Source: Isoetes taiwanensis (Eukaryota; Streptophyta; Lycopodiopsida; Isoetales; Isoetaceae). From it: a DNA stretch of 64,000 bases. A model generated the notes under the pieces. The model was not told the DNA's origin. It did no database searches and saw nothing but the letters and a program-made list of their open reading frames with translations. The translations under genes and the position numbers were made by a program. The stretch spans positions 9,433,141 to 9,497,140 of the forward strand of contig JAJEKV010000023.1 of assembly GCA_021234155.1 (NCBI GenBank), written 5' to 3'. This document shows positions 1-64,000 of the stretch, in pieces; the first letter of the stretch is position 1; every line of letters starts with the position of its first letter.

Positions 1-383
1 ACCAAAACAGATCAGGAATGCAACCATGTGGTGGCATGGCTACAAGTCCCCGCCCTAAATCGATTTCCAAACAACCCTAAAAGCGATTTCCACACCACTA
101 CCATCGCTTCAAACCTCGTAAATCTACATATATCTCAAATGCTTATTCGGGTCAGATACAAGATTGGCAATATCTCCGGCAAAGATCCCATATTACTCGC
201 TCTGGACCAAAAAAGGAGCCGTGAAGAAGCCGCTCCTTTCGCTTCAACTCTGGGAAAATTTTGATGGGTACCAAAGAACCCTAAAATACAGCTTTCGAGT
301 TTTGCATGCCACGAATCAGATGTTTTTTTTTTAAGGGGGGTAAACCATTGGCAAGCGCAATAAAAAATAAGGAATATGCATGC
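1..383. other. Unassigned intergenic DNA
   Basis: No domain, splice structure or repeat boundary that I can support. Short open frames here have no recognisable product. Confidence 0.5.
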
Positions 384-502
384 GCACTCTAGATGTACGC
401 ATTAGTACACCCACGAGAATACGCCACGAAATCATATAAAAACCTTAGGGAAAAAAGTACAAAAACACAAAAGCAACCCCCTGTTATTTTGCTACATATT
501 AG
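384..502. repeat. Dispersed repeat module, copy 1
   Basis: A 119-bp segment starting GCACTCTAGATGTACGCATT and ending CTACATATTAG recurs with the same length and about 85-90% identity by eye at 34109-34227. There it is the right end of an insertion in a copia gag gene. It is therefore probably the terminal part of an unclassified mobile element. The rest of this copy should lie to the left, partly outside the window. Confidence 0.6.
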
Positions 503-1746
503 CCCCTGGAATCTACCGACAAGGCTACAAATCTGGACTAGATAAACTTGCCAGTCCCGGAAGAAAGGTCTTGCGATATATCCCACAGGCATACCACTGA
601 AAATGAGATTTTTGACCATTGACTTTTATTGTTCAATGGTCGAGCTTTCCTTTACAATTTAAATATGTAACTTCACCATTTAAATTTAACAACCTAATCT
701 CCATTATTCAAAGTGCATCTGCTTCTGCGTTCACCTGCCTGGCACCAGTGAAATGATCACATTATTATGCAATGATTTTATTTTCTAACAGACTGGTCAA
801 ATAAGTCAAAGTTTTGAGACTCCATCAAAATGTTATTCAGCTAACAAATTCAGAGAACATTATCTGATGGGGGAATGTTGCATAATGTTCAGAAAATATT
901 CTCTGAGTTTATGATGACATCAGAGATAGATCCTATGCTAGGTTGCTATACCTAAGCTATTAGAAGCATGTATATGATTATGAATCATGTACATAGCTGA
1001 TTGAATTATGCTAAACTATTTGTTCATAGGTTAAGGTTATTATTGTGACCATTAAACCTATGGGGGAAGACAATTCTAATAATATCAGCATATAGGATCG
1101 AAACATATGGTTCAATAAGCTCGGTGGTGGCAGAACCATCGGAGCTTTTGGATTTCGGTTGCTTAACTGCCGGATCCTTAAGATCATATAAACAGAAGCC
1201 AGGATCCAACTCTGAGTGAGCCGGATCTAGCAGAAAATGTCTAAGGTGTATGGTTGTCAGTGCTACAGTGTTTGAATCGTAACCAAATCTACAGTAACAT
1301 TTGTGATATGAATTCAATGGTTATTTGCCTTATCATCAATAAGAAAGTTGTGACTTAAGCTTGTCGAATTGAGTCAAGTCTTATTGTACTAGATCAAGTA
1401 GCGATAAGTAGGAAGGTGATTTTATCTTAAGGAATTTCTTGACCCGTTATGCTGTATATAGATAGAGCTATATTTGGTAGATGAATACTTAGCCGAATCT
1501 AGCAGCTAGCATTGCATACATCACATTCCTAGCCTTTCCTGCACAGTTTTATTACCATGAATTTTTGATGGATAGCTTGATGATTTTCAACTTTACTTTT
1601 GAACTAGCATATTGATATGGATGCAAGTACAGCTGAGGAAGGTTTAGCTAGGACATGATAGCTTATTTATCATCAATTGCAGCCTTATAACTGCAAAAGA
1701 ACAGCTATATGACTTGCCAGAGACTCAACAATCCAATACACCCTGT
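503..1746 (+). other. AT-rich DNA with possible copia LTR remnant
   Basis: No gene seen. At about 867-876 a purine tract (CTGATGGGGGAA) is followed directly by TGTTGCATAATG. This is the arrangement of a polypurine tract next to a 3' LTR of a plus-strand copia element. The following 600-700 bases resemble copia LTRs in texture only. No partner LTR is present, so this is tentative. Confidence 0.25.
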
Positions 1747-1762
1747 GATATAAAATCCGTTC
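1747..1762 (+). repeat. LINE target-site duplication, left
   Basis: GATATAAAATCCGTTC, identical over 16 bases to 8445-8460 just after the LINE A-tail. Perfect copies on both sides fix the LINE boundaries. Confidence 0.93.
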
Positions 1763-1859
1763 GATGTTTTAGAAGAATGTAGGATGTATCCATGGAGGAT
1801 GGTGACTTGGCGCTACCGTGGGCGAACTTGCTGGCGCCTCGGGAAACGGGACGGATTCG

Positions 1860-3086
1860 ATGGATGAGGCAGAGGTTCTTACCTCTGCTATTCTCCAGAA
1901 CCTAGTCCCTGCAGCAAACCTTGTACCCCAAGCCAGGCTAATCATCAAAATTTGGATTTCTACAGCAGCTAGTGATAGACTTACTTTAGATTTTTTTAAT
2001 TTTCGTGAAGATTGTGATAGAGACATCCTATGCATCCTTTCTTTCTCGGCAGAGGGAAGAAATCTGATTCAGAATATCAACTCTTCCGGGTGTCTTGAAA
2101 CAGTTCTTAGGACTCACAACTTCTCAGATAGAATCTTGGTGCAGGGCCCAGTGTCCTTAGGCTCTGTTGTCATATTTTCGGAATTGCTTCTCGTCAAGAA
2201 CTGTCTTTGGGTCCAGGAATTAACATTCTGCTCTTTCAAAATGAGATCTAAACAGCTAGCATATAAGGGGAAAACCTCTGGCACCAGATCCGCCTATGAA
2301 CCGGATGACAATGAATCTCTTACCCAGGAGAGTAGAGATTGGAAGCTCATCCTGAAACTCGAAGAGGAAAATGATCTGGCATGGAAAAAGATGAGGGAAC
2401 TCACATCGACATTTGATATTATTCGAGATCAGCAAAATGCAGCCATTGAATGTATGGGTATCAAGAAAGAGGGCCAGATTCTTGCCTGTCAACAAGAAAT
2501 TACCAGACTGGAGAGACAATATGCCGAGGGGAAGGCCAATGACAGGGATCTGGTCTGGAATATGATAAATAGGCTCCAAGACCTCGACTTACTGCTCTAT
2601 CAGATGATTCGAGTCAAATCCGGGCACTCCAAAGAAGACTGTTGCAGCCTCAAGAACCAAGTTTTCAAAAAATCCATGACTGAACTTCTCCAGACGACCA
2701 AGAACCTGGCAGAGGACCTTGAACTCATGGAATGGAAATCTAAAGCTACTTTCCGACTGGTTCGAGTCTGGGAGAGTGCAGATGACCACAAGATAATCGA
2801 ATTCAGGGAAAAATTCAAAGAAGATTTGTCCTTGACCGCTGCAGAGGAACTAAAGAATGTGAAAGTAGATCATGACACAGTTATGTACAAGCTTGAACCA
2901 ACCAAGAATTGCATGATCAGTGACAGCTTCAACCCCCGAGAAGCAGGAGAATGCCCTTGTCCCAACTGTACAAAGGTAGTCAGCCTCAACCTGAACAAAC
3001 AGTCAACCAAGATCTCAGATTCCAAGCTTCAGTCAAAGATACCTACTATGGGCAAGTATGACAAATTAAATGGTACGTCCCCTTGA
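1860..3086 (+). CDS. LINE leading ORF, coiled-coil protein of unknown function
   Basis: The frame is open from 1818 with GTG; the first ATG is at 1860 (MDEAEVLTSAILQNL), giving about 408 residues. The middle of the protein (roughly residues 140-340) is rich in Glu, Lys, Arg and Leu, with heptad-like spacing typical of coiled coils. Near the C-terminus there is a C-P-C-P-N-C cluster that could bind metal with residues further on, but no complete zinc knuckle. It lies 145 bp upstream of ORF1 in a different frame. I recognise no family. A role in RNP assembly, as for coiled-coil ORF1 proteins of animal L1, is only inference. Confidence 0.6.
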   Translation: MDEAEVLTSAILQNLVPAANLVPQARLIIKIWISTAASDRLTLDFFNFREDCDRDILCILSFSAEGRNLIQNINSSGCLETVLRTHNFSDRILVQGPVSLGSVVIFSELLLVKNCLWVQELTFCSFKMRSKQLAYKGKTSGTRSAYEPDDNESLTQESRDWKLILKLEEENDLAWKKMRELTSTFDIIRDQQNAAIECMGIKKEGQILACQQEITRLERQYAEGKANDRDLVWNMINRLQDLDLLLYQMIRVKSGHSKEDCCSLKNQVFKKSMTELLQTTKNLAEDLELMEWKSKATFRLVRVWESADDHKIIEFREKFKEDLSLTAAEELKNVKVDHDTVMYKLEPTKNCMISDSFNPREAGECPCPNCTKVVSLNLNKQSTKISDSKLQSKIPTMGKYDKLNGTSP

Positions 3087-3231
3087 TTCAAAAATGTTCT
3101 TTTAAATTCTGATTGGGGAGAAAAAAAGTCATAAAAAACAGGAAAATGACACTTACACTAAGGGGTCTCAAGTTGATCTTTTTGCTATAAAGGATAATGA
3201 GGCTAAAGTAAAATACTCTGCTAATGGAATT

Positions 3232-4215
3232 ATGGTTCACTTTCCTGCTAAATGTCCTAACATCAGTGAGGTTAAGAATTGGTTTAACAGAGCCATTAAT
3301 ATTCCCATCCTTTCTATCCTAAGAATGGACTCTAAAACCTATCAAATCTTATGCAGAGATAGTAATCACAGAAAGGTTATGCTCACAAGAAAAATTTCTT
3401 CCATAGCTAACTGCCCGGTTTACATTATGGATTGGAACCCTCTCTATATCCCGGGCAATTTTTCTGGTGTTGCTACTACTACCTGGGTCTCCTGCCCAAA
3501 CCTTCCCCCTAAGTTCTGGACTCATAATCACCTTAAAGCCATAGGGGGGTGTCTGGGGGAAGTTATTGATATCTCTATTCCTAAAACCGACTTCCCCTCT
3601 ATCTGCATTCTGAAAGAAATTGGCTCTAATTGGGAGAAGTTCATTGGTACCAGAATTGATGAAGACATCTTTCTAGATGTTGTTATCAAGTACTCCAAAA
3701 TTCCTGTCATGAAGGAATATAAGGAAGACAAAGCTCCTCCTAATAAAGGGAAGGCCCCAATGTACCCTCCCCAGCTCAAAAAAGTTTGGGTTCAGAAAAA
3801 GCCTAACAGCAGCAAGGAAGGGGGAGAGGAAGATTTCTGGAAAAAAGGGGAAACTAGCAAACAAAAGGATGAGGATCCCATAAGCATCATCCCCCTTATG
3901 ATTTGCAGTGCTAATAGTGTGATTATTGAAAAAATTGAAGAGATCAAGGCTAATAATGTGATCATTGAGGAAATTGAAGAGATTAAGGAAGATAAAGCCT
4001 TAGCAATGCCGACAGAAGCCTTGGAAGAAATCCATTATGTCTATGACAGTGACCATTCCGAGCAGCATTTCTTAGAGCAGGTAATTGAAAGAGCTTTAGA
4101 CAAAGAAGAAGAAAAAGGATCTTGGGAATTGATCACCTCCAATAGAAAGAAGAGAAATAAAAAACAAACCTTTGAAGTCTCAAGGAGAAGTTCAAGGGTC
4201 CAAAAAAAAAACTGA
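3232..4215 (+). CDS. LINE ORF1, DUF4283-like nucleic-acid-binding protein
   Basis: 327 residues from ATG 3232; the same frame is open back to about 3101 without an ATG. The N-terminal 160 residues have the pattern of the RRM-like DUF4283 domain of plant LINE ORF1 proteins, for example the WNPLYIPG and FWTHNHLKAIGGCLGEVI stretches. The remainder is charged and low-complexity, with repeated NxVIIE(K/E)IEEIK segments at about residues 225-250 and a basic C-terminus. The stop is 5 bp before the ORF2 ATG at 4221, so ORF2 translation may depend on reinitiation. No CCHC knuckle is present in this ORF, unlike many plant L1 ORF1 proteins. Confidence 0.72.
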   Translation: MVHFPAKCPNISEVKNWFNRAINIPILSILRMDSKTYQILCRDSNHRKVMLTRKISSIANCPVYIMDWNPLYIPGNFSGVATTTWVSCPNLPPKFWTHNHLKAIGGCLGEVIDISIPKTDFPSICILKEIGSNWEKFIGTRIDEDIFLDVVIKYSKIPVMKEYKEDKAPPNKGKAPMYPPQLKKVWVQKKPNSSKEGGEEDFWKKGETSKQKDEDPISIIPLMICSANSVIIEKIEEIKANNVIIEEIEEIKEDKALAMPTEALEEIHYVYDSDHSEQHFLEQVIERALDKEEEKGSWELITSNRKKRNKKQTFEVSRRSSRVQKKN

Positions 4216-4220
4216 TTTTT

Positions 4221-5090
4221 ATGGATATTAACTTCAGATGTGTATTTTGGAATCTCCAAGGTATCAATTCGAATGTCAAACGAGATAGGCTAAAGGTTTG
4301 TATTTCTTCCATTAATGCTGATATGATTTTTTTTCTGGAACATAAGCTTCATGATGATGATTTTGAGAGACTTATTGCTAACACTCTTCCCCCTAGTTTT
4401 AAACTTTGGGCTATTAGAGCAAATAACAGTTCTGCAGGTATTTCTATAGCTTGGAAAAACAGTTTAAATATCTCCAACATTCAGATGATGCAGGGCAACT
4501 GTGGGAGATGGCAAATTCTTCATGGAGATCTCGGAACCAAAAGGTTTGCTTTTGTTAACATTTATGCTCACAACCAGCCTGGTGAGAGAAGTCCTATGTG
4601 GAATACAATTAGAAATAGCCTAGCTAATATTCCTTATAATAACTGCATTCTTGCTGGTGACTTTAACATGGTCACTCATGATTTTATGAGGAGTACTAAT
4701 TTTAGACCTCTCCTCAATCAAGAGCAGAATTCTTGGGGGCACCTAATTTCCATGCATGATCTTAAACTGGTTAGAACCCAACCTAATACTTATAGTTGGT
4801 TCAATCAGAGAATTGATGACCCTATCCACTGCCTTCATGACCGTTTCTATGTCAGTGAGAATCTTTGGAACCAATGTGACAGAGTTTCCAACTTAAATGG
4901 CTATACAATCTCTGATCACTTTCCCCAGTTGTTGGAAATAAGAGGGGATACCTTAAATGCCAAGCGAAACTCCTACTTCAAGTTAATGTCACTCTTCTTG
5001 ATCAGCCTACCTTTCTTCATGAGTTTGAACAGGTCTACAGGAAGATCCCTAGGCCTAGAAATCAGTTTGGATGGATGGAATGGTGGGTGA
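4221..5090 (+). pseudogene. LINE ORF2 part 1: APE-type endonuclease
   Basis: Starts at ATG 4221 with MDINFRCVFWNLQGINS, the N-terminal strand of exonuclease/endonuclease/phosphatase domains (catalytic Asn in WNLQG). Later motifs are FLEHKL (metal-binding Glu), AGDFNMV (Asp and Asn of the active site) and SDHFP (catalytic Asp-His pair). This enzyme nicks genomic DNA to prime reverse transcription. The domain is complete to about residue 240. The frame is then lost near 4980-5020: the stop at 5088 follows out-of-frame sequence, and the linker continues in another frame. Confidence 0.85.
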
Positions 5091-5165
5091 AAACTGCCAA
5101 AAATATAAAAATATTGGCTCAAAGTCTGGGGCAAGCAAATTTACATTCAAGAAAAGCAGCACCTG

Positions 5166-7110
5166 GTGGATCTGAGAACTCAGCTCCAGCATACTCCTTT
5201 GGATCAGCAAGAGAACATAAAAATTCAGATTGAAAGAGAGGAACTCAAAATTGCAAAAGGCTGGCAGCTAAAGGCCAAAATCAGGGAACTTAAGGATGAT
5301 GAGAGGAGTAACTCCAAGTATTTCTTCATCAAAGCCAAAGGGAGAACTAAGAGAAACCAGATCTATAGTGTAAAGGTTAATGGCAACCCCATCTCTAAGG
5401 ACAAAGACCTTAAACAGGCTGCTACAGATCATTTTATGAGAATAATGGGAACCTCTCCTAATGCCATGGAAGAGGATATTGACAACTTCATTCAGATTCA
5501 AAGGTCTATCCAAGCAAAGCAGAATGATAGCATGAAGGCTCCTTTTACCATTGATGAGTTGTGGGCAAACGTATCAGGTATGGAAAATGGTAAGACTCCA
5601 GGTCCTGATGGCCTCCCAGCTGAATTCTTTAAAAAAACTTGGGATATTATTGGAAATGATGTTACTAATGTGTGCAATGAGTTTTTACTTCTCAGGAATC
5701 TAGACTGCAGAATTAATACCAGCTTCATTTCCTTGATTCCTAAAATTGATGAGCCTGAGACTTTCTCTGATTTCAGACCTATATCCCTCACCAATGTCAT
5801 TTACAAAATCATCTCTGCTACCATAGCATCTAGACTGAAACCTATTCTTGATCTTACCATCTCCAACACCCAAAGTGCTTACCTAAAGGATAGGTCCATT
5901 TTAGATAATGTAGCCACTGCTATCATAGGCATGCAATGGGCCAATGAAACTAAACAGGATATAGCCTTGCCATATTACTAAGGCTTTCAACACGGTCAGC
6001 TGGAATTTCCTCTTCAAATGCTGTCAAAAGATGGGGTTCTCCCAAGAAGTGATTAGTATTTTTCAAGCCATCCTCCACAACTCAAGATCTTCTGTCCTGA
6101 TCAATGGGGAATGCAGCCCTTTCTTTGAGATAAAGAGAGGTGTCAAGCAAGGTTGTCCTCTTGCCCCCTTTCTTTTTCTTATAATAATGGAAGCCTTGAA
6201 TTGTGCTTTCAAAAGAGCTGACCAGGAGAAGAGAATTGTGGGACTTAAGCTCCCTGGTAATCAAGATGCATGTTTCTTCCTTAATGCTCACTTTGCAGAT
6301 GACACCTTTCTTTTTGTCACTATGGAAGAGAACTCCATCACAAATACTCAAATTGTTCTCCATGATTTTGGTAACTGCTCGGGATGTAAAATCAACCCTC
6401 TCAAGTCCAAGCTCATTGCAAGAAATCAGGTAAAGGGGCAGCAAACTGCTCAAACCCTTGGCTGTGAGTATCTCTCTCCAATTATTAAATACAAAATCTT
6501 GGGTATTCCTTTTGCTTTAAGGACTAACGCTAGTGATCTTTGGGGTGACATTATTGAGAAGTTCCACAGAAAGACTGATCTCCTAAACAGTAAATATCTG
6601 TCCAAGAATGGAAGAGCCATCTTAGCCAACTCTGTCATTTCTTCTTCTCATGTTTACCAGTCTTCTATCCTTTTAGCTCCAAAAAAGGTCACTTCCAAGC
6701 TCCAAGGTATTTTAGGAAGATTTATTGCTAGTGGAGGCAGTAACAGAACCTGGATCCCAGTCTCCATGAAAGAGTGTATGAAGAAAAGGAAGCATGGTAG
6801 TCTTGGAGTACTGGACATTGAGAAACAAGGGCTGGCCCTGGCAGCCAAATATATTTATAGGGCTGGCCATGATGAAATCAACCACCCTGTGTCTCAACTT
6901 ATTAACCACTACCTTGCTAAATGCAAACCCTTTGGGTGGAGAAATGTTAACATGCACCTCCCTGACAGCTTATTCTTTGAGTTCAAGGTTCCTAATAATA
7001 CTCCTGGAATCATTAAAAAATGGATCAGAGCTGGAAAGCAGTCAGCAGGATGTATTCTTGGAAGGAGGGCCTTTCTACGGATCAAACAATCTTTTGGAAT
7101 CCCTCTTTAA
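5166..7110 (+). pseudogene. LINE ORF2 part 2: reverse transcriptase
   Basis: The first open block, 5166-5978, holds the RT linker and fingers: NGKTPGPDGLPAEFFK, then FSDFRPISLTNVIYKI and NTQSAYLKDRSILDNV. It stops at TAA 5979-5981, exactly where the catalytic block A (KAFNTVSW) continues in the +1 frame, so a one-base-class indel disrupts RT at the first catalytic Asp. The second block runs to 7110 and carries RGVKQGCPLAPFLFLI, then HFADDTFLF (the YADD-type active site with Phe for Tyr) and the thumb region. This is the polymerase for target-primed reverse transcription. It is non-functional as written. Confidence 0.87.
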
Positions 7111-7877
7111 TTCTAAATAACCCTGACATTTGCTTGGCTATGCATTTTCCTATTCAGTGCAGGAAATGGTCAGATAGAGGTATTACTCACATTTCTCATC
7201 TTTTTAATGATGTGGGCTTTATAGAATTTCAGAACTCAGTTCTTGCAGACTTGGGTGAAGATCATGAAAGACTCTACCATGCCATAAGAAGTTGTCTTAT
7301 TGAAGGAGAATGGCACAACCAAGAGACCCAATGGCATGTTCATGGTAACTCAGGATACAAGGTTAAAAGTGCTTACAGATTCCTGACAAGAAGCTACACC
7401 ATTTCTCTTCATATCAAATGGGATATCACTGAGGAGAGGTGTATGGCAAATTTAAAATTTATGTGGAACTCTCCCATAAATCCCAAGATCAAGGCCTTTA
7501 TGTGGCAACTTTGGCATAAGGCTTTAGCTACCAATTCTAAAAGATTTAGATTGAACATGGCTGCTTTTAATTTATGTGAGAGATGTTTACAGGAAGCTGA
7601 AGATGAGAACCACTTGTTCAAGAATTGTTTATGGGCTGAGTGGGTACTTGAGCTGGCTGCTGAGGAATTCCAAATTCCCAACTTGTCCTCAACTCCTCTG
7701 GTTGATATACTCTTTCCCAATGATCCTCAGGACTGGAGAATCTACCTACTCCTCTGGAGGATCTGGAAAGCAAGGAACTCAATCATTTTTGACCAAGAGA
7801 TTATCTGGTCAATTGCAGTGATCAAGCAAACCAAATATGATATCTCTTGGATAAGAGAAATCTTCTCAATTGACTAA
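7020..7877 (+). pseudogene. LINE ORF2 part 3: zf-RVT zinc-binding C-terminus
   Basis: Continues ORF2 in another frame, overlapping the RT block by about 90 bp, so one further frameshift lies near 7020-7100. Residues about 145-205 show the zf-RVT pattern of plant LINEs: PKIKAFMWQLWHKALAT, then CERC, then ENHLFKNCLWAEWV (C-x2-C...H...C). After it comes the typical tail WRIYLLLWRIWKARNSIIF. The stop is at 7875-7877. The family is known from plant LINEs and probably aids RNA binding. Confidence 0.82.
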
Positions 7878-7953
7878 CTGTCTTTTGATTCTTTGAATTA
7901 CAAGTAACATTCTTATTGGACAAAAGAAGCTGAAATGGAGTCGGATTAATCTT

Positions 7954-8226
7954 GTGGTAAACTCCATGTGGCTGGACCAATTTGGAGCCATCTCAACAGC
8001 CTACTATGGAGATTACTGCCAGTGCGACTGTTCGTGCATTCAAAGCTTGGATGCCAGGAGAGCACTCATATGTGAAGCAGTAGACCACTCAGGTCGTTTC
8101 AACCCAGCTAAATGTCAGATGTGCAGCTGCCCGTATTGCTCATTCATCTCTGCTGCTAAAGGCATGGGGCGGAAGGACAAAAGAAAAGTTGGAGAAGCAT
8201 CTGGATCTGCTAATCCAGAAGCCTGA
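7954..8226 (+). CDS. Small Cys-rich ORF in the LINE 3' region
   Basis: About 90 residues (non-ATG open start), separated from the zf-RVT domain by 76 bp and in a frame 77 bases downstream. It has eight Cys in about 50 residues, including CQCDCSC and CQMCSCPYC, and ends in a basic/Ser-rich tail (GRKDKRKVGEASG). It could be the decayed C-terminus of ORF2 or an extra small protein. I do not recognise a family. The stretch from 8227 to the A-tail at 8432 is noncoding 3' UTR. Confidence 0.4.
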   Translation: MVNSMWLDQFGAISTAYYGDYCQCDCSCIQSLDARRALICEAVDHSGRFNPAKCQMCSCPYCSFISAAKGMGRKDKRKVGEASGSANPEA

Positions 8227-8444
8227 GATCAGACTTTAGACAAAACTACATTCTAGTTCTTTTCAGTTTTAAGTCTCATATGATCCTGAAGTATAACTTG
8301 AGTTTTGATTTTTCTCAAATTCTAAATGCTGGATCAAAGGGTTAATCACTTCCCAGGACAAAAACGTTGACCTTTTGTACTCATATCATATGTACTCCTA
8401 TGTATAATCTATTAATATAAATACAGCCTTCAATAAAAAAAAAA

Positions 8445-8460
8445 GATATAAAATCCGTTC
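8445..8460 (+). repeat. LINE target-site duplication, right
   Basis: GATATAAAATCCGTTC, identical to 1747-1762 and directly after the A-tail. Bases 8461-8525 after it are unassigned pre-insertion DNA up to the copia A target duplication. Confidence 0.93.
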
Positions 8461-8530
8461 TTTGCAGAATCTTCTAAATATTAAGCCACACTGGCTGTCT
8501 GGAATCTTTTAAATATTAGACCTACGTTCA

Positions 8531-9122
8531 TGAAGGAAATAATGCTATAGTTTATCTAGTCTAGACACTTCAAAGATAAAATTGAATGTCTATTCTTTCT
8601 ACTCCCTTCAATCCTTTCTATAAATCAGTAGTCACAATGTGTTACAATTCAAACTATTGTTTTAACCATTAACTTGCTACAGTAGAAACACTGTAGCAGA
8701 GGTATTGACCAATACACTGTAGCAGGGTTGACTATGCCTTCGATAGCCCAAGCATCACTTCATTCCGGCCCAACGCACCTGCATTCAATCCATAAGCAAC
8801 CGATAAAATCATTACATCCTTGTTCTGTATTTACAGATCAAGATCCGGCCGCTATGGCGGGTCGATCGACCTAATACCTTCTAGATACAACAAGTTTCCT
8901 TTTTGAACGAGTATTCCCTCCTTAACGAATTATCCCATATAGATAATTGCCTTCAAGGTTAAATTTCATTCCCCCCTTAATTTAATTTAACCATACTCCA
9001 TATAACTATCGAATTCAACTAACCTTGAAGTTCAACATCTTGACCTTAAATAGCTCAACTTTTCTCAACCTAGAGTTTATCTAGGTCATATCACATTCTT
9101 AATACAAGATCATGATCATAAC
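8531..9122 (-). repeat. Copia A 3' LTR (left copy)
   Basis: Begins TGAAGGAAATAATGC and matches 19572-19753 plus 42104-42536. Because this copy is uninterrupted it shows the empty site (GACCAATACACTG) of the gypsy insertion. The last 16 bases found in the other copy (to TTCTACA at 42552) are missing here; a 71-bp direct duplication starts immediately instead, so the LTR-internal junction is rearranged and the polypurine tract is not visible. Confidence 0.85.
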
Positions 9123-9124
9123 TG

Positions 9125-9265
9125 CTGCACTGAATCATCCTCTTTAGTTCTGTAAACTTCCCTTCAGATAATGCTTTGGTTAAAATGTCTGCCAGCTGCA
9201 CTGAATCATCCTCTTTAGTTCTGTAAACTTCCCTTCAGGTAATGCCTTGGTTAAAATGTCTGCCA
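9125..9265. repeat. 71-bp direct duplication
   Basis: Two adjacent copies (9125-9195 and 9196-9265) of a segment starting CTGCACTGAATCATCC, with few differences. It sits at the junction of copia A pol and its LTR; the second copy overlaps the end of the RNase H reading frame. Confidence 0.85.
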
Positions 9266-9628
9266 CTGCCTTGAGGTATTTACATATACAAGTTTGACTG
9301 CATTCTTCTTCACAACTTCTCTAATAAAATGTAGTTCTAACTCTATATGTTTAGTCCTCTCATGAAGGACTAGATCTTTGGTCATAGCAATGCAACTGGT
9401 ACTATCACAGAATAACTCAATGGCCTTAAATTGGTTATAACCAAGCTCACACAACAACCTTCTTTCCCATACTACTTCCTTAGTGGTTAAGGCAGCTGAA
9501 GCATATTTTGCTTCAGCACTAGACATAGCTATTGCATTCTGTTTTTTGCACTTCCATGCAACTGGAGCCCCTCCTAAAAAAGTTAAATAGCCAGAAGTAG
9601 ATTGTCGTGTGTCAAGGTCCTCTCCCAA
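9251..9628 (-). pseudogene. Copia A RNase H fragment
   Basis: Encodes the copia RNase H core: DTRQSTSGYLTFLGGAPVAW, then AMSSAEAKYASAALTTKEVVW, then FCDSTSCIAMTKDLVLHERTKHIELELHFIRE. This is the C-terminal domain of the pol polyprotein and degrades RNA in RNA:DNA hybrids. The expected link to RT (…AYCDADWG) is broken by stops and a frameshift at 9628-9640, and the C-terminus runs into the 71-bp duplication. Confidence 0.83.
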
Positions 9629-9635
9629 ATCTGCA

Positions 9636-10330
9636 TCACAATAAGCCTGTAACTGTACAATATGTTATTCCATCATCCATTGTTCCCTTAAGGTATCTTA
9701 ATACCCTTTTTGCTGCTATCCAATGATCCCTCCCTGGATCATTATTGTACCTACTTAACATATTCACGGCAAAGGCTATATCAGGGCGTGTGCAATTTGC
9801 TACATAAGATAGGCACCCTATTAGTGACATATAAGGTATATTTCTCATTTCTTTCCTTTCCTCTTCTGTCTTTGGACTCATTTTGGCAGATATCTTGCTT
9901 CCTGGTACAATGGGAGTCTTAGAGATATTACAATCCCTCATATTAAATTTGTCAAGCATCCCTTCAATCTGACTCCTTTGAGTGAGTGTCAATGTTTTAT
10001 TAAATCTATTTCTGTGCACCTCAATCCCCAAGAATTTTCTCAACTCACCTAGATCTGACATCTTAAATTTATTGTTCAGGACATTCTTGCAGTATTCTAG
10101 TGCCTTAACTCCATTTGAGATCATTAAGTTATCATCTACATAAAGTGCTATTATGCACCATTCATCTCCAGCCTTGTATTTATAGAGATTACCATCATTC
10201 TGGAATTTATCAAAACCTTGTTCTCTGAGGTAGGAATCTATACATTTGTACCATTCCCTTGGAGACTGAATGAGGCCATATACAACCCTTTTTAATTTCC
10301 AGACTTTTCCAGTTCCTACTCAAAGCCTTT
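9636..10330 (-). pseudogene. Copia A reverse transcriptase, C-terminal part
   Basis: Minus-strand reading through about 10290 contains VVYGLIQSPREWYKCID, the catalytic IALYVDDNLMISNG around 10124-10150, then SDLGELRKFLGIEVHR and YVANCTRPDIAFAVNMLSRY. These are canonical copia RT/RNase H connection motifs. A stop near 10320 separates it from the upstream RT part, where FLNAKLEEDIY-like sequence and MDVKTAFLN motifs lie at about 10360-10400. RT copies element RNA into cDNA; this one is disabled. Confidence 0.83.
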
Positions 10331-10456
10331 TGGTTGTTTCATTATAAATATCCTCCTCAAGCTTTGCATTCAAAAATGCTGTCTTCACATCCATGTGATG
10401 TATCTCCAGGTTTGATGCATTAGCAATAGCTAGAAGCATTCTTATGCTGTTCATTT

Positions 10457-11062
10457 TTACAAGAGGTGAAAATGTTTCTTCATAGTCTTGGCCATATTTC
10501 TATGAGAAGCCTTGGCCACTAGACGAGCCTTAAACTTTGGGGTTTTGCCATCTGCCTCTGTCTTTATTTTGTATAACCATTTACATCCTACAATGTTTCT
10601 GTCATTTGGAGCATCTACAAGTTCATATGTATCTGTCCTATTGAAGGAACTCATTTCCCCTTGCATAGCTTTCAGCCATTGTTTGATGTCAGCTGAGACA
10701 ATTGCTTCTTCATATGTTTTTGGGATTGAGACATCTAAATGCATCAATATTTCAAACAAGCCAAGAATCTCACCTTCATTATCCTTGAGCCTTTTCCTTT
10801 TGCCTAAGTCATCCCTTCCAAACTTTTCATGGTTGGTTATACCTTCATCCTTAATTATTTCAGCTTCAGTCCTTTTCTTTCTCCTGGCAGGGCCTATTTG
10901 ATCTTCAACTTGTTGGTCAGCTGGATCTTCATGCTGCACATTCTCAGAATCAACATTAGATTTAGGCAATATTTGTTCAATACTTATCTCCTCTTCATCA
11001 TCTGTATCAATCATCATTGCAGGTTTGTCTAACTCCTTTTTTAAATTGTACCCTTTTATCAA
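10457..11062 (-). pseudogene. Copia A integrase tail and RT N-terminus
   Basis: An acidic, low-complexity integrase C-terminal tail (DTDDEEEISIEQILP, ARRKKRTEAEII) leads into the RT start: IKQWLKAMQGEMSSFNRTDTYELVDAPNDRNIVGCKWLYKIK. The frame ends early at 10457 after KARLVAKASHRN, where the family has KARLVA(K/Q)GFSQ, so an indel lies about 10480-10500. Confidence 0.78.
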
Positions 11063-12212
11063 TCTTGCATTCAGCTATATCTTCATGGCTGTTAATTCTT
11101 GGCAGTACCTTGTAAAATTGCTCCTCATCAAATAACGCATCCCTACTTATTATGATTCTTCTTTTACTTGGATCATACAATTTATAAGCTTTTGATTGCA
11201 GATCATACCCTACCATGTAAGTGATGTAAGCCCTGTCATCCAGCTTTTTTCTGAGTTCTTCTGGCACATGAGCATATGCTAAGCAGCCATAGGCTTTCAG
11301 CCTGGCACAGTCAGGAGTCTTTGAAAACCATAGTGTCAATGGAATCTCTCCCTTGATGCTTATGGAAGGCAATAAGTTTTGCACAAATACTGCTGTCTTG
11401 ACAGCCTCTTCCCAGAGAAAGTTAGGTAATCCTGAATACTTGAGCATGCTCCTAACTGCATTAAGTATAGTTCTATTCCTTCTCTCAGCAATTCCATTTT
11501 GTTGAGGGGAGAATCTGCATGTCAACTGCCTCTTGATGCGAAGTTTATTGCAATAGTACTTAAATTCATCTGACAAGAATTCACCTCCCCTATCTGTGCG
11601 TAAGCATCTGACTTTTCTTCCAGTTTCCAACTGTACTTCATTTACAAACTGCTTAAATGCTTGAAGAGCCAGATCCTTCGTACTTAGACAATAAACTTTG
11701 GCCATCCTGCTATAATCATCTAAAAAAGTTATAAAATATCTTTTCCCTGAGAGACTAGTCACATTCAATGGTCCACATAAGTCAGAGTGAATTAAATCCA
11801 ATACACCTTTTACCCTTTTTAAGGATTTCTTGAAAGGGAACCTTGTATGCTTGCCTAGAATGCACCCTGCACATTTAAATTTTTCATTTTTAATTTCAGA
11901 TGCTTCAATCAGGCCCCTTTTAATTAAGAGCTCTATTGTTTTGGAGTTCACATGACACATTCTTTCATGCCATAATTTAATACTTGAACAAGTCACCAGA
12001 TTGATCCTTTGAGCATAATGATCAGGATTCAATCCAAACAAATTTCCAACTCTCTTGCCAACAAATTTCAATTTATTATCATGAAACACCTTACATTGTA
12101 ACCTTTCAAATAGAACTTTGTATCCAAGATCTACTAATTGGCATACAGAAATTAAATTTCTAACTAATCCTGGTACACAGAGTACTTCTCCTAATTTGAC
12201 AGCCTTTCCTTC
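11007..12212 (-). pseudogene. Copia A GAG-pre-integrase and integrase core
   Basis: From the copia B junction at 12212 the frame reads LCVPGLVRNLISV, then the GAG-pre-integrase zinc region (WHERMCHVNSKTIELL...CAGCILGKH), then the rve core. The catalytic triad is visible: Asp in HSDLCGPLNVTS, Asp in RTDRGGEFLSDEF, Glu in QQNGIAERRNRT. The C-terminal GYDLQSKAYKLYDPSKRRI motif is present. Integrase inserts cDNA into the genome. The first nine codons of the open frame (MNCYDMTTT) come from the copia B LTR, not from copia A. Confidence 0.88.
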
Positions 12213-12911
12213 TGAAGAAGTTGTTGTCATGTCATAGCAGTTCATGTTACTGCCATTAAAAGTTGAAGATGTAATTTGGAAACTATAAGATTGCTGTATG
12301 TCAAAGTTGCAGAGCAGTCTACAAGATCATGATTCATGACCATGGGTGCGTACGTGATCATGATTATTCTATCAGGTTCTATGAGATAAATCTCTTCTAT
12401 GGTTGGAAAGGTTGATCCAAATAATATTTTTAGGGAGATGATTATTTTGGACATGCAATGGTCAGATAAAACCTATTATTATTAAGCATTGTTTTATCCA
12501 CGTATTGAGTTAAAATTAGCAATGCTTTATTCAGTCCAATGCCTTAGTGGCATGAAAGATGCTGAACTTTGGACTTGCCATTCCGGCCACAACAGACGAG
12601 CTCGGTCCGGCTTATCGGCCGGATCATTGAACATAAAAACAAGAAGGATGTGTATTGATTGTTTAGGTCGGTAAAGATGCCTAGTGTGTTCGCAGTAGTC
12701 TGAGTTTGGGCTATCGAAAAGATCTGTAATATTCATTGCTACAGTAGTTTATCCATTGAAGTTAATATTTATTATTCACTCATGTTTCAATGGTTGCAAT
12801 GATAAAATGTTTGAAGTAAAGCTCTACTATTGCATTGTTGAAGTTTGAATTTGCATTTAAATTAACTTGTGCTAGTGCAATAAATCAATATTGTCTAGCC
12901 AAATCTGTTCA
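12213..12911 (+). repeat. Copia B 5' LTR
   Basis: Starts TGAAGAAGTTGTTGTC and ends TCTGTTCA directly before the PBS. 699 bp against 670 bp in the 3' copy. The difference comes from small indels, such as an extra CATTGAA near 12625 and a segment after 12790. As in other copia elements, it should carry the promoter and polyadenylation signals. Confidence 0.92.
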
Positions 12912-12924
12912 TTGGTATCAGAGC
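12912..12924 (+). promoter_or_regulatory. Copia B primer-binding site
   Basis: TTGGTATCAGAGC directly after the LTR, complementary to the 3' end of plant initiator-Met tRNA, which primes minus-strand cDNA. Confidence 0.93.
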
Positions 12925-12935
12925 TTTAGGTGACC

Positions 12936-13780
12936 ATGTCTACAAGATTCGGAGCCAATCTTCTCAATGCCATAGAAGTTTTCAAAGGTGAAGGAAGTTT
13001 TCAAGTTTGGAAACAAAGCATCAGGGAAGTTCTTGAATTTGAAATTTATGGTATCTAATAGATGAAAAGGCTGTTAGACGTACCATTTCAAATGTTAGTG
13101 CATCAAGTGTTAATGCAAGGGGAAGCACTACAAGTTCAACTTCTGAAGGCTCCACCGTTGGTGAAGGTTCTGTCAATGCTGCAGCAAGTTCTGAGGTAGT
13201 TGATGAAGGCTTGAACATTATGGAAGCTCAAGCTATTATCTCGTGTAAGGTTGGAACAGCAATCAAGCTGAAATTAAGGGGACTGTCACCAAAGGAGATG
13301 TGGCAGTATATGATTAAGAACTATGAGGCAAAATTGTCCTCTCAGATAGATGTGTTGGAGAAGCAATTGAAAAGGCTCAAGTTGTATAACAAAGAAGGTT
13401 TGACTGAATTTCTAAAAAAGTTTGACTCTATTGTTGCAGACTTAGAAGGAGCAGGCAATGTACTGACTGAAGAATATCAAATTTTGGCAATTGCAAGGTC
13501 AGTATCTCATGACTCCTATCTGGCCACTTTGCTAAGAAATGTAGCTCGTACAAAAGAGGATGCTATAAGAATGATCAACCAAGCTGGAGCAAAGAAGTGG
13601 AGCTGATGGGCAGACAACAGAAGTGTTGTATACAAGGAAATACAAGGGAAAAAAGGGAAACACTTCAAGTAAAGGGAAAGTCGGACCATGCTATCATTGT
13701 GAGAGCTATGGTCATTTGAAAAGTGATTGAAGAGAGAGAATATGTTACAATTGTGAGGGCAAGGGACATTTGGCTGTAAA
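12936..13780 (+). pseudogene. Copia B gag (UBN2-type) with zinc knuckles
   Basis: ATG 12936 opens MSTRFGANLLNAIEVFKGEGSFQ, near-identical to copia A gag. A frameshift near 13040 moves to the frame of 13211-13606, which carries the UBN2 gag core (KLRGLSPKEMWQYMIKNYEAKLSSQIDVLEKQLK). Further breaks follow near 13600. Two knuckle regions follow: CYHCESYGHLKSD ends in a stop where the last Cys should be, and CYNCEGKGHLAVNC is intact. Gag forms the particle and binds RNA. Non-functional as written. Confidence 0.82.
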
Positions 13781-15068
13781 CTGTCCAAGTCCTAAAGGGG
13801 GATCTGCTAGAGGCAGAGGAAGAGGAAGAGGAACTAGTAACAGGGGTGGAAACTTTGGTAGAGGCAAGGGCATTGGAAGAGGAAAACCTGAACTGAACCT
13901 AGCACAAGAAGCAAGCAATGATGAACAAGAACCAAATGAGGATGAAGAGGTATGTAAATTTCAGTGGAATGCTTTGCAAACTAAGAACAATGATTTAAAA
14001 TTATTAATTATAGATTCAGAAGCTGAGAAGACGGTGACTTGCACTCCAAAAATTCTGAAAAATTGCCAAGGAAGAGGAGGGGGACATGTCCAACTAGGAA
14101 ATGGACATTGCCAAGAGATTGAAGACAGTGGCATGCTCGAGCTTTTTGATTTACAAGGGAAAAGAATTGAACTAAAAGATGTACTTTGTGTTCCAGGATT
14201 TGTTAGAAATTTGATCTCAGTATCTCAGCTGGTAGATCTAGGGTATAAAGTTGTCTTTGAAAGACTCCATTGTAAAGTTCTCATGAATAATGAAATTCAG
14301 TTTGTTGGAAAACGTGTTGGGAATCTTTTTGGCTTGAATGCAGAACATCTCATACCAAGTATCAATTTAATTGCATGCCCATCTGTTAAAACTTGGCATG
14401 AACGATTATGTCATGCTAACTCCAAGATTATAGATCTTCTGAACAAGCAGGGTCTGATCCATACACAAGCAAATAAATGTGAAAATTTCATCTGTGCAGG
14501 CTGCCTTTTGGGCAAACACAGCAGGCTCCCTTTTAAAAGATCTTGGAAAAGAGCTAAGGGATTGCTAGATCTTGTGCACACAGAGCTTTGTGGTCCTTTA
14601 AATGTAACCAGCATGATTGGAATGCATTATTTTATAACATTCATAGACGATTTTAGTAGGAGGGCAAAAGTGTACTGTTTAAGAACAAAAGATCAGGCAT
14701 TGGAAGTGTTTATACAGTATTTAAGTGAAGTTGAGCTTGAAACAGGGAGGAAGATCAAATGCTTACGTTCAGACAGAGGTGGAGAGTATTTGTCAAATGA
14801 ATTCAAATCTTATTGTAGAAACAAGGGAATCAAAAGACAGTTAACTTGCAGGTTCTCTCCTCAACAGAATGGTATTGCTGAAAGGAAAAATCGTACCATA
14901 TTGAATGCAGTGAGAAGCATGCTGAAATATACAGGGCTGCCTTATTTTCTTTGGGATGAAGCAATCAGAACTTCAGTATATGCACAAAACCTCTTGCCTT
15001 CCAGCAGTCTTAATGGTGCTGTGCCTGGGATGTTATGGAACGGTAAGTTACAAATTATGATCTGCTAA
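13770..15068 (+). pseudogene. Copia B protease remnant, pre-integrase and integrase core
   Basis: Begins in the second zinc knuckle and a Gly/Arg-rich RGRGRG segment. Where the aspartic protease motif should read DSGA the sequence has IIDSEAEKTVT, so the active-site Gly is replaced. LCVPGFVRNLISVSQLVDLG, the pre-integrase zinc region and the rve core follow. The core shows TELCGPLNVTS (the usual first catalytic Asp is Glu: HTE for HSD), SDRGGEYLSNEF and QQNGIAERKNRT. Thus one catalytic Asp appears lost. The stop at 15066-15068 comes from an indel near 15045. Confidence 0.85.
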
Positions 15069-15677
15069 AAGCTTATGGATGTCTAGCCTTTACACATGTA
15101 CCTGAAGAGTTACGAAGGAAGCTTGATGACAGGGGATATATTACCTACTTAGTTGGCTATGACGATCAGTCTAAAGCCTATAGGCTTTATGATCCAAAGA
15201 AGAGAAGGATAATAATAAGTAGGGATATTGTGTTTGATGAAATACAATACTACAAACAAATCCCAAAGGTAAATCTGCATGATGAAAAAACAGAAAATGT
15301 TAGGCAAGCACAAGATGATACATCAAAGGGGAAACAACATAATGAGGAAATTGGAAATGAAACACAAGTACAGAGGGATACAGCCGAGGGGAAATCTCAT
15401 GAACCAAGGGTTCATTTTGACATAGAAGATGTAGAAGATGAATGTAAAATGACTAATACTATTACACCTTTTGATCATGTGCAGGTTGAACATGAAGATC
15501 TTGGTCAAAACAAAGTGGTGGCAGAACAAAGAAAAAGGAGAACTGAAGTGGAAAAATTACAAGAAAATGTTGAAGAGCAGCAAGGAGACCTTGGGAGAGA
15601 TGTATATGGCAGAAGTAAAAGATTAGCAGGCCAAAGAGGTGAGTTGCATAATTTGTTTGAAGTTTTGATGCTCTCTG
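15069..15677 (+). pseudogene. Copia B integrase C-terminal region
   Basis: The frame continues with AYGCLAFTHVPEELRRKLDDRGYITYLVGYDDQSKAYRLYDP (about 15073-15195), then an acidic, Glu/Lys-rich linker (15230-15670) ending RGELHNLFEVLML. This is the usual low-complexity spacer between integrase and RT. It is cut by the insertion at 15678. Confidence 0.75.
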
Positions 15678-16130
15678 GATGAATGTCATGCCCTCCAGAT
15701 CTGCCCAGCGTTTGCCCATATCAGAGAACGATATGTTCAATTACTAATGCCTGGCCAACCGTTGCATGAGTTATTGAATACGGCGTCAGTGGGTTTGTTG
15801 GCGTCATACCTACAGGAGGTTATGGATGCACGGACTCAGTTGTGTCCACCAGGACGGTATTGAACTGTTCTACACAATTGTACAGCATGCCAGCAGACCT
15901 ATTATTGCTAAGGTTTTTCCCTCGAAAACCCTTCGGGTTTTTTTAATCCTGTCAGTAATACGCTTGCTGCTCTCTTTTTTGTTGGGTGCCATAGGCCAGT
16001 TGGTCTCCGTGGACGCTAAAAATCTATTCTATTCTATTCTATTCTATTCTATTCTATTCTATTCTATTCTATTCTATTCTATTCTATTCTATTCTATTCT
16101 ATTCTATTCTATTCTATTCTATTCTATTCT
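15678..16130 (+). mobile_element. SINE-like insertion with (ATTCT)n tail
   Basis: A 453-bp segment splits copia B pol between LFEVLML(S) and (D)LREPRNYSEAINAIDK, which would otherwise be continuous. It is GC-richer than its host, codes for nothing recognisable, and ends in about 21 ATTCT units. TCTG precedes and ends the insert, a possible short target duplication. The inner block AGGTTTTTCCCTCGAAAACC…GGGTTTTTTTAATCC recurs at 45168-45220. This suggests a short retroposon; I see no tRNA-type A/B boxes that I would defend. Confidence 0.55.
16023..16130 (+). repeat. (ATTCT)n microsatellite
   Basis: About 108 bp of uninterrupted ATTCT pentamers forming the 3' end of the insertion in copia B. 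Open frames through it are artefacts. Confidence 0.97.
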
Positions 16131-17021
16131 GATCTTAGGGAACCTAGAAACTATTCAGAGGCAATAAATGCCATAGATAAGATAAGTGGATCAAAGCCAT
16201 GCAGGATGAAATGGCATCTTTCAAAAGAACTGAGACATACGAGCTCACAAATATGCCTGAAGATGGCTGCAAATGGCTTTATAAAATTAAAACAGGAGCA
16301 GATGGTATTACACCTAAATATAAGGCTCGTCTTGTGGCCCAGGGGTTTTCACAGAAACAGGGAGAAGATTATGAGGAGACCTTCTCACCTTTAGTTAAAA
16401 TGAATAGTATCAGGATGCTTTTATCCATTGCAATTGCAAAGGATCTAGAAATACATCATATGGATGTAAATACTGCATTTTTGAATGCAAAATTGGAGGA
16501 AGAAATATATATGAGACAGGCCCAGGATTTGAAGAAAGGGAAGATAAAGTTTGGAGATTAAACAGGGTTGTGTATGGGCTTCAACAATCTCCAAGAGAAT
16601 GGTATAAATGCATGGACACTAATCTCAGAGAACAAGCTTCTGCAAACTTAAAAATGATGGCAATTTGTACAAATTTTAGACATGGGAAGATTGGTGCATT
16701 ATAGCACTCTATATTGATGACAACATCATGATCTCAAAAGGCCTAAAAGTTCTGGAGACATATAAGCAAATTTTGAACCAAAGGTTTCAAATGACAGATC
16801 TTGGTGAATTAGCAAAGTTTTTGGGAGTTGAAGTTCACAGGGACAGGAGAAATAAGAAACTGACACTAACACAAAGTGGACAAATAGATTCGATGTTAGA
16901 AAGGTTCATAATGAAAGATTGCAAGATTTGCAAAACACCTGTAGCACCAGGAAGAAAAATTTCCATGCAGTTGTGTCCAAAAACAGATTTAGAAAGAAAT
17001 AAGATGAAAAACATTCCTTAG
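16131..17021 (+). pseudogene. Copia B reverse transcriptase
   Basis: Resumes with REPRNYSEAINAIDK, then KAMQDEMASFKRTETYELT, KWLYKIKTGADGITPKYKARLVAQGFSQKQGEDYEETFSPLVK and HHMDVNTAFLNAKLEEEIYM (16199-16561). A frameshift near 16540 follows. The active site reads CIIALYIDDNIMISKG near 16690-16740, an Ile in place of Val in YVDD. RFQMTDLGELAKFLGVEVHR continues to a stop at 17020 (KNIP, then TAG where the family has KNIPYMS). Confidence 0.85.
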
Positions 17022-17090
17022 AGGTCTCTAGTTGGTTGTTTAGCATATGTTGCAAATTGCTCTAGGCCTGATATAGCATACATAGTTAAT

Positions 17091-17675
17091 ATGCTAAGCA
17101 GATACTTGAATGATCCAGGAAAGGAGCATTGGATTGTTGCCAAGAGAGTTCTCAGATATCTTAAAGGAACGAGGTACTGTGGAATAACCTTTAGCACAGA
17201 AGATTTGAAACTTAATGCTTACTGTGATGCTGACTGGGGAGGAGACTTGGACAATAGAAAATCCACCTCTGGCTATATGATATTTCTGGGTGGTGCTCCT
17301 GTGGCATGGAAATGTAAAAAGCAAGGCTCCATTGCAATGTCAAGTGCTGAAGCAGAATATGCTTCAGCAACCTTAACTGCCAAAGAATTAGTTTGGGAAA
17401 GAAGGCTAATGAATGAGATTGGATTTATTCAGGATCAGCCTACACTATTATGGTGTGATAATACAAGCTGCATAGCTATGTCCAAGGATCCTGTGTTGCA
17501 TGAAAGATCCAAACACATTGAACTGGAATTACATTTTATAAGGGAAGTAGTAGGGAAAGAAATGATCAAGCTGGTTTATGTAAACTCTGAAACCAGTTGG
17601 CAGACATGCTTACAAAAGCTCTTCCAGAATACAGGTTTACATTACTCAAACAAAGAATACAATGTACTGCTATAA
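17091..17675 (+). pseudogene. Copia B RT end and RNase H
   Basis: Begins LSRYLNDPGKEHWIVAKRVLRYLKGT and runs through the RNase H motifs AYCDADWGGDLDNRKSTSGY, then SIAMSSAEAEYASATLTAKELVW, LWCDNTSCIAMSKDPVLHERSKHIELELHFIREVV. It ends at TAA 17673. The domain itself is open and complete; only the TAG at 17020 and the short gap to 17091 separate it from RT. It is the best preserved enzyme domain of copia B. Confidence 0.87.
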
Positions 17676-17677
17676 CA

Positions 17678-17688
17678 TGAAGGGGAAA
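17678..17688 (+). promoter_or_regulatory. Copia B polypurine tract
   Basis: ATGAAGGGGAAA directly before the 3' LTR; primes plus-strand cDNA. Confidence 0.82.
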
Positions 17689-18358
17689 TGAAGACGTTGT
17701 TGTCATGTCATAGCAATTCATGTTACTGCCATTAAAAGTTGAAGATGTAAGTTGGAAACTATAAGATTGCTGTATGTCAAAATTGCAGAGCAGTCTACAA
17801 GATCATGACCATGGGTGCGTATGTGATCATGATTATTCTATCAGGTTTTATGAGATAAATCTCTTCTATGGTTGGAAAGGTTGATCCAAATAATATTTTT
17901 AGGGAGATGATTATTTTGGACATGCAATGGTCAGATAAAGCCTATTATTATTAAGCATTGTCTTATCCACATATTAAGTTAAAATTAGCAATGCTTTATT
18001 TGGTCCAATGCCTTAGTGGCATGAAAGATGCTGAACTTTGGACTTGTCATTCCGGCCACAGCAAACGAGCTCGGTCCGGCTTATCGGCCGGATCACATAA
18101 AAACAAGAAGGATGTGTATTGATTGTTTAGGTCGGCAAAGATGCCTAGTGTGGCCGCAGTAGTCTGAGCTTGGGCTATCGAAAAGATCTGTAATATTCAT
18201 TGCTATAGTAGTTTATCCATTGAAGTTAATATTTATTATTCACTCATGTTTCAATGTTTGAAGTAAAGCTCTACTATTGCATTGTTGAAGTTTGAATTTG
18301 CATTTAAATTAACTTGTGCTCGTGCAATAAATCAATATTGTCTAGCCAAATCTATTCA
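17689..18358 (+). repeat. Copia B 3' LTR
   Basis: Starts TGAAGACGTTGTTGTC and ends TCTATTCA, followed by the CCTTC target duplication. Similar to the 5' LTR with scattered substitutions and small deletions. Confidence 0.92.
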
Positions 18359-18363
18359 CCTTC

Positions 18364-19549
18364 TAAATCAAATAGTTCCAACATCCCCGTGTCTTTAATT
18401 TCTTGCAATTTGCCATTTCCCAACTGTACATGTCCTCCTTTGGTTATTTACATCATTCAACAAGTGACACAGTTCAGGATACTTTACCTCATCATCTTCA
18501 TTTTGTTCGTCTTCATCTCCTCGAGTCTCCTGAACTAGATTCAAAGATGGATTAGTTTTAGCTGTTCCTCTTCCTCTGATAGCAGATCCCCCTCTATTTC
18601 CCCTACCTCTGCCTCTTCCTTTGTAGTTCAGACCCCTAGGGCTTGAACAATTTGAAGCAATGTGACCTTTTCCCTCACAATTGAAACAAACTGTGTCTTT
18701 TCTTATTTTAGGATAGTCAGCCTTCAAATGTCCATAATTATTGCAATTATAACATGGTCCAATCCTTTCCTTATCACTATTATTACTATTTTTCTTTCCT
18801 TTATATTTTCCAGCATAAAGGACTTCAATGGTCTGTTCATCATCTTCCTGTCCTATTTGTTTTTGCTCAAATTCTGTTCTTATCATTTGAATAGCATGCT
18901 CCTTTGATTTAGCAATATTTCTCAACAATGTAGCAAGATAGACATTATGTGAAACTGCTCTAGAGATAGCCAATAGCTGATATTGTGCATTTAAAATGAC
19001 ACCTGCCCCTTCTAAGTCAGCTATTATGGAGTCAAATTTCTCAAGAAATTCTGTTATGTTCTCCCTGTCATGCAGCTTCAACTTTCTTAGTTGCTTTTCT
19101 AAAACATCTATTTGTGAGGAAGTTTTAGCTTCATAATTTTTGATCATGTATAGCCACATCTCTCTAGGACTTAACCCTCTTAATATCAACTTAATCACTG
19201 GACCAACCTTGCAAATGATTGCTTGTGTCTCCATGATTTTGAGTTGTTCATCCACCTCTGTACTTGTTGCAGATATTGCTTGTGTTGTATTGTTACTCCC
19301 TTCAGCAATTCCTGCACCTCCACCAGCTGTTGAGCTTTCTCCATTCGAGCTGGAGCTAGTTCCCCCTGTACTTGATGTCCCTAAGACAACATTAGTACCA
19401 TAACGTCTACTTGTACTTGGCTCAATCACGTACCACAGATTTTCAAACTCCAGAACTTCTTTAATACTTTGTTTCCAGATTTGAAAACTACTCTCACCTT
19501 TAAATACTTCTATAGCATTAAGTAGATTAGCACCAAATCTACTTGACAT
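18364..19549 (-). pseudogene. Copia A gag (UBN2-type) with zinc knuckles
   Basis: 384 residues from ATG 19547-19549: MSSRFGANLLNAIEVFKGES, then the UBN2 core LRGLSPREMWLYMIKNYEAKTSSQIDVLEKQLR. Two knuckles follow: CYNCNNYGHLKADYP has Tyr for the last Cys, and CFNCEGKGHIASNC is intact. A Gly/Arg-rich segment comes next. The frame ends at 18395 in sequence matching the region after the protease (GNGKLQEIKDTGMLELFDLEG in another frame, down to 18364). The DSGA protease block present in its relatives is therefore deleted here. Gag core otherwise looks intact. Confidence 0.87.
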
Positions 19550-19560
19550 GTTTACCAGAC

Positions 19561-19571
19561 TCTGATACCAA
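19561..19571 (-). promoter_or_regulatory. Copia A primer-binding site
   Basis: TCTGATACCAA, reverse complement TTGGTATCAGA, adjacent to the 5' LTR starting (plus-strand view) at 19572. Initiator-Met tRNA type. Confidence 0.9.
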
Positions 19572-19753
19572 TGAAGGAAATAATGCTATAGTTCATCTAG
19601 TCTAGACACTTCAAAGATAAAATTGAATGTCTATTCTTTCAACTCCCTTCAATCCTTTCTATAAATCAGTAGTCACAACGTGTTACAATACAAACTATTG
19701 TTTTAACCATTAACTTGCTACAGTAGAAATACTGTAGCGGAGGTACTGACCAA
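19572..19753 (-). repeat. Copia A 5' LTR, first part
   Basis: Matches 8531-8712 and is cut after GACCAA by the gypsy insertion; it resumes at 42104. The last five bases (ACCAA, 19749-19753) are the gypsy target duplication. Confidence 0.92.
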
Positions 19754-20418
19754 TGTGACGTCCCCTACTCATATACGGTGCACTCACCGTATACAAACAG
19801 GAGTTCATCCCCCATACCAGCTCCATGCTAATATAGGGCCCTGCACAAGGCCCCCAAAAATGAACAACCATAAAAAAACAATATTAGATCATTTGAAAAC
19901 CATCATAGATGTGGTCTTTTATACAACAATTCATTCAAGAGAAGAAAACCATATGCTATAGCGATTTATCGAAACTAATAGTGGCTTACAACATGGTTAT
20001 TAATGCTAGTTAATAATGATATAGTAGTTTGCTAAAACTAGTTATAGTTTATTAGATGATTTCAATACAAGCCTTGTATACCATAATGGTTTATTAAAAC
20101 TAGCAGTAGTTTATTAAAACTAGGAGTGGTTTCTTAAAATCCCTGGATGTTTAAGCGCATGATTTGAAGGTTAGTTATGTTTGTTCAACAACCATGGATA
20201 ATAAGAATATGTTCTTGTTTTTATTAGTTGATATCTAATTGTTCTGTATGAGCATTTGTTTATGCCATGGTGGTATAGACGAGATGACAAACATTGCCAC
20301 TTTGTCAAAACCATACAGTAATCGAACACTGATCCTTGCTTTCATATCCCTTTGACATATTTGATGGCCATTTGAACACCCTTCTATGTGTTTCTCCTTC
20401 TTCTTCTCGAACGCGACA

Positions 20419-20626
<208 letters not shown>

Positions 20627-22639
20627 TGTGTTAAGCCAAGACAATGATAGCTCATTGTGAACTAAGAGTACAAACCACCTAGCTCATTGTGAACTAAGAG
20701 TACAACTTGTCTGCCTACCATTGAGGTAATAATCCTTTGCCCATGTAAAGGCACGAGAAATGTATTTTAAGTTACTTATAGACATCAAGAGTACACTATT
20801 TATAGTTTTTACAAGTACATAGCAACTTTGACTTTATGAATGTGAATTTGATATTGAGTACCATTATCGACACTTAGATATACAAAGAAAGGAACGTGCA
20901 ATTTACACAACTACCAGAGGGACTACAATTAAGAAATAGTAATACATCATATTGATGGTAGAAAGGATGTGAACAAGGTTGTTTCTCACAGGATGGAAAT
21001 GAATAGTCAAGCAAGGCCTAAGTAGCTATTGAAATTAAGAGGTAGGCAAAAATTGAGTGCGTAGTATTGAGCACATAATACTAAATTCTGGGTTGACCTT
21101 GCGTATTATATCGTACAAGAAATGTGCAGCCAAGGCCAAGGCAATTTTGTGCGAGTTCGAAATGATGTGGACCTCAAGCTTAGTGTAAACTGCCAAAAGT
21201 TAACCTAGTATCAACTTGAAGTATGGAGGATATGCCAGAATATTTAAAAATGCAGCCACCGTTGCCGCCAAGGAGATTTGTGTGAAGTTGGAATGGTGTT
21301 AAAAAGAATCGGTGTCTAGTTCTACTCGCATCACTCAACTCTTTTAAAATCATATTCCTCAACCACTAAGAAACAATGGATTGGCGTGAGGTGCCGAGCT
21401 CCTAAAAAAAACTTGTTCGATTCCCATTTAGAGGAGCATTTGTGCTTCAATTCCAATTTAGAATAGAATAGAATAGCATATATTTTTATTGCCACGAGGG
21501 GCATCTACATTATTGCATAGGCTTTATGCATAATTTCAAAAAGAAAAGGAAAGTAGGGATATAAGTACTCGTACCCCGCCTTTACAAAGGAACACAAACA
21601 TATGAAGAATCAATCAAAGTTTCAAAGGCTTGTACCACAATTTCGTAATTGCTTGATCCATAGTTGGGTGCATGACCTCGACGTAATAAAACCTACTGGT
21701 GTCATATTGTACATGCCCGTTATATACGTGAAATGGGTAAATCTGGCAAGCACGAAGGATTCTGCAAGCAAATGTGCTATCATAATGATTAGCATTTATC
21801 AGTTGAGGATCACAAATATAGTTTGAATTCTTGCTTTATCATATATATGCTTTGCTACACAACTTCCGATCCTGGATTTCATAAAATTATCTTCAAACCT
21901 TTGTAAAATAGGTATGATATGTATAATGTGTGTGCAAAAACTTAAAGGGAGGGTATACAAAAGTAAGGACAAAGATAATGAAATTCATATGGGCGAATTA
22001 TTGGCTTCCCTTTCGGTGTTGGATTCCAAAGCGTCAGTGTACCGTTTCTTCAAAAAAAAAAAAAAAAAAAAAAAGCGTCAGTGTATATTTTACAAGTCGA
22101 ATAGCATAACAATCAATTCCTTTATTACGTAGTAAGGATTGTTTCTATTGTAATAATGTTGTGTAGTGCAACTAGCTAGGTAGTTCGTTTGGTTTTCAAC
22201 AACTTTGGGCGGGTTTGAGCCCACCTTTTGACATTGTTTTAACTTTTGAGTTATTCGACTTACACAATATTTTTTTGACGTATTCGATTTACACAATATT
22301 CATGGAAATTTGCGAGTTTAATACCCCATTTTTTGTATTCGACTTGCAGAATAAAAACCAACTACGAGTCTAATACCCCTTTGGAATCAAACCCATAATT
22401 GGGAGCCAATAAATGCACCAAAATTCATATCCAAAAATATCGATGTCACTCATTGGCACTAGCACGAGAAGTGCCTACAAAATTATACACCATGCCAGGT
22501 TTACAAAATAATATCAAACAAAAAAAACTCATTGGGAGGCCTTTCAAAAGAACAAATGCACATCCGTTAGATATGGATGGGGACATCTGGACCGTCGATG
22601 CAATATAACTCTTTAATAAACACCGCCCATGCAAAGAAA

Positions 22640-23760
22640 CCCTAACGTTGGCCTAAAATACTAGGGTAGCATCGGAATCTGATGGAGGCGGTGGTTCTGC
22701 TCTATGTGAGCCGAAAATGCCATCTTGCCCTTGTTCTTCCCTGATTTCATCAGTTGCTGCGGAGTTCTGGGTAGAACGGCAGGATCTGGCATCAGACTGC
22801 GGATTTGTGCAAAGGTATTGCTTTGCTTGATATCAGATAGTAATATTCCACAGAGGTAGAAGTGCTCTTGCAATTTGTTTCTGGATTAGCTTGTGCTCTT
22901 GCAATTTGTTTCTGGATTTGCTGTGCTATTGAACTGAAACGGAATTTAGATTCCGGAAAGGTTGGATCCAGCTGCAGGTTCCGCAGTGTTAAGTTCATTT
23001 CTGAATTGTTGTCAGCAAAGAATAGACTTGGACTGCTTGCTGACGTTGGATGCAACAGAAGATTTGGTTTAAAGGAGGAGCATAGCCCAACGTCCTGTGG
23101 TAATTTTGTTATTGCTTCTGGTACGTTCTGTCTGTAGAAATATCTTGTTGGTGCCTATTTTAACACTGGTACCAATCCGCTGCGGAGTTCTGGTACCATT
23201 TACATATTCAGGATATGAAGCTCCGAAGACATTGAAATGTGGATTTGCTTGCAGCATGATCTCTTTCATTCTCTCTTACAAGCATTGGAATCAGATTTGC
23301 AGGTAAACCTCAATCTTTAAGGCATTTTTTTGTCATGCAAATATAGGGATACGACTTACCAAAAGCAGAAGAGCTCTTCAAGCTGTGCACATGGTATGTC
23401 TAATGCAAAGGTAATGTCAGACGTTGCAAACAAAATTCTCTTTGATTTTATGTATATTATAGTTCTGATGCATAGATTTGTTGCAAAAACCAGTTTATTA
23501 TTTGTTTTATAATCTGGAACAAGGCGGAAGGATTTTGTTTAATCTACCCTGGTTGAGCCAAAATGGCTTCTTAATCCAGCTTCAACTTGTGGCTGTAATC
23601 TTTAAAGCAAATGTAAGATCAGATTCCGTGGATTCCTTGTGTTCCATAGTCCAGATGCAAATTGTATTCTGTGTGCCCTATAGTTCTAATAAAAAGTCGT
23701 GGATATGTATTTATTTTGCAGGTTTTAGTCAAATGAATTAGGCATGCAAGTACCAAATAT
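22640..23760 (+). other. Gene-like segment carried in TIR element copy 1
   Basis: Shares long blocks with 48540-49074 in the second copy. Examples are a 5' leader, TCTTACAAGCATTGGAATCAG/TTACAAGTATCTTGGGATGG and AGGTAAACCTCAATCTTTAAGGC, then AGCTGTGCACATGGT. The boundaries look like exon-intron structure, with TTGCAGGTAAAC as a donor. No protein of recognised family can be read. This is probably a captured or ancestral host gene portion, kept in both copies. The rest of the element between 20625 and 22640 and between 23760 and 25083 shows no gene. Confidence 0.4.
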
Positions 23761-26523
23761 GCAAGTCCTACTTGCATCTAACATGTCTCACTCTAACAAT
23801 GTCTCACTTCGCATGTGCAGAAATGTTCACATAAGATTTAGATTGTATAAATGGAGGCTAGCAAAAGATCTGGCCTTCTGAAAATAATAGAACAAGAATA
23901 ACTCTTTTGAAGAATGGACCTTTCTAATGGCAACGTGCAGGTGCTTTCTTTTTTCTGCTTTGCTAATGTCTTGATTGTATACAGATCTGATTGGCTAAAG
24001 TGAATCCAGATTACGTATTGTGCGACTGAAGGGGACGAGCAGCAATGTTTGCCCTCTCAAAAAAACGATCAAGAAATCTGTCTTGCAGATGCTAGAAGTG
24101 TCTGGAACTGTCTGTACAAATGGCTCTTTCTTTTAAACAAATAAGAAACTTTTTTTTGTACAATTTGCATCTAAGTTTGCCTGCTGCACTGTTGTGTGAG
24201 GGCTAGCCCTCTTGAAAATTTTGAAAAGCAATTGGCACTATTGTGTGGAAGATTCTAGAATACTGCAACCAAAACGGAACGTAAAACTATAAACAAATTT
24301 TTTACTACACTAATATCCATTACGTAACGAAAAATATTTCTTTGAAGATGCAAAGCCATTTACTTTAATAGAAAACATGTTTATTATTTGGTAATAAACT
24401 AGGAACTTTTTTCTTCATAAACACTGGTCTTATGTCACTACAGCAACAATTTTATAGGGCAACCACCATGAGTTACAAAAAATCTTATACGATTTCATAG
24501 GGCAAACACCATGAGTTACAAAAATTCTTAAAGAGAAATCAATAGTGGTTTTCAATGGAATATGTCTTAGTTTCTTTACTAAATTAATATTAATTGTTAA
24601 TTTGAAACATATATGGCATACATCGAACACAAAATACTTTGAAGATGCAAAGCCATTATTATTTTGCGAGATGAACTGTTGGTTGTTTTAATGAGAAATG
24701 CGAAGTCTTTATTGTACCGCATCAATGGTTTATGCGTCAAGGTATCCATGAGTTTATTGGGACATCACTATGAGTTGCTTGGTTCCTTAAAGCTAAAGAC
24801 ATTAGTGGTTTACAACCTAAACTATTAATTGGACACCATGTCACTTAGCATTAAAACATATCGATAAATTCACCACCACAAAGAACCATAGTGGTAAACT
24901 ATACCAGGAAACTATAATAAGAAAATATAGGTGCTTACTATGTGAATATACCACATTGAAAAACCATAAGTATGAACCTCACTATTTAACTGCATCTAGT
25001 TATTCAACATATTAACCCACAAAGTAATATTAGTTTATCTTAGTAGTATAACACAAAAAATAACACAAAATATCAATAACAGTTTTTTTGGGGCCTTTCC
25101 ACGTATCACTGCAACCTTGGAATGTTCCAGTGGGAAGAATGAAGGGGTCGTTTACCCTGTCTCCCTCAGGGCCTACCTAGCTGCGGAAGCGCAATATACA
25201 TGTCAGTAGTACATACATCAATAACATATGACCACCACGAGGGGTGGCTCACCACATAATCTGCATAAACAAAGATCAGTACATCACATAAGGGAGTTCT
25301 ACCCTGGCTCAGACACAGGGTTGGACTGACAAGCTTGGGTTTCCAGAGGTCAAGCAGACAGAGTGCAATAACAGTGGAGTTGGCTGGCAAAGGAACATGG
25401 CAGTTGGGTAGTCCGCTCCATCCGCCCCTCCTGTGCACACTTTGCAGAGTAGGTTGAAAAGTGTTGGGACCTGACTGTAGCCCGCCGGATGCATAGCCAA
25501 AGGGGCTATTCCTGGGTTGCATCTCCCCAGTTCCGATGGGGCAGGTAGGGATCTCTCCCTCCAGAGATCTACATGCTGACTCAAGGTGACTAGAGGGCCA
25601 CTGCCCTTATCCGACTTGAACCCAATGGAGAGTGACGCATCACTCCACGGGTGTCGAGCCCATGCCTTGCACACACGCAGTGACAAACCATTAGACCTAG
25701 TCCACAGGGATCCCTGGTAGGCCTTACACACCAGAGGGATCATTCTCATGAGTCAGGACATGAACCTCCTTATGAGCCAGTCTGGCCCCTTCACCCACAA
25801 CCAGGTGTGGCTCTTGTACACAGGCCGAATATTAGTAGTGCACTAAAGGGACTAGCTAGGAGCATCAACTACTAGGCTTGTAGGCCTCTACCCCCCTTCC
25901 CAATACAATGAGTCCACAGAGGTCATCCATCCATCCACATCATCACAGAACTAAAGAATAATATCTAATCTACATCATAGAAGTTATGTTCTTTAGTTAG
26001 GGCTCGCTATCTGGGGTTCTATGTGGCTGTTATGGGCAATTCAATAGGCTAATCATGCTAACTCTATGATCGGAAGGCGGAGTAGGCTATTGAATTGACG
26101 AAATACCTGGTCCCTGGCTTGCTCCTCTTGTTCCGAATGCGTCCATGTCGCTGTGTTGCTTGGGGATGCGGTCGGAAAGGAAATCTGACGAGCTAGAGTG
26201 ATCAGGCAGATCTTGGGAGTCGGAATTGACTCTTGAAGCGCGCGAACTGGAGCTCGGAAGGTTCATGAACGAAAAGTTAGGGTTTGGTTGCCTTACATAG
26301 GCTATCAGTTAGGGTTAGGGTTTCCATGACCCTTGGTATGCCTCTTAAAGGTTAATGGTCTAGAGTGCGCGCATTAATAAGTGTGCGCACCCTTGCAAGT
26401 TGCCCCCTAGGGCGCCACTTGCTTGGCTACACGTCGGTGTACACGTCAATTGGAATGGCGTGTACGCGTGACGGTGCAGTACGGTATACGTCTTGAGACC
26501 GTATATCGTACTGGAACATCACA

Positions 26524-26536
26524 TTCTCCCCACCTT
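26524..26536 (-). promoter_or_regulatory. Gypsy polypurine tract
   Basis: TTCTCCCCACCTT on plus, AAGGTGGGGAGAA on the element strand, directly before the 3' LTR. Confidence 0.82.
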
Positions 26537-27337
26537 ACAAATGATGCTGTCCGCAGCATCGTGGGTCTCCCCACCTTGGGATCTTCTTGTCCTGCAACAA
26601 CTTGATGCATACACTTTATTATTACTACACTTATACATTTATTAGCATTACTTTAAGTAATACTTTAAACATTATTATTTACTCAATATGTTAAAACAAT
26701 ATTTGTATTTATTTCAAGTTTATCAGTTTCATTATGTTTCTCGGTACTCTTCATTCCTTGCAACACGTTCCAATTACAATTGTGTTGCAAGTCTTCTGCC
26801 CTCCGGAGTGCTCTATTGGCCTGCAGGTCGATACTATGTTAGTACCATTTCAATAATGAATATTATTATGGTTATAAGGGGACCACCCATTTAATTAACT
26901 AAATGGATGCATGACTAATCTCCCGGCGTAGGAAGAGGATGCTTCTTCCATCGTGGCCGTCGAGACAGCGCCCTATAATGCCTACATGCCGCTCGTGCCT
27001 ACACCTTTAGTTTCCCAAGCATGGAGGATAGAGTCCTTCCCGTAATTGGGGCGTGAAGGATGGGGTCCTCCTCGTAGGGATTGGCTAGAGGTGCTTCCCT
27101 ATCCATGCATTCCTGAATGACCTCTTATCTCTTGAGGTCATCTACTTTCGTCAGACGGAAGTAGACCTTTTAATCTACTTTACAGCTAATCCAAGCAGAA
27201 CCGCGGTCATGCCTACAATGACATTACACCACGTCCTAGAGATCACCGTAGTGGTCCCATCATCGGTAACAACGCATGTAACCCATACTTAGCATAGGTT
27301 GCATGCGTCAATTAATCTACACAACCATCGACATGCC
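26537..27337 (-). other. Gypsy 3' untranslated region
   Basis: About 800 bp between the integrase stop and the PPT. No coding signal seen. The sequence is more GC-balanced than the LTR and has no internal repeat that I can support. Confidence 0.6.
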
Positions 27338-28473
27338 TTAGTCGATTTCTTCGGAGATGATCTTGCCGTCCCATTGCTCCATGAATTCCGGGTACTGCCT
27401 TATGAGGTCGTGCTTAAGTACCCACGTCGCGTCTTCCACTGGCAAGTGTTTCCACTTGACCAAGTATTGGAGAAACTCTGATCTTCTTGTTTTCTTGATT
27501 GCTTTATCCAGGATCAAGACTGGGATTATCTCTAGCTGCTCTTCTGTCATTTCCAACAAGGTTGGCGTGTCCAAGACTTCTTCTGAATTTGGAGTATGCT
27601 TCTTCAACAAACTCACGTGGAAGACCTTATGAATCTTGAGGTGTGCTGGCAGGTCCAGCTTGTAGAATTGATTTTCTACTCTCCTGACTATTCTGAAGGG
27701 TCCAGCCCACCTTGAAGCAAGCTTCTTGCAATTTTCGATGCGGAGCTTTGCCTGCTTTACCTTGATCTTGAGCCAAACATTGTCGCCAACTTCAAACTCT
27801 CTGACTGTTCGGTGCTTGTCGGCGATGCTCTTTTGTCGACTCCTTGCTGCAAGAAGATATCCTCGAACTTCTTCTACCAGCTGCTGCATGTCGGCCAACA
27901 TTTGCTGCGAAACCTCTACTTTTGACACTGGATTGTGCCATGTGTCTGGAGTTAGGCATTGATAGTCGTAGTTGATTATGAACAACGACATTTGGGATAA
28001 TTCCTGCTTGGTGCTATTATACGCGAACTCCATCAAGTGAATAAATTCTTCCCATATACCCTGCTTGTTCCAGACATAGTTTCGTAGCATGTCTTTCAAA
28101 ATTCTGTTGGTCCATTCCGTTTGCCCATCCGTCTGAGGATGATAGGCCGTGCTCATGGACAGCTTCGTCTGAATTGTCGTAAACATATCTTGCCAAAAGG
28201 CACTCATGAACTTCGGGTGTCTGTCGGAGATGATCTCTCTCGGCATGCCATGGAGCCTGAAGATTTCTTTGGTGAAGAGCTTTGCTGTATCCAGAGCTGT
28301 GTCTGTGGCCTTGCAAGGCACAAAATGTGCCATCTTCGACAACTTGTCGACCACGACCATCAAGGCGTCCTTCCCTCTTACTGTCCTTGGAAGCCCTGTT
28401 ATGAAGTCCATGCTGATGACCTCCCACTTCGCTAATGGTTCCAATGCCCCTGGAATTCGGAGCTGCTCCATCT
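27338..28473 (-). pseudogene. Gypsy integrase core with C-terminal chromodomain
   Basis: The open frame from 28473 begins MEQLRIPGALEPLAKWEV; residues upstream in the same frame are copia C LTR. The integrase triad is visible: Asp in SMDFITGLP, Asp in ISDRHPKFMSAF, Glu in GQTEWTNRIL (family GQTERTN). The GPFRIVRRV and HKVFHVSLLKKH motifs follow. The final 50 residues, FLQYLVKWKHLPVEDATW then EFMEQW, form a chromodomain as in chromoviruses, which reads histone marks to guide insertion. The N-terminal zinc-binding part and all upstream pol are missing, cut off by copia C. Confidence 0.92.
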
Positions 28474-29020
28474 TGAAAAGTTTGTTCAAATCACAAATGC
28501 AACTTAAGACATTCACGTTGTCTTACAACTTCAACACAAATACTTCTCCTTTACTTAGACCATAGAACCTTTAGACCATTGAATCATTACAATTCAAACC
28601 ATTATAATGCAATCCAAAATACAGAATCGAAGCATATAAGATAAAAACCACTTCGCCTATATCAATGATCCATTTGAACTTACAGATCGGTTCCCCCTAG
28701 AGCCGATTCACCTCCGGTGTCAGGTCTGCCTTGTTCAGATCTGTTAGTTCTTTCTTATCAGCTTGTTTCCGGTCGGTTCGGCATCAACATAGCTAATTCT
28801 ATCCACGTTCGTTCTTTGTCACCATTTCATTTGGCCGAGTTCTAATTTTCATCAACCAATAACTAACACCCAAATCATTAATTCAATGGTCTCGTATTTC
28901 CAATGGTCTCGATATTCAATGGTCTTGATCACCTTCATATCATAAGGTTTTACCTTCAAACCTAGTTCACAAACTTGAAGACATTGATTCATGATATTTT
29001 AACTTTCATTCCCCCTTCAT
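28474..29020 (-). repeat. Copia C 3' LTR (right edge uncertain)
   Basis: 28474-28802 matches 34706-35034 closely. Beyond that the partner LTR is truncated, so the edge cannot be set by comparison. TTTCATTCCCCCTTC at about 29003-29018 could be the complement of the PPT, which would end the LTR near 29005. Confidence 0.7.
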
Positions 29021-29184
29021 GAATCAATATCAAACTGTATTTGAGCCAAGCGATTGTTTCACTTCACCATATTCTTATACTTGCTTCTGATTGCTTCTGA
29101 TTCATAATGCAGTAAACTTCCTTCAATGCTTTAGTTACTTCTTTACTGTATTGCTGTCTGCAACCTTAAAACATTACTAAGACA

Positions 29185-29865
29185 TCACACCTTTACTGTA
29201 TGGACTCCCAATAGCCCTTGCAACTTCTGAAACTTTGTGATAGTGATTGCTTTAGTTAAGATATCAGCAATCTGATTATCTGTATGAAAATATTCCACTA
29301 TGATAAGTCCAGAGGCAACCATTTCTCTAATGTAATGGACATGCAATTCAATGTGCTTCGTTCTTTCGTGCAGCACTGGATTTCTCGTGATTGAGATGCA
29401 ACTCATATTGTCTGAAAACAGGCTGGTTGGTTGTGTTTGTGGTATACCCAGCTCTTCCAAAAGTCTTCTAACCCATATTATTTCTCATGAAGCTAATGAT
29501 GCCACCTTATATTCTGCTTCAGTCGTAGACACAGCTATACTTTCTTGCTTCTTACTTCTCCAAGATATACATGCTCCTCCAAGTATCAGCGGATATCCAA
29601 AGGTTGATTTGTGTATATCTATATCTCTAGCCCAATCAGCATCAGAGTATGCTACTAAGTTCAGATTATTGTTACAATAACTAGTGCCATAATTCTGAGT
29701 TCCTTTCAGAAATCTCAGAATCCTTTTGGCTGCCTGCCAATGTTGTCTCCCTGGATTATTCAGAAATCTGCTGAGCATATTTACCCCAAATGAGATATCT
29801 GGCCTTGTGCAATTTGACACATATAACAAACATCCAATTAGTTCTCTGTAAGGCACGGTTGCCAT
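29185..29865 (-). pseudogene. Copia C RT end and RNase H
   Basis: 29485-29865 reads VPYRELIGCLLYVSNCTRPDISFGVNMLSRF and the RNase H start AYSDADWARDIDIHKSTFGYPLILGGACISW. 29185-29460 continues with LFSDNMSCISITRNPVLHERTKHIELHVHYIREMV and NQIADILTKAI. A stop or indel between 29460 and 29485 separates the parts. The domain order and motifs are otherwise complete. Confidence 0.85.
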
Positions 29866-29913
29866 TTGTTCTACTTCTGCTTCAGTTGAAAGACATGAAT
29901 CAGAACTGAGTTT

Positions 29914-30717
29914 CTATCCTTGGACCAGAGGTGTATTCGCTGCATTGCATAAAGTCATGCCAAATCTTCTTATCATTCCTTCTATGTTTTCCTTTTGAGT
30001 CAAGACAAGTCTTCCCTTTTCTCTATCTCTAGTTACCTCTATTCCCAAGAATTTTTGCAACATTCCCAAATCTGTCATCTCAAATCTATCTTTCAAAACT
30101 GTTTTGCATTTGTTCAAGCATTCCATTCTGTTTGAGACCATAATGCAGTCATCTACGTACAAGGCTATAATGCAAAAATTATCCTCATACCTGTATTTGT
30201 ACAAATTCCCTTCATTGTTCAGTTTTGCATATCCATGCTCCTTTAAAAAATTGTCTATGCACAGGTACCACTGCCTAGGCGACTGCCTTAGCCCATATAC
30301 AGCTCGATCTAATTTCCAGACCTTGTCACCTTCTATTTCAAAGCCTTTAGCTTGTTGCATAAATATTTCCTCCTCTAGTTTTGCATTCAGAAAGGCGGTT
30401 TTCACATCCATATGATGTATTTCTAGATTTAAAGCATTTGTATACGCCAACAAGGTGTGTATGCTTGTCAGTTTAACCAGGGGCGAAAAAGTATCTTCAA
30501 AATCAATGCCTCTTTTTTGAGTGAAGCCTTGAGCCACTAATCTGGTCTTGTACTTCTTTTGGCCATCATTTCCTTTCTTAAGCTTAAATATCCACTTGCT
30601 TCCTACAATGTTTTTTTCTTTAGGCTTGTCTACTACCTTATATGTGTTCGTCCTCTTAAAAGAACTAATCTCTTCTATCATGGCCCTTTTCCATTGCTCA
30701 GTATCTTTAGACTCCAA
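29914..30717 (-). pseudogene. Copia C reverse transcriptase
   Basis: A 267-codon open block: EQWKRAMIEEISSFKRTNTYKVV, then GSKWIFKLK, KTRLVAQGFTQKRGIDFEDTFSPLVK, HHMDVKTAFLNAKLEEEIFM, VYGLRQSPRQWY, active site IIALYVDDCIMVSN and FEMTDLGMLQKFLGIEVTRD. All standard copia RT blocks are present and in frame, so this is the best RT domain in the window. It is separated by short breaks from integrase (30717-30733) and RNase H (29865-29914), and so is likely part of a once continuous polyprotein. Confidence 0.9.
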
Positions 30718-30732
30718 AGCATCCTCATATGA

Positions 30733-31308
30733 CTATGGCACATCAGGTTCCACAATAGCAAGCACAGCACGAATGTCCTTCTCTTCTAACCTTTTACTTC
30801 TTCCCCCTTCTTGTCTCCCAAACCTAGTTGTGTCAAAGTTTATTCCTCTCTTCAATTGTTCCAATTCTGTTTTTTCTTTTGGTTTCGTTTCTCTTACTTT
30901 ATTTTCTGCTTCAACCTCAGCAGCCTGCTCTAATTCAGAATTGTAGTTTTGTTCCAGGTTTTCCATTGGTTCCTCTTCCATGTCACTGTACTCTTCAATG
31001 TACTGATCTGCCCGAGCATTCTCATCTCTTGTTTCCTCTTCTACTTCTTCCTTTTTTTCTTCATTTTCTGTTTTATGCTTTCCAATTAATATATCTCTGT
31101 CTTTGAACAACACATTCTCATCAAAACTTACATCCCTACAAATAAGAATTCTTTTATTCTCATGATCATATAGCTGATAGGCTTTGGAGATTTCATCATA
31201 CCCAATCAAGAAACTCAGTTTTGCTTTGTCATCTAACTTTTTCCTTAATTCTTCTGGAATATGTGCAAATGCTACACATCCATAGGCTCTGAATTTTTCA
31301 AAGCTCAC
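30733..31308 (-). pseudogene. Copia C integrase C-terminal region
   Basis: Reads FRAYGCVAFAHIPEELRKKLDDKAKLSFLIGYDEISKAYQLYDHENKRI, the conserved segment after the copia integrase core, followed by a strongly acidic spacer (KTENEEKKEEVEEETRDENA) leading to RT. A stop lies between this and the core at 31308-31372. Confidence 0.82.
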
Positions 31309-31371
31309 TTCTCTATTTGTCCATATCTCCTCTACGATTTTCCCATTTAGGCTTGCCAGAGGTATTCTGTT

Positions 31372-32670
31372 TTATATATGCACAGCTGTGAGTACTGCTT
31401 CTTCCCATAGATAGTTTGGAAGCCCAGTATGCTTCAACATGGCTCTAACTGCATCCAGGATAGTTCTGTTCTTACGCTCTGCAACACCATTTTGCCGAGG
31501 AGAGTACCTACATGTCAACTGCCTTTTGATTCCCTTTTCTGAGCAGCATCTTTTGAATTCATGAGATAAATATTCTCCACCACGATCTGATCTAATGCAC
31601 TTTATTTTTCTATTAGTGTCTCTTTCCACTTCTGCCTCAAACTTTTTAAAAGCATCAAATGCTTGATCCTTAGTTTTAAGTGTATAACATTTCGTTCTTC
31701 TAGAATAATCATCAACAAACGTTATAAAGTACCTTTTTCCATGAAGACTCCTCACGTTCAAAGGACCACAAAGGTCTGAATGTATCAGGTCCAGAATTCC
31801 TTTTGCTCTCTTCTTCGATTTCTGGAAAGGTAGACGAGTGTGCTTACCAAGTTTGCAGCCCAAACATGTAAATTGTTCAATGTTATCATCTGAAGCAATT
31901 ATTCCCCTTTTGATCATGAATTTAACATTATTTTGATGAGTATGCCCCAGCCTTTCATGCCACAGTCGTGCAGATGGTAATGATACAACATTTATACTTT
32001 CTGAAACATCCTTATTTGAAAAACCAAACAAATTTCCCACTCGTTTTGCCAAAAACTTGATTTCATTATTATAAAACACTTTACAATACTTCTTCTCAAA
32101 GCGCACCTTATATCCCAAGTCAACTAACTGACTTATGGATATCAAGTTCCTGACAATTGAAGGTACGCACAAAACATTTTCTAGATTCACTATATTTCCA
32201 TCTAGATCATACAGCTCCAGCCAGCCAGCTTCTTCGACCTTCTGAAGTACTCCATTCCCCATCTGTACATGATGTGAGGTCTTCGTTTTCCTATTTCTGA
32301 GTTTATTTGCTGACTTGACTATGCTTCTCTCAGCTCCACTATCTAGCACATATAATTCAGCATTAGATTCATTTTCTAGAGCACTCAAAGCATTATCAAT
32401 AGTTACCTCAGCCTCTGTGTCAGATTCTCCATCATCAGCATCTTTTGCTACATTTACGGATGCAAATTCTCTGTTGCCAGTTCCTCTACCTCTCCCTTTT
32501 GTAGTTCGTGTGCCTCTCCTACTATTGGTAAGGTTTCTGCCTCTTCCTCTTCCCATATCCTTTGGACTGGAGCAGTTGCTTGCAAAGTGTCCGTACCCTT
32601 CACAATCATAGCATATCAATTCTCTACCTTCTCTGCTCCTTGGACAGTTTGCTTTCAAGTGCCCAAACAT
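31372..32670 (-). pseudogene. Copia C zinc knuckle, protease, pre-integrase, integrase core
   Basis: Begins FGHLKANCPRSREGRELICYDCEGYGHFASNC (knuckle region), then an Arg/Gly linker. The aspartic protease motif VLDSGAERSIV keeps DSGA, unlike copia A and B. Next come LCVPSIVRNLISISQLVDLG, the pre-integrase zinc region (H…H…CLGCKLGKH) and the integrase core with HSDLCGPLNV, RSDRGGEYLSHEF and RQNGVAERKNRT (complete D-D-E). 432 residues are open. It ends at a stop after TAVHI, where the family continues with Y/VQNLLP. Confidence 0.9.
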
Positions 32671-32890
32671 CTTGCAGCTAAAGCAGGGTTTGCATTGCCT
32701 TTACTTTTCTCAGCTAGAAGTACCTCAGTATATACGTCCTCATCTTCCTCCTTTGCTAACTTCATTTGTTCTATTTCTATTCTGATCAGTACTTCAGCCT
32801 TCTCCCTATTTCTTCCCATTGTCCTAACTAGAGTACTTAATTGACCAAAGCTCGAAAAGGCTCTAGCCAGGTTGAGTACCTGGAATTCTC
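32655..32890 (-). pseudogene. Copia C gag, C-terminal part
   Basis: Reads EFQVLNLARAFSSFGQLSTLVRTMGRNREKAEVLIRIEIEQMKLAKEEDEDVYTEVLLA and leads toward the zinc knuckles with a frame change at 32655-32670. It is the continuation of the gag N-terminal part beyond the insertion at 32891-34227. Confidence 0.75.
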
Positions 32891-33952
32891 GCGTAATAGA
32901 ATCAACACCATATAGTATTCCGCTTGAAATCTTATAGTATTTTGCAAATCTTGTTATACAGTATAGCAAATTTTGTACTTGCATACCCCACAAACGAGGA
33001 ACTTTACGTACGGTGTAGATTAAGGAATAAGGGGTGAATATGCCTATCCAACAGCTCTCGTTGCCCGGAGTCACCCCCGGTGTGAATATGCACCCAAACC
33101 AAAGGGGGTTTAAGGGGGATTTTAATTTAAATGTGTTGGATCCAATGGTTGTGTTAATTAATGTCAATGGTAGTTATGTGTTGGTTGTTAATGTCAATGG
33201 TTGTTATGTGTTGGTTGTTATGTGTTGGGGGATTTAATTTTTATATGTTGGATGTTAATGGTTTGTGTTGCAAAAAAATTTTTTTGGCCCCTTCGGGGCC
33301 TTAGGGACGTCCCCCAGTGTGACAAAAATTTTAGAATTCAAACCGGAAAAAAACTAGAATTCATTTGAGGCTTTCATCACCTATAGCTTTTGAATTTTAT
33401 CACAATAAAACAAATAGAACATAAGTAAAAGTTACCATAAAGATAGAGCAGATTGATCCCATTATTCTGAAAGTCATAAAGTTTGCAACACCCATACACA
33501 AACATTTTTCAACTGGAATTTAACAGCAGCCTTTGGCCTCTATGGATTCTTGTGGTGAGAAACCAAAGTGGGAAACTTTTCTGCTTGTTAGCACAAGGAT
33601 CTAGAAGCCTTGGAATTTGCTTAATAACTGCCTCAAAATCTAAAAATGCATGGTAATTTTTTGCAAGCTTCATTCGAAATGAGTCATAAAACAATATCCA
33701 ATAGCGCAATCCTGTATTAATCAGCTGGTAGGATGTGAAAGCCTACCAAACCCGGCCGAAAAATTGCTGTTTTAGCATGGATAACTTAACCAAACATATC
33801 CATATCATACACTATCAAAAAGATCTCGGAGAGAGCTTTCCAACGCAATAAAAATCATCTCAAACAGAGCTCTGGATCAAAAGTTATGATAAGAAATGTG
33901 TTGCCGGCGGGGAAACTGCACTACAAGCGCCCTTCAAGCCCTTCATGTGCCC

Positions 33953-34066
33953 ATTATGCACCACACACACAAAAAGAGGGCTTTTGTTGTGAGCCATTGG
34001 TTGTTGACCATTATGCACCACACGCACAAAAAAAGGGCTTTTGTTGTGAGCCATTGGTTGTTGACC
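33953..34066. repeat. 57-bp tandem duplication
   Basis: Two copies (33953-34009, 34010-34066) of a unit starting ATTATGCACCACAC and ending GGTTGTTGACC, with very few differences. Confidence 0.92.
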
Positions 34067-34108
34067 ATTGGAAAAAAAAAAGGCTAAAATCAATGGCTCA
34101 GAAATGGT

Positions 34109-34227
34109 GCACTCTAGATGTACGCATTAGTACATCCATTTGAATACATCACGAAATCATAGGAAAACCTTAGTGAAAAGCGTACAAAAACACAAAGAAA
34201 ACCCCCTGTTATTATGCTACATATTAG
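34109..34227. repeat. Dispersed repeat module, copy 2
   Basis: Same 119-bp length as 384-502 and the same ends (GCACTCTAG…ATATTAG). Here its right end coincides with the point where copia C gag coding resumes, which marks it as a true element terminus. Confidence 0.7.
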
Positions 34228-34683
34228 GCACCTTGGCTGCTTCCAAATCTTCAATAATATTATCAAATTTCTGGAAAAACTGAGTAAGATTATCACCTTC
34301 TTTATATTTGAGTCTCCTTAATTCTCTGTCAAGCATCTCAATTTGAGAGGTATTTTTGACTTCATACATTTTAACAAGATATTCCCACATTTCCTTGGGC
34401 GATTTATCTCTAATTTTTTGCTTGCAATAATGACTTTTGCCTCCTGCACCTTTCCTTTCACATTACTTCTTTCACTTGTACCAGCACCACTAGAAGTTCC
34501 TTCACCATGCTGTGAATTCATTGAGTTGTGTTCACCTTCAGCTTCCATGTCTCCACTGACATAGTCCCACAGTCCTTCTGCAATAAGAACATCTGTCATT
34601 CTGTTTTTCCAGGCCTGAAAGCCTGCTTCCCCTTCGTACAGACTAATTTCACTCAATAGACTTGCTCCAAGCCTTGTTGCCAT
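34228..34683 (-). pseudogene. Copia C gag, N-terminal part
   Basis: ATG at 34683 opens MATRLGASLLSEISLYEGEAGFQAWKNRMTDVL, the UBN2-type gag start. A frameshift near 34370-34410 moves to the frame reading QIEMLDRELRRLKYKEGDNLTQFFQKFDNIIEDLEAAKVPN, which ends at the foreign insertion. Confidence 0.8.
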
Positions 34684-34692
34684 ATCTAACCT

Positions 34693-34705
34693 GCTCTAAT
34701 ACCAA
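34693..34705 (-). promoter_or_regulatory. Copia C primer-binding site
   Basis: GCTCTAATACCAA, reverse complement TTGGTATTAGAGC; one mismatch to the usual initiator-Met complement (TTGGTATCAGAGC). Confidence 0.85.
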
Positions 34706-35034
34706 TGAAAAGTTTGTTCAAATCACAAATGCAACTTAAGACAATCACGTTGTCTTACAACTTCAACACAAATACTTCTCCTTTACTTAGACCATAGAAC
34801 CTTTAGACCATTGAATCATTACAATTCAAACCATTATAATGCAATCCAAAATACAGAATCAAGGCATATAAGATAAAAACCACTTCGCCTATATCAATGA
34901 TCCATTTGAACTTACAGATCGGTTCCCCCTAGAGCCGATTCACCTCCGGTGTCAGGTCTGTCTTGTTCAGATCTATTAGTTCTTTCTTATCAGCTTGTTT
35001 CCGGTCAGTTCGGCATCAACATAGCTAATTCTAT
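34706..35034 (-). repeat. Copia C 5' LTR, truncated
   Basis: Starts TGAAAAGTTTG and follows 28474-28802 closely, then stops abruptly at gypsy sequence GCTTGGCCC. About 200 bp or more of outer LTR is missing. Confidence 0.88.
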
Positions 35035-35123
35035 GCTTGGCCCTTGTCTTTGTAGTACTGCTGCTTCGGCCCACTTTTTGGAGGCCCCGATCCTTGAAGG
35101 CTGACGGCCTTCGATTCCGCCTC

Positions 35124-36113
35124 TTAGACTATTCGAGGGTTGATTGCCCTCATCAGCTTCCTTATCTCGTCATTCAGCCCTTCGATGTATCCTTCGACTG
35201 CAAGCCGTTCACTTAGCTTTGGCACATACAGCCTCAGCCTCATGAATTCTTCCGTGTATTTTTGCACGGACTTATTTCCCTGCTGCAGCCTGTAGAACTG
35301 TTGCATCATATGGCATTTGTGCTCTCTTGGCACATCGTGTCGTTTGAATGCCTTGGAGAATTTCTGAAACCTGCAGCTATCTCGGCTTAGCTTATGTGAC
35401 TTGGCATACCCTTTCCACCATATGCGAGCTGCCCCCTTGAGGTTTGCTGTGGCCACCTTGCCCTTGTCCTTGTCCATCCCGTAGGCATTACCGTATTCAT
35501 TCATCTCGTCTAGCCAGACCTCTGCCTCCATACCTGACCTATTGTCACCCGAGAACTGCTCGAGCTTTCTTGCCTTCTACACATTGCTGAGTGCGGAGTC
35601 TACCTTCTTTTGATAATCAGAGGCCCCTGCTGCCCTGAGCCTGCCCTCTCTGCAGTCTTGTACTTCTTCTTCCTCGGAGTCGGAGTCCGATTTTGAGCTG
35701 GTATCGGAGGTGTCTGTGCTAGGAGACCTCCTTCTCTTGCTCCTCTTCTTATCTTTCCCCGACTTTCGAGGTGTTGCTTGCAGCCCTTGAGCGTTGTTAT
35801 CCGGCCCGACTGATGCTTGTGCCGCCAGTAGGGCTTTTATTTGTTGAAGTTCCGACTTCATTTGTGACATTTCTTCTTCTGGGGTTAGAGGGCCGTATTC
35901 CTCGAACAGGTTCCTTGCAATGGGTTGCCTGTCCGGGGTCTCTTCATCTCTGTTGGCTCTCCTGTCTCGTTCGACTGTTCTTTGATCCCTAGCTGCATAC
36001 ACAGTTGACCATAGCCTTACGGTTAGATTTATTTGCTTTATCGCATTCATGTATTTGCCGATATAGTTTTGGAACCAAATACAATCAACAAAACATTTTA
36101 AGGTTGGCAACAA
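35124..36113 (-). pseudogene. Gypsy gag (retrotrans_gag) with in-frame TAG
   Basis: One frame runs from 36113 to 35124, interrupted by a single TAG at 35577-35579. The first part has RNLFEEYGPLTPEEEMSQMKSELQQIKALLAAQ (coiled-coil-like), then a basic and Ser/Asp/Glu-rich segment. After the TAG the frame reads KARKLEQFSGDNRSGMEAEVWLDEMNEY, then ANLKGAARIWWKGYAKSH, CHMMQQFYRLQQGNKSVQKYTEEFMRLRLYV and YIEGLNDEIRKLM, the retrotrans_gag core. It ends at 35124 just before a linker (SGPKQQYYKDKG in another frame) that should precede the zinc knuckle, now deleted. The stop is most simply decay. Confidence 0.86.
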
Positions 36114-36170
36114 AATATATTTATTATATATAATATCTTAATTACAATGCTATCGGGATTAAGAATCTAA

Positions 36171-37070
36171 CTATTCTTGAAATCCCCGGTAGGATGGGTT
36201 ATCCTCAAGAAATTTCTTAACTTGGGTTGTTCCTACCAAACGTCCCAAGTTCCTGAGAATATTAGTTGATGTACCGCCCTGTAAGGCTTGCACCAATTCT
36301 TCTACTCTGCGGTCGGACGTATAGGCCGCGGTCACCGCTAGTCTTTCCTGCCGTCGGTAGGGTATGGCGAAGTCGAAGAGGTCAAGTGCCATGGCTCTCT
36401 TGACTAGGATGACATGGTCAACCGTTGTGAGCAGTCGAGCGTGCCTGCCAAAGCCGGAGAGCGCAATGAGCATGAACACTCCTTCCTCGCCTCTTGGGCT
36501 GAACTTGCGGTGTATGACCGCTATCCTTCCGTCCATCAGCAGGGGCAGATAATGCCTCAATGATCTGTCCCTGCTTGCTGCCGACGAGTCGTCATCTCCT
36601 CGCCCACCAGCTCTGTGTCTGCCCGCGTACTCATCGACATCGACTTTTGTGAGTTCTCTGTAGTCCCTGACCGTCGATGAGATCCGCCTGAGGTCGATCT
36701 CGCCTCTTCTTTCTGTTGGGGCTGTTGTCGAAGAGCTCGGCATTAAAATATTCGTGGTCTTCCCACGGATCCCCATCCTTTCTTGGATGTCGTAAAACTC
36801 TTCTTCAGTTGGTAGCTCCCTAGCTTCCATTATTTGCCTGATGTTGCTGTAGGTTTTTATGTCTGAAGTCGACTCTCCGGTGTAAGTGTCGGCTTCTCTT
36901 ACTTGAAGTGGAAAGTCAGAGGCTCCTCGGACGATGAAATCGTCCAGCTCTGATTGTTGCCACAGCTGGTGCAGCAACTCGTCGAGTCTGTATCCCCTTT
37001 CCCTGCATTCGGGGAGGTTCTGGATGTCGTTGAGGAGTAGGTATTCCTCACCGTCGATGATGATGGGGGC
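36171..37070 (-). CDS. Gypsy ORF of unknown function, immediately before gag
   Basis: 268 residues are open from 36977, and the frame extends upstream without stops to about 37126 (LRIAPPLGLGITSLAPIIIDGEEYLLLNDIQ). It overlaps the end of the preceding ORF in another frame, so the two may once have been one protein or be joined by frameshifting. Composition is globular in the C-terminal half: RHYLPLLMDGRIAVIHRKFS, VFMLIALSGFGRHARLLTTVDHVILVKRAMALDLFDFAIPY. No motif is recognised. It lies 58 bp upstream of the gag frame. Extra ORFs before gag are known in some Tat-lineage elements, but I see no homology to them. Confidence 0.5.
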   Translation of the reverse strand, partial: APIIIDGEEYLLLNDIQNLPECRERGYRLDELLHQLWQQSELDDFIVRGASDFPLQVREADTYTGESTSDIKTYSNIRQIMEARELPTEEEFYDIQERMGIRGKTTNILMPSSSTTAPTERRGEIDLRRISSTVRDYRELTKVDVDEYAGRHRAGGRGDDDSSAASRDRSLRHYLPLLMDGRIAVIHRKFSPRGEEGVFMLIALSGFGRHARLLTTVDHVILVKRAMALDLFDFAIPYRRQERLAVTAAYTSDRRVEELVQALQGGTSTNILRNLGRLVGTTQVKKFLEDNPSYRGFQE

Positions 37071-37084
37071 TAGGCTTGTGATGC

Positions 37085-37699
37085 CTAGCCCGAGCGGGGG
37101 AGCAATCCTGAGAGTCCGCCGCTCGCTTCAAAAACTGCTGTCTCATGCTCTGCCAGCTGCCGCTCTTCTTCTGGGTCAAGCTCGACATAGTCCTCATCAT
37201 CAGAGTCCTCGTCTTCGGCTTTTCCTTCCTGCTCTTGTTGGTACTGCAGAAGGAGTTGATCTACTCTTGAGGAGGCTATGGGGTCTACATCCATGGGAGG
37301 GATGGAGGTTTCCCCAATAGGGTTCTGGGCACGGTGAGAGAGAAAAATTGCTAGGGCTGCGGTGTAGGAGAAATACTTGGTCTTGTCAACAGTCAAGACC
37401 ATGTAGTCTGGCAGCCTCTGAGCCCTGTTGGTCAGGTACTTGGCAATGTTTGGAACATCACCCAAGGCTGCTTGGAGGGATGGCCTAGGAACAAAATAAC
37501 CTGTGCAAGGGGGGAGCTGCACTAAGGACGGTCCTACCCTCGCTTGGAACTCGGTGAGGACTTCTCTGTAAGCTGGGGTTGTGTGCAGCGTGGCTTGGAC
37601 ATCAATCTCCTTCCGAAAAACTCGGAAGATGGCATTGACATCAGCCTCGGCTGCATGGCCACTGGCGCTGTACCATCTCCTGAAGTCAGCAGTTGCCAT
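37085..37699 (-). CDS. Gypsy ORF of unknown function, second after the leader
   Basis: ATG at 37697-37699 opens MATADFRRWYSASGHAAEADV; about 204 residues. The N-terminal 140 residues look globular (VLTEFQARVGPSLVQLPPCTGYFVPR, TKYFSYTAALAIFLSHRA). The C-terminus is very acidic (KAEDEDSDDEDYVELDPEEE). It ends at 37085, overlapping by about 40 bp the open frame of the next ORF. No family is recognised, and I see no histone-fold or movement-protein motif. The 5' side (37763-38010) is noncoding and leads into the hairpin repeats. Confidence 0.5.
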   Translation of the reverse strand: MATADFRRWYSASGHAAEADVNAIFRVFRKEIDVQATLHTTPAYREVLTEFQARVGPSLVQLPPCTGYFVPRPSLQAALGDVPNIAKYLTNRAQRLPDYMVLTVDKTKYFSYTAALAIFLSHRAQNPIGETSIPPMDVDPIASSRVDQLLLQYQQEQEGKAEDEDSDDEDYVELDPEEERQLAEHETAVFEASGGLSGLLPRSG

Positions 37700-38010
37700 G
37701 GATCTAGAGGGGAAGAGACTATAAAACGGATGCAAAAGTGCCTCAGGGAGCTGGAAGATCACCTAGAAGGTCAAGAGCAAACTTGTAGGATGCTAAGTGA
37801 GGAATGGGGGTCTATTTATAGACAAGGGGAAAAACCCTAATTTTTGGGTGACTTGGAAAACTCTTCGGGTTGGGCAATTCTGATCTATTTTGAGGTCCAA
37901 ATTAAGATTGAATACTAATTTGAGGTTTCAAACATGATTAGGACTGTCTAATGAACCTATTGCAACAAACTAGAGGTCATTTGGATATGGGATGCTAGAG
38001 AAAATACTAT

Positions 38011-38482
38011 GTCTCACGGTGTGCGCTAGGGCACAAAACCAAAAGTTGGTTTTTGGTCTGGGCGCATACCGTGAGACATTGGCCCTATTTTGGTCAATAC
38101 TTATCTAAACAAGCTAAACTAAGAGTCAAAACATGATAGTCTCATTGAGATAATCAAGATTGACCCCTTACTTGACCGATTTGGATACGTTTTGGTCTAG
38201 TTTCAGCATGGAGGTCTCACGGTGTGCGCCAGGGCACAAAACAAAAAGTTTGTTTTTGGCCTGGGCGCATACCGTGAGACATTGGCCTATTTTGGTCTAT
38301 ACTTGCCCAGTTGAGGTAAAGTAAGGGTCAAAACATGATAGTCTCATCGAGATAATCAAGATTGACCCTTTACTTGGTCGATTTGGTGAAGTTTTGAGCT
38401 AGTTTGGGCATGCAGGTCTCACGGTGTGCGCCAGGGCACAAAACTAAAAGTTTGTTTTTGGCCTGGGCGCATACCATGAGAC
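38011..38482 (-). repeat. Three 67-nt hairpins in a 202-203-bp tandem array
   Basis: Hairpins at 38011-38077, 38214-38280 and 38416-38482. Arms are GTCTCACGGTGTGCGCCAGG and CCTGGGCGCATACCGTGAGAC, with an A-rich/T-rich inner stem (ACAAAAC…TTTGTTTTTGG). Each is nearly self-complementary over its whole length. The spacers are also alike (for example AACATGATAGTCTCAT and ATAATCAAGATTGACC), so the full unit is about 202 bp. The array fills the gap between the histone-like gene and the next ORF. It could be an RNA structure acting in processing, translation or packaging. No function is shown. Confidence 0.9.
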
Positions 38483-38628
38483 ATTGGCCTCTGTTCGACC
38501 TACAAATGTCCAAATTTAGTAAAACAAAAGCCAAATATTGCTAATTGGACCTATTTAAGCTCACTTACTCACTCATAACTTGCAACAAAACACTTTTTAT
38601 ATTAACAAAATTTTAACATGTACAAAAT

Positions 38629-39878
38629 TTACTGGCGTTCTCCCTTAATATAACTGGCCAGTTCCATGTCTTTCTTCATCAGTGTGACTCGTTTAGCATG
38701 TACTGTGCAGGCTGTAGAATCTTCGAAGTGCTGCACCAGCTTTTGCTCGGCCGCTTCCTGTAGCGCCAGCAGCATTTCGTCTGTTACCCTCATCCCGGTG
38801 TTAAACTCCTGCATTACTTCTCTAACTAAGCGGGCGAAGGGGGCACGGGGAATCAGGAAGCCGAAGCTACGCTGGAAATGCCGGATCTCCCTTAATGCTC
38901 TTTGCTGGCTGTCTTTCTTCCCGGTTCTTTTTCCTGGCTTCCGTGGAAGCTTGGGTATCTCAGGAGGTGGCTTTAGTGTCTGCTTCTTCGATGGTCGTCC
39001 TCCCGCAATGAAAGTCACCTTGTTCTCCTGATAGTAGGCATTATATGCCTCCCACTTCTTCATGAACTCGGTGTGTTCTTTCATTTTCCTCTGGTAGATC
39101 CTCTTGGGGTCTGTTACGTATGCTTATCGGGCAGGTCTTGGCGCCTTCTTCCTATCCCAAGTCGGGTAGGGTAGGGGTTTCTGTGCCTGCTCGGGCTGCT
39201 CCTAGTCTGGTGTCGCTTGCTCATTGACTGGAGCCCTCGAAGAACTCCCAACTTCAGGGTTGGGGTTGAAGTTCCCGTCGTCCGATTCGTTTGACGAAGC
39301 AGGTTTGTCGGGGGGGCGCTCCTCAATGACGATTTTTGTTCGTGGAGTCTTCTTAATCTTTCTTTTGGGCCGCTCCACGAATTTGCCCTTCTTCTGCTTC
39401 AGCTCTTCGGCCTCCTTGGCCTCCTTCTCCTCCCTCTTCCTCTTTTTTTTCGCCTTTTTCTTTTCTCGGCGCCGCTCTTTTGCCTCGTGCTCCCCTCGGT
39501 TGGCTCGGGGTTTGGCTCCGCCTGTTCTCCTTGTGGCTCAGCGACCCGATCGTGCTCCTCTTTTTGCTTCTTCTCTTGCTTTTCCTTCTTTACCTGCTCG
39601 AGTACTTTCTGCATTTCGTCGTCCTCGCCATCACTTTCCTCGAGCACTACTGTTCCCGCATCCGAGTGCACCTCCTCGTCGTCTTCCCGCTGATCTACTT
39701 TTTGATCGATTATATTGGCGGGGTCATCTCCTTCTTGGTGCTCCTCTGACTCTGCCCCTTCACTCGCTGAGGCTTGGCCTCCTGTGGCAAGAAGGCACCC
39801 TCGAAGCATTTGCTGGAGTAGGGCGCTTGCTGGTGCATCTCCATGAGGAACTCGAGCAGTCTGTTTGGTCCTGGCCAT
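38629..39878 (-). pseudogene. Retrotransposon-encoded histone H3/CENH3-like protein
   Basis: ATG 39876-39878 opens MARTKQTARVPHGDAPASA; the first nine residues equal the histone H3 N-terminus including Lys4. A long linker follows: acidic (VVLEESDGEDDEMQKVLEQV), then Lys/Glu/Arg-rich. One base-class frameshift at the T8 run (A8 on the coding strand) at 39443-39450 moves to the frame that continues to 38629. That frame has TAG at 39202-39204 and TAA at 39124-39126. The C-terminus, 38892-38632, is an 87-residue H3 fold: LREIRHFQRSFGFLIPRAPF (alpha-N), RLVREVMQEF, LLALQEAAEQKLVQHFED (alpha-2), CTVHAKRVTLMKKDMELA (alpha-3), ending IKGERQ. By eye, 46 of 87 residues match canonical H3. IPRAPF, LLALQEAAE and TLMKKDMELA resemble plant CENH3, while loop 1 has canonical H3 length. 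It would be about 416 codons, against 135 in H3. First gene of the gypsy element; decayed here. Confidence 0.93.
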
Positions 39879-40566
39879 GTTTTACGATTTGTAGAACGGA
39901 GTTATGGCGCCCATAAATTGCCTCGACGAGTGGGAGCACTTTTCTAACCAGGAACCTACAAATGAGGGGGGGAGAGGGGGTCTATGTCTACTTATAGTTT
40001 GGCCAATTTTAGGTCAAATTTCAAGTTACTCTTTTGGATGTGCTAAGGCACCTATTAACCTATTACAATGCTTATTTCACACTTTTCTTATCCATGGTCT
40101 CATGGTGTGCGCCAGGGCATAAAACAAAAAGTTAGTTTTTGGCCTGGGCGCATACCGTGAGATATCTCTCATTTCTGACAAGATTTTATGATTTCTAGAC
40201 ACATTCTTAGGGGTATAGCATACAAATCTAGCTAGATCTTACCTTAAAACTCGATTTAGCATGTTGGTTTGTTGAAATTCATCATGTTTCTAGGTAATTA
40301 TGGCCATGTCTCACGGTGTGCGCTGGGGACAAAAACTGAATTTCTGTTTTTGGCCTCGGCGCATACCGTGAGACCTTTGCTTTAAAGGTCAAAAATTTAA
40401 TCAACTTTTTAGTCTTCTTATGTTTCAATTATGCTAACTGTTACTAGCTTAGCATATACTACAAAAAATGAGAAAACTTTTCTCACTTTTTCGAGGTTGA
40501 GGATCCTATTGAGTTAGTACTACTGGGAGCATGGTCAGTGCTTTGCTCTTGGTCACCAAGAACATT
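39879..40566 (-). promoter_or_regulatory. Gypsy 5' leader with two 67-nt hairpins
   Basis: Noncoding leader between the PBS and the histone-like start codon. It holds two more copies of the hairpin, at 40097-40162 and 40308-40374. These are more diverged (GTCTCATGGTGTGC; a GCTGGGGAC arm in the second). The same structure thus flanks the histone-like gene on both sides and occurs nowhere else in the element. Confidence 0.85.
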
Positions 40567-40578
40567 GCTCTGATACCA
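40567..40578 (-). promoter_or_regulatory. Gypsy primer-binding site
   Basis: GCTCTGATACCA, reverse complement TGGTATCAGAGC, one base from the LTR edge; initiator-Met tRNA type. It fixes the element's orientation as minus. Confidence 0.92.
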
Positions 40579-40579
40579 C

Positions 40580-42103
40580 TGTGACGTCCCCTACTCATAT
40601 ACGGTGCACTCACCGTATGCAAACAGGAGTTCATCCCCCATACCAGCTCCATGCTAATATAGGGCCCTCCACGTATCACTGCAACCTTGGAATATTCCAG
40701 TGGGAAGAATGAAGGGGTCATTTACCCTGTCTCCCTCAGGGCCTACCTAGCTGCGGAAGCGCAATATACATGTCAGTAGTACATACATCAATAACATATG
40801 ACCACCACGAGGGGTGGCTCACTGCATAATCTGCATAAACAAAGATGAGTACATCACATAAGGGAGTTCTACCCTGGCTCAGACACAGGGTTGGACTGAC
40901 AAGCTTGGGTCTCCAGAGGTCAAGCAGACAGAGTGCAATAACAGTGGAGTTGGATGGCAAAGGAACATGGCAGTTGGGTAGTCCGCTCCATCCGCCCCTC
41001 CTGTGCACACTTTGCAGAGTAGGTTGAAAAGTGTTGAGACCTTACTGTAGCCCGCCAGATGCATAGCCAAAGGGGCTATTCCTGGGTTGCATCTCCCCAG
41101 TTCCGATGGGGCAGGTAGGGATCACTCCCTCCAGAGATCTACATGCTGACTCAAGGTGACTAGAGGGCCACTGCCCTTATCCAACTTGAACCCAATGGAG
41201 AGTGACGCATCACTCCACGGGTGTCGAGCCCATGCCTTGCCCACACGCAGTGACAAGCCATTAGACCTAGTCCACAGGGATCCCCGGTAGGCCTTACACA
41301 CCAGAGGGATCATTCTCATGAGTCAGGACATGAACCTCCTTATGAGCCAGTCTGGCCCCTTACCCACAACCAGGCATGTGGCTCTTGTACACAGGCCGAA
41401 TATTAGTAGTGCACTAAAGGGACTAGCTAGGAGCATCAACTACTAGGCTTGTAGGCCTCTACCCCCCTTCCCAATACAATGAGTCCACAGAGATCATCCA
41501 TCCATCCACATCATCACAGAACTAAAGTATAATATCTAATCTACATCATAGAAGTTATGTTCTTTAGTTAGGGCTTGCTATCTGGGGTTCTATGTGGCTG
41601 CTATGGGCAATTCAATAGGCTAATCATGCTAACTCTATGCTCGGAAGGCGGATTAGGCTATTGAATTGACGAAATACCTGGTCCCTGGCTTGCTTCTCTT
41701 GATCCGAATGCGTCCATGTCGCTGTCTTGCTTGGGGATGCGGTCGGAAAGGAAATCTGACAAGCTAGAGTGCTCAGGCAGATCTTGAGAGTCGGAATTGA
41801 CTCTTGAAGCGCGCGAACTGGAGCTCGGAAGGTTCGTGGACGAAAAGGGAAAAGTTAGGGTTTGGTTGCCTTACATAGGCTATCAGTTATAGGGTTAGGG
41901 TTTCCATGACCCTTGGTATGCCTCTTAAAGGTTAATGGTCTAGAGTGCGCACATTAATAAGTGTGCGCACCCTTGCAAGTTGCCCCCTAGGGCGCCACTT
42001 GCTTGGCTACACGTCGGCGTACACGTCAATTGGAATGGCGTGTACGCGTGACGGTGCAGTACGGTATACGTCTTGAGACCGTATATCGTACTGGAACGTT
42101 ACA
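40580..42103 (-). repeat. Gypsy 5' LTR
   Basis: 1,524 bp, plus-strand view TGTGACGTCCCC to GAACGTTACA. It is uninterrupted and so documents the empty site of the TIR insertion in its partner. It contains the short palindrome ATACGGTGCACTCACCGTAT at 40599-40618 and a similar one near 42058-42095. It should hold the promoter for the minus-strand transcript that starts with the histone-like ORF. Confidence 0.94.
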
Positions 42104-42552
42104 ACCAATACACTGTAGCAGGGTTGACTATGCCTTCGATAGCCCAAACATCACTTCATTCTGGCCCAACACACCTGAATTCAATCCATAAGCAACCGAT
42201 ATTATCATTAGATCCTTCTTCTGTATTTATAGATCAAGATCCGGCCGCTATGGCGAGCCGATCGACCTTATACCTTCTAGATACAACAAGTTTCCTTTTT
42301 GAATGAGTATTCCCTCCTTAACGAATTATCCCATATAGATAATTGCCTTCAAGGTTAAATTTCATTCCCCCCTTAATTTAATTTAACCATGCTCCATATA
42401 ACCATGGAGTTCAAGTACTCTCAATATTTCATATAACCTTGAAGTTCAACATCTTGACCTTAAATAGCTCAACTTTTCTCAACCTAGAGTTTATCTAAGT
42501 CATATCACATTCTTAATGCAAGATCATGATTATAACATGATTATATTCTACA
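42104..42552 (-). repeat. Copia A 5' LTR, second part
   Basis: Resumes with ACCAATACACTGTAGCAGGG, matching the left LTR from 8708. It ends TTCTACA followed by the GTTCA duplication at 42553-42557. Confidence 0.88.
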
Positions 42553-42557
42553 GTTCA

Positions 42558-44362
42558 CGTTCCTGGCTACAATGTGATTTCATTTTTAGATTTGTTCTTA
42601 GTTACATGTAATTGTAAAGTAGTCCTGCATCTGTCTTTTGGAATTACTTTCTTTAGAGATGCTTGGACTTGAGAATATTATTTGTGCTAGACCATTCTGT
42701 CATTGCATCTGTTTAACGAACATGATCCACTTTGTTTATTCAATTTGTTGCTATGACATCTGCTTGCAATGTCTAGCCAATGTTGCAGTCTAACTTAGCT
42801 ATGCTTTGAAAGCATGATCTATTGTGAAGCTAGGCAGAAGTTGTAATTTCTCTATATTCCTGTAAGTCATAGATATAAATCAGATTTTTGTTGTCATTTA
42901 GCTTTGAATTACTACATGATTGCAAATATGCTTTTAATTGTATAAGGCATGGGAACAGTTGGTGTGTAATAGAGATTTTTTGCTCCTGGGTGAGTTAAGG
43001 CTTTGGTGTAGATATTGAAGACGTGGATTACATATTGAATATGTGGATCATTCTGAGACAAGTTTTATAGCATAGAATAATCATCTAGAAGGAACTTCAA
43101 AGGCACTGACTTTATGTGTTCAGGCTTTTTCTTTCCAAGGCCATAACCTATATCTAGCTGATGTAAGATGGATTACGAGATGAAAATTTGATGTTAAAAC
43201 TTGTCATCTTAGCATATTTAAGTTGATACTCTCTTGAAAGATGTTCTCAGCAAATCGCAACAGATCTCAATAACAGTATGAAGATGGATAACACGTGAAA
43301 CATGTAAACTTGATTACCATCATTAAGTGCAGTCTTGATGTCGATAAACATTTTCCATCTTGACAATTTGTTGATGGGAGTTGATTCCCGTTAAAATTTA
43401 TTGTCTACTGAATTTGACAGCAACTGAATGGTATACTACTGAATTTGACACAACTGAATGGTCATTCAATCTATTCAATATATCGAGACCTATTTTGTGG
43501 AACCAAACATGTTAGATTGAGTCTGGCTACTGCAACTTCAATCATGATTTGAGATGGAATGACAGCCAAGTGCTACTTATTATCGCCTCATAAACCATTA
43601 CATAATGTACATCATTATATAATCATTACATCATTCCCTAAGTTTGATTTTTTGTTTTTCCAGATTTGCCCATTCTCAGCATCAAGCACTGCTCTACTGC
43701 AGCAGCATATTTCTGATAGGTAAGATCATGTCCCATATCAATATTTGTGCTAATCCAAAATTGAGTCTGGCTGCTGTTACATGATATTCATATGATGATT
43801 TGCATGATATTTTATCCACCTTTATCTGAAATTTTGAAATATACAGTTTCTGAAAATATTTCTGAAATTTCTAAATTTGTATGCCTCATTTCGTGAGGCG
43901 TACATGCCAAACAAGTATTAAGTTATCATTCTTACCTTGAACTTCCATGCTTCCATCATCTACTACAACTCACAAAATGTTTTCAATCCTATAAAATTGC
44001 TGCAAACATCTCAAATATCCTCTCTTCATCAGATCTATTGATTTGCATGAGATTCATTGTGAACAGATAATCAAGTTGTATTTGTCGTGTTCAAGGAAGG
44101 AATAGTGAGCTGGTGACTCGGTTGCTTTTGCAAGGTTAGTTGACATGCTTTTTTTATTTATTCTTTCATGTTAGAAAGGGTAGATCTCTAAGTGTTTAGA
44201 GTAGAATCTCATGTTGTGCTTTCCATATTGAGTTGAAGGGTTGTTTGCGTTTTGTCCTAAAGAGTCCAAATAAACTTGCCTTTAAGTTGTCCTCTACTAT
44301 ACACATGTCCATGCCAGTCCTTGCCTAAACTTGCTCTAATTTATTTTTCTACTGTCATGTAG
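42558..44362 (+). other. AT-rich DNA with possible introns
   Basis: T-rich stretches with plausible splice sites. One block lies between an acceptor (TTTTTCCAG, about 43662) and a donor (GATAGGTAAGATC, about 43719). Another ends with TTTTGCAAGGTTAG near 44130. No protein family can be read, so this is at most the 3' half of a weak gene candidate continuing into 44363-44680. Confidence 0.3.
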
Positions 44363-44680
44363 ATGGTGCAAATTTTGGTGCCATGGTATGCTTTTGGCGG
44401 CCATGTTGCTGAATGTTTGATTTGGAAGGAGGTGCATGTTAGTCGCATCTCCTTCGTCGTCAAAGCCTTGGGGTCGTGGTATGAGTGGCAACCTTGGAGG
44501 CCATGTCTAAAGTGTGTACATGAGTTGATAAGTGTTGATATCGAGAATCTTATTGTCAAGCTTGAGAAATTATATAGCCAAAGCACTTTCCTGGAAGTGG
44601 GGGAGGTCAAAGAAGTCATTGATGAGATGTTGTTTGTATTGAAGAATGGGGAAGATGGTTGGGAGAATAACATGGATTGA
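44363..44680 (+). CDS. Hypothetical protein, possible terminal exon
   Basis: Opens at ATG 44363, directly after an acceptor-like CTGTCATGTAG. 105 residues with balanced composition and no repeats: MVQILVPWYAFGGHVAECLI, then EWQPWRPCLKCVHELISVDIENLIVKLEKL and VKEVIDEMLFVLKNGEDGWE. It could be the last exon of the candidate gene upstream. No domain is recognised. A chance frame cannot be excluded; its length and amino-acid balance are the only support. Low AT bias compared with flanking DNA also fits coding. Confidence 0.35.
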   Translation: MVQILVPWYAFGGHVAECLIWKEVHVSRISFVVKALGSWYEWQPWRPCLKCVHELISVDIENLIVKLEKLYSQSTFLEVGEVKEVIDEMLFVLKNGEDGWENNMD

Positions 44681-44925
44681 GAGCATAGTGCAGTGCAGGT
44701 CTTTGTTTTTGTAGATAGACCTTTTGAAAATGGTGTTGTCACACTTTTTTGATGATAAAAGAGCATCGCCTTGGGTGAAAGCATGTTGTAGTGGAACACC
44801 CTGGGTGTCCCCCCTGTCCCCCCTTAAAATGTGGTGGGAGATATCAAATTTGTGGTGCGATTTTAAATGTTTGTTTCGCGCCTAGTGCATAACTGCCTGG
44901 ATTCAATCATTTCTTGAACTGCAAC

Positions 44926-45023
44926 AACCCGATTCCTATGCCACCCGTCCCATTCCAATTTCCACCTAACCGATTCCTACGCCACCCGTCCCATTCCAAT
45001 TTCCACCTAACCGATTCCTAAAC
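44926..45023. repeat. About 41-bp tandem repeat
   Basis: Roughly 2.3 copies of a unit with CCGATTCCTATGCCACCCG and TCCCATTCCAATTTCCACC. Noncoding. Confidence 0.85.
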
Positions 45024-45167
45024 CCACCTGCGCCTTTCCTGAAGCACACGGCTATGGCGCTTAATCCGGTTGTGGATCAATCCGGTTCATACTTTGAATC
45101 ATTTAATTTGGAAGCAAATCTGCCATGCCTTACGTTTGTCCAAGCCCCTTGCCGAAGACTTACCACT

Positions 45168-45220
45168 AGGGTTTTTCCTCGAAAACCCAAAAGGGCGGGG
45201 TTTTTTAATCCCGGTGATAA
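45168..45220 (+). repeat. Shared retroposon-like block
   Basis: AGGGTTTTTCCTCGAAAACCC then GGGGTTTTTTAATCCCGGTG, closely like 15911-15955 within the SINE-like insertion of copia B. The open frame through it (45054-45281) is not credible as a gene. The rest of 44700-45735 shows no gene. Confidence 0.55.
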
Positions 45221-45602
45221 GCTTTCGGCAGGTACATCAGCCACTCATCTATTAGCATTGTATTTTTTGGGGTCCAAATGATATAATTGGATTTTCCCTT
45301 TATTTTTCGTGGGTAGTTCGCATGTGTGCGGCTACCCACTGTCCACCATTGTAGAAAATCTGCTGAGATGAATGAGAAGCCTATCTATCATCTCTCAGCA
45401 GTATCCATGGCTTCTATTCTTTGATCTCATGCGGAGGAGGGGCTTCTTCTTGCATGAGATACTCTTTCTTGGCCATTCATATCCTTTCTAACCTCTTCAT
45501 TCTTTGCCCTTTTGTCCAGCGGACAATCTTCAACCTTTCTCCTCGGATCTAGTATTTGAAGTTCTCTGGTATCGGGATGTTGTTGGTTTCATGTGAGTCG
45601 CA

Positions 45603-45648
45603 GTGCAAGAATGTCATCGATTCGCGTAGCGAATCGACATTCTTGCAC
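45603..45648. repeat. Short hairpin followed by CATGCA cluster
   Basis: GTGCAAGAATGTC(AT)CGATTCGC and GCGAATCGACATTCTTGCAC pair around a GTA loop. Directly after it, 45656-45703 holds a run of overlapping CATGCA/TGCATG words. This resembles RY (Sph) motifs but is probably a simple alternating repeat. Confidence 0.75.
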
Positions 45649-45735
45649 AAGACGAACATGCATGCATTGCATGCGTCGCATGCATGCATCGCATGCATTT
45701 TTAGGCCGTTCATCCGGTTGGGGATCGCTACTTAT

Positions 45736-48700
45736 CACAAGGCCCCCAAAAATGAAATGCCATATAAAAACAATACTAGATCATTTGAAAACCATGATAC
45801 ATGTGGTTTTTTATACATCAATTTATTTGACAGAAGAAAACCACATGCTATAGCGGTTTGTCAAAACTAATAGTGGCTTACAACATGGTTATTAATACTA
45901 GTTACTATTGATATAATGGTTTTCTGAAACTGGCTATAGTTTATGAGACGATTTCAACACAAGCCTTGTATATGATAGTGGTATATTAAAAAATAGCATC
46001 AGTTTATTAAAACCAGGAATGGTTCGTAAAACCCCTAGAAGAATAATGGCATGATTTGAGTTAGATCAGTTTGTTCAAGGACCATGGATAACGCAGTATG
46101 TGTTCTTTTTTGTTCATCTAATGGTTCATGTATGAGCACTAGTTATTATGCAATGGTGGACAATCATTGCTACTTTCTCAAAACCATTGCATCTTATATG
46201 GCAAGCCAACATTGATCCTTGCTTTGACATACCTAATGGGCATCTGAACACCCTTCTATGCTCTTTTCTTTCTTCTTCTTCTTGAATGCCCCATAACAAA
46301 TAGTATTGGACTTATCATCGCTCGCCACATATCTTATATAAACCATTTTGTATGTTAAGCCAAGACAATGATAAACACCACCTACCTTAATTGTTGAGAA
46401 CTAAGATTACAAATTGCCTACCTCTTTGTAAAGGCACCCATCAAAATGAACAAGGTTGTTTCGCATAGGATGGAAATGAATATAGGATGGAAATGAATAT
46501 AGGTAATAGGTAAAAAGAAAAATCATATGCCATTATCCCATTCAAATTTAGAAGAAAATACAATAAGGCACTTGCAGCCTACTATTTAGAGGCCAAGGAA
46601 TGTAAGCTTGCATAGTTGGGCGCATGATCTTGATGCACGAAACCTGCATTGTCATGGTTTACATGCCCCTTCTATATGCAAAATGGGTAAAGTTGGATAT
46701 TGTTATATTCTTTGTCATTCTGAAAGCATCAAGATTTTGCAAACAAATGTGCTATCAGAATGATTAGCCTTTCTTGTGCGAGGATAATCACTACAATCAG
46801 ATTTCTTGCTTTCATATACTTTATATTCTTTGCTACACAATTTCCATACGTTCCCAATAGATAACGCAATATGCACAATAACAATAACAATAACATACTA
46901 GAAGGCAGATGATTTTCAAAGAATAATCCAACATATCAATACTCACGACCTTAGGATTAGCCTAGTACAAAATCAAGGAATGGTACATCCAATGCTCCAA
47001 TGAATCCAATGATATTCCTCTAGAATTGAAATATACACCTTTTGAACCTATCATAGAGTAGGGTAGGTGGGGCAAGGCTAAGTTAACTAAACTAATGTTT
47101 AAGCCTTAAATTTATCTTTATACAAATGTAATTGTTCCTCTACATGTTTGCATCCCTCATAATACCTAATTTGAGGCCAGAAATTGTGCAACATGCATGG
47201 TTGAAAAGTGTTTATTTGCCATAGTAGCACCATAACACTAACAAATACCTTGTAATGCAAGTCTAAATCTAAGCCATATATAAAATATGCTAATTTAGGA
47301 CAATTAAACCTATACACAATACATTTAGATTGCAACCACCAAAGATGTGTATGCATATGTTAGCCCATGGAGCTAACACTCCCATCCCACTAAAACCTTC
47401 ATAAAACAAGCCTTTATAAAACCTATATAAATCAAACCTTTATAAAATAGGTATGCGTGCACAAAATTTTTAGGGGAGGGTAAAGCTGAATGATGAAATT
47501 CATGTGCAAAAGACAATATCGATGCCGCTTATGGGCATAGCTAGAGAAGTGGGTTACAAATTTATCATGATCTTAACGCCGTAGTTCTTGGGTTCACACG
47601 GTCAGGTTTAATCTGAACCATTGATTTCAGAGCTGTTACCAGCTAGTAACAGGCCTGTGGCTCAAGATTTATGCAGATGTTTTGTAACACCCTAGGATGA
47701 TCGCTGGAAAATGGCATACCACCCTAGGGATTTCCATTGCCCTTCTCTGTGAGTCTGTTCCGTTGCCGTCTTTGCACTCTTGCACAAAAATCACAGGCTC
47801 GAGCAGGAAAACCAGGAGTTTTGGCACAGATTCATAGGCCTGAGCAGGAAAAATAGGGGTTTTAGCGCCCATTCACAGGCCTGAACATAGTTTTGAAGCC
47901 GATTCACATGCTCGGATAGGGATTTTGAAGCCGATTTATGTTGTTCTTGAGTTTTCTTTTATGTTGGCTAAGAAACATCCGATTTTCTTTGGCCCAGCAA
48001 ATTGGATCAGCCTAGTAACAGGGTCGACCATATACCATAGCCACATAAAACATGCTTTTCTCATAGCCATTCTAAAAGATGAAGGGCGACCACTTGAGAT
48101 AGGTGCTGGCGAATATACTGAACAAGCTCTCAAAACAAAGCTCAAAAACAGGCTCTAAAAACTTGAAGATCCTAAGAAGCTCGGGTTGCTTTCACTACAG
48201 GATTAGTGAGTGATTGCCCTGGCCCTCGAGCGTTACAGAACAAAAAAAAAATTCGGGCCATGGCCAAAATGGCTCGAGCGTGCTGCACACACCCTCGTCA
48301 TTTTGGCCATGGCCTCAAAAAATTTTTTTTTTTTTATTTCAGTAATGCCCTCGGGCCATGGCGTTATCTTATCTACACTATACTCTTGTATTAGAACTTT
48401 AGAAGCATGCCAAAGTTGACAAAATAAGTGTCAATAAAACTAAAGGGAGGACACCTTTGAAATAGACACCCAAATGCATGTCCATTGGATCTGAAGCAGA
48501 CAATATCTGGACCGTCTATGAAGATAAGCCCTAAACCCTAAAATAAACCCTAAAATTGAAATTTGATAGAGTCGGTGGCAGAATTTTCCTCAGGCAAAGG
48601 GCTCCTCAATCTCAGATTTGCAAGCTTGAAGCAATGGCGGGTTGTTCTTCGCCGATTTCCAGACGTTGTTGCCGCTGTTACATCTTCCCCTGCAGTTTTT

Positions 48701-49074
48701 CTTCCAAAAGCTTTCATCGCTAAATCGTCTTGAGGCTTGTCAGCTCCGCCCGTTCCACCTGCACCACCAGCAATAGGACCATTTTGGCGCATTCTGCTGC
48801 AGGTTCTAGCATCATTCGCCCATTCATTCCATACCTTCCCTGCTTATATAAAGCTCTGTGATCTTTTTCATTCTCTTCTTACAAGTATCTTGGGATGGGA
48901 CTTGCAGGTAAACTCTTAATCTTTAAGGCGTTCGAAAGCAGAAGATCTCTTGAAGCGATGTGCACATGGTGAATGTCTAATGCAAGGGTAAGATTAGACT
49001 TTGCAAAAGTCCTCTTGGATTCCTTGTATAGTTTTGATGCAAAAACCATGTGTTATGTATCTGTCACAAGGCAC
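45736..49074 (+). mobile_element. CACAAGGC-family TIR element, copy 2 (left part)
   Basis: Begins CACAAGGCCCCCAAAAATGAA, identical to the start of the 19843-25097 element, and follows its interior for several kilobases. Shared blocks include AGTGGCTTACAACATGGTTATTAA, CCAAGACAATGATAA and the gene-like leader (22640-23760 against 48540-49074). Copy 2 lacks the (CTAT)n array. It is cut at 49074 by a third element of the same family. Its own right end is not identified in the window. No transposase is seen. Confidence 0.75.
48231..48347. repeat. Short foldback repeat
   Basis: Core arms GGGCCATGGCCAAAATG (48255-48271) and CATTTTGGCCATGGCCT (48299-48315). The outer arms CGTTACAGAAC+A-tract and T-tract+TTTCAGTAATG also pair, giving a MITE-like hairpin of about 117 bp. 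Confidence 0.75.
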
Positions 49075-50152
49075 CCAAAATTATAACACTGCATGGTTTT
49101 TCCCATGGTTATGACTAGAAACCTATTCTAGAAAACCAATGCATGTTTGTGGGTTGATATCATTAAAAACCATATGTGACTAAACTAATGGATTTTCTTG
49201 TAAGGTTTGTTATGATGGTATTATGACATGGTAATTGCAAATAGTGTCTTTGTAGAGTTTGTCAAAGTGGTATTACATGTTGGTAAGTTGATGTGGTATA
49301 TTATAGTGTTTTAAGGGTATGGCTTGTGCATGTGGAATAATAAGATGGTTGAGGATGTGGTTTAATAAAGTGCTCTATTTATGTGATTTTATAAAGTGGT
49401 TGATTGTTGTGGTATACTAGCATGGCTAAATGTCATGGTAAATGCACATGGTTCGCAATGTATTAGATGCAAATTATGATTATTTATAGTAATTGTTTGT
49501 CCTAAATGTGTATGGTTTTATTATGTATTAGCTTCATGGTTATCATTAATAAACCAGTATGATAACCAACAATGTTTTGTTGTTTGAAGCATTTCATGTT
49601 TAAAATGATAGCTAACAACATTTTGTTGTTTGAAGCATTTCAAGTTTAGTAAACTGAAACTATTAAAGACTGTGAATGGTTTCTTTTATATGTTGTAGTA
49701 CATATTCCAGCTATGCCACTATATTTGCTTTCCTCAACTACTCCTCAATAGCAACACAAATCAGGTAGCAAGGGGATTTGAACCCCAACCATTCCAAAAC
49801 TCATATAAACAAAACAATGACAAATCTATTTTCAAAAATAGAAATATATTCAATGTAAATTTAGATCAAATAGCCAGCATTGGAAGAAAGTAACGATCTT
49901 GCATTTGTATTTAAGTACTTAAACATCAAACATATATTAATACAACTTAAATGGATCACATATTAATCCAATTTAAACAGATCACCTCTAGTTGGATCAC
50001 CTCTAGTTCCCTGTGGTGATGCGACACGGCCCTGCAGATTACATCTACTGTATTCGACGTGGAGACCCTTGATGCAGGCGGTGTTTGCCTATTGCAGGCG
50101 GTGTTTGCCTATTGCAATAGCTGGAAGAGTAGAAAAGAGAAAAAATAGTATG

Positions 50153-51031
50153 TCAAAAAACAAGGGTCTGGCTTAGCGTTGAAGTAGCGAAATATGGCGT
50201 CAATGAAATTTTACCAGACCTGCTGACTTTAGATGTATCTGCTCCTATTGGTAGACAATGGCATTTGAAGCATTCCACTCCACAAGCTACGAAGCATTGT
50301 TCGTAGTCTGGCTCCAGATGCCGACTAAGATCTCCTGCATAAGAAACAAAGCACCCCTGCTTATAAACATTAGCTAAATAAATGGCATAACAAACAGAGC
50401 TAGACTTAGAAGGTCCTACCTGCCACAATCAGCATGAGTTTCCATTCGCCAGAACTGTAGTTCCACAAGTTGGTGCTGGATTTCCTTCTTATATCTTGGC
50501 AATATAAAAGAGCCAGTAAAAGGAAAATAAAAGGGAAGAATCAAATAGCAAGAGCAGTAAGGATAACCTCAAGGTAAAGTTGCAGATCGATTTAGCAAGC
50601 CCAAAGTAGCTGCATCACAAAATGAGGCCCATTTACAGTTGGATGTATTCGCCGAATCTAAATCATAGCCAAAGGAGAATTAAACCTAGATAACATTACC
50701 TTATTGAAACGAAATCCCTGCTCCAGTCTAATCCCGATGAAAACGCGGCAGAATATCTTTCACCCTGTTTTTACGTTGTTTGAATGAGTTAGGCAGTGAA
50801 CGAAAAAGGGTGGAAATCCCCCAAATCATCAATGGCAGCATCTATGGAAGCAAGAAACGGATTTCTTACGTGCAATTTCTGACCAAAATAAGCCAAACAT
50901 AATACCTTGTTGAATAAGAGGGGGCTGGGCAGCTTTATATTCCCCTGTTTGAAGCAAGGATCCCCTGTTTGGTCGATGCGTAAAGCAGAGAGATGGATCC
51001 TTCTGGCGAGGATGAAGAAATGAAGCAGCAC
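50153..51031 (-). pseudogene. Captured gene fragment with exon-intron structure
   Basis: On the minus strand, an exon with SSTNLWNYSSGEWKLMLIVAG ends at donor GCAG|GTAGG near 50417. The next exon starts after TTATGCAG near 50336 and reads DLSRHLEPDYEQCFVACGVE then CFKCHCLPIGADTSKV. The reading frame stays open across the proposed intron, which favours a real gene origin. A possible earlier exon (50789-51031) reads RRIHLSALRIDQTGDPCFKQG. I do not recognise the family. Located inside a transposon, it is best explained as a host fragment captured by it. Confidence 0.42.
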
Positions 51032-51512
51032 AGTGCCAAGCTCTGTTGAAGCAGAGATGAAATGGCTTCTTGGGAATGCTAAGTCCGGTAGAAAAGACTA
51101 GGTTTCACGGCGGAATGCTTCTCCATTTGCAAGATTCAGGACCTCCTACATCGCAGATCATGGAAGATACATAGCCAGATTTGCACACAGACGAACTTAG
51201 AAACAATATCTAAGGCAATTCGACCGCCTGCTTCTTGAATCCCCCCAACTGCCCTGCGGTGCTCCACCATAGCCTAAGCCTCCAACCATTCTATGCATCT
51301 TGGGGCAGAGGCCTTTGTTCTTGTTGTAAAAGGGCTAAGCAGAATCGCCATAGTGCTAGTGCTGGAAACGCCATAGTTGCTGGAAACGCCATAGCTAGAA
51401 TGGACAGTCTGTACCAAATGGAGAGTATGTACCAACCGGAGGCATGTACCAAAATTTTCAAATTTCAAATTTCAAATGGTTATGATGAGTGGCACATGAT
51501 TATGATGGAGGA

Positions 51513-51627
51513 AACCGCATTGGTTCGGGGGTTTCCTGAAATAAACCCGGCGTCGCCCGCTGCGGCGCGCATGGCCAGCGGCGCCGCCAGGGGGTTTATT
51601 TCAGGAAACCCCCGAACCAATGCGGTT
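51513..51627. repeat. Perfect 36-bp inverted repeat with GC-rich loop
   Basis: Arms 51513-51548 and 51592-51627 are exact reverse complements (outer end AACCGCATTGGTTCGGG). The 43-nt loop is very GC-rich (GTCGCCCGCTGCGGCGCGC) and partly self-pairs. Flanking DNA is AT-rich. An open frame crosses it (51235-51666) but the hairpin forces its sequence. Confidence 0.95.
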
Positions 51628-54121
51628 GCGCCATGTAAATGTCCACAGGGAGGAAATTTTTGCTAGGTCAAAAAAAAAAATCTGTTCTACGGCATATCCT
51701 AAAGCCTAAAGGCTCGCCGCTCACGAAATCGGTGGTTCTTTCATTAGACCTGCCCAGACAGATCAACGGGCTTCTGAATAGATAGAAGATCCAGTGTCAG
51801 AGCTTCTGGCTAAGGGGACTTCCGAGCTTCAAAGCTTCCGAGCTATGGCTATGGCTTTCCGGCTATGGCTTTTAACGGGTTTCAGAGCTGTGGCTATGGC
51901 TTTCAACAGGTTTCGAGCTATGGCTATGGCTTTCCGGCTATGGCTTTCCAAGTTTAACTCGAAAATAAAAAAACCTTCTGGAGGTTTCTTGGCAGAGCAT
52001 TGGCGGCGCCGCCTGAGCTCCGATCCATGATGGTTTCTTGTTTTGAACAAAAGCATAAAAAACCAGAAATTTCCTCCCTGTGGACGTTTACGATGGCAGA
52101 CATAGCAAAAATCCGACTAAGTTATAGCATATTACACTATTTTGTTCTGAAAGTTTCTTCTAGAATCACCTTTCTTTGCTCCTAAACGGCTCAGAATCAC
52201 TTTGCAGATGGTTGCTGAGAGGTGAAGCGGCTTCAGAATCCACAACAGTCGGTCGGAGAAAGAAAGGCACCGGATTTGCTGCCGAATCAAAGGGAGATGA
52301 ATGTAAAGAGCGGATCCCCATTAGCATCACACTCGTGTTTGATACCTGTGCCATGTAGGCAATTACAGGCAGAGCAAATGCAGACCATTTCCATTTTCAA
52401 TCGCATAACTTACCTTTTTTATTCCGGTGACAGAGCAGCAAACGCCCAAGAAGATTTGAGATAGCCAGTTTGGATATGTAGGAGAACTGGAAGTCGGTTT
52501 GAATATGCCCTAAACGACAAACTCTAGGGCAACTTCAGTTTTTCAGATGCAGTGATGGTGCATCTGAAAACTCTACCGGATGTAGCGCCATGTCACCCAA
52601 TTTGAGTTCCGGTGGAAGCAATGGGAACAGCAAATCGTGGAGCCAGGAGTGCCATATGGCACAGTATTTCCGGTAGATGACCCTAATGAGATGGACCCAA
52701 ATATGTTTCCATGGTGTGCTACGGTGAATCATGCGAGGGATCTTCCTACTCCAAGAAATGGCTATGGCGCTCATGCCTCTCCCAAAGTGTGTACCAAAAA
52801 TCCGACCCAAAATTATGTACCAAATTTTAAATGTTAGACATGGGTGAAAAAAAACTGCATATGCACGTTTTAATTGGTTTTTATTGGTAAAGGGTTTTTA
52901 TTGGTAAATTGGAAAATAGAACTAGCAAAAAGCATACCATAAGACTTTAGCAAGGTCATGCTATGGAGGTATCTATTTCACTCTCTCATGGTTTTTGTCC
53001 TTCCGTCTAATACATCCAGGACGTGCTTATTATGAAGGACATAGTGTATCATTCTAGAATAGCAAGGTATTTTAAAGTGATCTAGAGACCCTTGCTTGCG
53101 AAGTTCTCAAATATGAATCGAGTTGCTCCTGTAGCACAACGAGGTAATTTTTTGTTAAAAGCATTTTAAAATTGTTTCAACTTTTCTTTTGCGCATCATT
53201 CTTTAGATGATCAATACTACATGCTTAATAGAAGCAGGGCTTTGACATTTTATACTTCCTCTACCAAAGCAAACTAGACATGTGTATTGCCATGACTTTG
53301 TTTGGATTGTTTTGAATACCATCTACCTTTGTTGTCCTTTTGTTTGTAACTACAGAGATTGTTCCGTGTCAAAGCATGGAAACCCAATGTTGTTTCTTCT
53401 TTCCTAACCATCCCACAAGACTCAACATATTTGCTGCAAAAAAAAAAAAAAAATCCATCGTACAGCCGCATGCATGTAAGCAGCCTCCAACCTTGGTGAT
53501 GATTTGTACCAAGCTTGACTTAAGGCCATCCATCTTCTGGAGCCTGTCAATATAACATTTTAGCAGCTAGTAGCAGAAACATTGCCGGATTCTCTCATCT
53601 ACCTGCAGATGCATTCTAAGAAGAACAAGAAAAAGCTCCGTACCATAGATTATCTCCGGTCGCTATGGCGATGGCGTTGGTCGTGGAGTCTCTAGCCGGT
53701 AGGTCTAGGCTCCCAGCTGTTACATATTAAACTGAACCTCTCAATGTAATGATGCCTCTCCTGCATTGCCGCCAAAAAAGAAAAAAATAAAGACCGATAC
53801 ATAATTTTAATTCTTTCCTTATTTATCTTTCCTTATGGGTTTTTTTTCTGGAGGGTTCACTCCAGATCGTGGATTCATCGTATATTCCATAAATTGTGCC
53901 TCACGGATGGCCTACGTGTAGTACAGATGCGAAGAATGTGAATTGACAGGCATAACGAAGCCATTCATGAGGGTTTGAAAAAACATGCGAAGGATACCAT
54001 TGATAAATAAAACAACAGAATATGCCTAGGGACCTAAGTGGAGCGAGCACGTGTCTTGGTAAAAGCTATGGATTTCAAAGTCATGATGCCAGATATTGCT
54101 TATTATCTATAAGAGCTTTAG

Positions 54122-54574
54122 GACTGAGAATAGACTTACCCTGGTTTGGGTTGATCTTGCCCTTCGGGATCTCCAAATGGGATCCTCTCCTCCGGGATCC
54201 CCACGCGAGATTCCCTCCCCCAGGATCCAATAGATAACTGCCCAGTTAATGCCTTACTACGAAGTTTTGGCTATTTTTTTTGGCCGGATTAGAGCGAGGC
54301 CTGTGCAGTGGCACTCGCCCTGCTTCCTCCTCCACATCTACCTGCTCCCCTTGCCCTCCCGATTCTGACCAGCTACGGACCGATCTGATGTGATTCGGTG
54401 CCAGATCAAGAGAGAAAATCGCACAGCAATCTTGCCTCAAAATTCCTCTATGGGCCAGGATTTTTGCGTAGTAACTGCGCAGTAACCGGGGATCCAGTCC
54501 TTCGAGCTTGGGGATCCCATCCTTCAATATCACCCCTCCGGATCTCCAAAACCAGGGTAAGACAATCCCGCGCC
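54122..54574. mobile_element. Small non-autonomous MULE
   Basis: A 453-bp element with TIRs GACTGAGAATAGACTTACCC and (reverse complement of the right end) GGCGCGGGATTGTCTTACCC. It is flanked by perfect 9-bp duplications GAGCTTTAG at 54113-54121 and 54575-54583. A 9-bp duplication is the hallmark of Mutator-like transposition. Inside, both ends carry GGGATCTCC/GGATCC blocks related to the arrays of the large MULE at 55578. Short open frames within it are not genes. Confidence 0.92.
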
Positions 54575-55410
54575 GAGCTTTAGATGCAAGAGTCTTGAAT
54601 CGTCATTCTTGTGGCCTTGAAGTCAATAAAACAATCACCCATGCCATTGTCTAGAATTACCACATCTACTTGCAAATGTGCCTGAAAAAGAAAGAAATGT
54701 CAAATGAAAAGAAAAATACTTCTTTTGCAAAGATGAACAGACATGTGTCTTCTACAAAGAGTTTGAACTATGAATTACAAATTATAAATTGCAAAAGACA
54801 CCTTTTGTATTTTCTTACGTACTGGTTTGCTTGATATTTGAAAAAAGTCTAACGTGCTTCGGAGCCTTCGGAAAACAAAAGTTACAAAAGATCATATCTA
54901 TTATGGTTTGATAGTGGTTAATTAAGACATTTTTTGGGTGCTTATGAGTAACCACTATGGATGGCTACATTCTTTTAGATGATACCTATGAGAACGATGA
55001 CAATTAACTCGATAGTGAAACTATGCTATAAACCACAACCATTTTATAAAAAAACACTGTGATAATCGAAAACTAGCATAAATAACCACCATAGCATTTA
55101 AATTGGCATAGAAAAGCATGCCATAACTAATTTCAATTTTGTGGCAATAGAAAATCAATTAAACAACCATTGTTGTCTTTATTGTGGTGTTGAAAAACCA
55201 TGCCACAAACCATTGTCCATTTAATAACCCTTCTTGAACCCTTCTATATTAGAAAACAAACATGAATGACCACTATTTTTGCTAGAAATCATGTAATAAA
55301 CTAATATGGGTTCTAATAAACCACGCTATACCAAAAAAGCAGCATGAATAACCATGTACTAGATATTAAAACCACTACGTTATGTGGTTTTGATTAAGTC
55401 AGAATGAAAT

Positions 55411-55576
55411 TTTTGGCATAAAAAACCACATGTATAGTGGTTTTTCAGTGGTTTATTTGGTTAAACATGTAATAACTAATTTTTGGCATAAATAACCACA
55501 TGTATAGTGGTTTTTCAGTGGTTTATTTGGTTAAACATGTAATAACTAATTTTTGGCATAAATAACCACATGTATA
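55411..55576. repeat. 70-bp tandem repeat, about 2.4 copies
   Basis: The unit begins TTTTGGCATAAATAACCACA at 55411, 55481 and 55551; the third copy is cut by the MULE at 55578. Part of the subterminal zone of TIR element copy 3. Confidence 0.93.
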
Positions 55577-55585
55577 GGGCTCAGG

Positions 55586-56600
55586 ATACTTTTACCCTTG
55601 ATTCGGTGATCCCGGAGATAAATTTACCAGCCTCCGGGATCCCGGGTCTCCCTCGACGGGGTCCGTTCGGGAGACCCCGTTCTGAGGTACGGCAGACGCC
55701 ACGTCGGCCCAGACCATCCCCGCCGTCCAAACCCCCGTGCAATCGTGGCCGTCCGCGCCTCAGAGATCCCCGCCTCCGGGATCATCCACGCGATCCCCTC
55801 CTCCGGGATCCCCCCGATTTTTGGTACGTTAGATGGGGGACGATATCCGTAGAGGTGATCCCCTCCTCCGGGATCCGGCACCCGGACTGTGGATCCCCTC
55901 CTCAGGGATCACTGGCAGGCGTGCTGGTGGGACGATATCCGCCGAGGTGATCCCCTCCTCAGGGATCCAGGCACCCGGGTGCGGATCCCCTCCTCGGGAT
56001 CACCCAGGCCATGGGCCGACTTGTGGGGCCGAATCCAGCCGAAGTTGATCCCCACCTCAGGGATCCCGGGCACCGGACCCAGCGGATCCCCTCCTCACGG
56101 GATCACCCGCCGGTGGGCGATAACGGCCGGACCCTATCCGCCGAGGTCACCCAGGTGAGTGGGTGATAGCGCCAGACCCTATCCGGCCGAGGTGATCCCC
56201 TCCTCAGGGATCACCCCGTGGCTGATGTCAGCGGGGCCGCTATCCCCAGAGGTGATCCCCTCCTCCGGGATCCCAGGGCACCCCAGGGAGCGGATCGCCT
56301 CCCTCGGGATCACCCCGATAGGCGATATGGGCGGGCGCTATCGTAGTGGTGATCACCTCCTCGGGATCCCACAGTAGGCGATAGTAACGGGGCGCTATCG
56401 CCCGTGGTGATCCCCTCCTCCGGGATCCCCTCCCAGGTAGATATGCGGCGGGGGGCTATCCGATGGCGATCCCCTCCTCGGGATCCCGATATGGTGGCGT
56501 GGGCGGGGAGTTATTCTCCGCCCGTTAGATGCACTTCGATTTGGTTTCTTTGTCGGCCATTAGATCCGGTGATTTATCACGAATCCTCAGGGATCCCGAG
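55586..56600 (+). repeat. Left terminal array of interrupted palindromes
   Basis: About twelve copies of GATCCCCTCCTC(C/A)GGGATC, each itself an interrupted palindrome (GATCCC…GGGATC). They alternate with a second motif of the type GATATCCGCCGAGGT, giving a compound unit of roughly 35-65 bp. GC-rich against an AT-rich surround. Proline/Arg-rich open frames across it are artefacts. 56600-56950 after it holds no array and may be the promoter and 5' UTR of the protease gene. Confidence 0.92.
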
Positions 56601-56951
56601 CGGCCGGCAACTTTAATTTTAAAATTAAATTCGGACAGGCCATTAATGATGTGTACGTGGCCAATCCCCGTCCGCCACGTAGGACCTTGGGATACCGGAG
56701 GGCGGCAGAGCACTCCGTCGATTTCGAAGAGTCCAAGTCTGGGCGCAGAACTCTCGCGGTGGGCGCTACCGGATTCCTCTGTGCACAGTGGTTTTTGTCG
56801 GGCGACGGCACCATTAGCGCTGCGGAAGTCGTTTACATACGTTTACCTCCTGTATTAACGAAGTTACGGAGGTAAAATCGACCCTTTCAGTCTGTTATAT
56901 CAAGTTTTTTACTATTTCCTACTATTCTTTACTAAATCTTACTGTGGCTTG

Positions 56952-58523
56952 CAGATGGACGAATCCTTAAACCTGGAAGTCAGCCTCAACACCAGTTTTG
57001 GCGAGCACCAAAAATTTAATCTCTGATGATGAGCTTTGGCCTCCACTAACCAAAGAGCAGGAGCAAAGCCAATTGGACGCTGATGATGTGAGCGAGGAGG
57101 TGGTTGCAGCAGCAGGTAAGCATTCGCCCCCTTTGCCTAAAACTGCCCCTTTGCCTAAACCTCAGGTTGCCAAAGCCGGGCCCAAAAATTTCGGAGGCAT
57201 CGTGCGGATCCAAAACCCCCAAAACCTCCTCCTAAATCCATCAATTCATGGCCCCTAACTTAGGATCTGGCTGGCGGGCGAGCTCGAAGATAATATTCCC
57301 AAGCCCAAAGAAGATTATGTTGTATCATTTGTACTGCCGATCCACATTTTCTCGATTACGTTTTTGGACTACCAAAGAGGTGTTGATGCCGATCGATGGC
57401 GGTGCCCCTTCACACTAAATTTCCCCTGGTGGTGGTTGAGAGCCCCTTCATCAAGGTGGGCAGCAAGTCAGCAAATGTCGAGTTTTACATCCAAGAAGCC
57501 GAGGCCCTAAAATTTATGACAATCCCTTCTGGCCTCGGGGATCTGGAGAGCGATGTGGACTCGGATTGCATTGGTTCTTATCTCCTGTAAGTTTTTAAGT
57601 TCTTAAGTTTCTTCAATTTCAGTTTTTCATTGCACTCAATTGCTCAATTGGTTGTACAGGGTAATTCTGCACTCAATTCCAATCCAGAAAAGGTGCCATC
57701 ATGTGTTCTTGCATCCTGCTGCATTCGGGCTGTTCTTGAGTGGAAGCAAGGCCGGGTTGGCAGGGGCTTATGAGCAGTTTGCCAAGCTCATCCCTGACAA
57801 CCCGTTTGGTAGGGCACGGTGGAAGATCCGCAACGGCACAATTCTATTATATTCTGTCAATCTTTGGGTAAACTTCGGATCACTTGATTATTTAAGTTTT
57901 AAATCTATTCTAATTGCCTTTCAAATTGCTATTTCTTAGTGGCCATTGGAGCCTTTTCATCTTAGTGTGATGGCTCGGCGTGTGCTTTCGGCTTGGAAAG
58001 CCCCGCCCTTGCATTACGCACCTTGATTCATATGCTCCCTTGCATGCATCTACCCGAGAATTTGTGACACTGTAAGTATTCCTCTCTATCTCGAAATATT
58101 TAATCTTTTGCATTATGATTGAAGCTAATTTCTTATTCATACTTGCAGATTCCTCACAGACGTGTTTAAGAGGTGGAGGCATGAGGAAAGTGCATTGCAT
58201 AATGCACCCTGCAGAAACTCCCCAACATCACAATAATTCGCACTGTGGTGTGTATGTCATAAATTATGTGAAGAAATTTGTTAAAGACATCAGTGGCAAG
58301 GAGGATAATGTGAGTCTTTGAGTTTATGTTTCTTGTTTCTTTTTTTTTAGGCAAATTTTCAGTTCATGGCTAAATTCATGTTTTAATGCAGATTCTGATT
58401 AACCGTGATTGGTTCAAAAAAGAAGACATAGATTGCATGAGGTCAGGCTTCAAGATAATGCTCCAGAAACTACATGATTGCTTGGCTGCAGGGAAGTCCA
58501 CCTTTTACTTACCCCAGGGGTGA
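56952..58523 (+). pseudogene. Ulp1/C48-like SUMO-protease gene of the MULE
   Basis: A multi-exon gene with visible splice sites: acceptor near 56955, donors at 57587, 57868, 58071 and 58311, acceptors before 57660, 57940, 58150 and 58392. The exon at about 57396-57586 reads VVVESPFIKVGSKSANVEFY. The next (57660-57867) reads RCHHVFLHPAAFGLFLSGSK. Then GHWSLFILV (catalytic His), HLDSYAPLHAS (Asp) and PQHHNNSHCGVYVINYVKKF (Gln and Cys) supply the complete C48 catalytic set. A UGA after FILV, a one-base slip at the 57940 junction and a frameshift near 58210 disrupt the frame. Family members cleave SUMO-like modifiers; in MULEs their role is unknown. Confidence 0.75.
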
Positions 58524-58949
58524 CACGGGTGATATAGCGAGGATCCGGACCCGCTTTTGCCGGGTACATGGTCCTTGACATCTTCGGGTAAGGATCTACA
58601 AGTTTGTGAATGTGAATATCTCAAAAAACTTTGAATGTGAATATTTTCTTGAATGTGAATATCTGGAACACTTGAATGTAATTGTCTTGAATGTGAATAT
58701 CTTCATCAAGTCTTCAATGTCAAAACTGGAGCAATTGAATGTAATTTTGGCTTTTGGCAATGGCTCAATGTACCAAAGAATAATGCTTCAAAGCTTCCAC
58801 CATAGTTTCAACATCAAAGTTTATTATTGCCACTGTTCCTAGACATATTCCAATGGTTAATAATACATTCATAATTTCAATGGTTAACATATATTAACAT
58901 GTTAAATATGTTGAATCTTTGAATATATATTAACATGTTGAATCTTTGT
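58524..58949 (+). other. Noncoding spacer in the MULE
   Basis: AT-rich, with short GAATGTGAATATCT-type repeats at 58608-58700 and CAATGGTTAA words. No gene seen. Confidence 0.5.
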
Positions 58950-59225
58950 GATCCCGGGAGGGGGATCAACAAGCACCCGGACGGGGATCCAGGAGGATGG
59001 GATCTATTTTAAGGGTGTGTGATCCGGAGGAGGGGGATCACCAAGTAGGACGCGGGATCGGGAGGAGGGGATCCCGTTTTCCTTAGTGTGTGATCGGGAG
59101 GACGGGACCAAAGTGCATCTGGACGCGGGATCGGGAGGAGGGATCCCGTTTTAATTAATATGTGATCGGAGGGCGGGATCACCTAGCAGGGGACGGGATC
59201 CGGAGGAGGGATCCCCGCACATATT
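58950..59225 (-). repeat. Internal GATCCC array 1 (inverted orientation)
   Basis: Several units of GATC(CC)GGGAGGAGGGGATC in the orientation opposite to the left terminal array, mixed with CACCCGGACG/GCACGCGGGATC words. Confidence 0.9.
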
Positions 59226-59484
59226 TTTATTACTTTTTGGTACTATGGTCCAAGGCTCAATGGTCTTAACTTGGCTAAACTCAAAACCTTTTATCCCTAT
59301 GGTCTTACCTTTAGAAATTGAATTCATGGCTTAACCGTTGTACAACGGTTAGTACAACGGTTGGCTCGTGAGTCTATATATACTCATGCCTTACTTGATT
59401 TTGGTAGAAAGTTGAGTTCAGTGGCAGTCTCTCAGTTGAGTTCAGTAGCAGTCTCTCAGTTCAATTGCTTACTGTTCAAGCCAA

Positions 59485-60066
59485 ATGGTGAGGACCCGAC
59501 AACAGGTTGCTGAGAGCAGTGCCATCAATGCCCATACACTTGAGGATATTCTCGTCCACTTGAATGAAATTCAGGAGGATGTGGGCCTAGAGCTCGCCCA
59601 ACCCGGCGGCATCAAAGCGTTGAAGTAAGCTTCATATTCATGTTCTACTTTCATATTAATCTTTTCATGATCCCCTCATGCTTCATGCGAGACCGTGGAG
59701 AATGGGGAATTCAGGGAGACCCCTAGGCCTCTTGACTATGCTCCCGGTAGTAGGCCAACCCATAGGGCATTGCTTTGGGAATTGAAGAAGTGTATTATCC
59801 AGGGCAAGGCTTTGAAGCGTTTGCTAGCTACGGATGTTGTGCGGGAAGGCAACACCCTAAAAGCCCGCCGAGGAAATGTATCTTTGCACGAAGGCTGCGA
59901 AAGAAAGGATCCGATCGGGGGATGTCCTAGAGGGGTGCGAGCCAACCACAATGCGATATTTTCGATCACATGATGTGGAGACTACCCGGCGGTGTGCCGG
60001 ATGTAAGCGAGGAGGACGCCGGGGGCAGAAGCCATGGCAAAAGTGCGGGGAGGTAGATTCAGAGTG
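59485..60066 (+). pseudogene. Small unknown MULE gene
   Basis: ATG 59485 opens MVRTRQQVAESSAINAHTLE, then DILVHLNEIQEDVGLELAQP, to a donor AA|GTAAGC at 59625. A second exon starting about 59691 reads ENGEFRETPRPLDYAPGSRP and LLWELKKCIIQGKALKRLLA. After a frameshift near 59870 it continues KERIRSGDVLEGCEPTTMRYF and TRRCAGCKRGGRRGQKPWQK to TGA 60064. The end has C-x2-C and a further Cys in a basic context, perhaps a small zinc site. It is flanked on both sides by GATCCC arrays in the same orientation. I do not recognise the family. Confidence 0.45.
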
Positions 60067-60224
60067 ATTCAATTGGAATGTCGGGTTTTAAGCCATTGTA
60101 TTAAGTTCAATGTTTCAAAGCTTATTAAAAGTAATGGTTAAGGGATATTTCAATGGTTATTCCAAGACATATGTCAATGGTTAAGGGATATGATAAATAA
60201 TATACTAACATATTCAATCCTGTG

Positions 60225-60470
60225 ATCCCGGAGGACGGGATCACCAGGCAGGCGGACGCGGGATCCCGGAGGAGGGGATCCTGTTATAACCAGTGTGTGA
60301 TCCGGGGAGGGATCCCATTATAACCAAATATGTGATCGGGAGGAGGGGATCATCACGCAGGCGGACGCGGGATCCCGGAGAACGGGATCACCAGGCTGGC
60401 GCACGCGGGATCCCGGAGGAGGGGATCACATTACAGGCGGACGCGGGATCCCGGAGGAGGGGATCCCACG
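60225..60470 (-). repeat. Internal GATCCC array 2 (inverted orientation)
   Basis: Units of GATCCCGGAGGAGGGGATC and GGCGGACGCGGGATCCCGG, same orientation as 58950-59225. 60471-60734 after it is AT-rich and shows no gene apart from the 3' end of the transposase. Confidence 0.92.
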
Positions 60471-60734
60471 TACGCTTTTTTTATTAGTTTTTTATCCTAT
60501 GGTCTAAACTCTAAACATTAAACATTTAACTCAAGGTTCTAAATTATCCTAACGTTTAACTCCTAACAATAAATATTGATAACATTGACAATATTTATAA
60601 GTACATAGGTGAATATTGATTTATTTATACCTACTGTTTACAAAACTCTAAACTTGACCTGAACAATTAACAAGACAATGAAGCTCATGAGGTGTCAATG
60701 AGCATTAAACAACAACAAACTCACGATGCCATTC

Positions 60735-63700
60735 TCACAACAGGCCCTCCATCTCAACTTGCTTCCAACTCTTCTTGGTTTCCTTGTCTTTCCTCTTCCC
60801 AATTTCTATTAGAGGCTTCAGCCTTACCAAACTATTACCACACTCCTCTTCCACTGCATTAGTGGGGATACATGTTATGGTTTTGTTAGAGCCTGTGTAG
60901 CCAACATCATCCATTCTTTCAAGCCGCGTGTCGAGTTGTCTCATGAGTGAATCAGTTGCAATTAGCATGCCCGGATCTTTTTTTACGCCCTTGACATCAC
61001 TCTAGCAATGACTTCTTGTAAAGATCTCCTTGTCTTATCCGGGTTAATCCTTGCCTCCTTTTGAGAGGGAGACTCGTCCAAGCTTACAATCTCAACCACA
61101 TCTTAGGTATGTGGTTTCCTCCCCATGAGGGGCCCCATGATCCTCACATGGCCTCAAGTAGACCATGCCCCCACAAATTGACCCATATTGAGATCCAAGC
61201 ACTGTAAAAGATCTTGATCCCTGTATGGTTGCCCAACATTTGCATGACCTTAACTTGGTGCTTACATAAGTTGCCCTTGGCTCCCGAGGGACAGATCCAA
61301 AGATGCCCGGTTCTTGTGTGCCCGTTCACAAAGTATGGTCCTTGCCCTAGAGTGCGTTCACTTTGCATACGCCTCACCTTCTTCGAAGTTAGTGAATGTG
61401 ACCTGTTCATCAGCAATCTTCCTTGCACCCAATATGGCACATTGTATTATCTCTTCCTGGGAGGTGTTCACCACAAACCCTGCTTCCTTCATGGACCTAG
61501 ATGACAAGAGAATTATATTCTTGCAAAATCAAAATAGGCTACAAATGATGATTAGAAGTTATACGATGTATGCCATGTGTGTCTCCACGTTGTTGGTTAG
61601 AATGTAGAGGAGCGGTCAATCCTCCGTCCTCGGAGTGCTCGTTTTGAAATGCCCAGGCGCCTTTTCAAGGCACAATGCCATGCCTCTATGGCTGCATTAG
61701 TCTCTTGGTTGGAGTGAGGGTACATCCTTGTAGCCAATACCCATTGGCAAATGTTTTTGGTCCACTCCTTACTCATGTAAGCCGCCAACTTGGGGTATTG
61801 AGGATACTTCCTCAATAAGTCCTCCAATTTCCTAGTTGCCTCCCTCCCATCGCCTCCCTATACTCTTCACCGTACACATTGTCCCTAGAGGACCTTCATC
61901 GTCCCGTACATAATGTAACCAAGTTCCTTGAACAGATCGTTACGTGCCACCTTGTTCTTGATGTTCTTCTGCAACCACTTGATCCAAGCCCTCCTCACGT
62001 GCCATATGCAAATTTGCACGGGCACACTAGGAAAAACCTATGAAATTAAACAATGTTAGTACACTTATGATTTGCTTCCAAGGATTAGAGTTTGACAAGT
62101 TACTTTTTTCACGGCCTTTATCTCAGCATGGGCATCATCTGTAATGATGCAAGAAGGTTGCCAATCAGGATCATCTCGGCATAAGGACTCCTTTAGTGCT
62201 TGCATCCACTTTTTTATAGCTCCACTCTTTTGAGAATTGGTAATAACGTAAGCCAATGGTAAACCATTGGAATACTCATCAAAGGCGAGAAGTGTGAAAA
62301 GATAGAACCTGCATTAAACCATACACAATAATCAAATCAACACACAATAAAAGTTGAGGAAGAACCGCACCTCTTGTCGTTTGTTTTGAATGTAGAGTCC
62401 ATGCAAATGGCTTTGTTCTTGCCAAATTTCAACATGGACTCCCTTTGGATTGGAGTCATAACTCCTAATTGAAACAAGTCTCCTTGCTCATACATGAACA
62501 CCGAATCTTGATGTTGTTGAACCCACATGTCAATGCTAGTGGGAAGATCTTCATGTAGCTTCCATGTGTTACGAACAACTCTCTTTTCAATATTGTACAC
62601 GTCCCAAATTTTCAACACATCATCCCTACACATGCTTTCCTGTCCATTCACTTCAAGCCTCAACCTCCACCTCTCTTCATGCATGTTCATGACACTACGT
62701 GGCGTGTGCCATTGTACAAGCTTCTGTCTTACCCATTCCCTCAATTCTTGTGAGATCCAGGGTGCTAGCTTGAACCTAACTCCAAAGGATGGGTCAACAA
62801 ACCTACCATGGCAGGGCAAACCTTGGATATTCTTGTGATCAAACCCATAATAAGTGATATGTGAAAATTCTGGAAGGAAATAGAGTTGCCTGATTGTGAA
62901 ATGGCACTGGCAGCCCCTACGTATGCCCTCTCCCCTCTCAACCCTTTTCCTACGTGTGCCCGGTGGACGTGGTCTTTCCTCAACCACATGAGTGTTTGCT
63001 GTCTTGTCCTGAGGTCCATATGAACACCAATATCTGTATTGTGCATTACAAGTTAGTATTAATCTACTAGGTGTAATCTTAATGACAAGCACCTCAAATG
63101 ACTTAAAAAAGCAAGATTTATAATCAAACACATAGCTGAGCAAACACATAATCTTGGACTCATGATTTAAAACAAAAACACATGTATCAAACCAATACCT
63201 CTTCAACGTCACATAGGAATCCTTGTAGGGTCTTTTTAACACTCTCTCAGGCACTGAACTTCTTAGATAGAAATTGGCAGGTGCTTCACAATTCCTCTGC
63301 TCCCCAAGAACGAAATCTTGGACCCGATGCGTATGGATGTAGCAAGTCCAAACAAGCATCTGGCCACCCCTTTGAATATCGGTACAAAATGCTCGCCCGG
63401 GATACCAATGTAAGTTGCCATGATCAAACAGGCCATTTGGAGGTGTTTTAAATGTATCTCAGCCCTAAAAGCTGGAAATAAGAACAAGCAGAAAATGACA
63501 ACGCTTGTTTTGGGCTGTATCTCTAACCCTAAAATTTGGAAATAAAAACATTAAACACAAAATCGTAGCGCTTCTTTAAAGCCCTTGAACTTACCTCTTC
63601 TCTCTTCGCTCTAACTTTCGTCCATAGCCTGCCAAGCCCACGGCCGCATTGCGCTCCTCCTCCATGCCTCGCTTCGCCGACATCGACCACACGCAGCGAG

Positions 63701-63762
63701 GGACGAACCACACTCGGATGGTGATCCGGGAGGGTGGTCTCGAAACGCCCACGTGTTCTCAT
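60735..63762 (-). pseudogene. MULE transposase with DDE core and SWIM-like end
   Basis: Intron-containing minus-strand gene. An N-terminal exon region around 63199-63360 is joined over an intron at 63034-63198 to YWCSYGPQDK and the GCQCHFTIRQLYFLPEFSHI zinc region. DSTFKTNDKR (first catalytic Asp) joins over 62310-62365 to FYLFTLLAFDEYSNGLPLAY. CIITDDAHAEIKAV gives the second Asp; after the next intron CIWHVRRAWIKWLQKN follows; NQETNAAIEAWHCALKRRL (61600-61830) supplies Glu. SWIM-like ICPSGAKGNLCKHQVKVM lies at 61144-61440, and a Lys-rich tail ends at 60735. A TAG after MKVL (about 61880) and frame changes near 61850 make it non-functional. The first ATG could be 63760-63762 (MRTRGRFETT). Confidence 0.87.
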
Positions 63763-63889
63763 TATATTGGTTTGTCAGGTGCATGGGCTGGCAAGTAATT
63801 CAAACTTAGACCACCTCGATTAGTCCACGCCGCTATCTCTACCGTCAAACATTCTCATATTCGGCCTCCGGAATCACGGGGCAAATGAC

Positions 63890-64000
63890 AATGGGGATCC
63901 GGAGGAGGGGATCACGCAGCGGATAGCGCCCGCCGTTATCGACCACCGGGGGATCGGAGGAGGGGATCACGACAGCCCGGATAAGCGTCCGCCCGGTTAT
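63890..64000 (-). repeat. Right terminal array of the MULE (start)
   Basis: GATCCGGAGGAGGGGATCAC and GATAGCGCCCGCC-type units, the reverse complement of the 55586-56600 array. It continues beyond the window. Confidence 0.88.

Follow-up and report, generated by a model that had tools for sequence, protein, structure and literature searches.

Why would a retrotransposon carry a histone? The question is raised by a locus of Isoetes taiwanensis in which an H3-like coding sequence lies within a Ty3/gypsy element, and it is followed here through the window (the whole stretch of 64,000 nucleotides that was analyzed) and then through the genome. An earlier note on this DNA had described a chain of open frames that starts with MARTKQTAR and ends in an 87-residue H3 fold, and both are found on the minus strand at 38629-39878. 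The fold scores 96.6 bits against PF00125 in Pfam (cut-off 26.4, E 1.6e-27), and its best PDB match is histone H3.3 (1.2e-25). Judged by these matches, the ORF1 fold is an H3-type histone fold; a copy from a second clade, L035, scores 141.2 bits against the same family.

The element in the window

The window element is a Ty3/gypsy chromovirus that has been disrupted by nested insertions (Table 1). Its boundaries are as first described: the 5' LTR is followed by a primer binding site, which we take to be complementary to initiator Met tRNA, the 5-bp target duplication TTGGT stands at both outer ends (19749-19753 and 42104-42108), and the 3' LTR is split by an insertion. The H3 ORF is the first ORF 3' of the 5' LTR, and the overall order is ORF1, ORF2 and gag-pol. 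ORF1 runs through three frames, 39399-39878 with MARTKQTAR, 39202-39537 with part of the charged linker and 38629-39123 with the fold, so the window copy is broken by frame changes. The gypsy order gag-PR-RT-INT with a chromodomain is read from two copies: gag, protease and RT are found by Pfam in the first 947 residues of a frame in copy A7, one of ten copies fetched for comparison, and rve and the chromodomain are found in the integrase frame of the window.

The element shares gag, protease, RT, integrase, chromodomain, a Met-type primer site and a 5-bp target duplication with plant chromoviruses, but it adds two ORFs (H3 and ORF2) between leader and gag as well as repeated hairpins before them. 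Other nested elements are apparent from translations elsewhere in the window (3232-7877, 9636-12245, 13770-17675 and 18395-19549), with an apparent LINE-type RT and several copia-type frames.

Table 1. Parts of the H3-bearing element, its hairpins and the insertions that interrupt it, in window coordinates
Feature	Position	Strand	Evidence
5' LTR, 1,524 bp, TG...CA ends	40580..42103	-	96.7% identity to 25091-26523; 97.8% over 92 bp to 19754-19846
Primer binding site TGGTATCAGAGC	40567..40578	-	exact in 9/11 clade A copies
65-nt hairpin, leader copy 1	40309..40373	-	
65-nt hairpin, leader copy 2	40098..40162	-	
ORF1, histone H3-like: tail, charged linker, H3 fold; three frames in window copy	38629..39878	-	
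H3 tail start MARTKQTAR	39852..39878	-	
H3 fold, 87 residues	38632..38892	-	Pfam Histone 1.6e-27
65-nt hairpin, ORF1-ORF2 spacer copy 1	38417..38481	-	
65-nt hairpin, spacer copy 2	38215..38279	-	
65-nt hairpin, spacer copy 3	38012..38076	-	
ORF2, ~500 aa, two frames in window copy	36171..37699	-	related frames in 11/11 A copies
gag-pol start with Ty3 capsid domain	35034..36002	-	Retrotrans_gag 7.2e-17, Ty3_capsid 7e-12 on frame 35124-35576; tblastn with copy A7 pol
Nested copia-type element within gag-pol, ends approximate	28474..35034	-	repeats 28474-28802 / 34706-35034, 98.2% identical
Integrase end of pol, SH3-like domain and chromodomain	27338..28495	-	rve 2.4e-9, SH3_Tf2-1 4.3e-20, Chromo 2e-9 on frame 27338-28522
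3' LTR, first part	25091..26523	-	LTR identity
5.2-kb insertion splitting 3' LTR	19847..25090	.	inferred from two LTR pieces
3' LTR, last part	19754..19846	-	adjoins TTGGT target duplication

Copies and clades in the genome

The genome searched comprises 1,658,258,908 bases in 1,110 pieces. With the 87-residue window fold as query it yields 8,887 first-look candidates, and all 150 that were scored match at E<1e-43; these are clade A. An Arabidopsis H3 query yields 9,022 candidates, and the 150 scored divide into 15 host H3 genes at 96-98% identity and 135 places at 71-86%, of which 15 loci (L024-L038) were read and define clade B. Mean fold identity is 55% between A and host H3, 88% between B and host H3 and 54% between A and B (18 A, 15 B), and A and B are recovered as one group each when 25 folds are placed in a tree over 86 columns. 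The earlier note had made its proposal depend on other copies of the ORF; these are found, both as the scored fold places and as the ten fetched copies, which hold the fold in the same element context. The match is free of stops and lies in an open frame of at least 400 residues at 20 of the 150 places scored for A and at 49 of the 135 for B. It is close to certain that a large gypsy family of the Isoetes taiwanensis genome encodes an H3-type histone and that this family has two clades.

The H3-like start can be followed as a DNA pattern for MA[R/S]TK[Q/E]TA[R/S], which occurs at 1,008 places genome-wide, host H3 genes included (of the first 100 listed, 3 are at host genes); the reversed pattern occurs at none. 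On contigs C1-C906, for which the listing of the pattern is complete, the start lies 0.96-1.33 kb upstream on the same strand in 8 of 13 A folds, within 5 kb of none of 10 B folds, and within 16 kb upstream of RT at 2 of 9 RT places.

Ten A copies (A1-A10), picked from 20 with long open frames, were compared with the window copy. ORF1 is present in all 11, its fold-bearing frame being open for 447-507 residues in the ten fetched, and ORF2 frames lie downstream of it in all 11. Gag or pol follows in 10; the A1 stretch, with an insertion in ORF2, stops short of gag-pol, and A2 shows the first 182 residues of gag-pol only. When the 150 best RT places are paired with the 150 listed A folds, RT lies 0.5-15 kb downstream on the same strand in 21 pairs, 15 of them at 4-6 kb, with one further pair in reverse order and one on opposite strands; these counts are lower bounds because only 150 of 30,706 RT candidates were scored. 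B folds are in none of the pairs formed by these 150 best RT places.

LTR pairs are 96.4-98.3% identical in the window copy, A6, A7 (1,071 bp) and A9 (98.0%, with target duplication GTTCC) and 88% identical in A10; from A4, A5 and A8 there are just fragments or nested repeats, and from A1-A3 no pair at all. The insertions so measured are therefore far younger than their lineages. Copy A5 (L050/L051) holds a 7.5-kb repeat, and both A5 and the clade B copy L062 are in tandem-like arrangements.

ORF2 has no Pfam match on the pieces tried. Its sole relative in the protein database, P0131, is 45% identical over 400 residues. The C-terminal part of ORF2 is strongly conserved, and its predicted structure (mean pLDDT 35.5, alignment of 12 rows) is too poor for use.

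Two clade B copies bear on the anatomy of that clade. L062 and A have in common a piece of the LTR (84% over 159 columns), as well as their primer site and the succession of ORF1 and ORF2. Within ORF2 of L062, a weak relationship to A ORF2 and P0131 is confined to the second part; the first part shows no relation. A tblastn search with A pol found no A-type pol in 10 kb of L062, and the stretch downstream of this copy recurs at ~8.9-kb spacing in a few clusters on C1044, C1075 and C941 (40 of 604 candidates scored). Behind another B copy, a 1.3-kb piece contains the end of gag, the protease and the sequence that leads into RT; it is 37-57% identical to A in four pieces and is interrupted by stops and frame changes. 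Taken together, the two copies indicate that both clades are gypsy elements with the H3 ORF before gag-pol, and one ancestral H3 capture for both would be the simplest reading. L062 is a derivative; that clade B as a whole is an element without pol, as this copy suggested, is ruled out by the related gag and protease behind the other.

Hairpins of 65 nt (TCTCAC...GTGAGA) occur in all 11 A copies (A1-A10 being L042-L061). A scan of the window finds five in total, all in the leader or the ORF1-ORF2 spacer. Each A copy has 1-2 hairpins in the leader (none found in A8) and 1-3 in the spacer, and none lies within ORF1 or ORF2 of the 11 copies; the stretch taken as gag-pol holds one in A1 and three in A5, both of which are rearranged loci. 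For 29 of the 34 distinct hairpins, 85% of cells pair. Cells changed on both stem sides number 49 versus 23 in shuffles, with 0 of 500 as high (29 hairpins), and three pairs of the lower stem account for 15 of the 49; at each of the three, the five sequences that changed are those of the window. Neither the pairs with two-sided change (8) nor the further pair types (25) are above shuffles (396/500 and 457/500, respectively). No Rfam family matches the 65-nt hairpin at gathering score. A different hairpin, of 69 nt (TCGGGCGCCG...CGGCGCCCGA), lies 5' of ORF1 in 3 of 8 clade B copies scanned, at L028:273, L035:258, L036:2992 and L062:2258, L035 and L062 being one copy. The hairpins may serve translation or packaging. 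Hairpins 5' of ORF1 and ORF2, the downstream ORF2 and a second, more canonical H3 clade are features beyond those first described.

The encoded histone, its source and its conservation

Clade A ORF1 begins with ARTKQTAR, continues with a charged stretch of roughly 320-370 residues and ends in a diverged H3 fold. The canonical H3 length and full tail (K4, K9, K14, K18, K23, K27 and K36) are absent, only the first 8-9 residues being present. A start of the form MARTK[Q/E]T[A/T]R is legible in 8 of 11 A copies (the window copy, A1, A2, A3, A4, A5, A6 and A8), although in A1 and the window copy it sits in another frame than the fold. Of the other three copies, A10 has a stop at Q5, A7 is without a start codon there, and in A9 none is seen. 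K9 is present in four of the eight legible tails (A2, A3, A4 and A8). The N-terminal part of clade B differs from that of A, an H3-like start is absent from all seven aligned B proteins, and the H3 core is nearly canonical.

At 38 of the 86 positions in the fold, the commonest A letter is not that of host H3. At the contact positions compared, the commonest letter keeps the H3-H3' contacts in 8 of 8 cases in A and in B and the DNA contacts in 11 of 18 cases in A and 17 of 18 in B. A database search with clade A ORF1 returns eight distant matches, two named Caenorhabditis and one named histone H3. For clade B ORF1 there is no full-length relative among the best 120 of 5,821 protein matches, which cover 23-41% of the query, and the predicted structure (pLDDT 42.5, alignment of 7 rows) is too poor for use.

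The earlier note had proposed capture of an H3 or CENH3 gene. An H3-type gene stands, and for its source the evidence points both ways. In a tree, three plant CENH3 sequences join the clade A fold with support of 97/92, the CENH3 branches being long, and the alternative grouping of A with B is not rejected (p=0.088). Seven A fold changes from H3 match at least two of the three CENH3 sequences; at seven other positions A retains the H3 letter, which is shared by no more than one of the three. Clade A thus resembles plant CENH3 at the first seven positions and perhaps in its place in the tree, but it differs in its location within a retrotransposon, in its ARTKQTAR start, and in loop 1, where A, and B likewise, has H3 length and is without the longer loop of the three CENH3 sequences. 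The ARTKQTAR start is typical of H3 and not of plant CENH3.

Selection was gauged by dN/dS across copies, as first proposed, using Nei-Gojobori pairwise medians that leave out pairs saturated at synonymous sites (57 of 153 among 18 A copies, 2 of 105 in B). The fold medians, biased downward because copies were picked by fold similarity and an open frame, are 0.054 in A (pairs of ten copies, median synonymous distance 1.05) and 0.025 in B (seven copies, 21 pairs, median synonymous distance 0.67). In A the fold has the lowest median of four ORF1 segments, with 0.15 for the stretch before the fold, 0.26 for the linker and 0.13 for the first 20 residues (13 pairs, few codons); in B the N-terminal part gives 0.055 and the linker 0.18. 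Host H3 gives 0.010, two wrong frames used as a control give 2.0-5.5, and the uncorrected ratio of proportions at all distances is 0.07-0.10 in A and 0-0.05 in B. Close pairs with copy A3 have a higher fold ratio, 0.16-0.22 at dS 0.1-0.16. Folds of this kind would not survive neutral decay over synonymous distances near 1, and these ratios make it close to certain that purifying selection kept the H3 fold while the lineages diverged.

Against single reference copies, A medians are 0.21 for ORF2 (10 copies), 0.09 for gag, 0.19 for PR-RT (6) and 0.18 for RH-INT (7), the gag and pol values (0.09-0.19) resting on fewer pairs, and the comparison of fold with pol is not clean. In the three A7 pairs measurable for both (A4, A9 and A10), the fold gives 0.13, 0.10 and 0.08 versus 0.39, 0.07 and 0.32 for PR-RT, and is therefore below PR-RT in two pairs and above it in one (A9); gag gives 0.06, 0.09 and 0.38.

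Compared with copy A7, the fold is synonymously saturated in five of nine copies, and PR-RT differs by just 0.2-0.7 in the six measured. A saturated fold with a little-diverged PR-RT points to exchange of an ORF1-ORF2 module between subfamilies.

Two other origins were considered for the H3 ORF. A one-off processed H3 pseudogene is ruled out by copy number and dN/dS, and a multiplied host gene independent of the element is ruled out by the LTR, primer site, ORF2, gag-pol context and RT co-location. The central proposal of the earlier note, that a gypsy chromovirus lineage encodes an H3-type protein whose tail and fold are separated by an expanded region, and does so in the first ORF behind the 5' LTR, is borne out by many copies and by signs of purifying selection.

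Possible roles of an element-encoded H3

Histone H3 has been captured by hAT DNA transposons in Dothideomycetes fungi, in tens to hundreds of copies (PMC6710886). In both cases a transposon took up H3 coding sequence and multiplied it. However, theirs is a DNA transposon whose Pseudocercospora copies are mostly truncated and RIP-inactivated (PMC6710886), whereas the Isoetes carrier is an LTR retrotransposon in which H3 appears to have been remodelled with a long insert and kept by selection across diverged lineages. The hAT hallmarks of a transposase, inverted repeats and an 8-bp target duplication are not found in the window element, which has LTRs and a 5-bp duplication instead. Orchid Ty3/gypsy elements carry an AlkB-type RNA demethylase ORF (PMC9289625). 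In that case too a plant gypsy element acquired an additional ORF from its host and retained the captured regulatory gene as it replicated, although this gene encodes an RNA-modification enzyme and not a histone. An extra-domain screen of 121 angiosperm genomes, with lycophytes outside it, reports 15 domains, and no histone is among the nine that are named in the text available (PMC9289625).

DNA viruses, too, encode histones (PMC9145170), and a Helentron carries broken fragments of histone genes (PMC4067079). Bracovirus H4 (CpBV-H4/CvBV-H4) joins host nucleosomes and has an altered tail (PMC5423620; PMC9145170). Like the Isoetes protein it is a single histone encoded by an element, with a fold close to that of the host (~87% identical) and extra residues at the N-terminus, but it belongs to a DNA virus, is an H4, has a 38-residue addition and has been shown to enter nucleosomes. 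In the main text available, the viral histone review PMC9145170 makes no mention of retrotransposons or retroviruses and the Isoetes taiwanensis genome paper (PMC8566536) none of a histone; nor is a histone mentioned in a review on extra ORFs of plant LTR elements (PMC7264820). Among the matches listed from open-licence PMC papers there is no report of a histone in a retroelement. Since H3 capture is known in hAT elements and no retroelement histone is among these matches, the Isoetes element is apparently the first case, relative to that literature, of a histone H3 kept by selection in an LTR retrotransposon.

What might the element gain? In the reading that we tentatively prefer, to which as a whole we give a little less than an even chance, the element would produce an H3-like protein from its own RNA, this protein would pair with host H4, and ordinary histone chaperones would take up the pairs. 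The element H3 would then enter nucleosomes, probably on element DNA, and would be most useful on new cDNA or on the integrated element. Clade A nucleosomes would display a tail with R2 and K4 and without the normal K14-K36 stretch, which could be read as open chromatin and be a poor substrate for transposon-silencing marks, and silencing of the element would be delayed as a result. Pairing with H4 and entry into nucleosomes are likely, as suggested by the kept interfaces and the bracovirus H4 precedent, and the anti-silencing role is the least certain step. Because clade B is without the H3-like start, tail presentation would not be the whole function in both clades; with tails that differ, a shared function would have to lie in the fold. 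It is possible, although more doubtful, that element H3 replaces host H3 on element DNA, that the transposon in this way supplies the substrate on which its own epigenetic state depends and escapes the usual host marking, and that both clades derive from one capture.

A kept fold could also serve before integration. Together with host H4, the element H3 would wrap new cDNA in the particle or nucleus, aid import via the histone route and give the chromodomain integrase a matched chromatin partner, a role in replication or target choice and not in anti-silencing. The integrase does bear a chromodomain, the H3-H3' and many DNA contacts are kept, and the fold is selected in both clades despite their differing tails, but judged from its letters the chromodomain seems to be without the aromatic cage that reads H3K9me, being of the group II type as in PMC12786077, and we consider this role unlikely. 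Still less probable is a decoy that titrates host factors (H4, H3 chaperones, or modifiers and readers of the H3 tail) without incorporation into nucleosomes. A soluble mimic would fit the long charged linker and intact H3 start of clade A, as well as the extent to which its fold departs from host H3 (38 of 86 positions); yet a decoy of tail readers requires no intact fold, which is the ORF1 segment with the lowest dN/dS of the four, and clade B has no such tail.

It is very improbable that the captured histone gene is a passenger of no use to the element, as in the hAT elements of fungi, where the Pseudocercospora H3 capture gave hundreds of inactivated copies (PMC6710886). A long open frame is likewise missing from most of the Isoetes places scored, 130 of 150 in A and 86 of 135 in B. 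However, a passenger would hardly have median dN/dS of 0.054 (A) and 0.025 (B) at the synonymous distances reported above, or a fold kept in two clades whose gag-protease pieces are just 37-57% identical, and open frames of at least 400 residues persist in both clades.

Plant transposon silencing rests on histone H3 marks, and a self-made, selected transposon H3 would be a direct counter-move. If the preferred reading, in which element H3 enters nucleosomes and resists silencing, is true, the element is a natural experiment on which H3 residues silencing requires. The family also provides a large set of H3 variants with altered tails and selected folds, and it offers a way to ask if element-made histones pack retroelement cDNA into nucleosomes.
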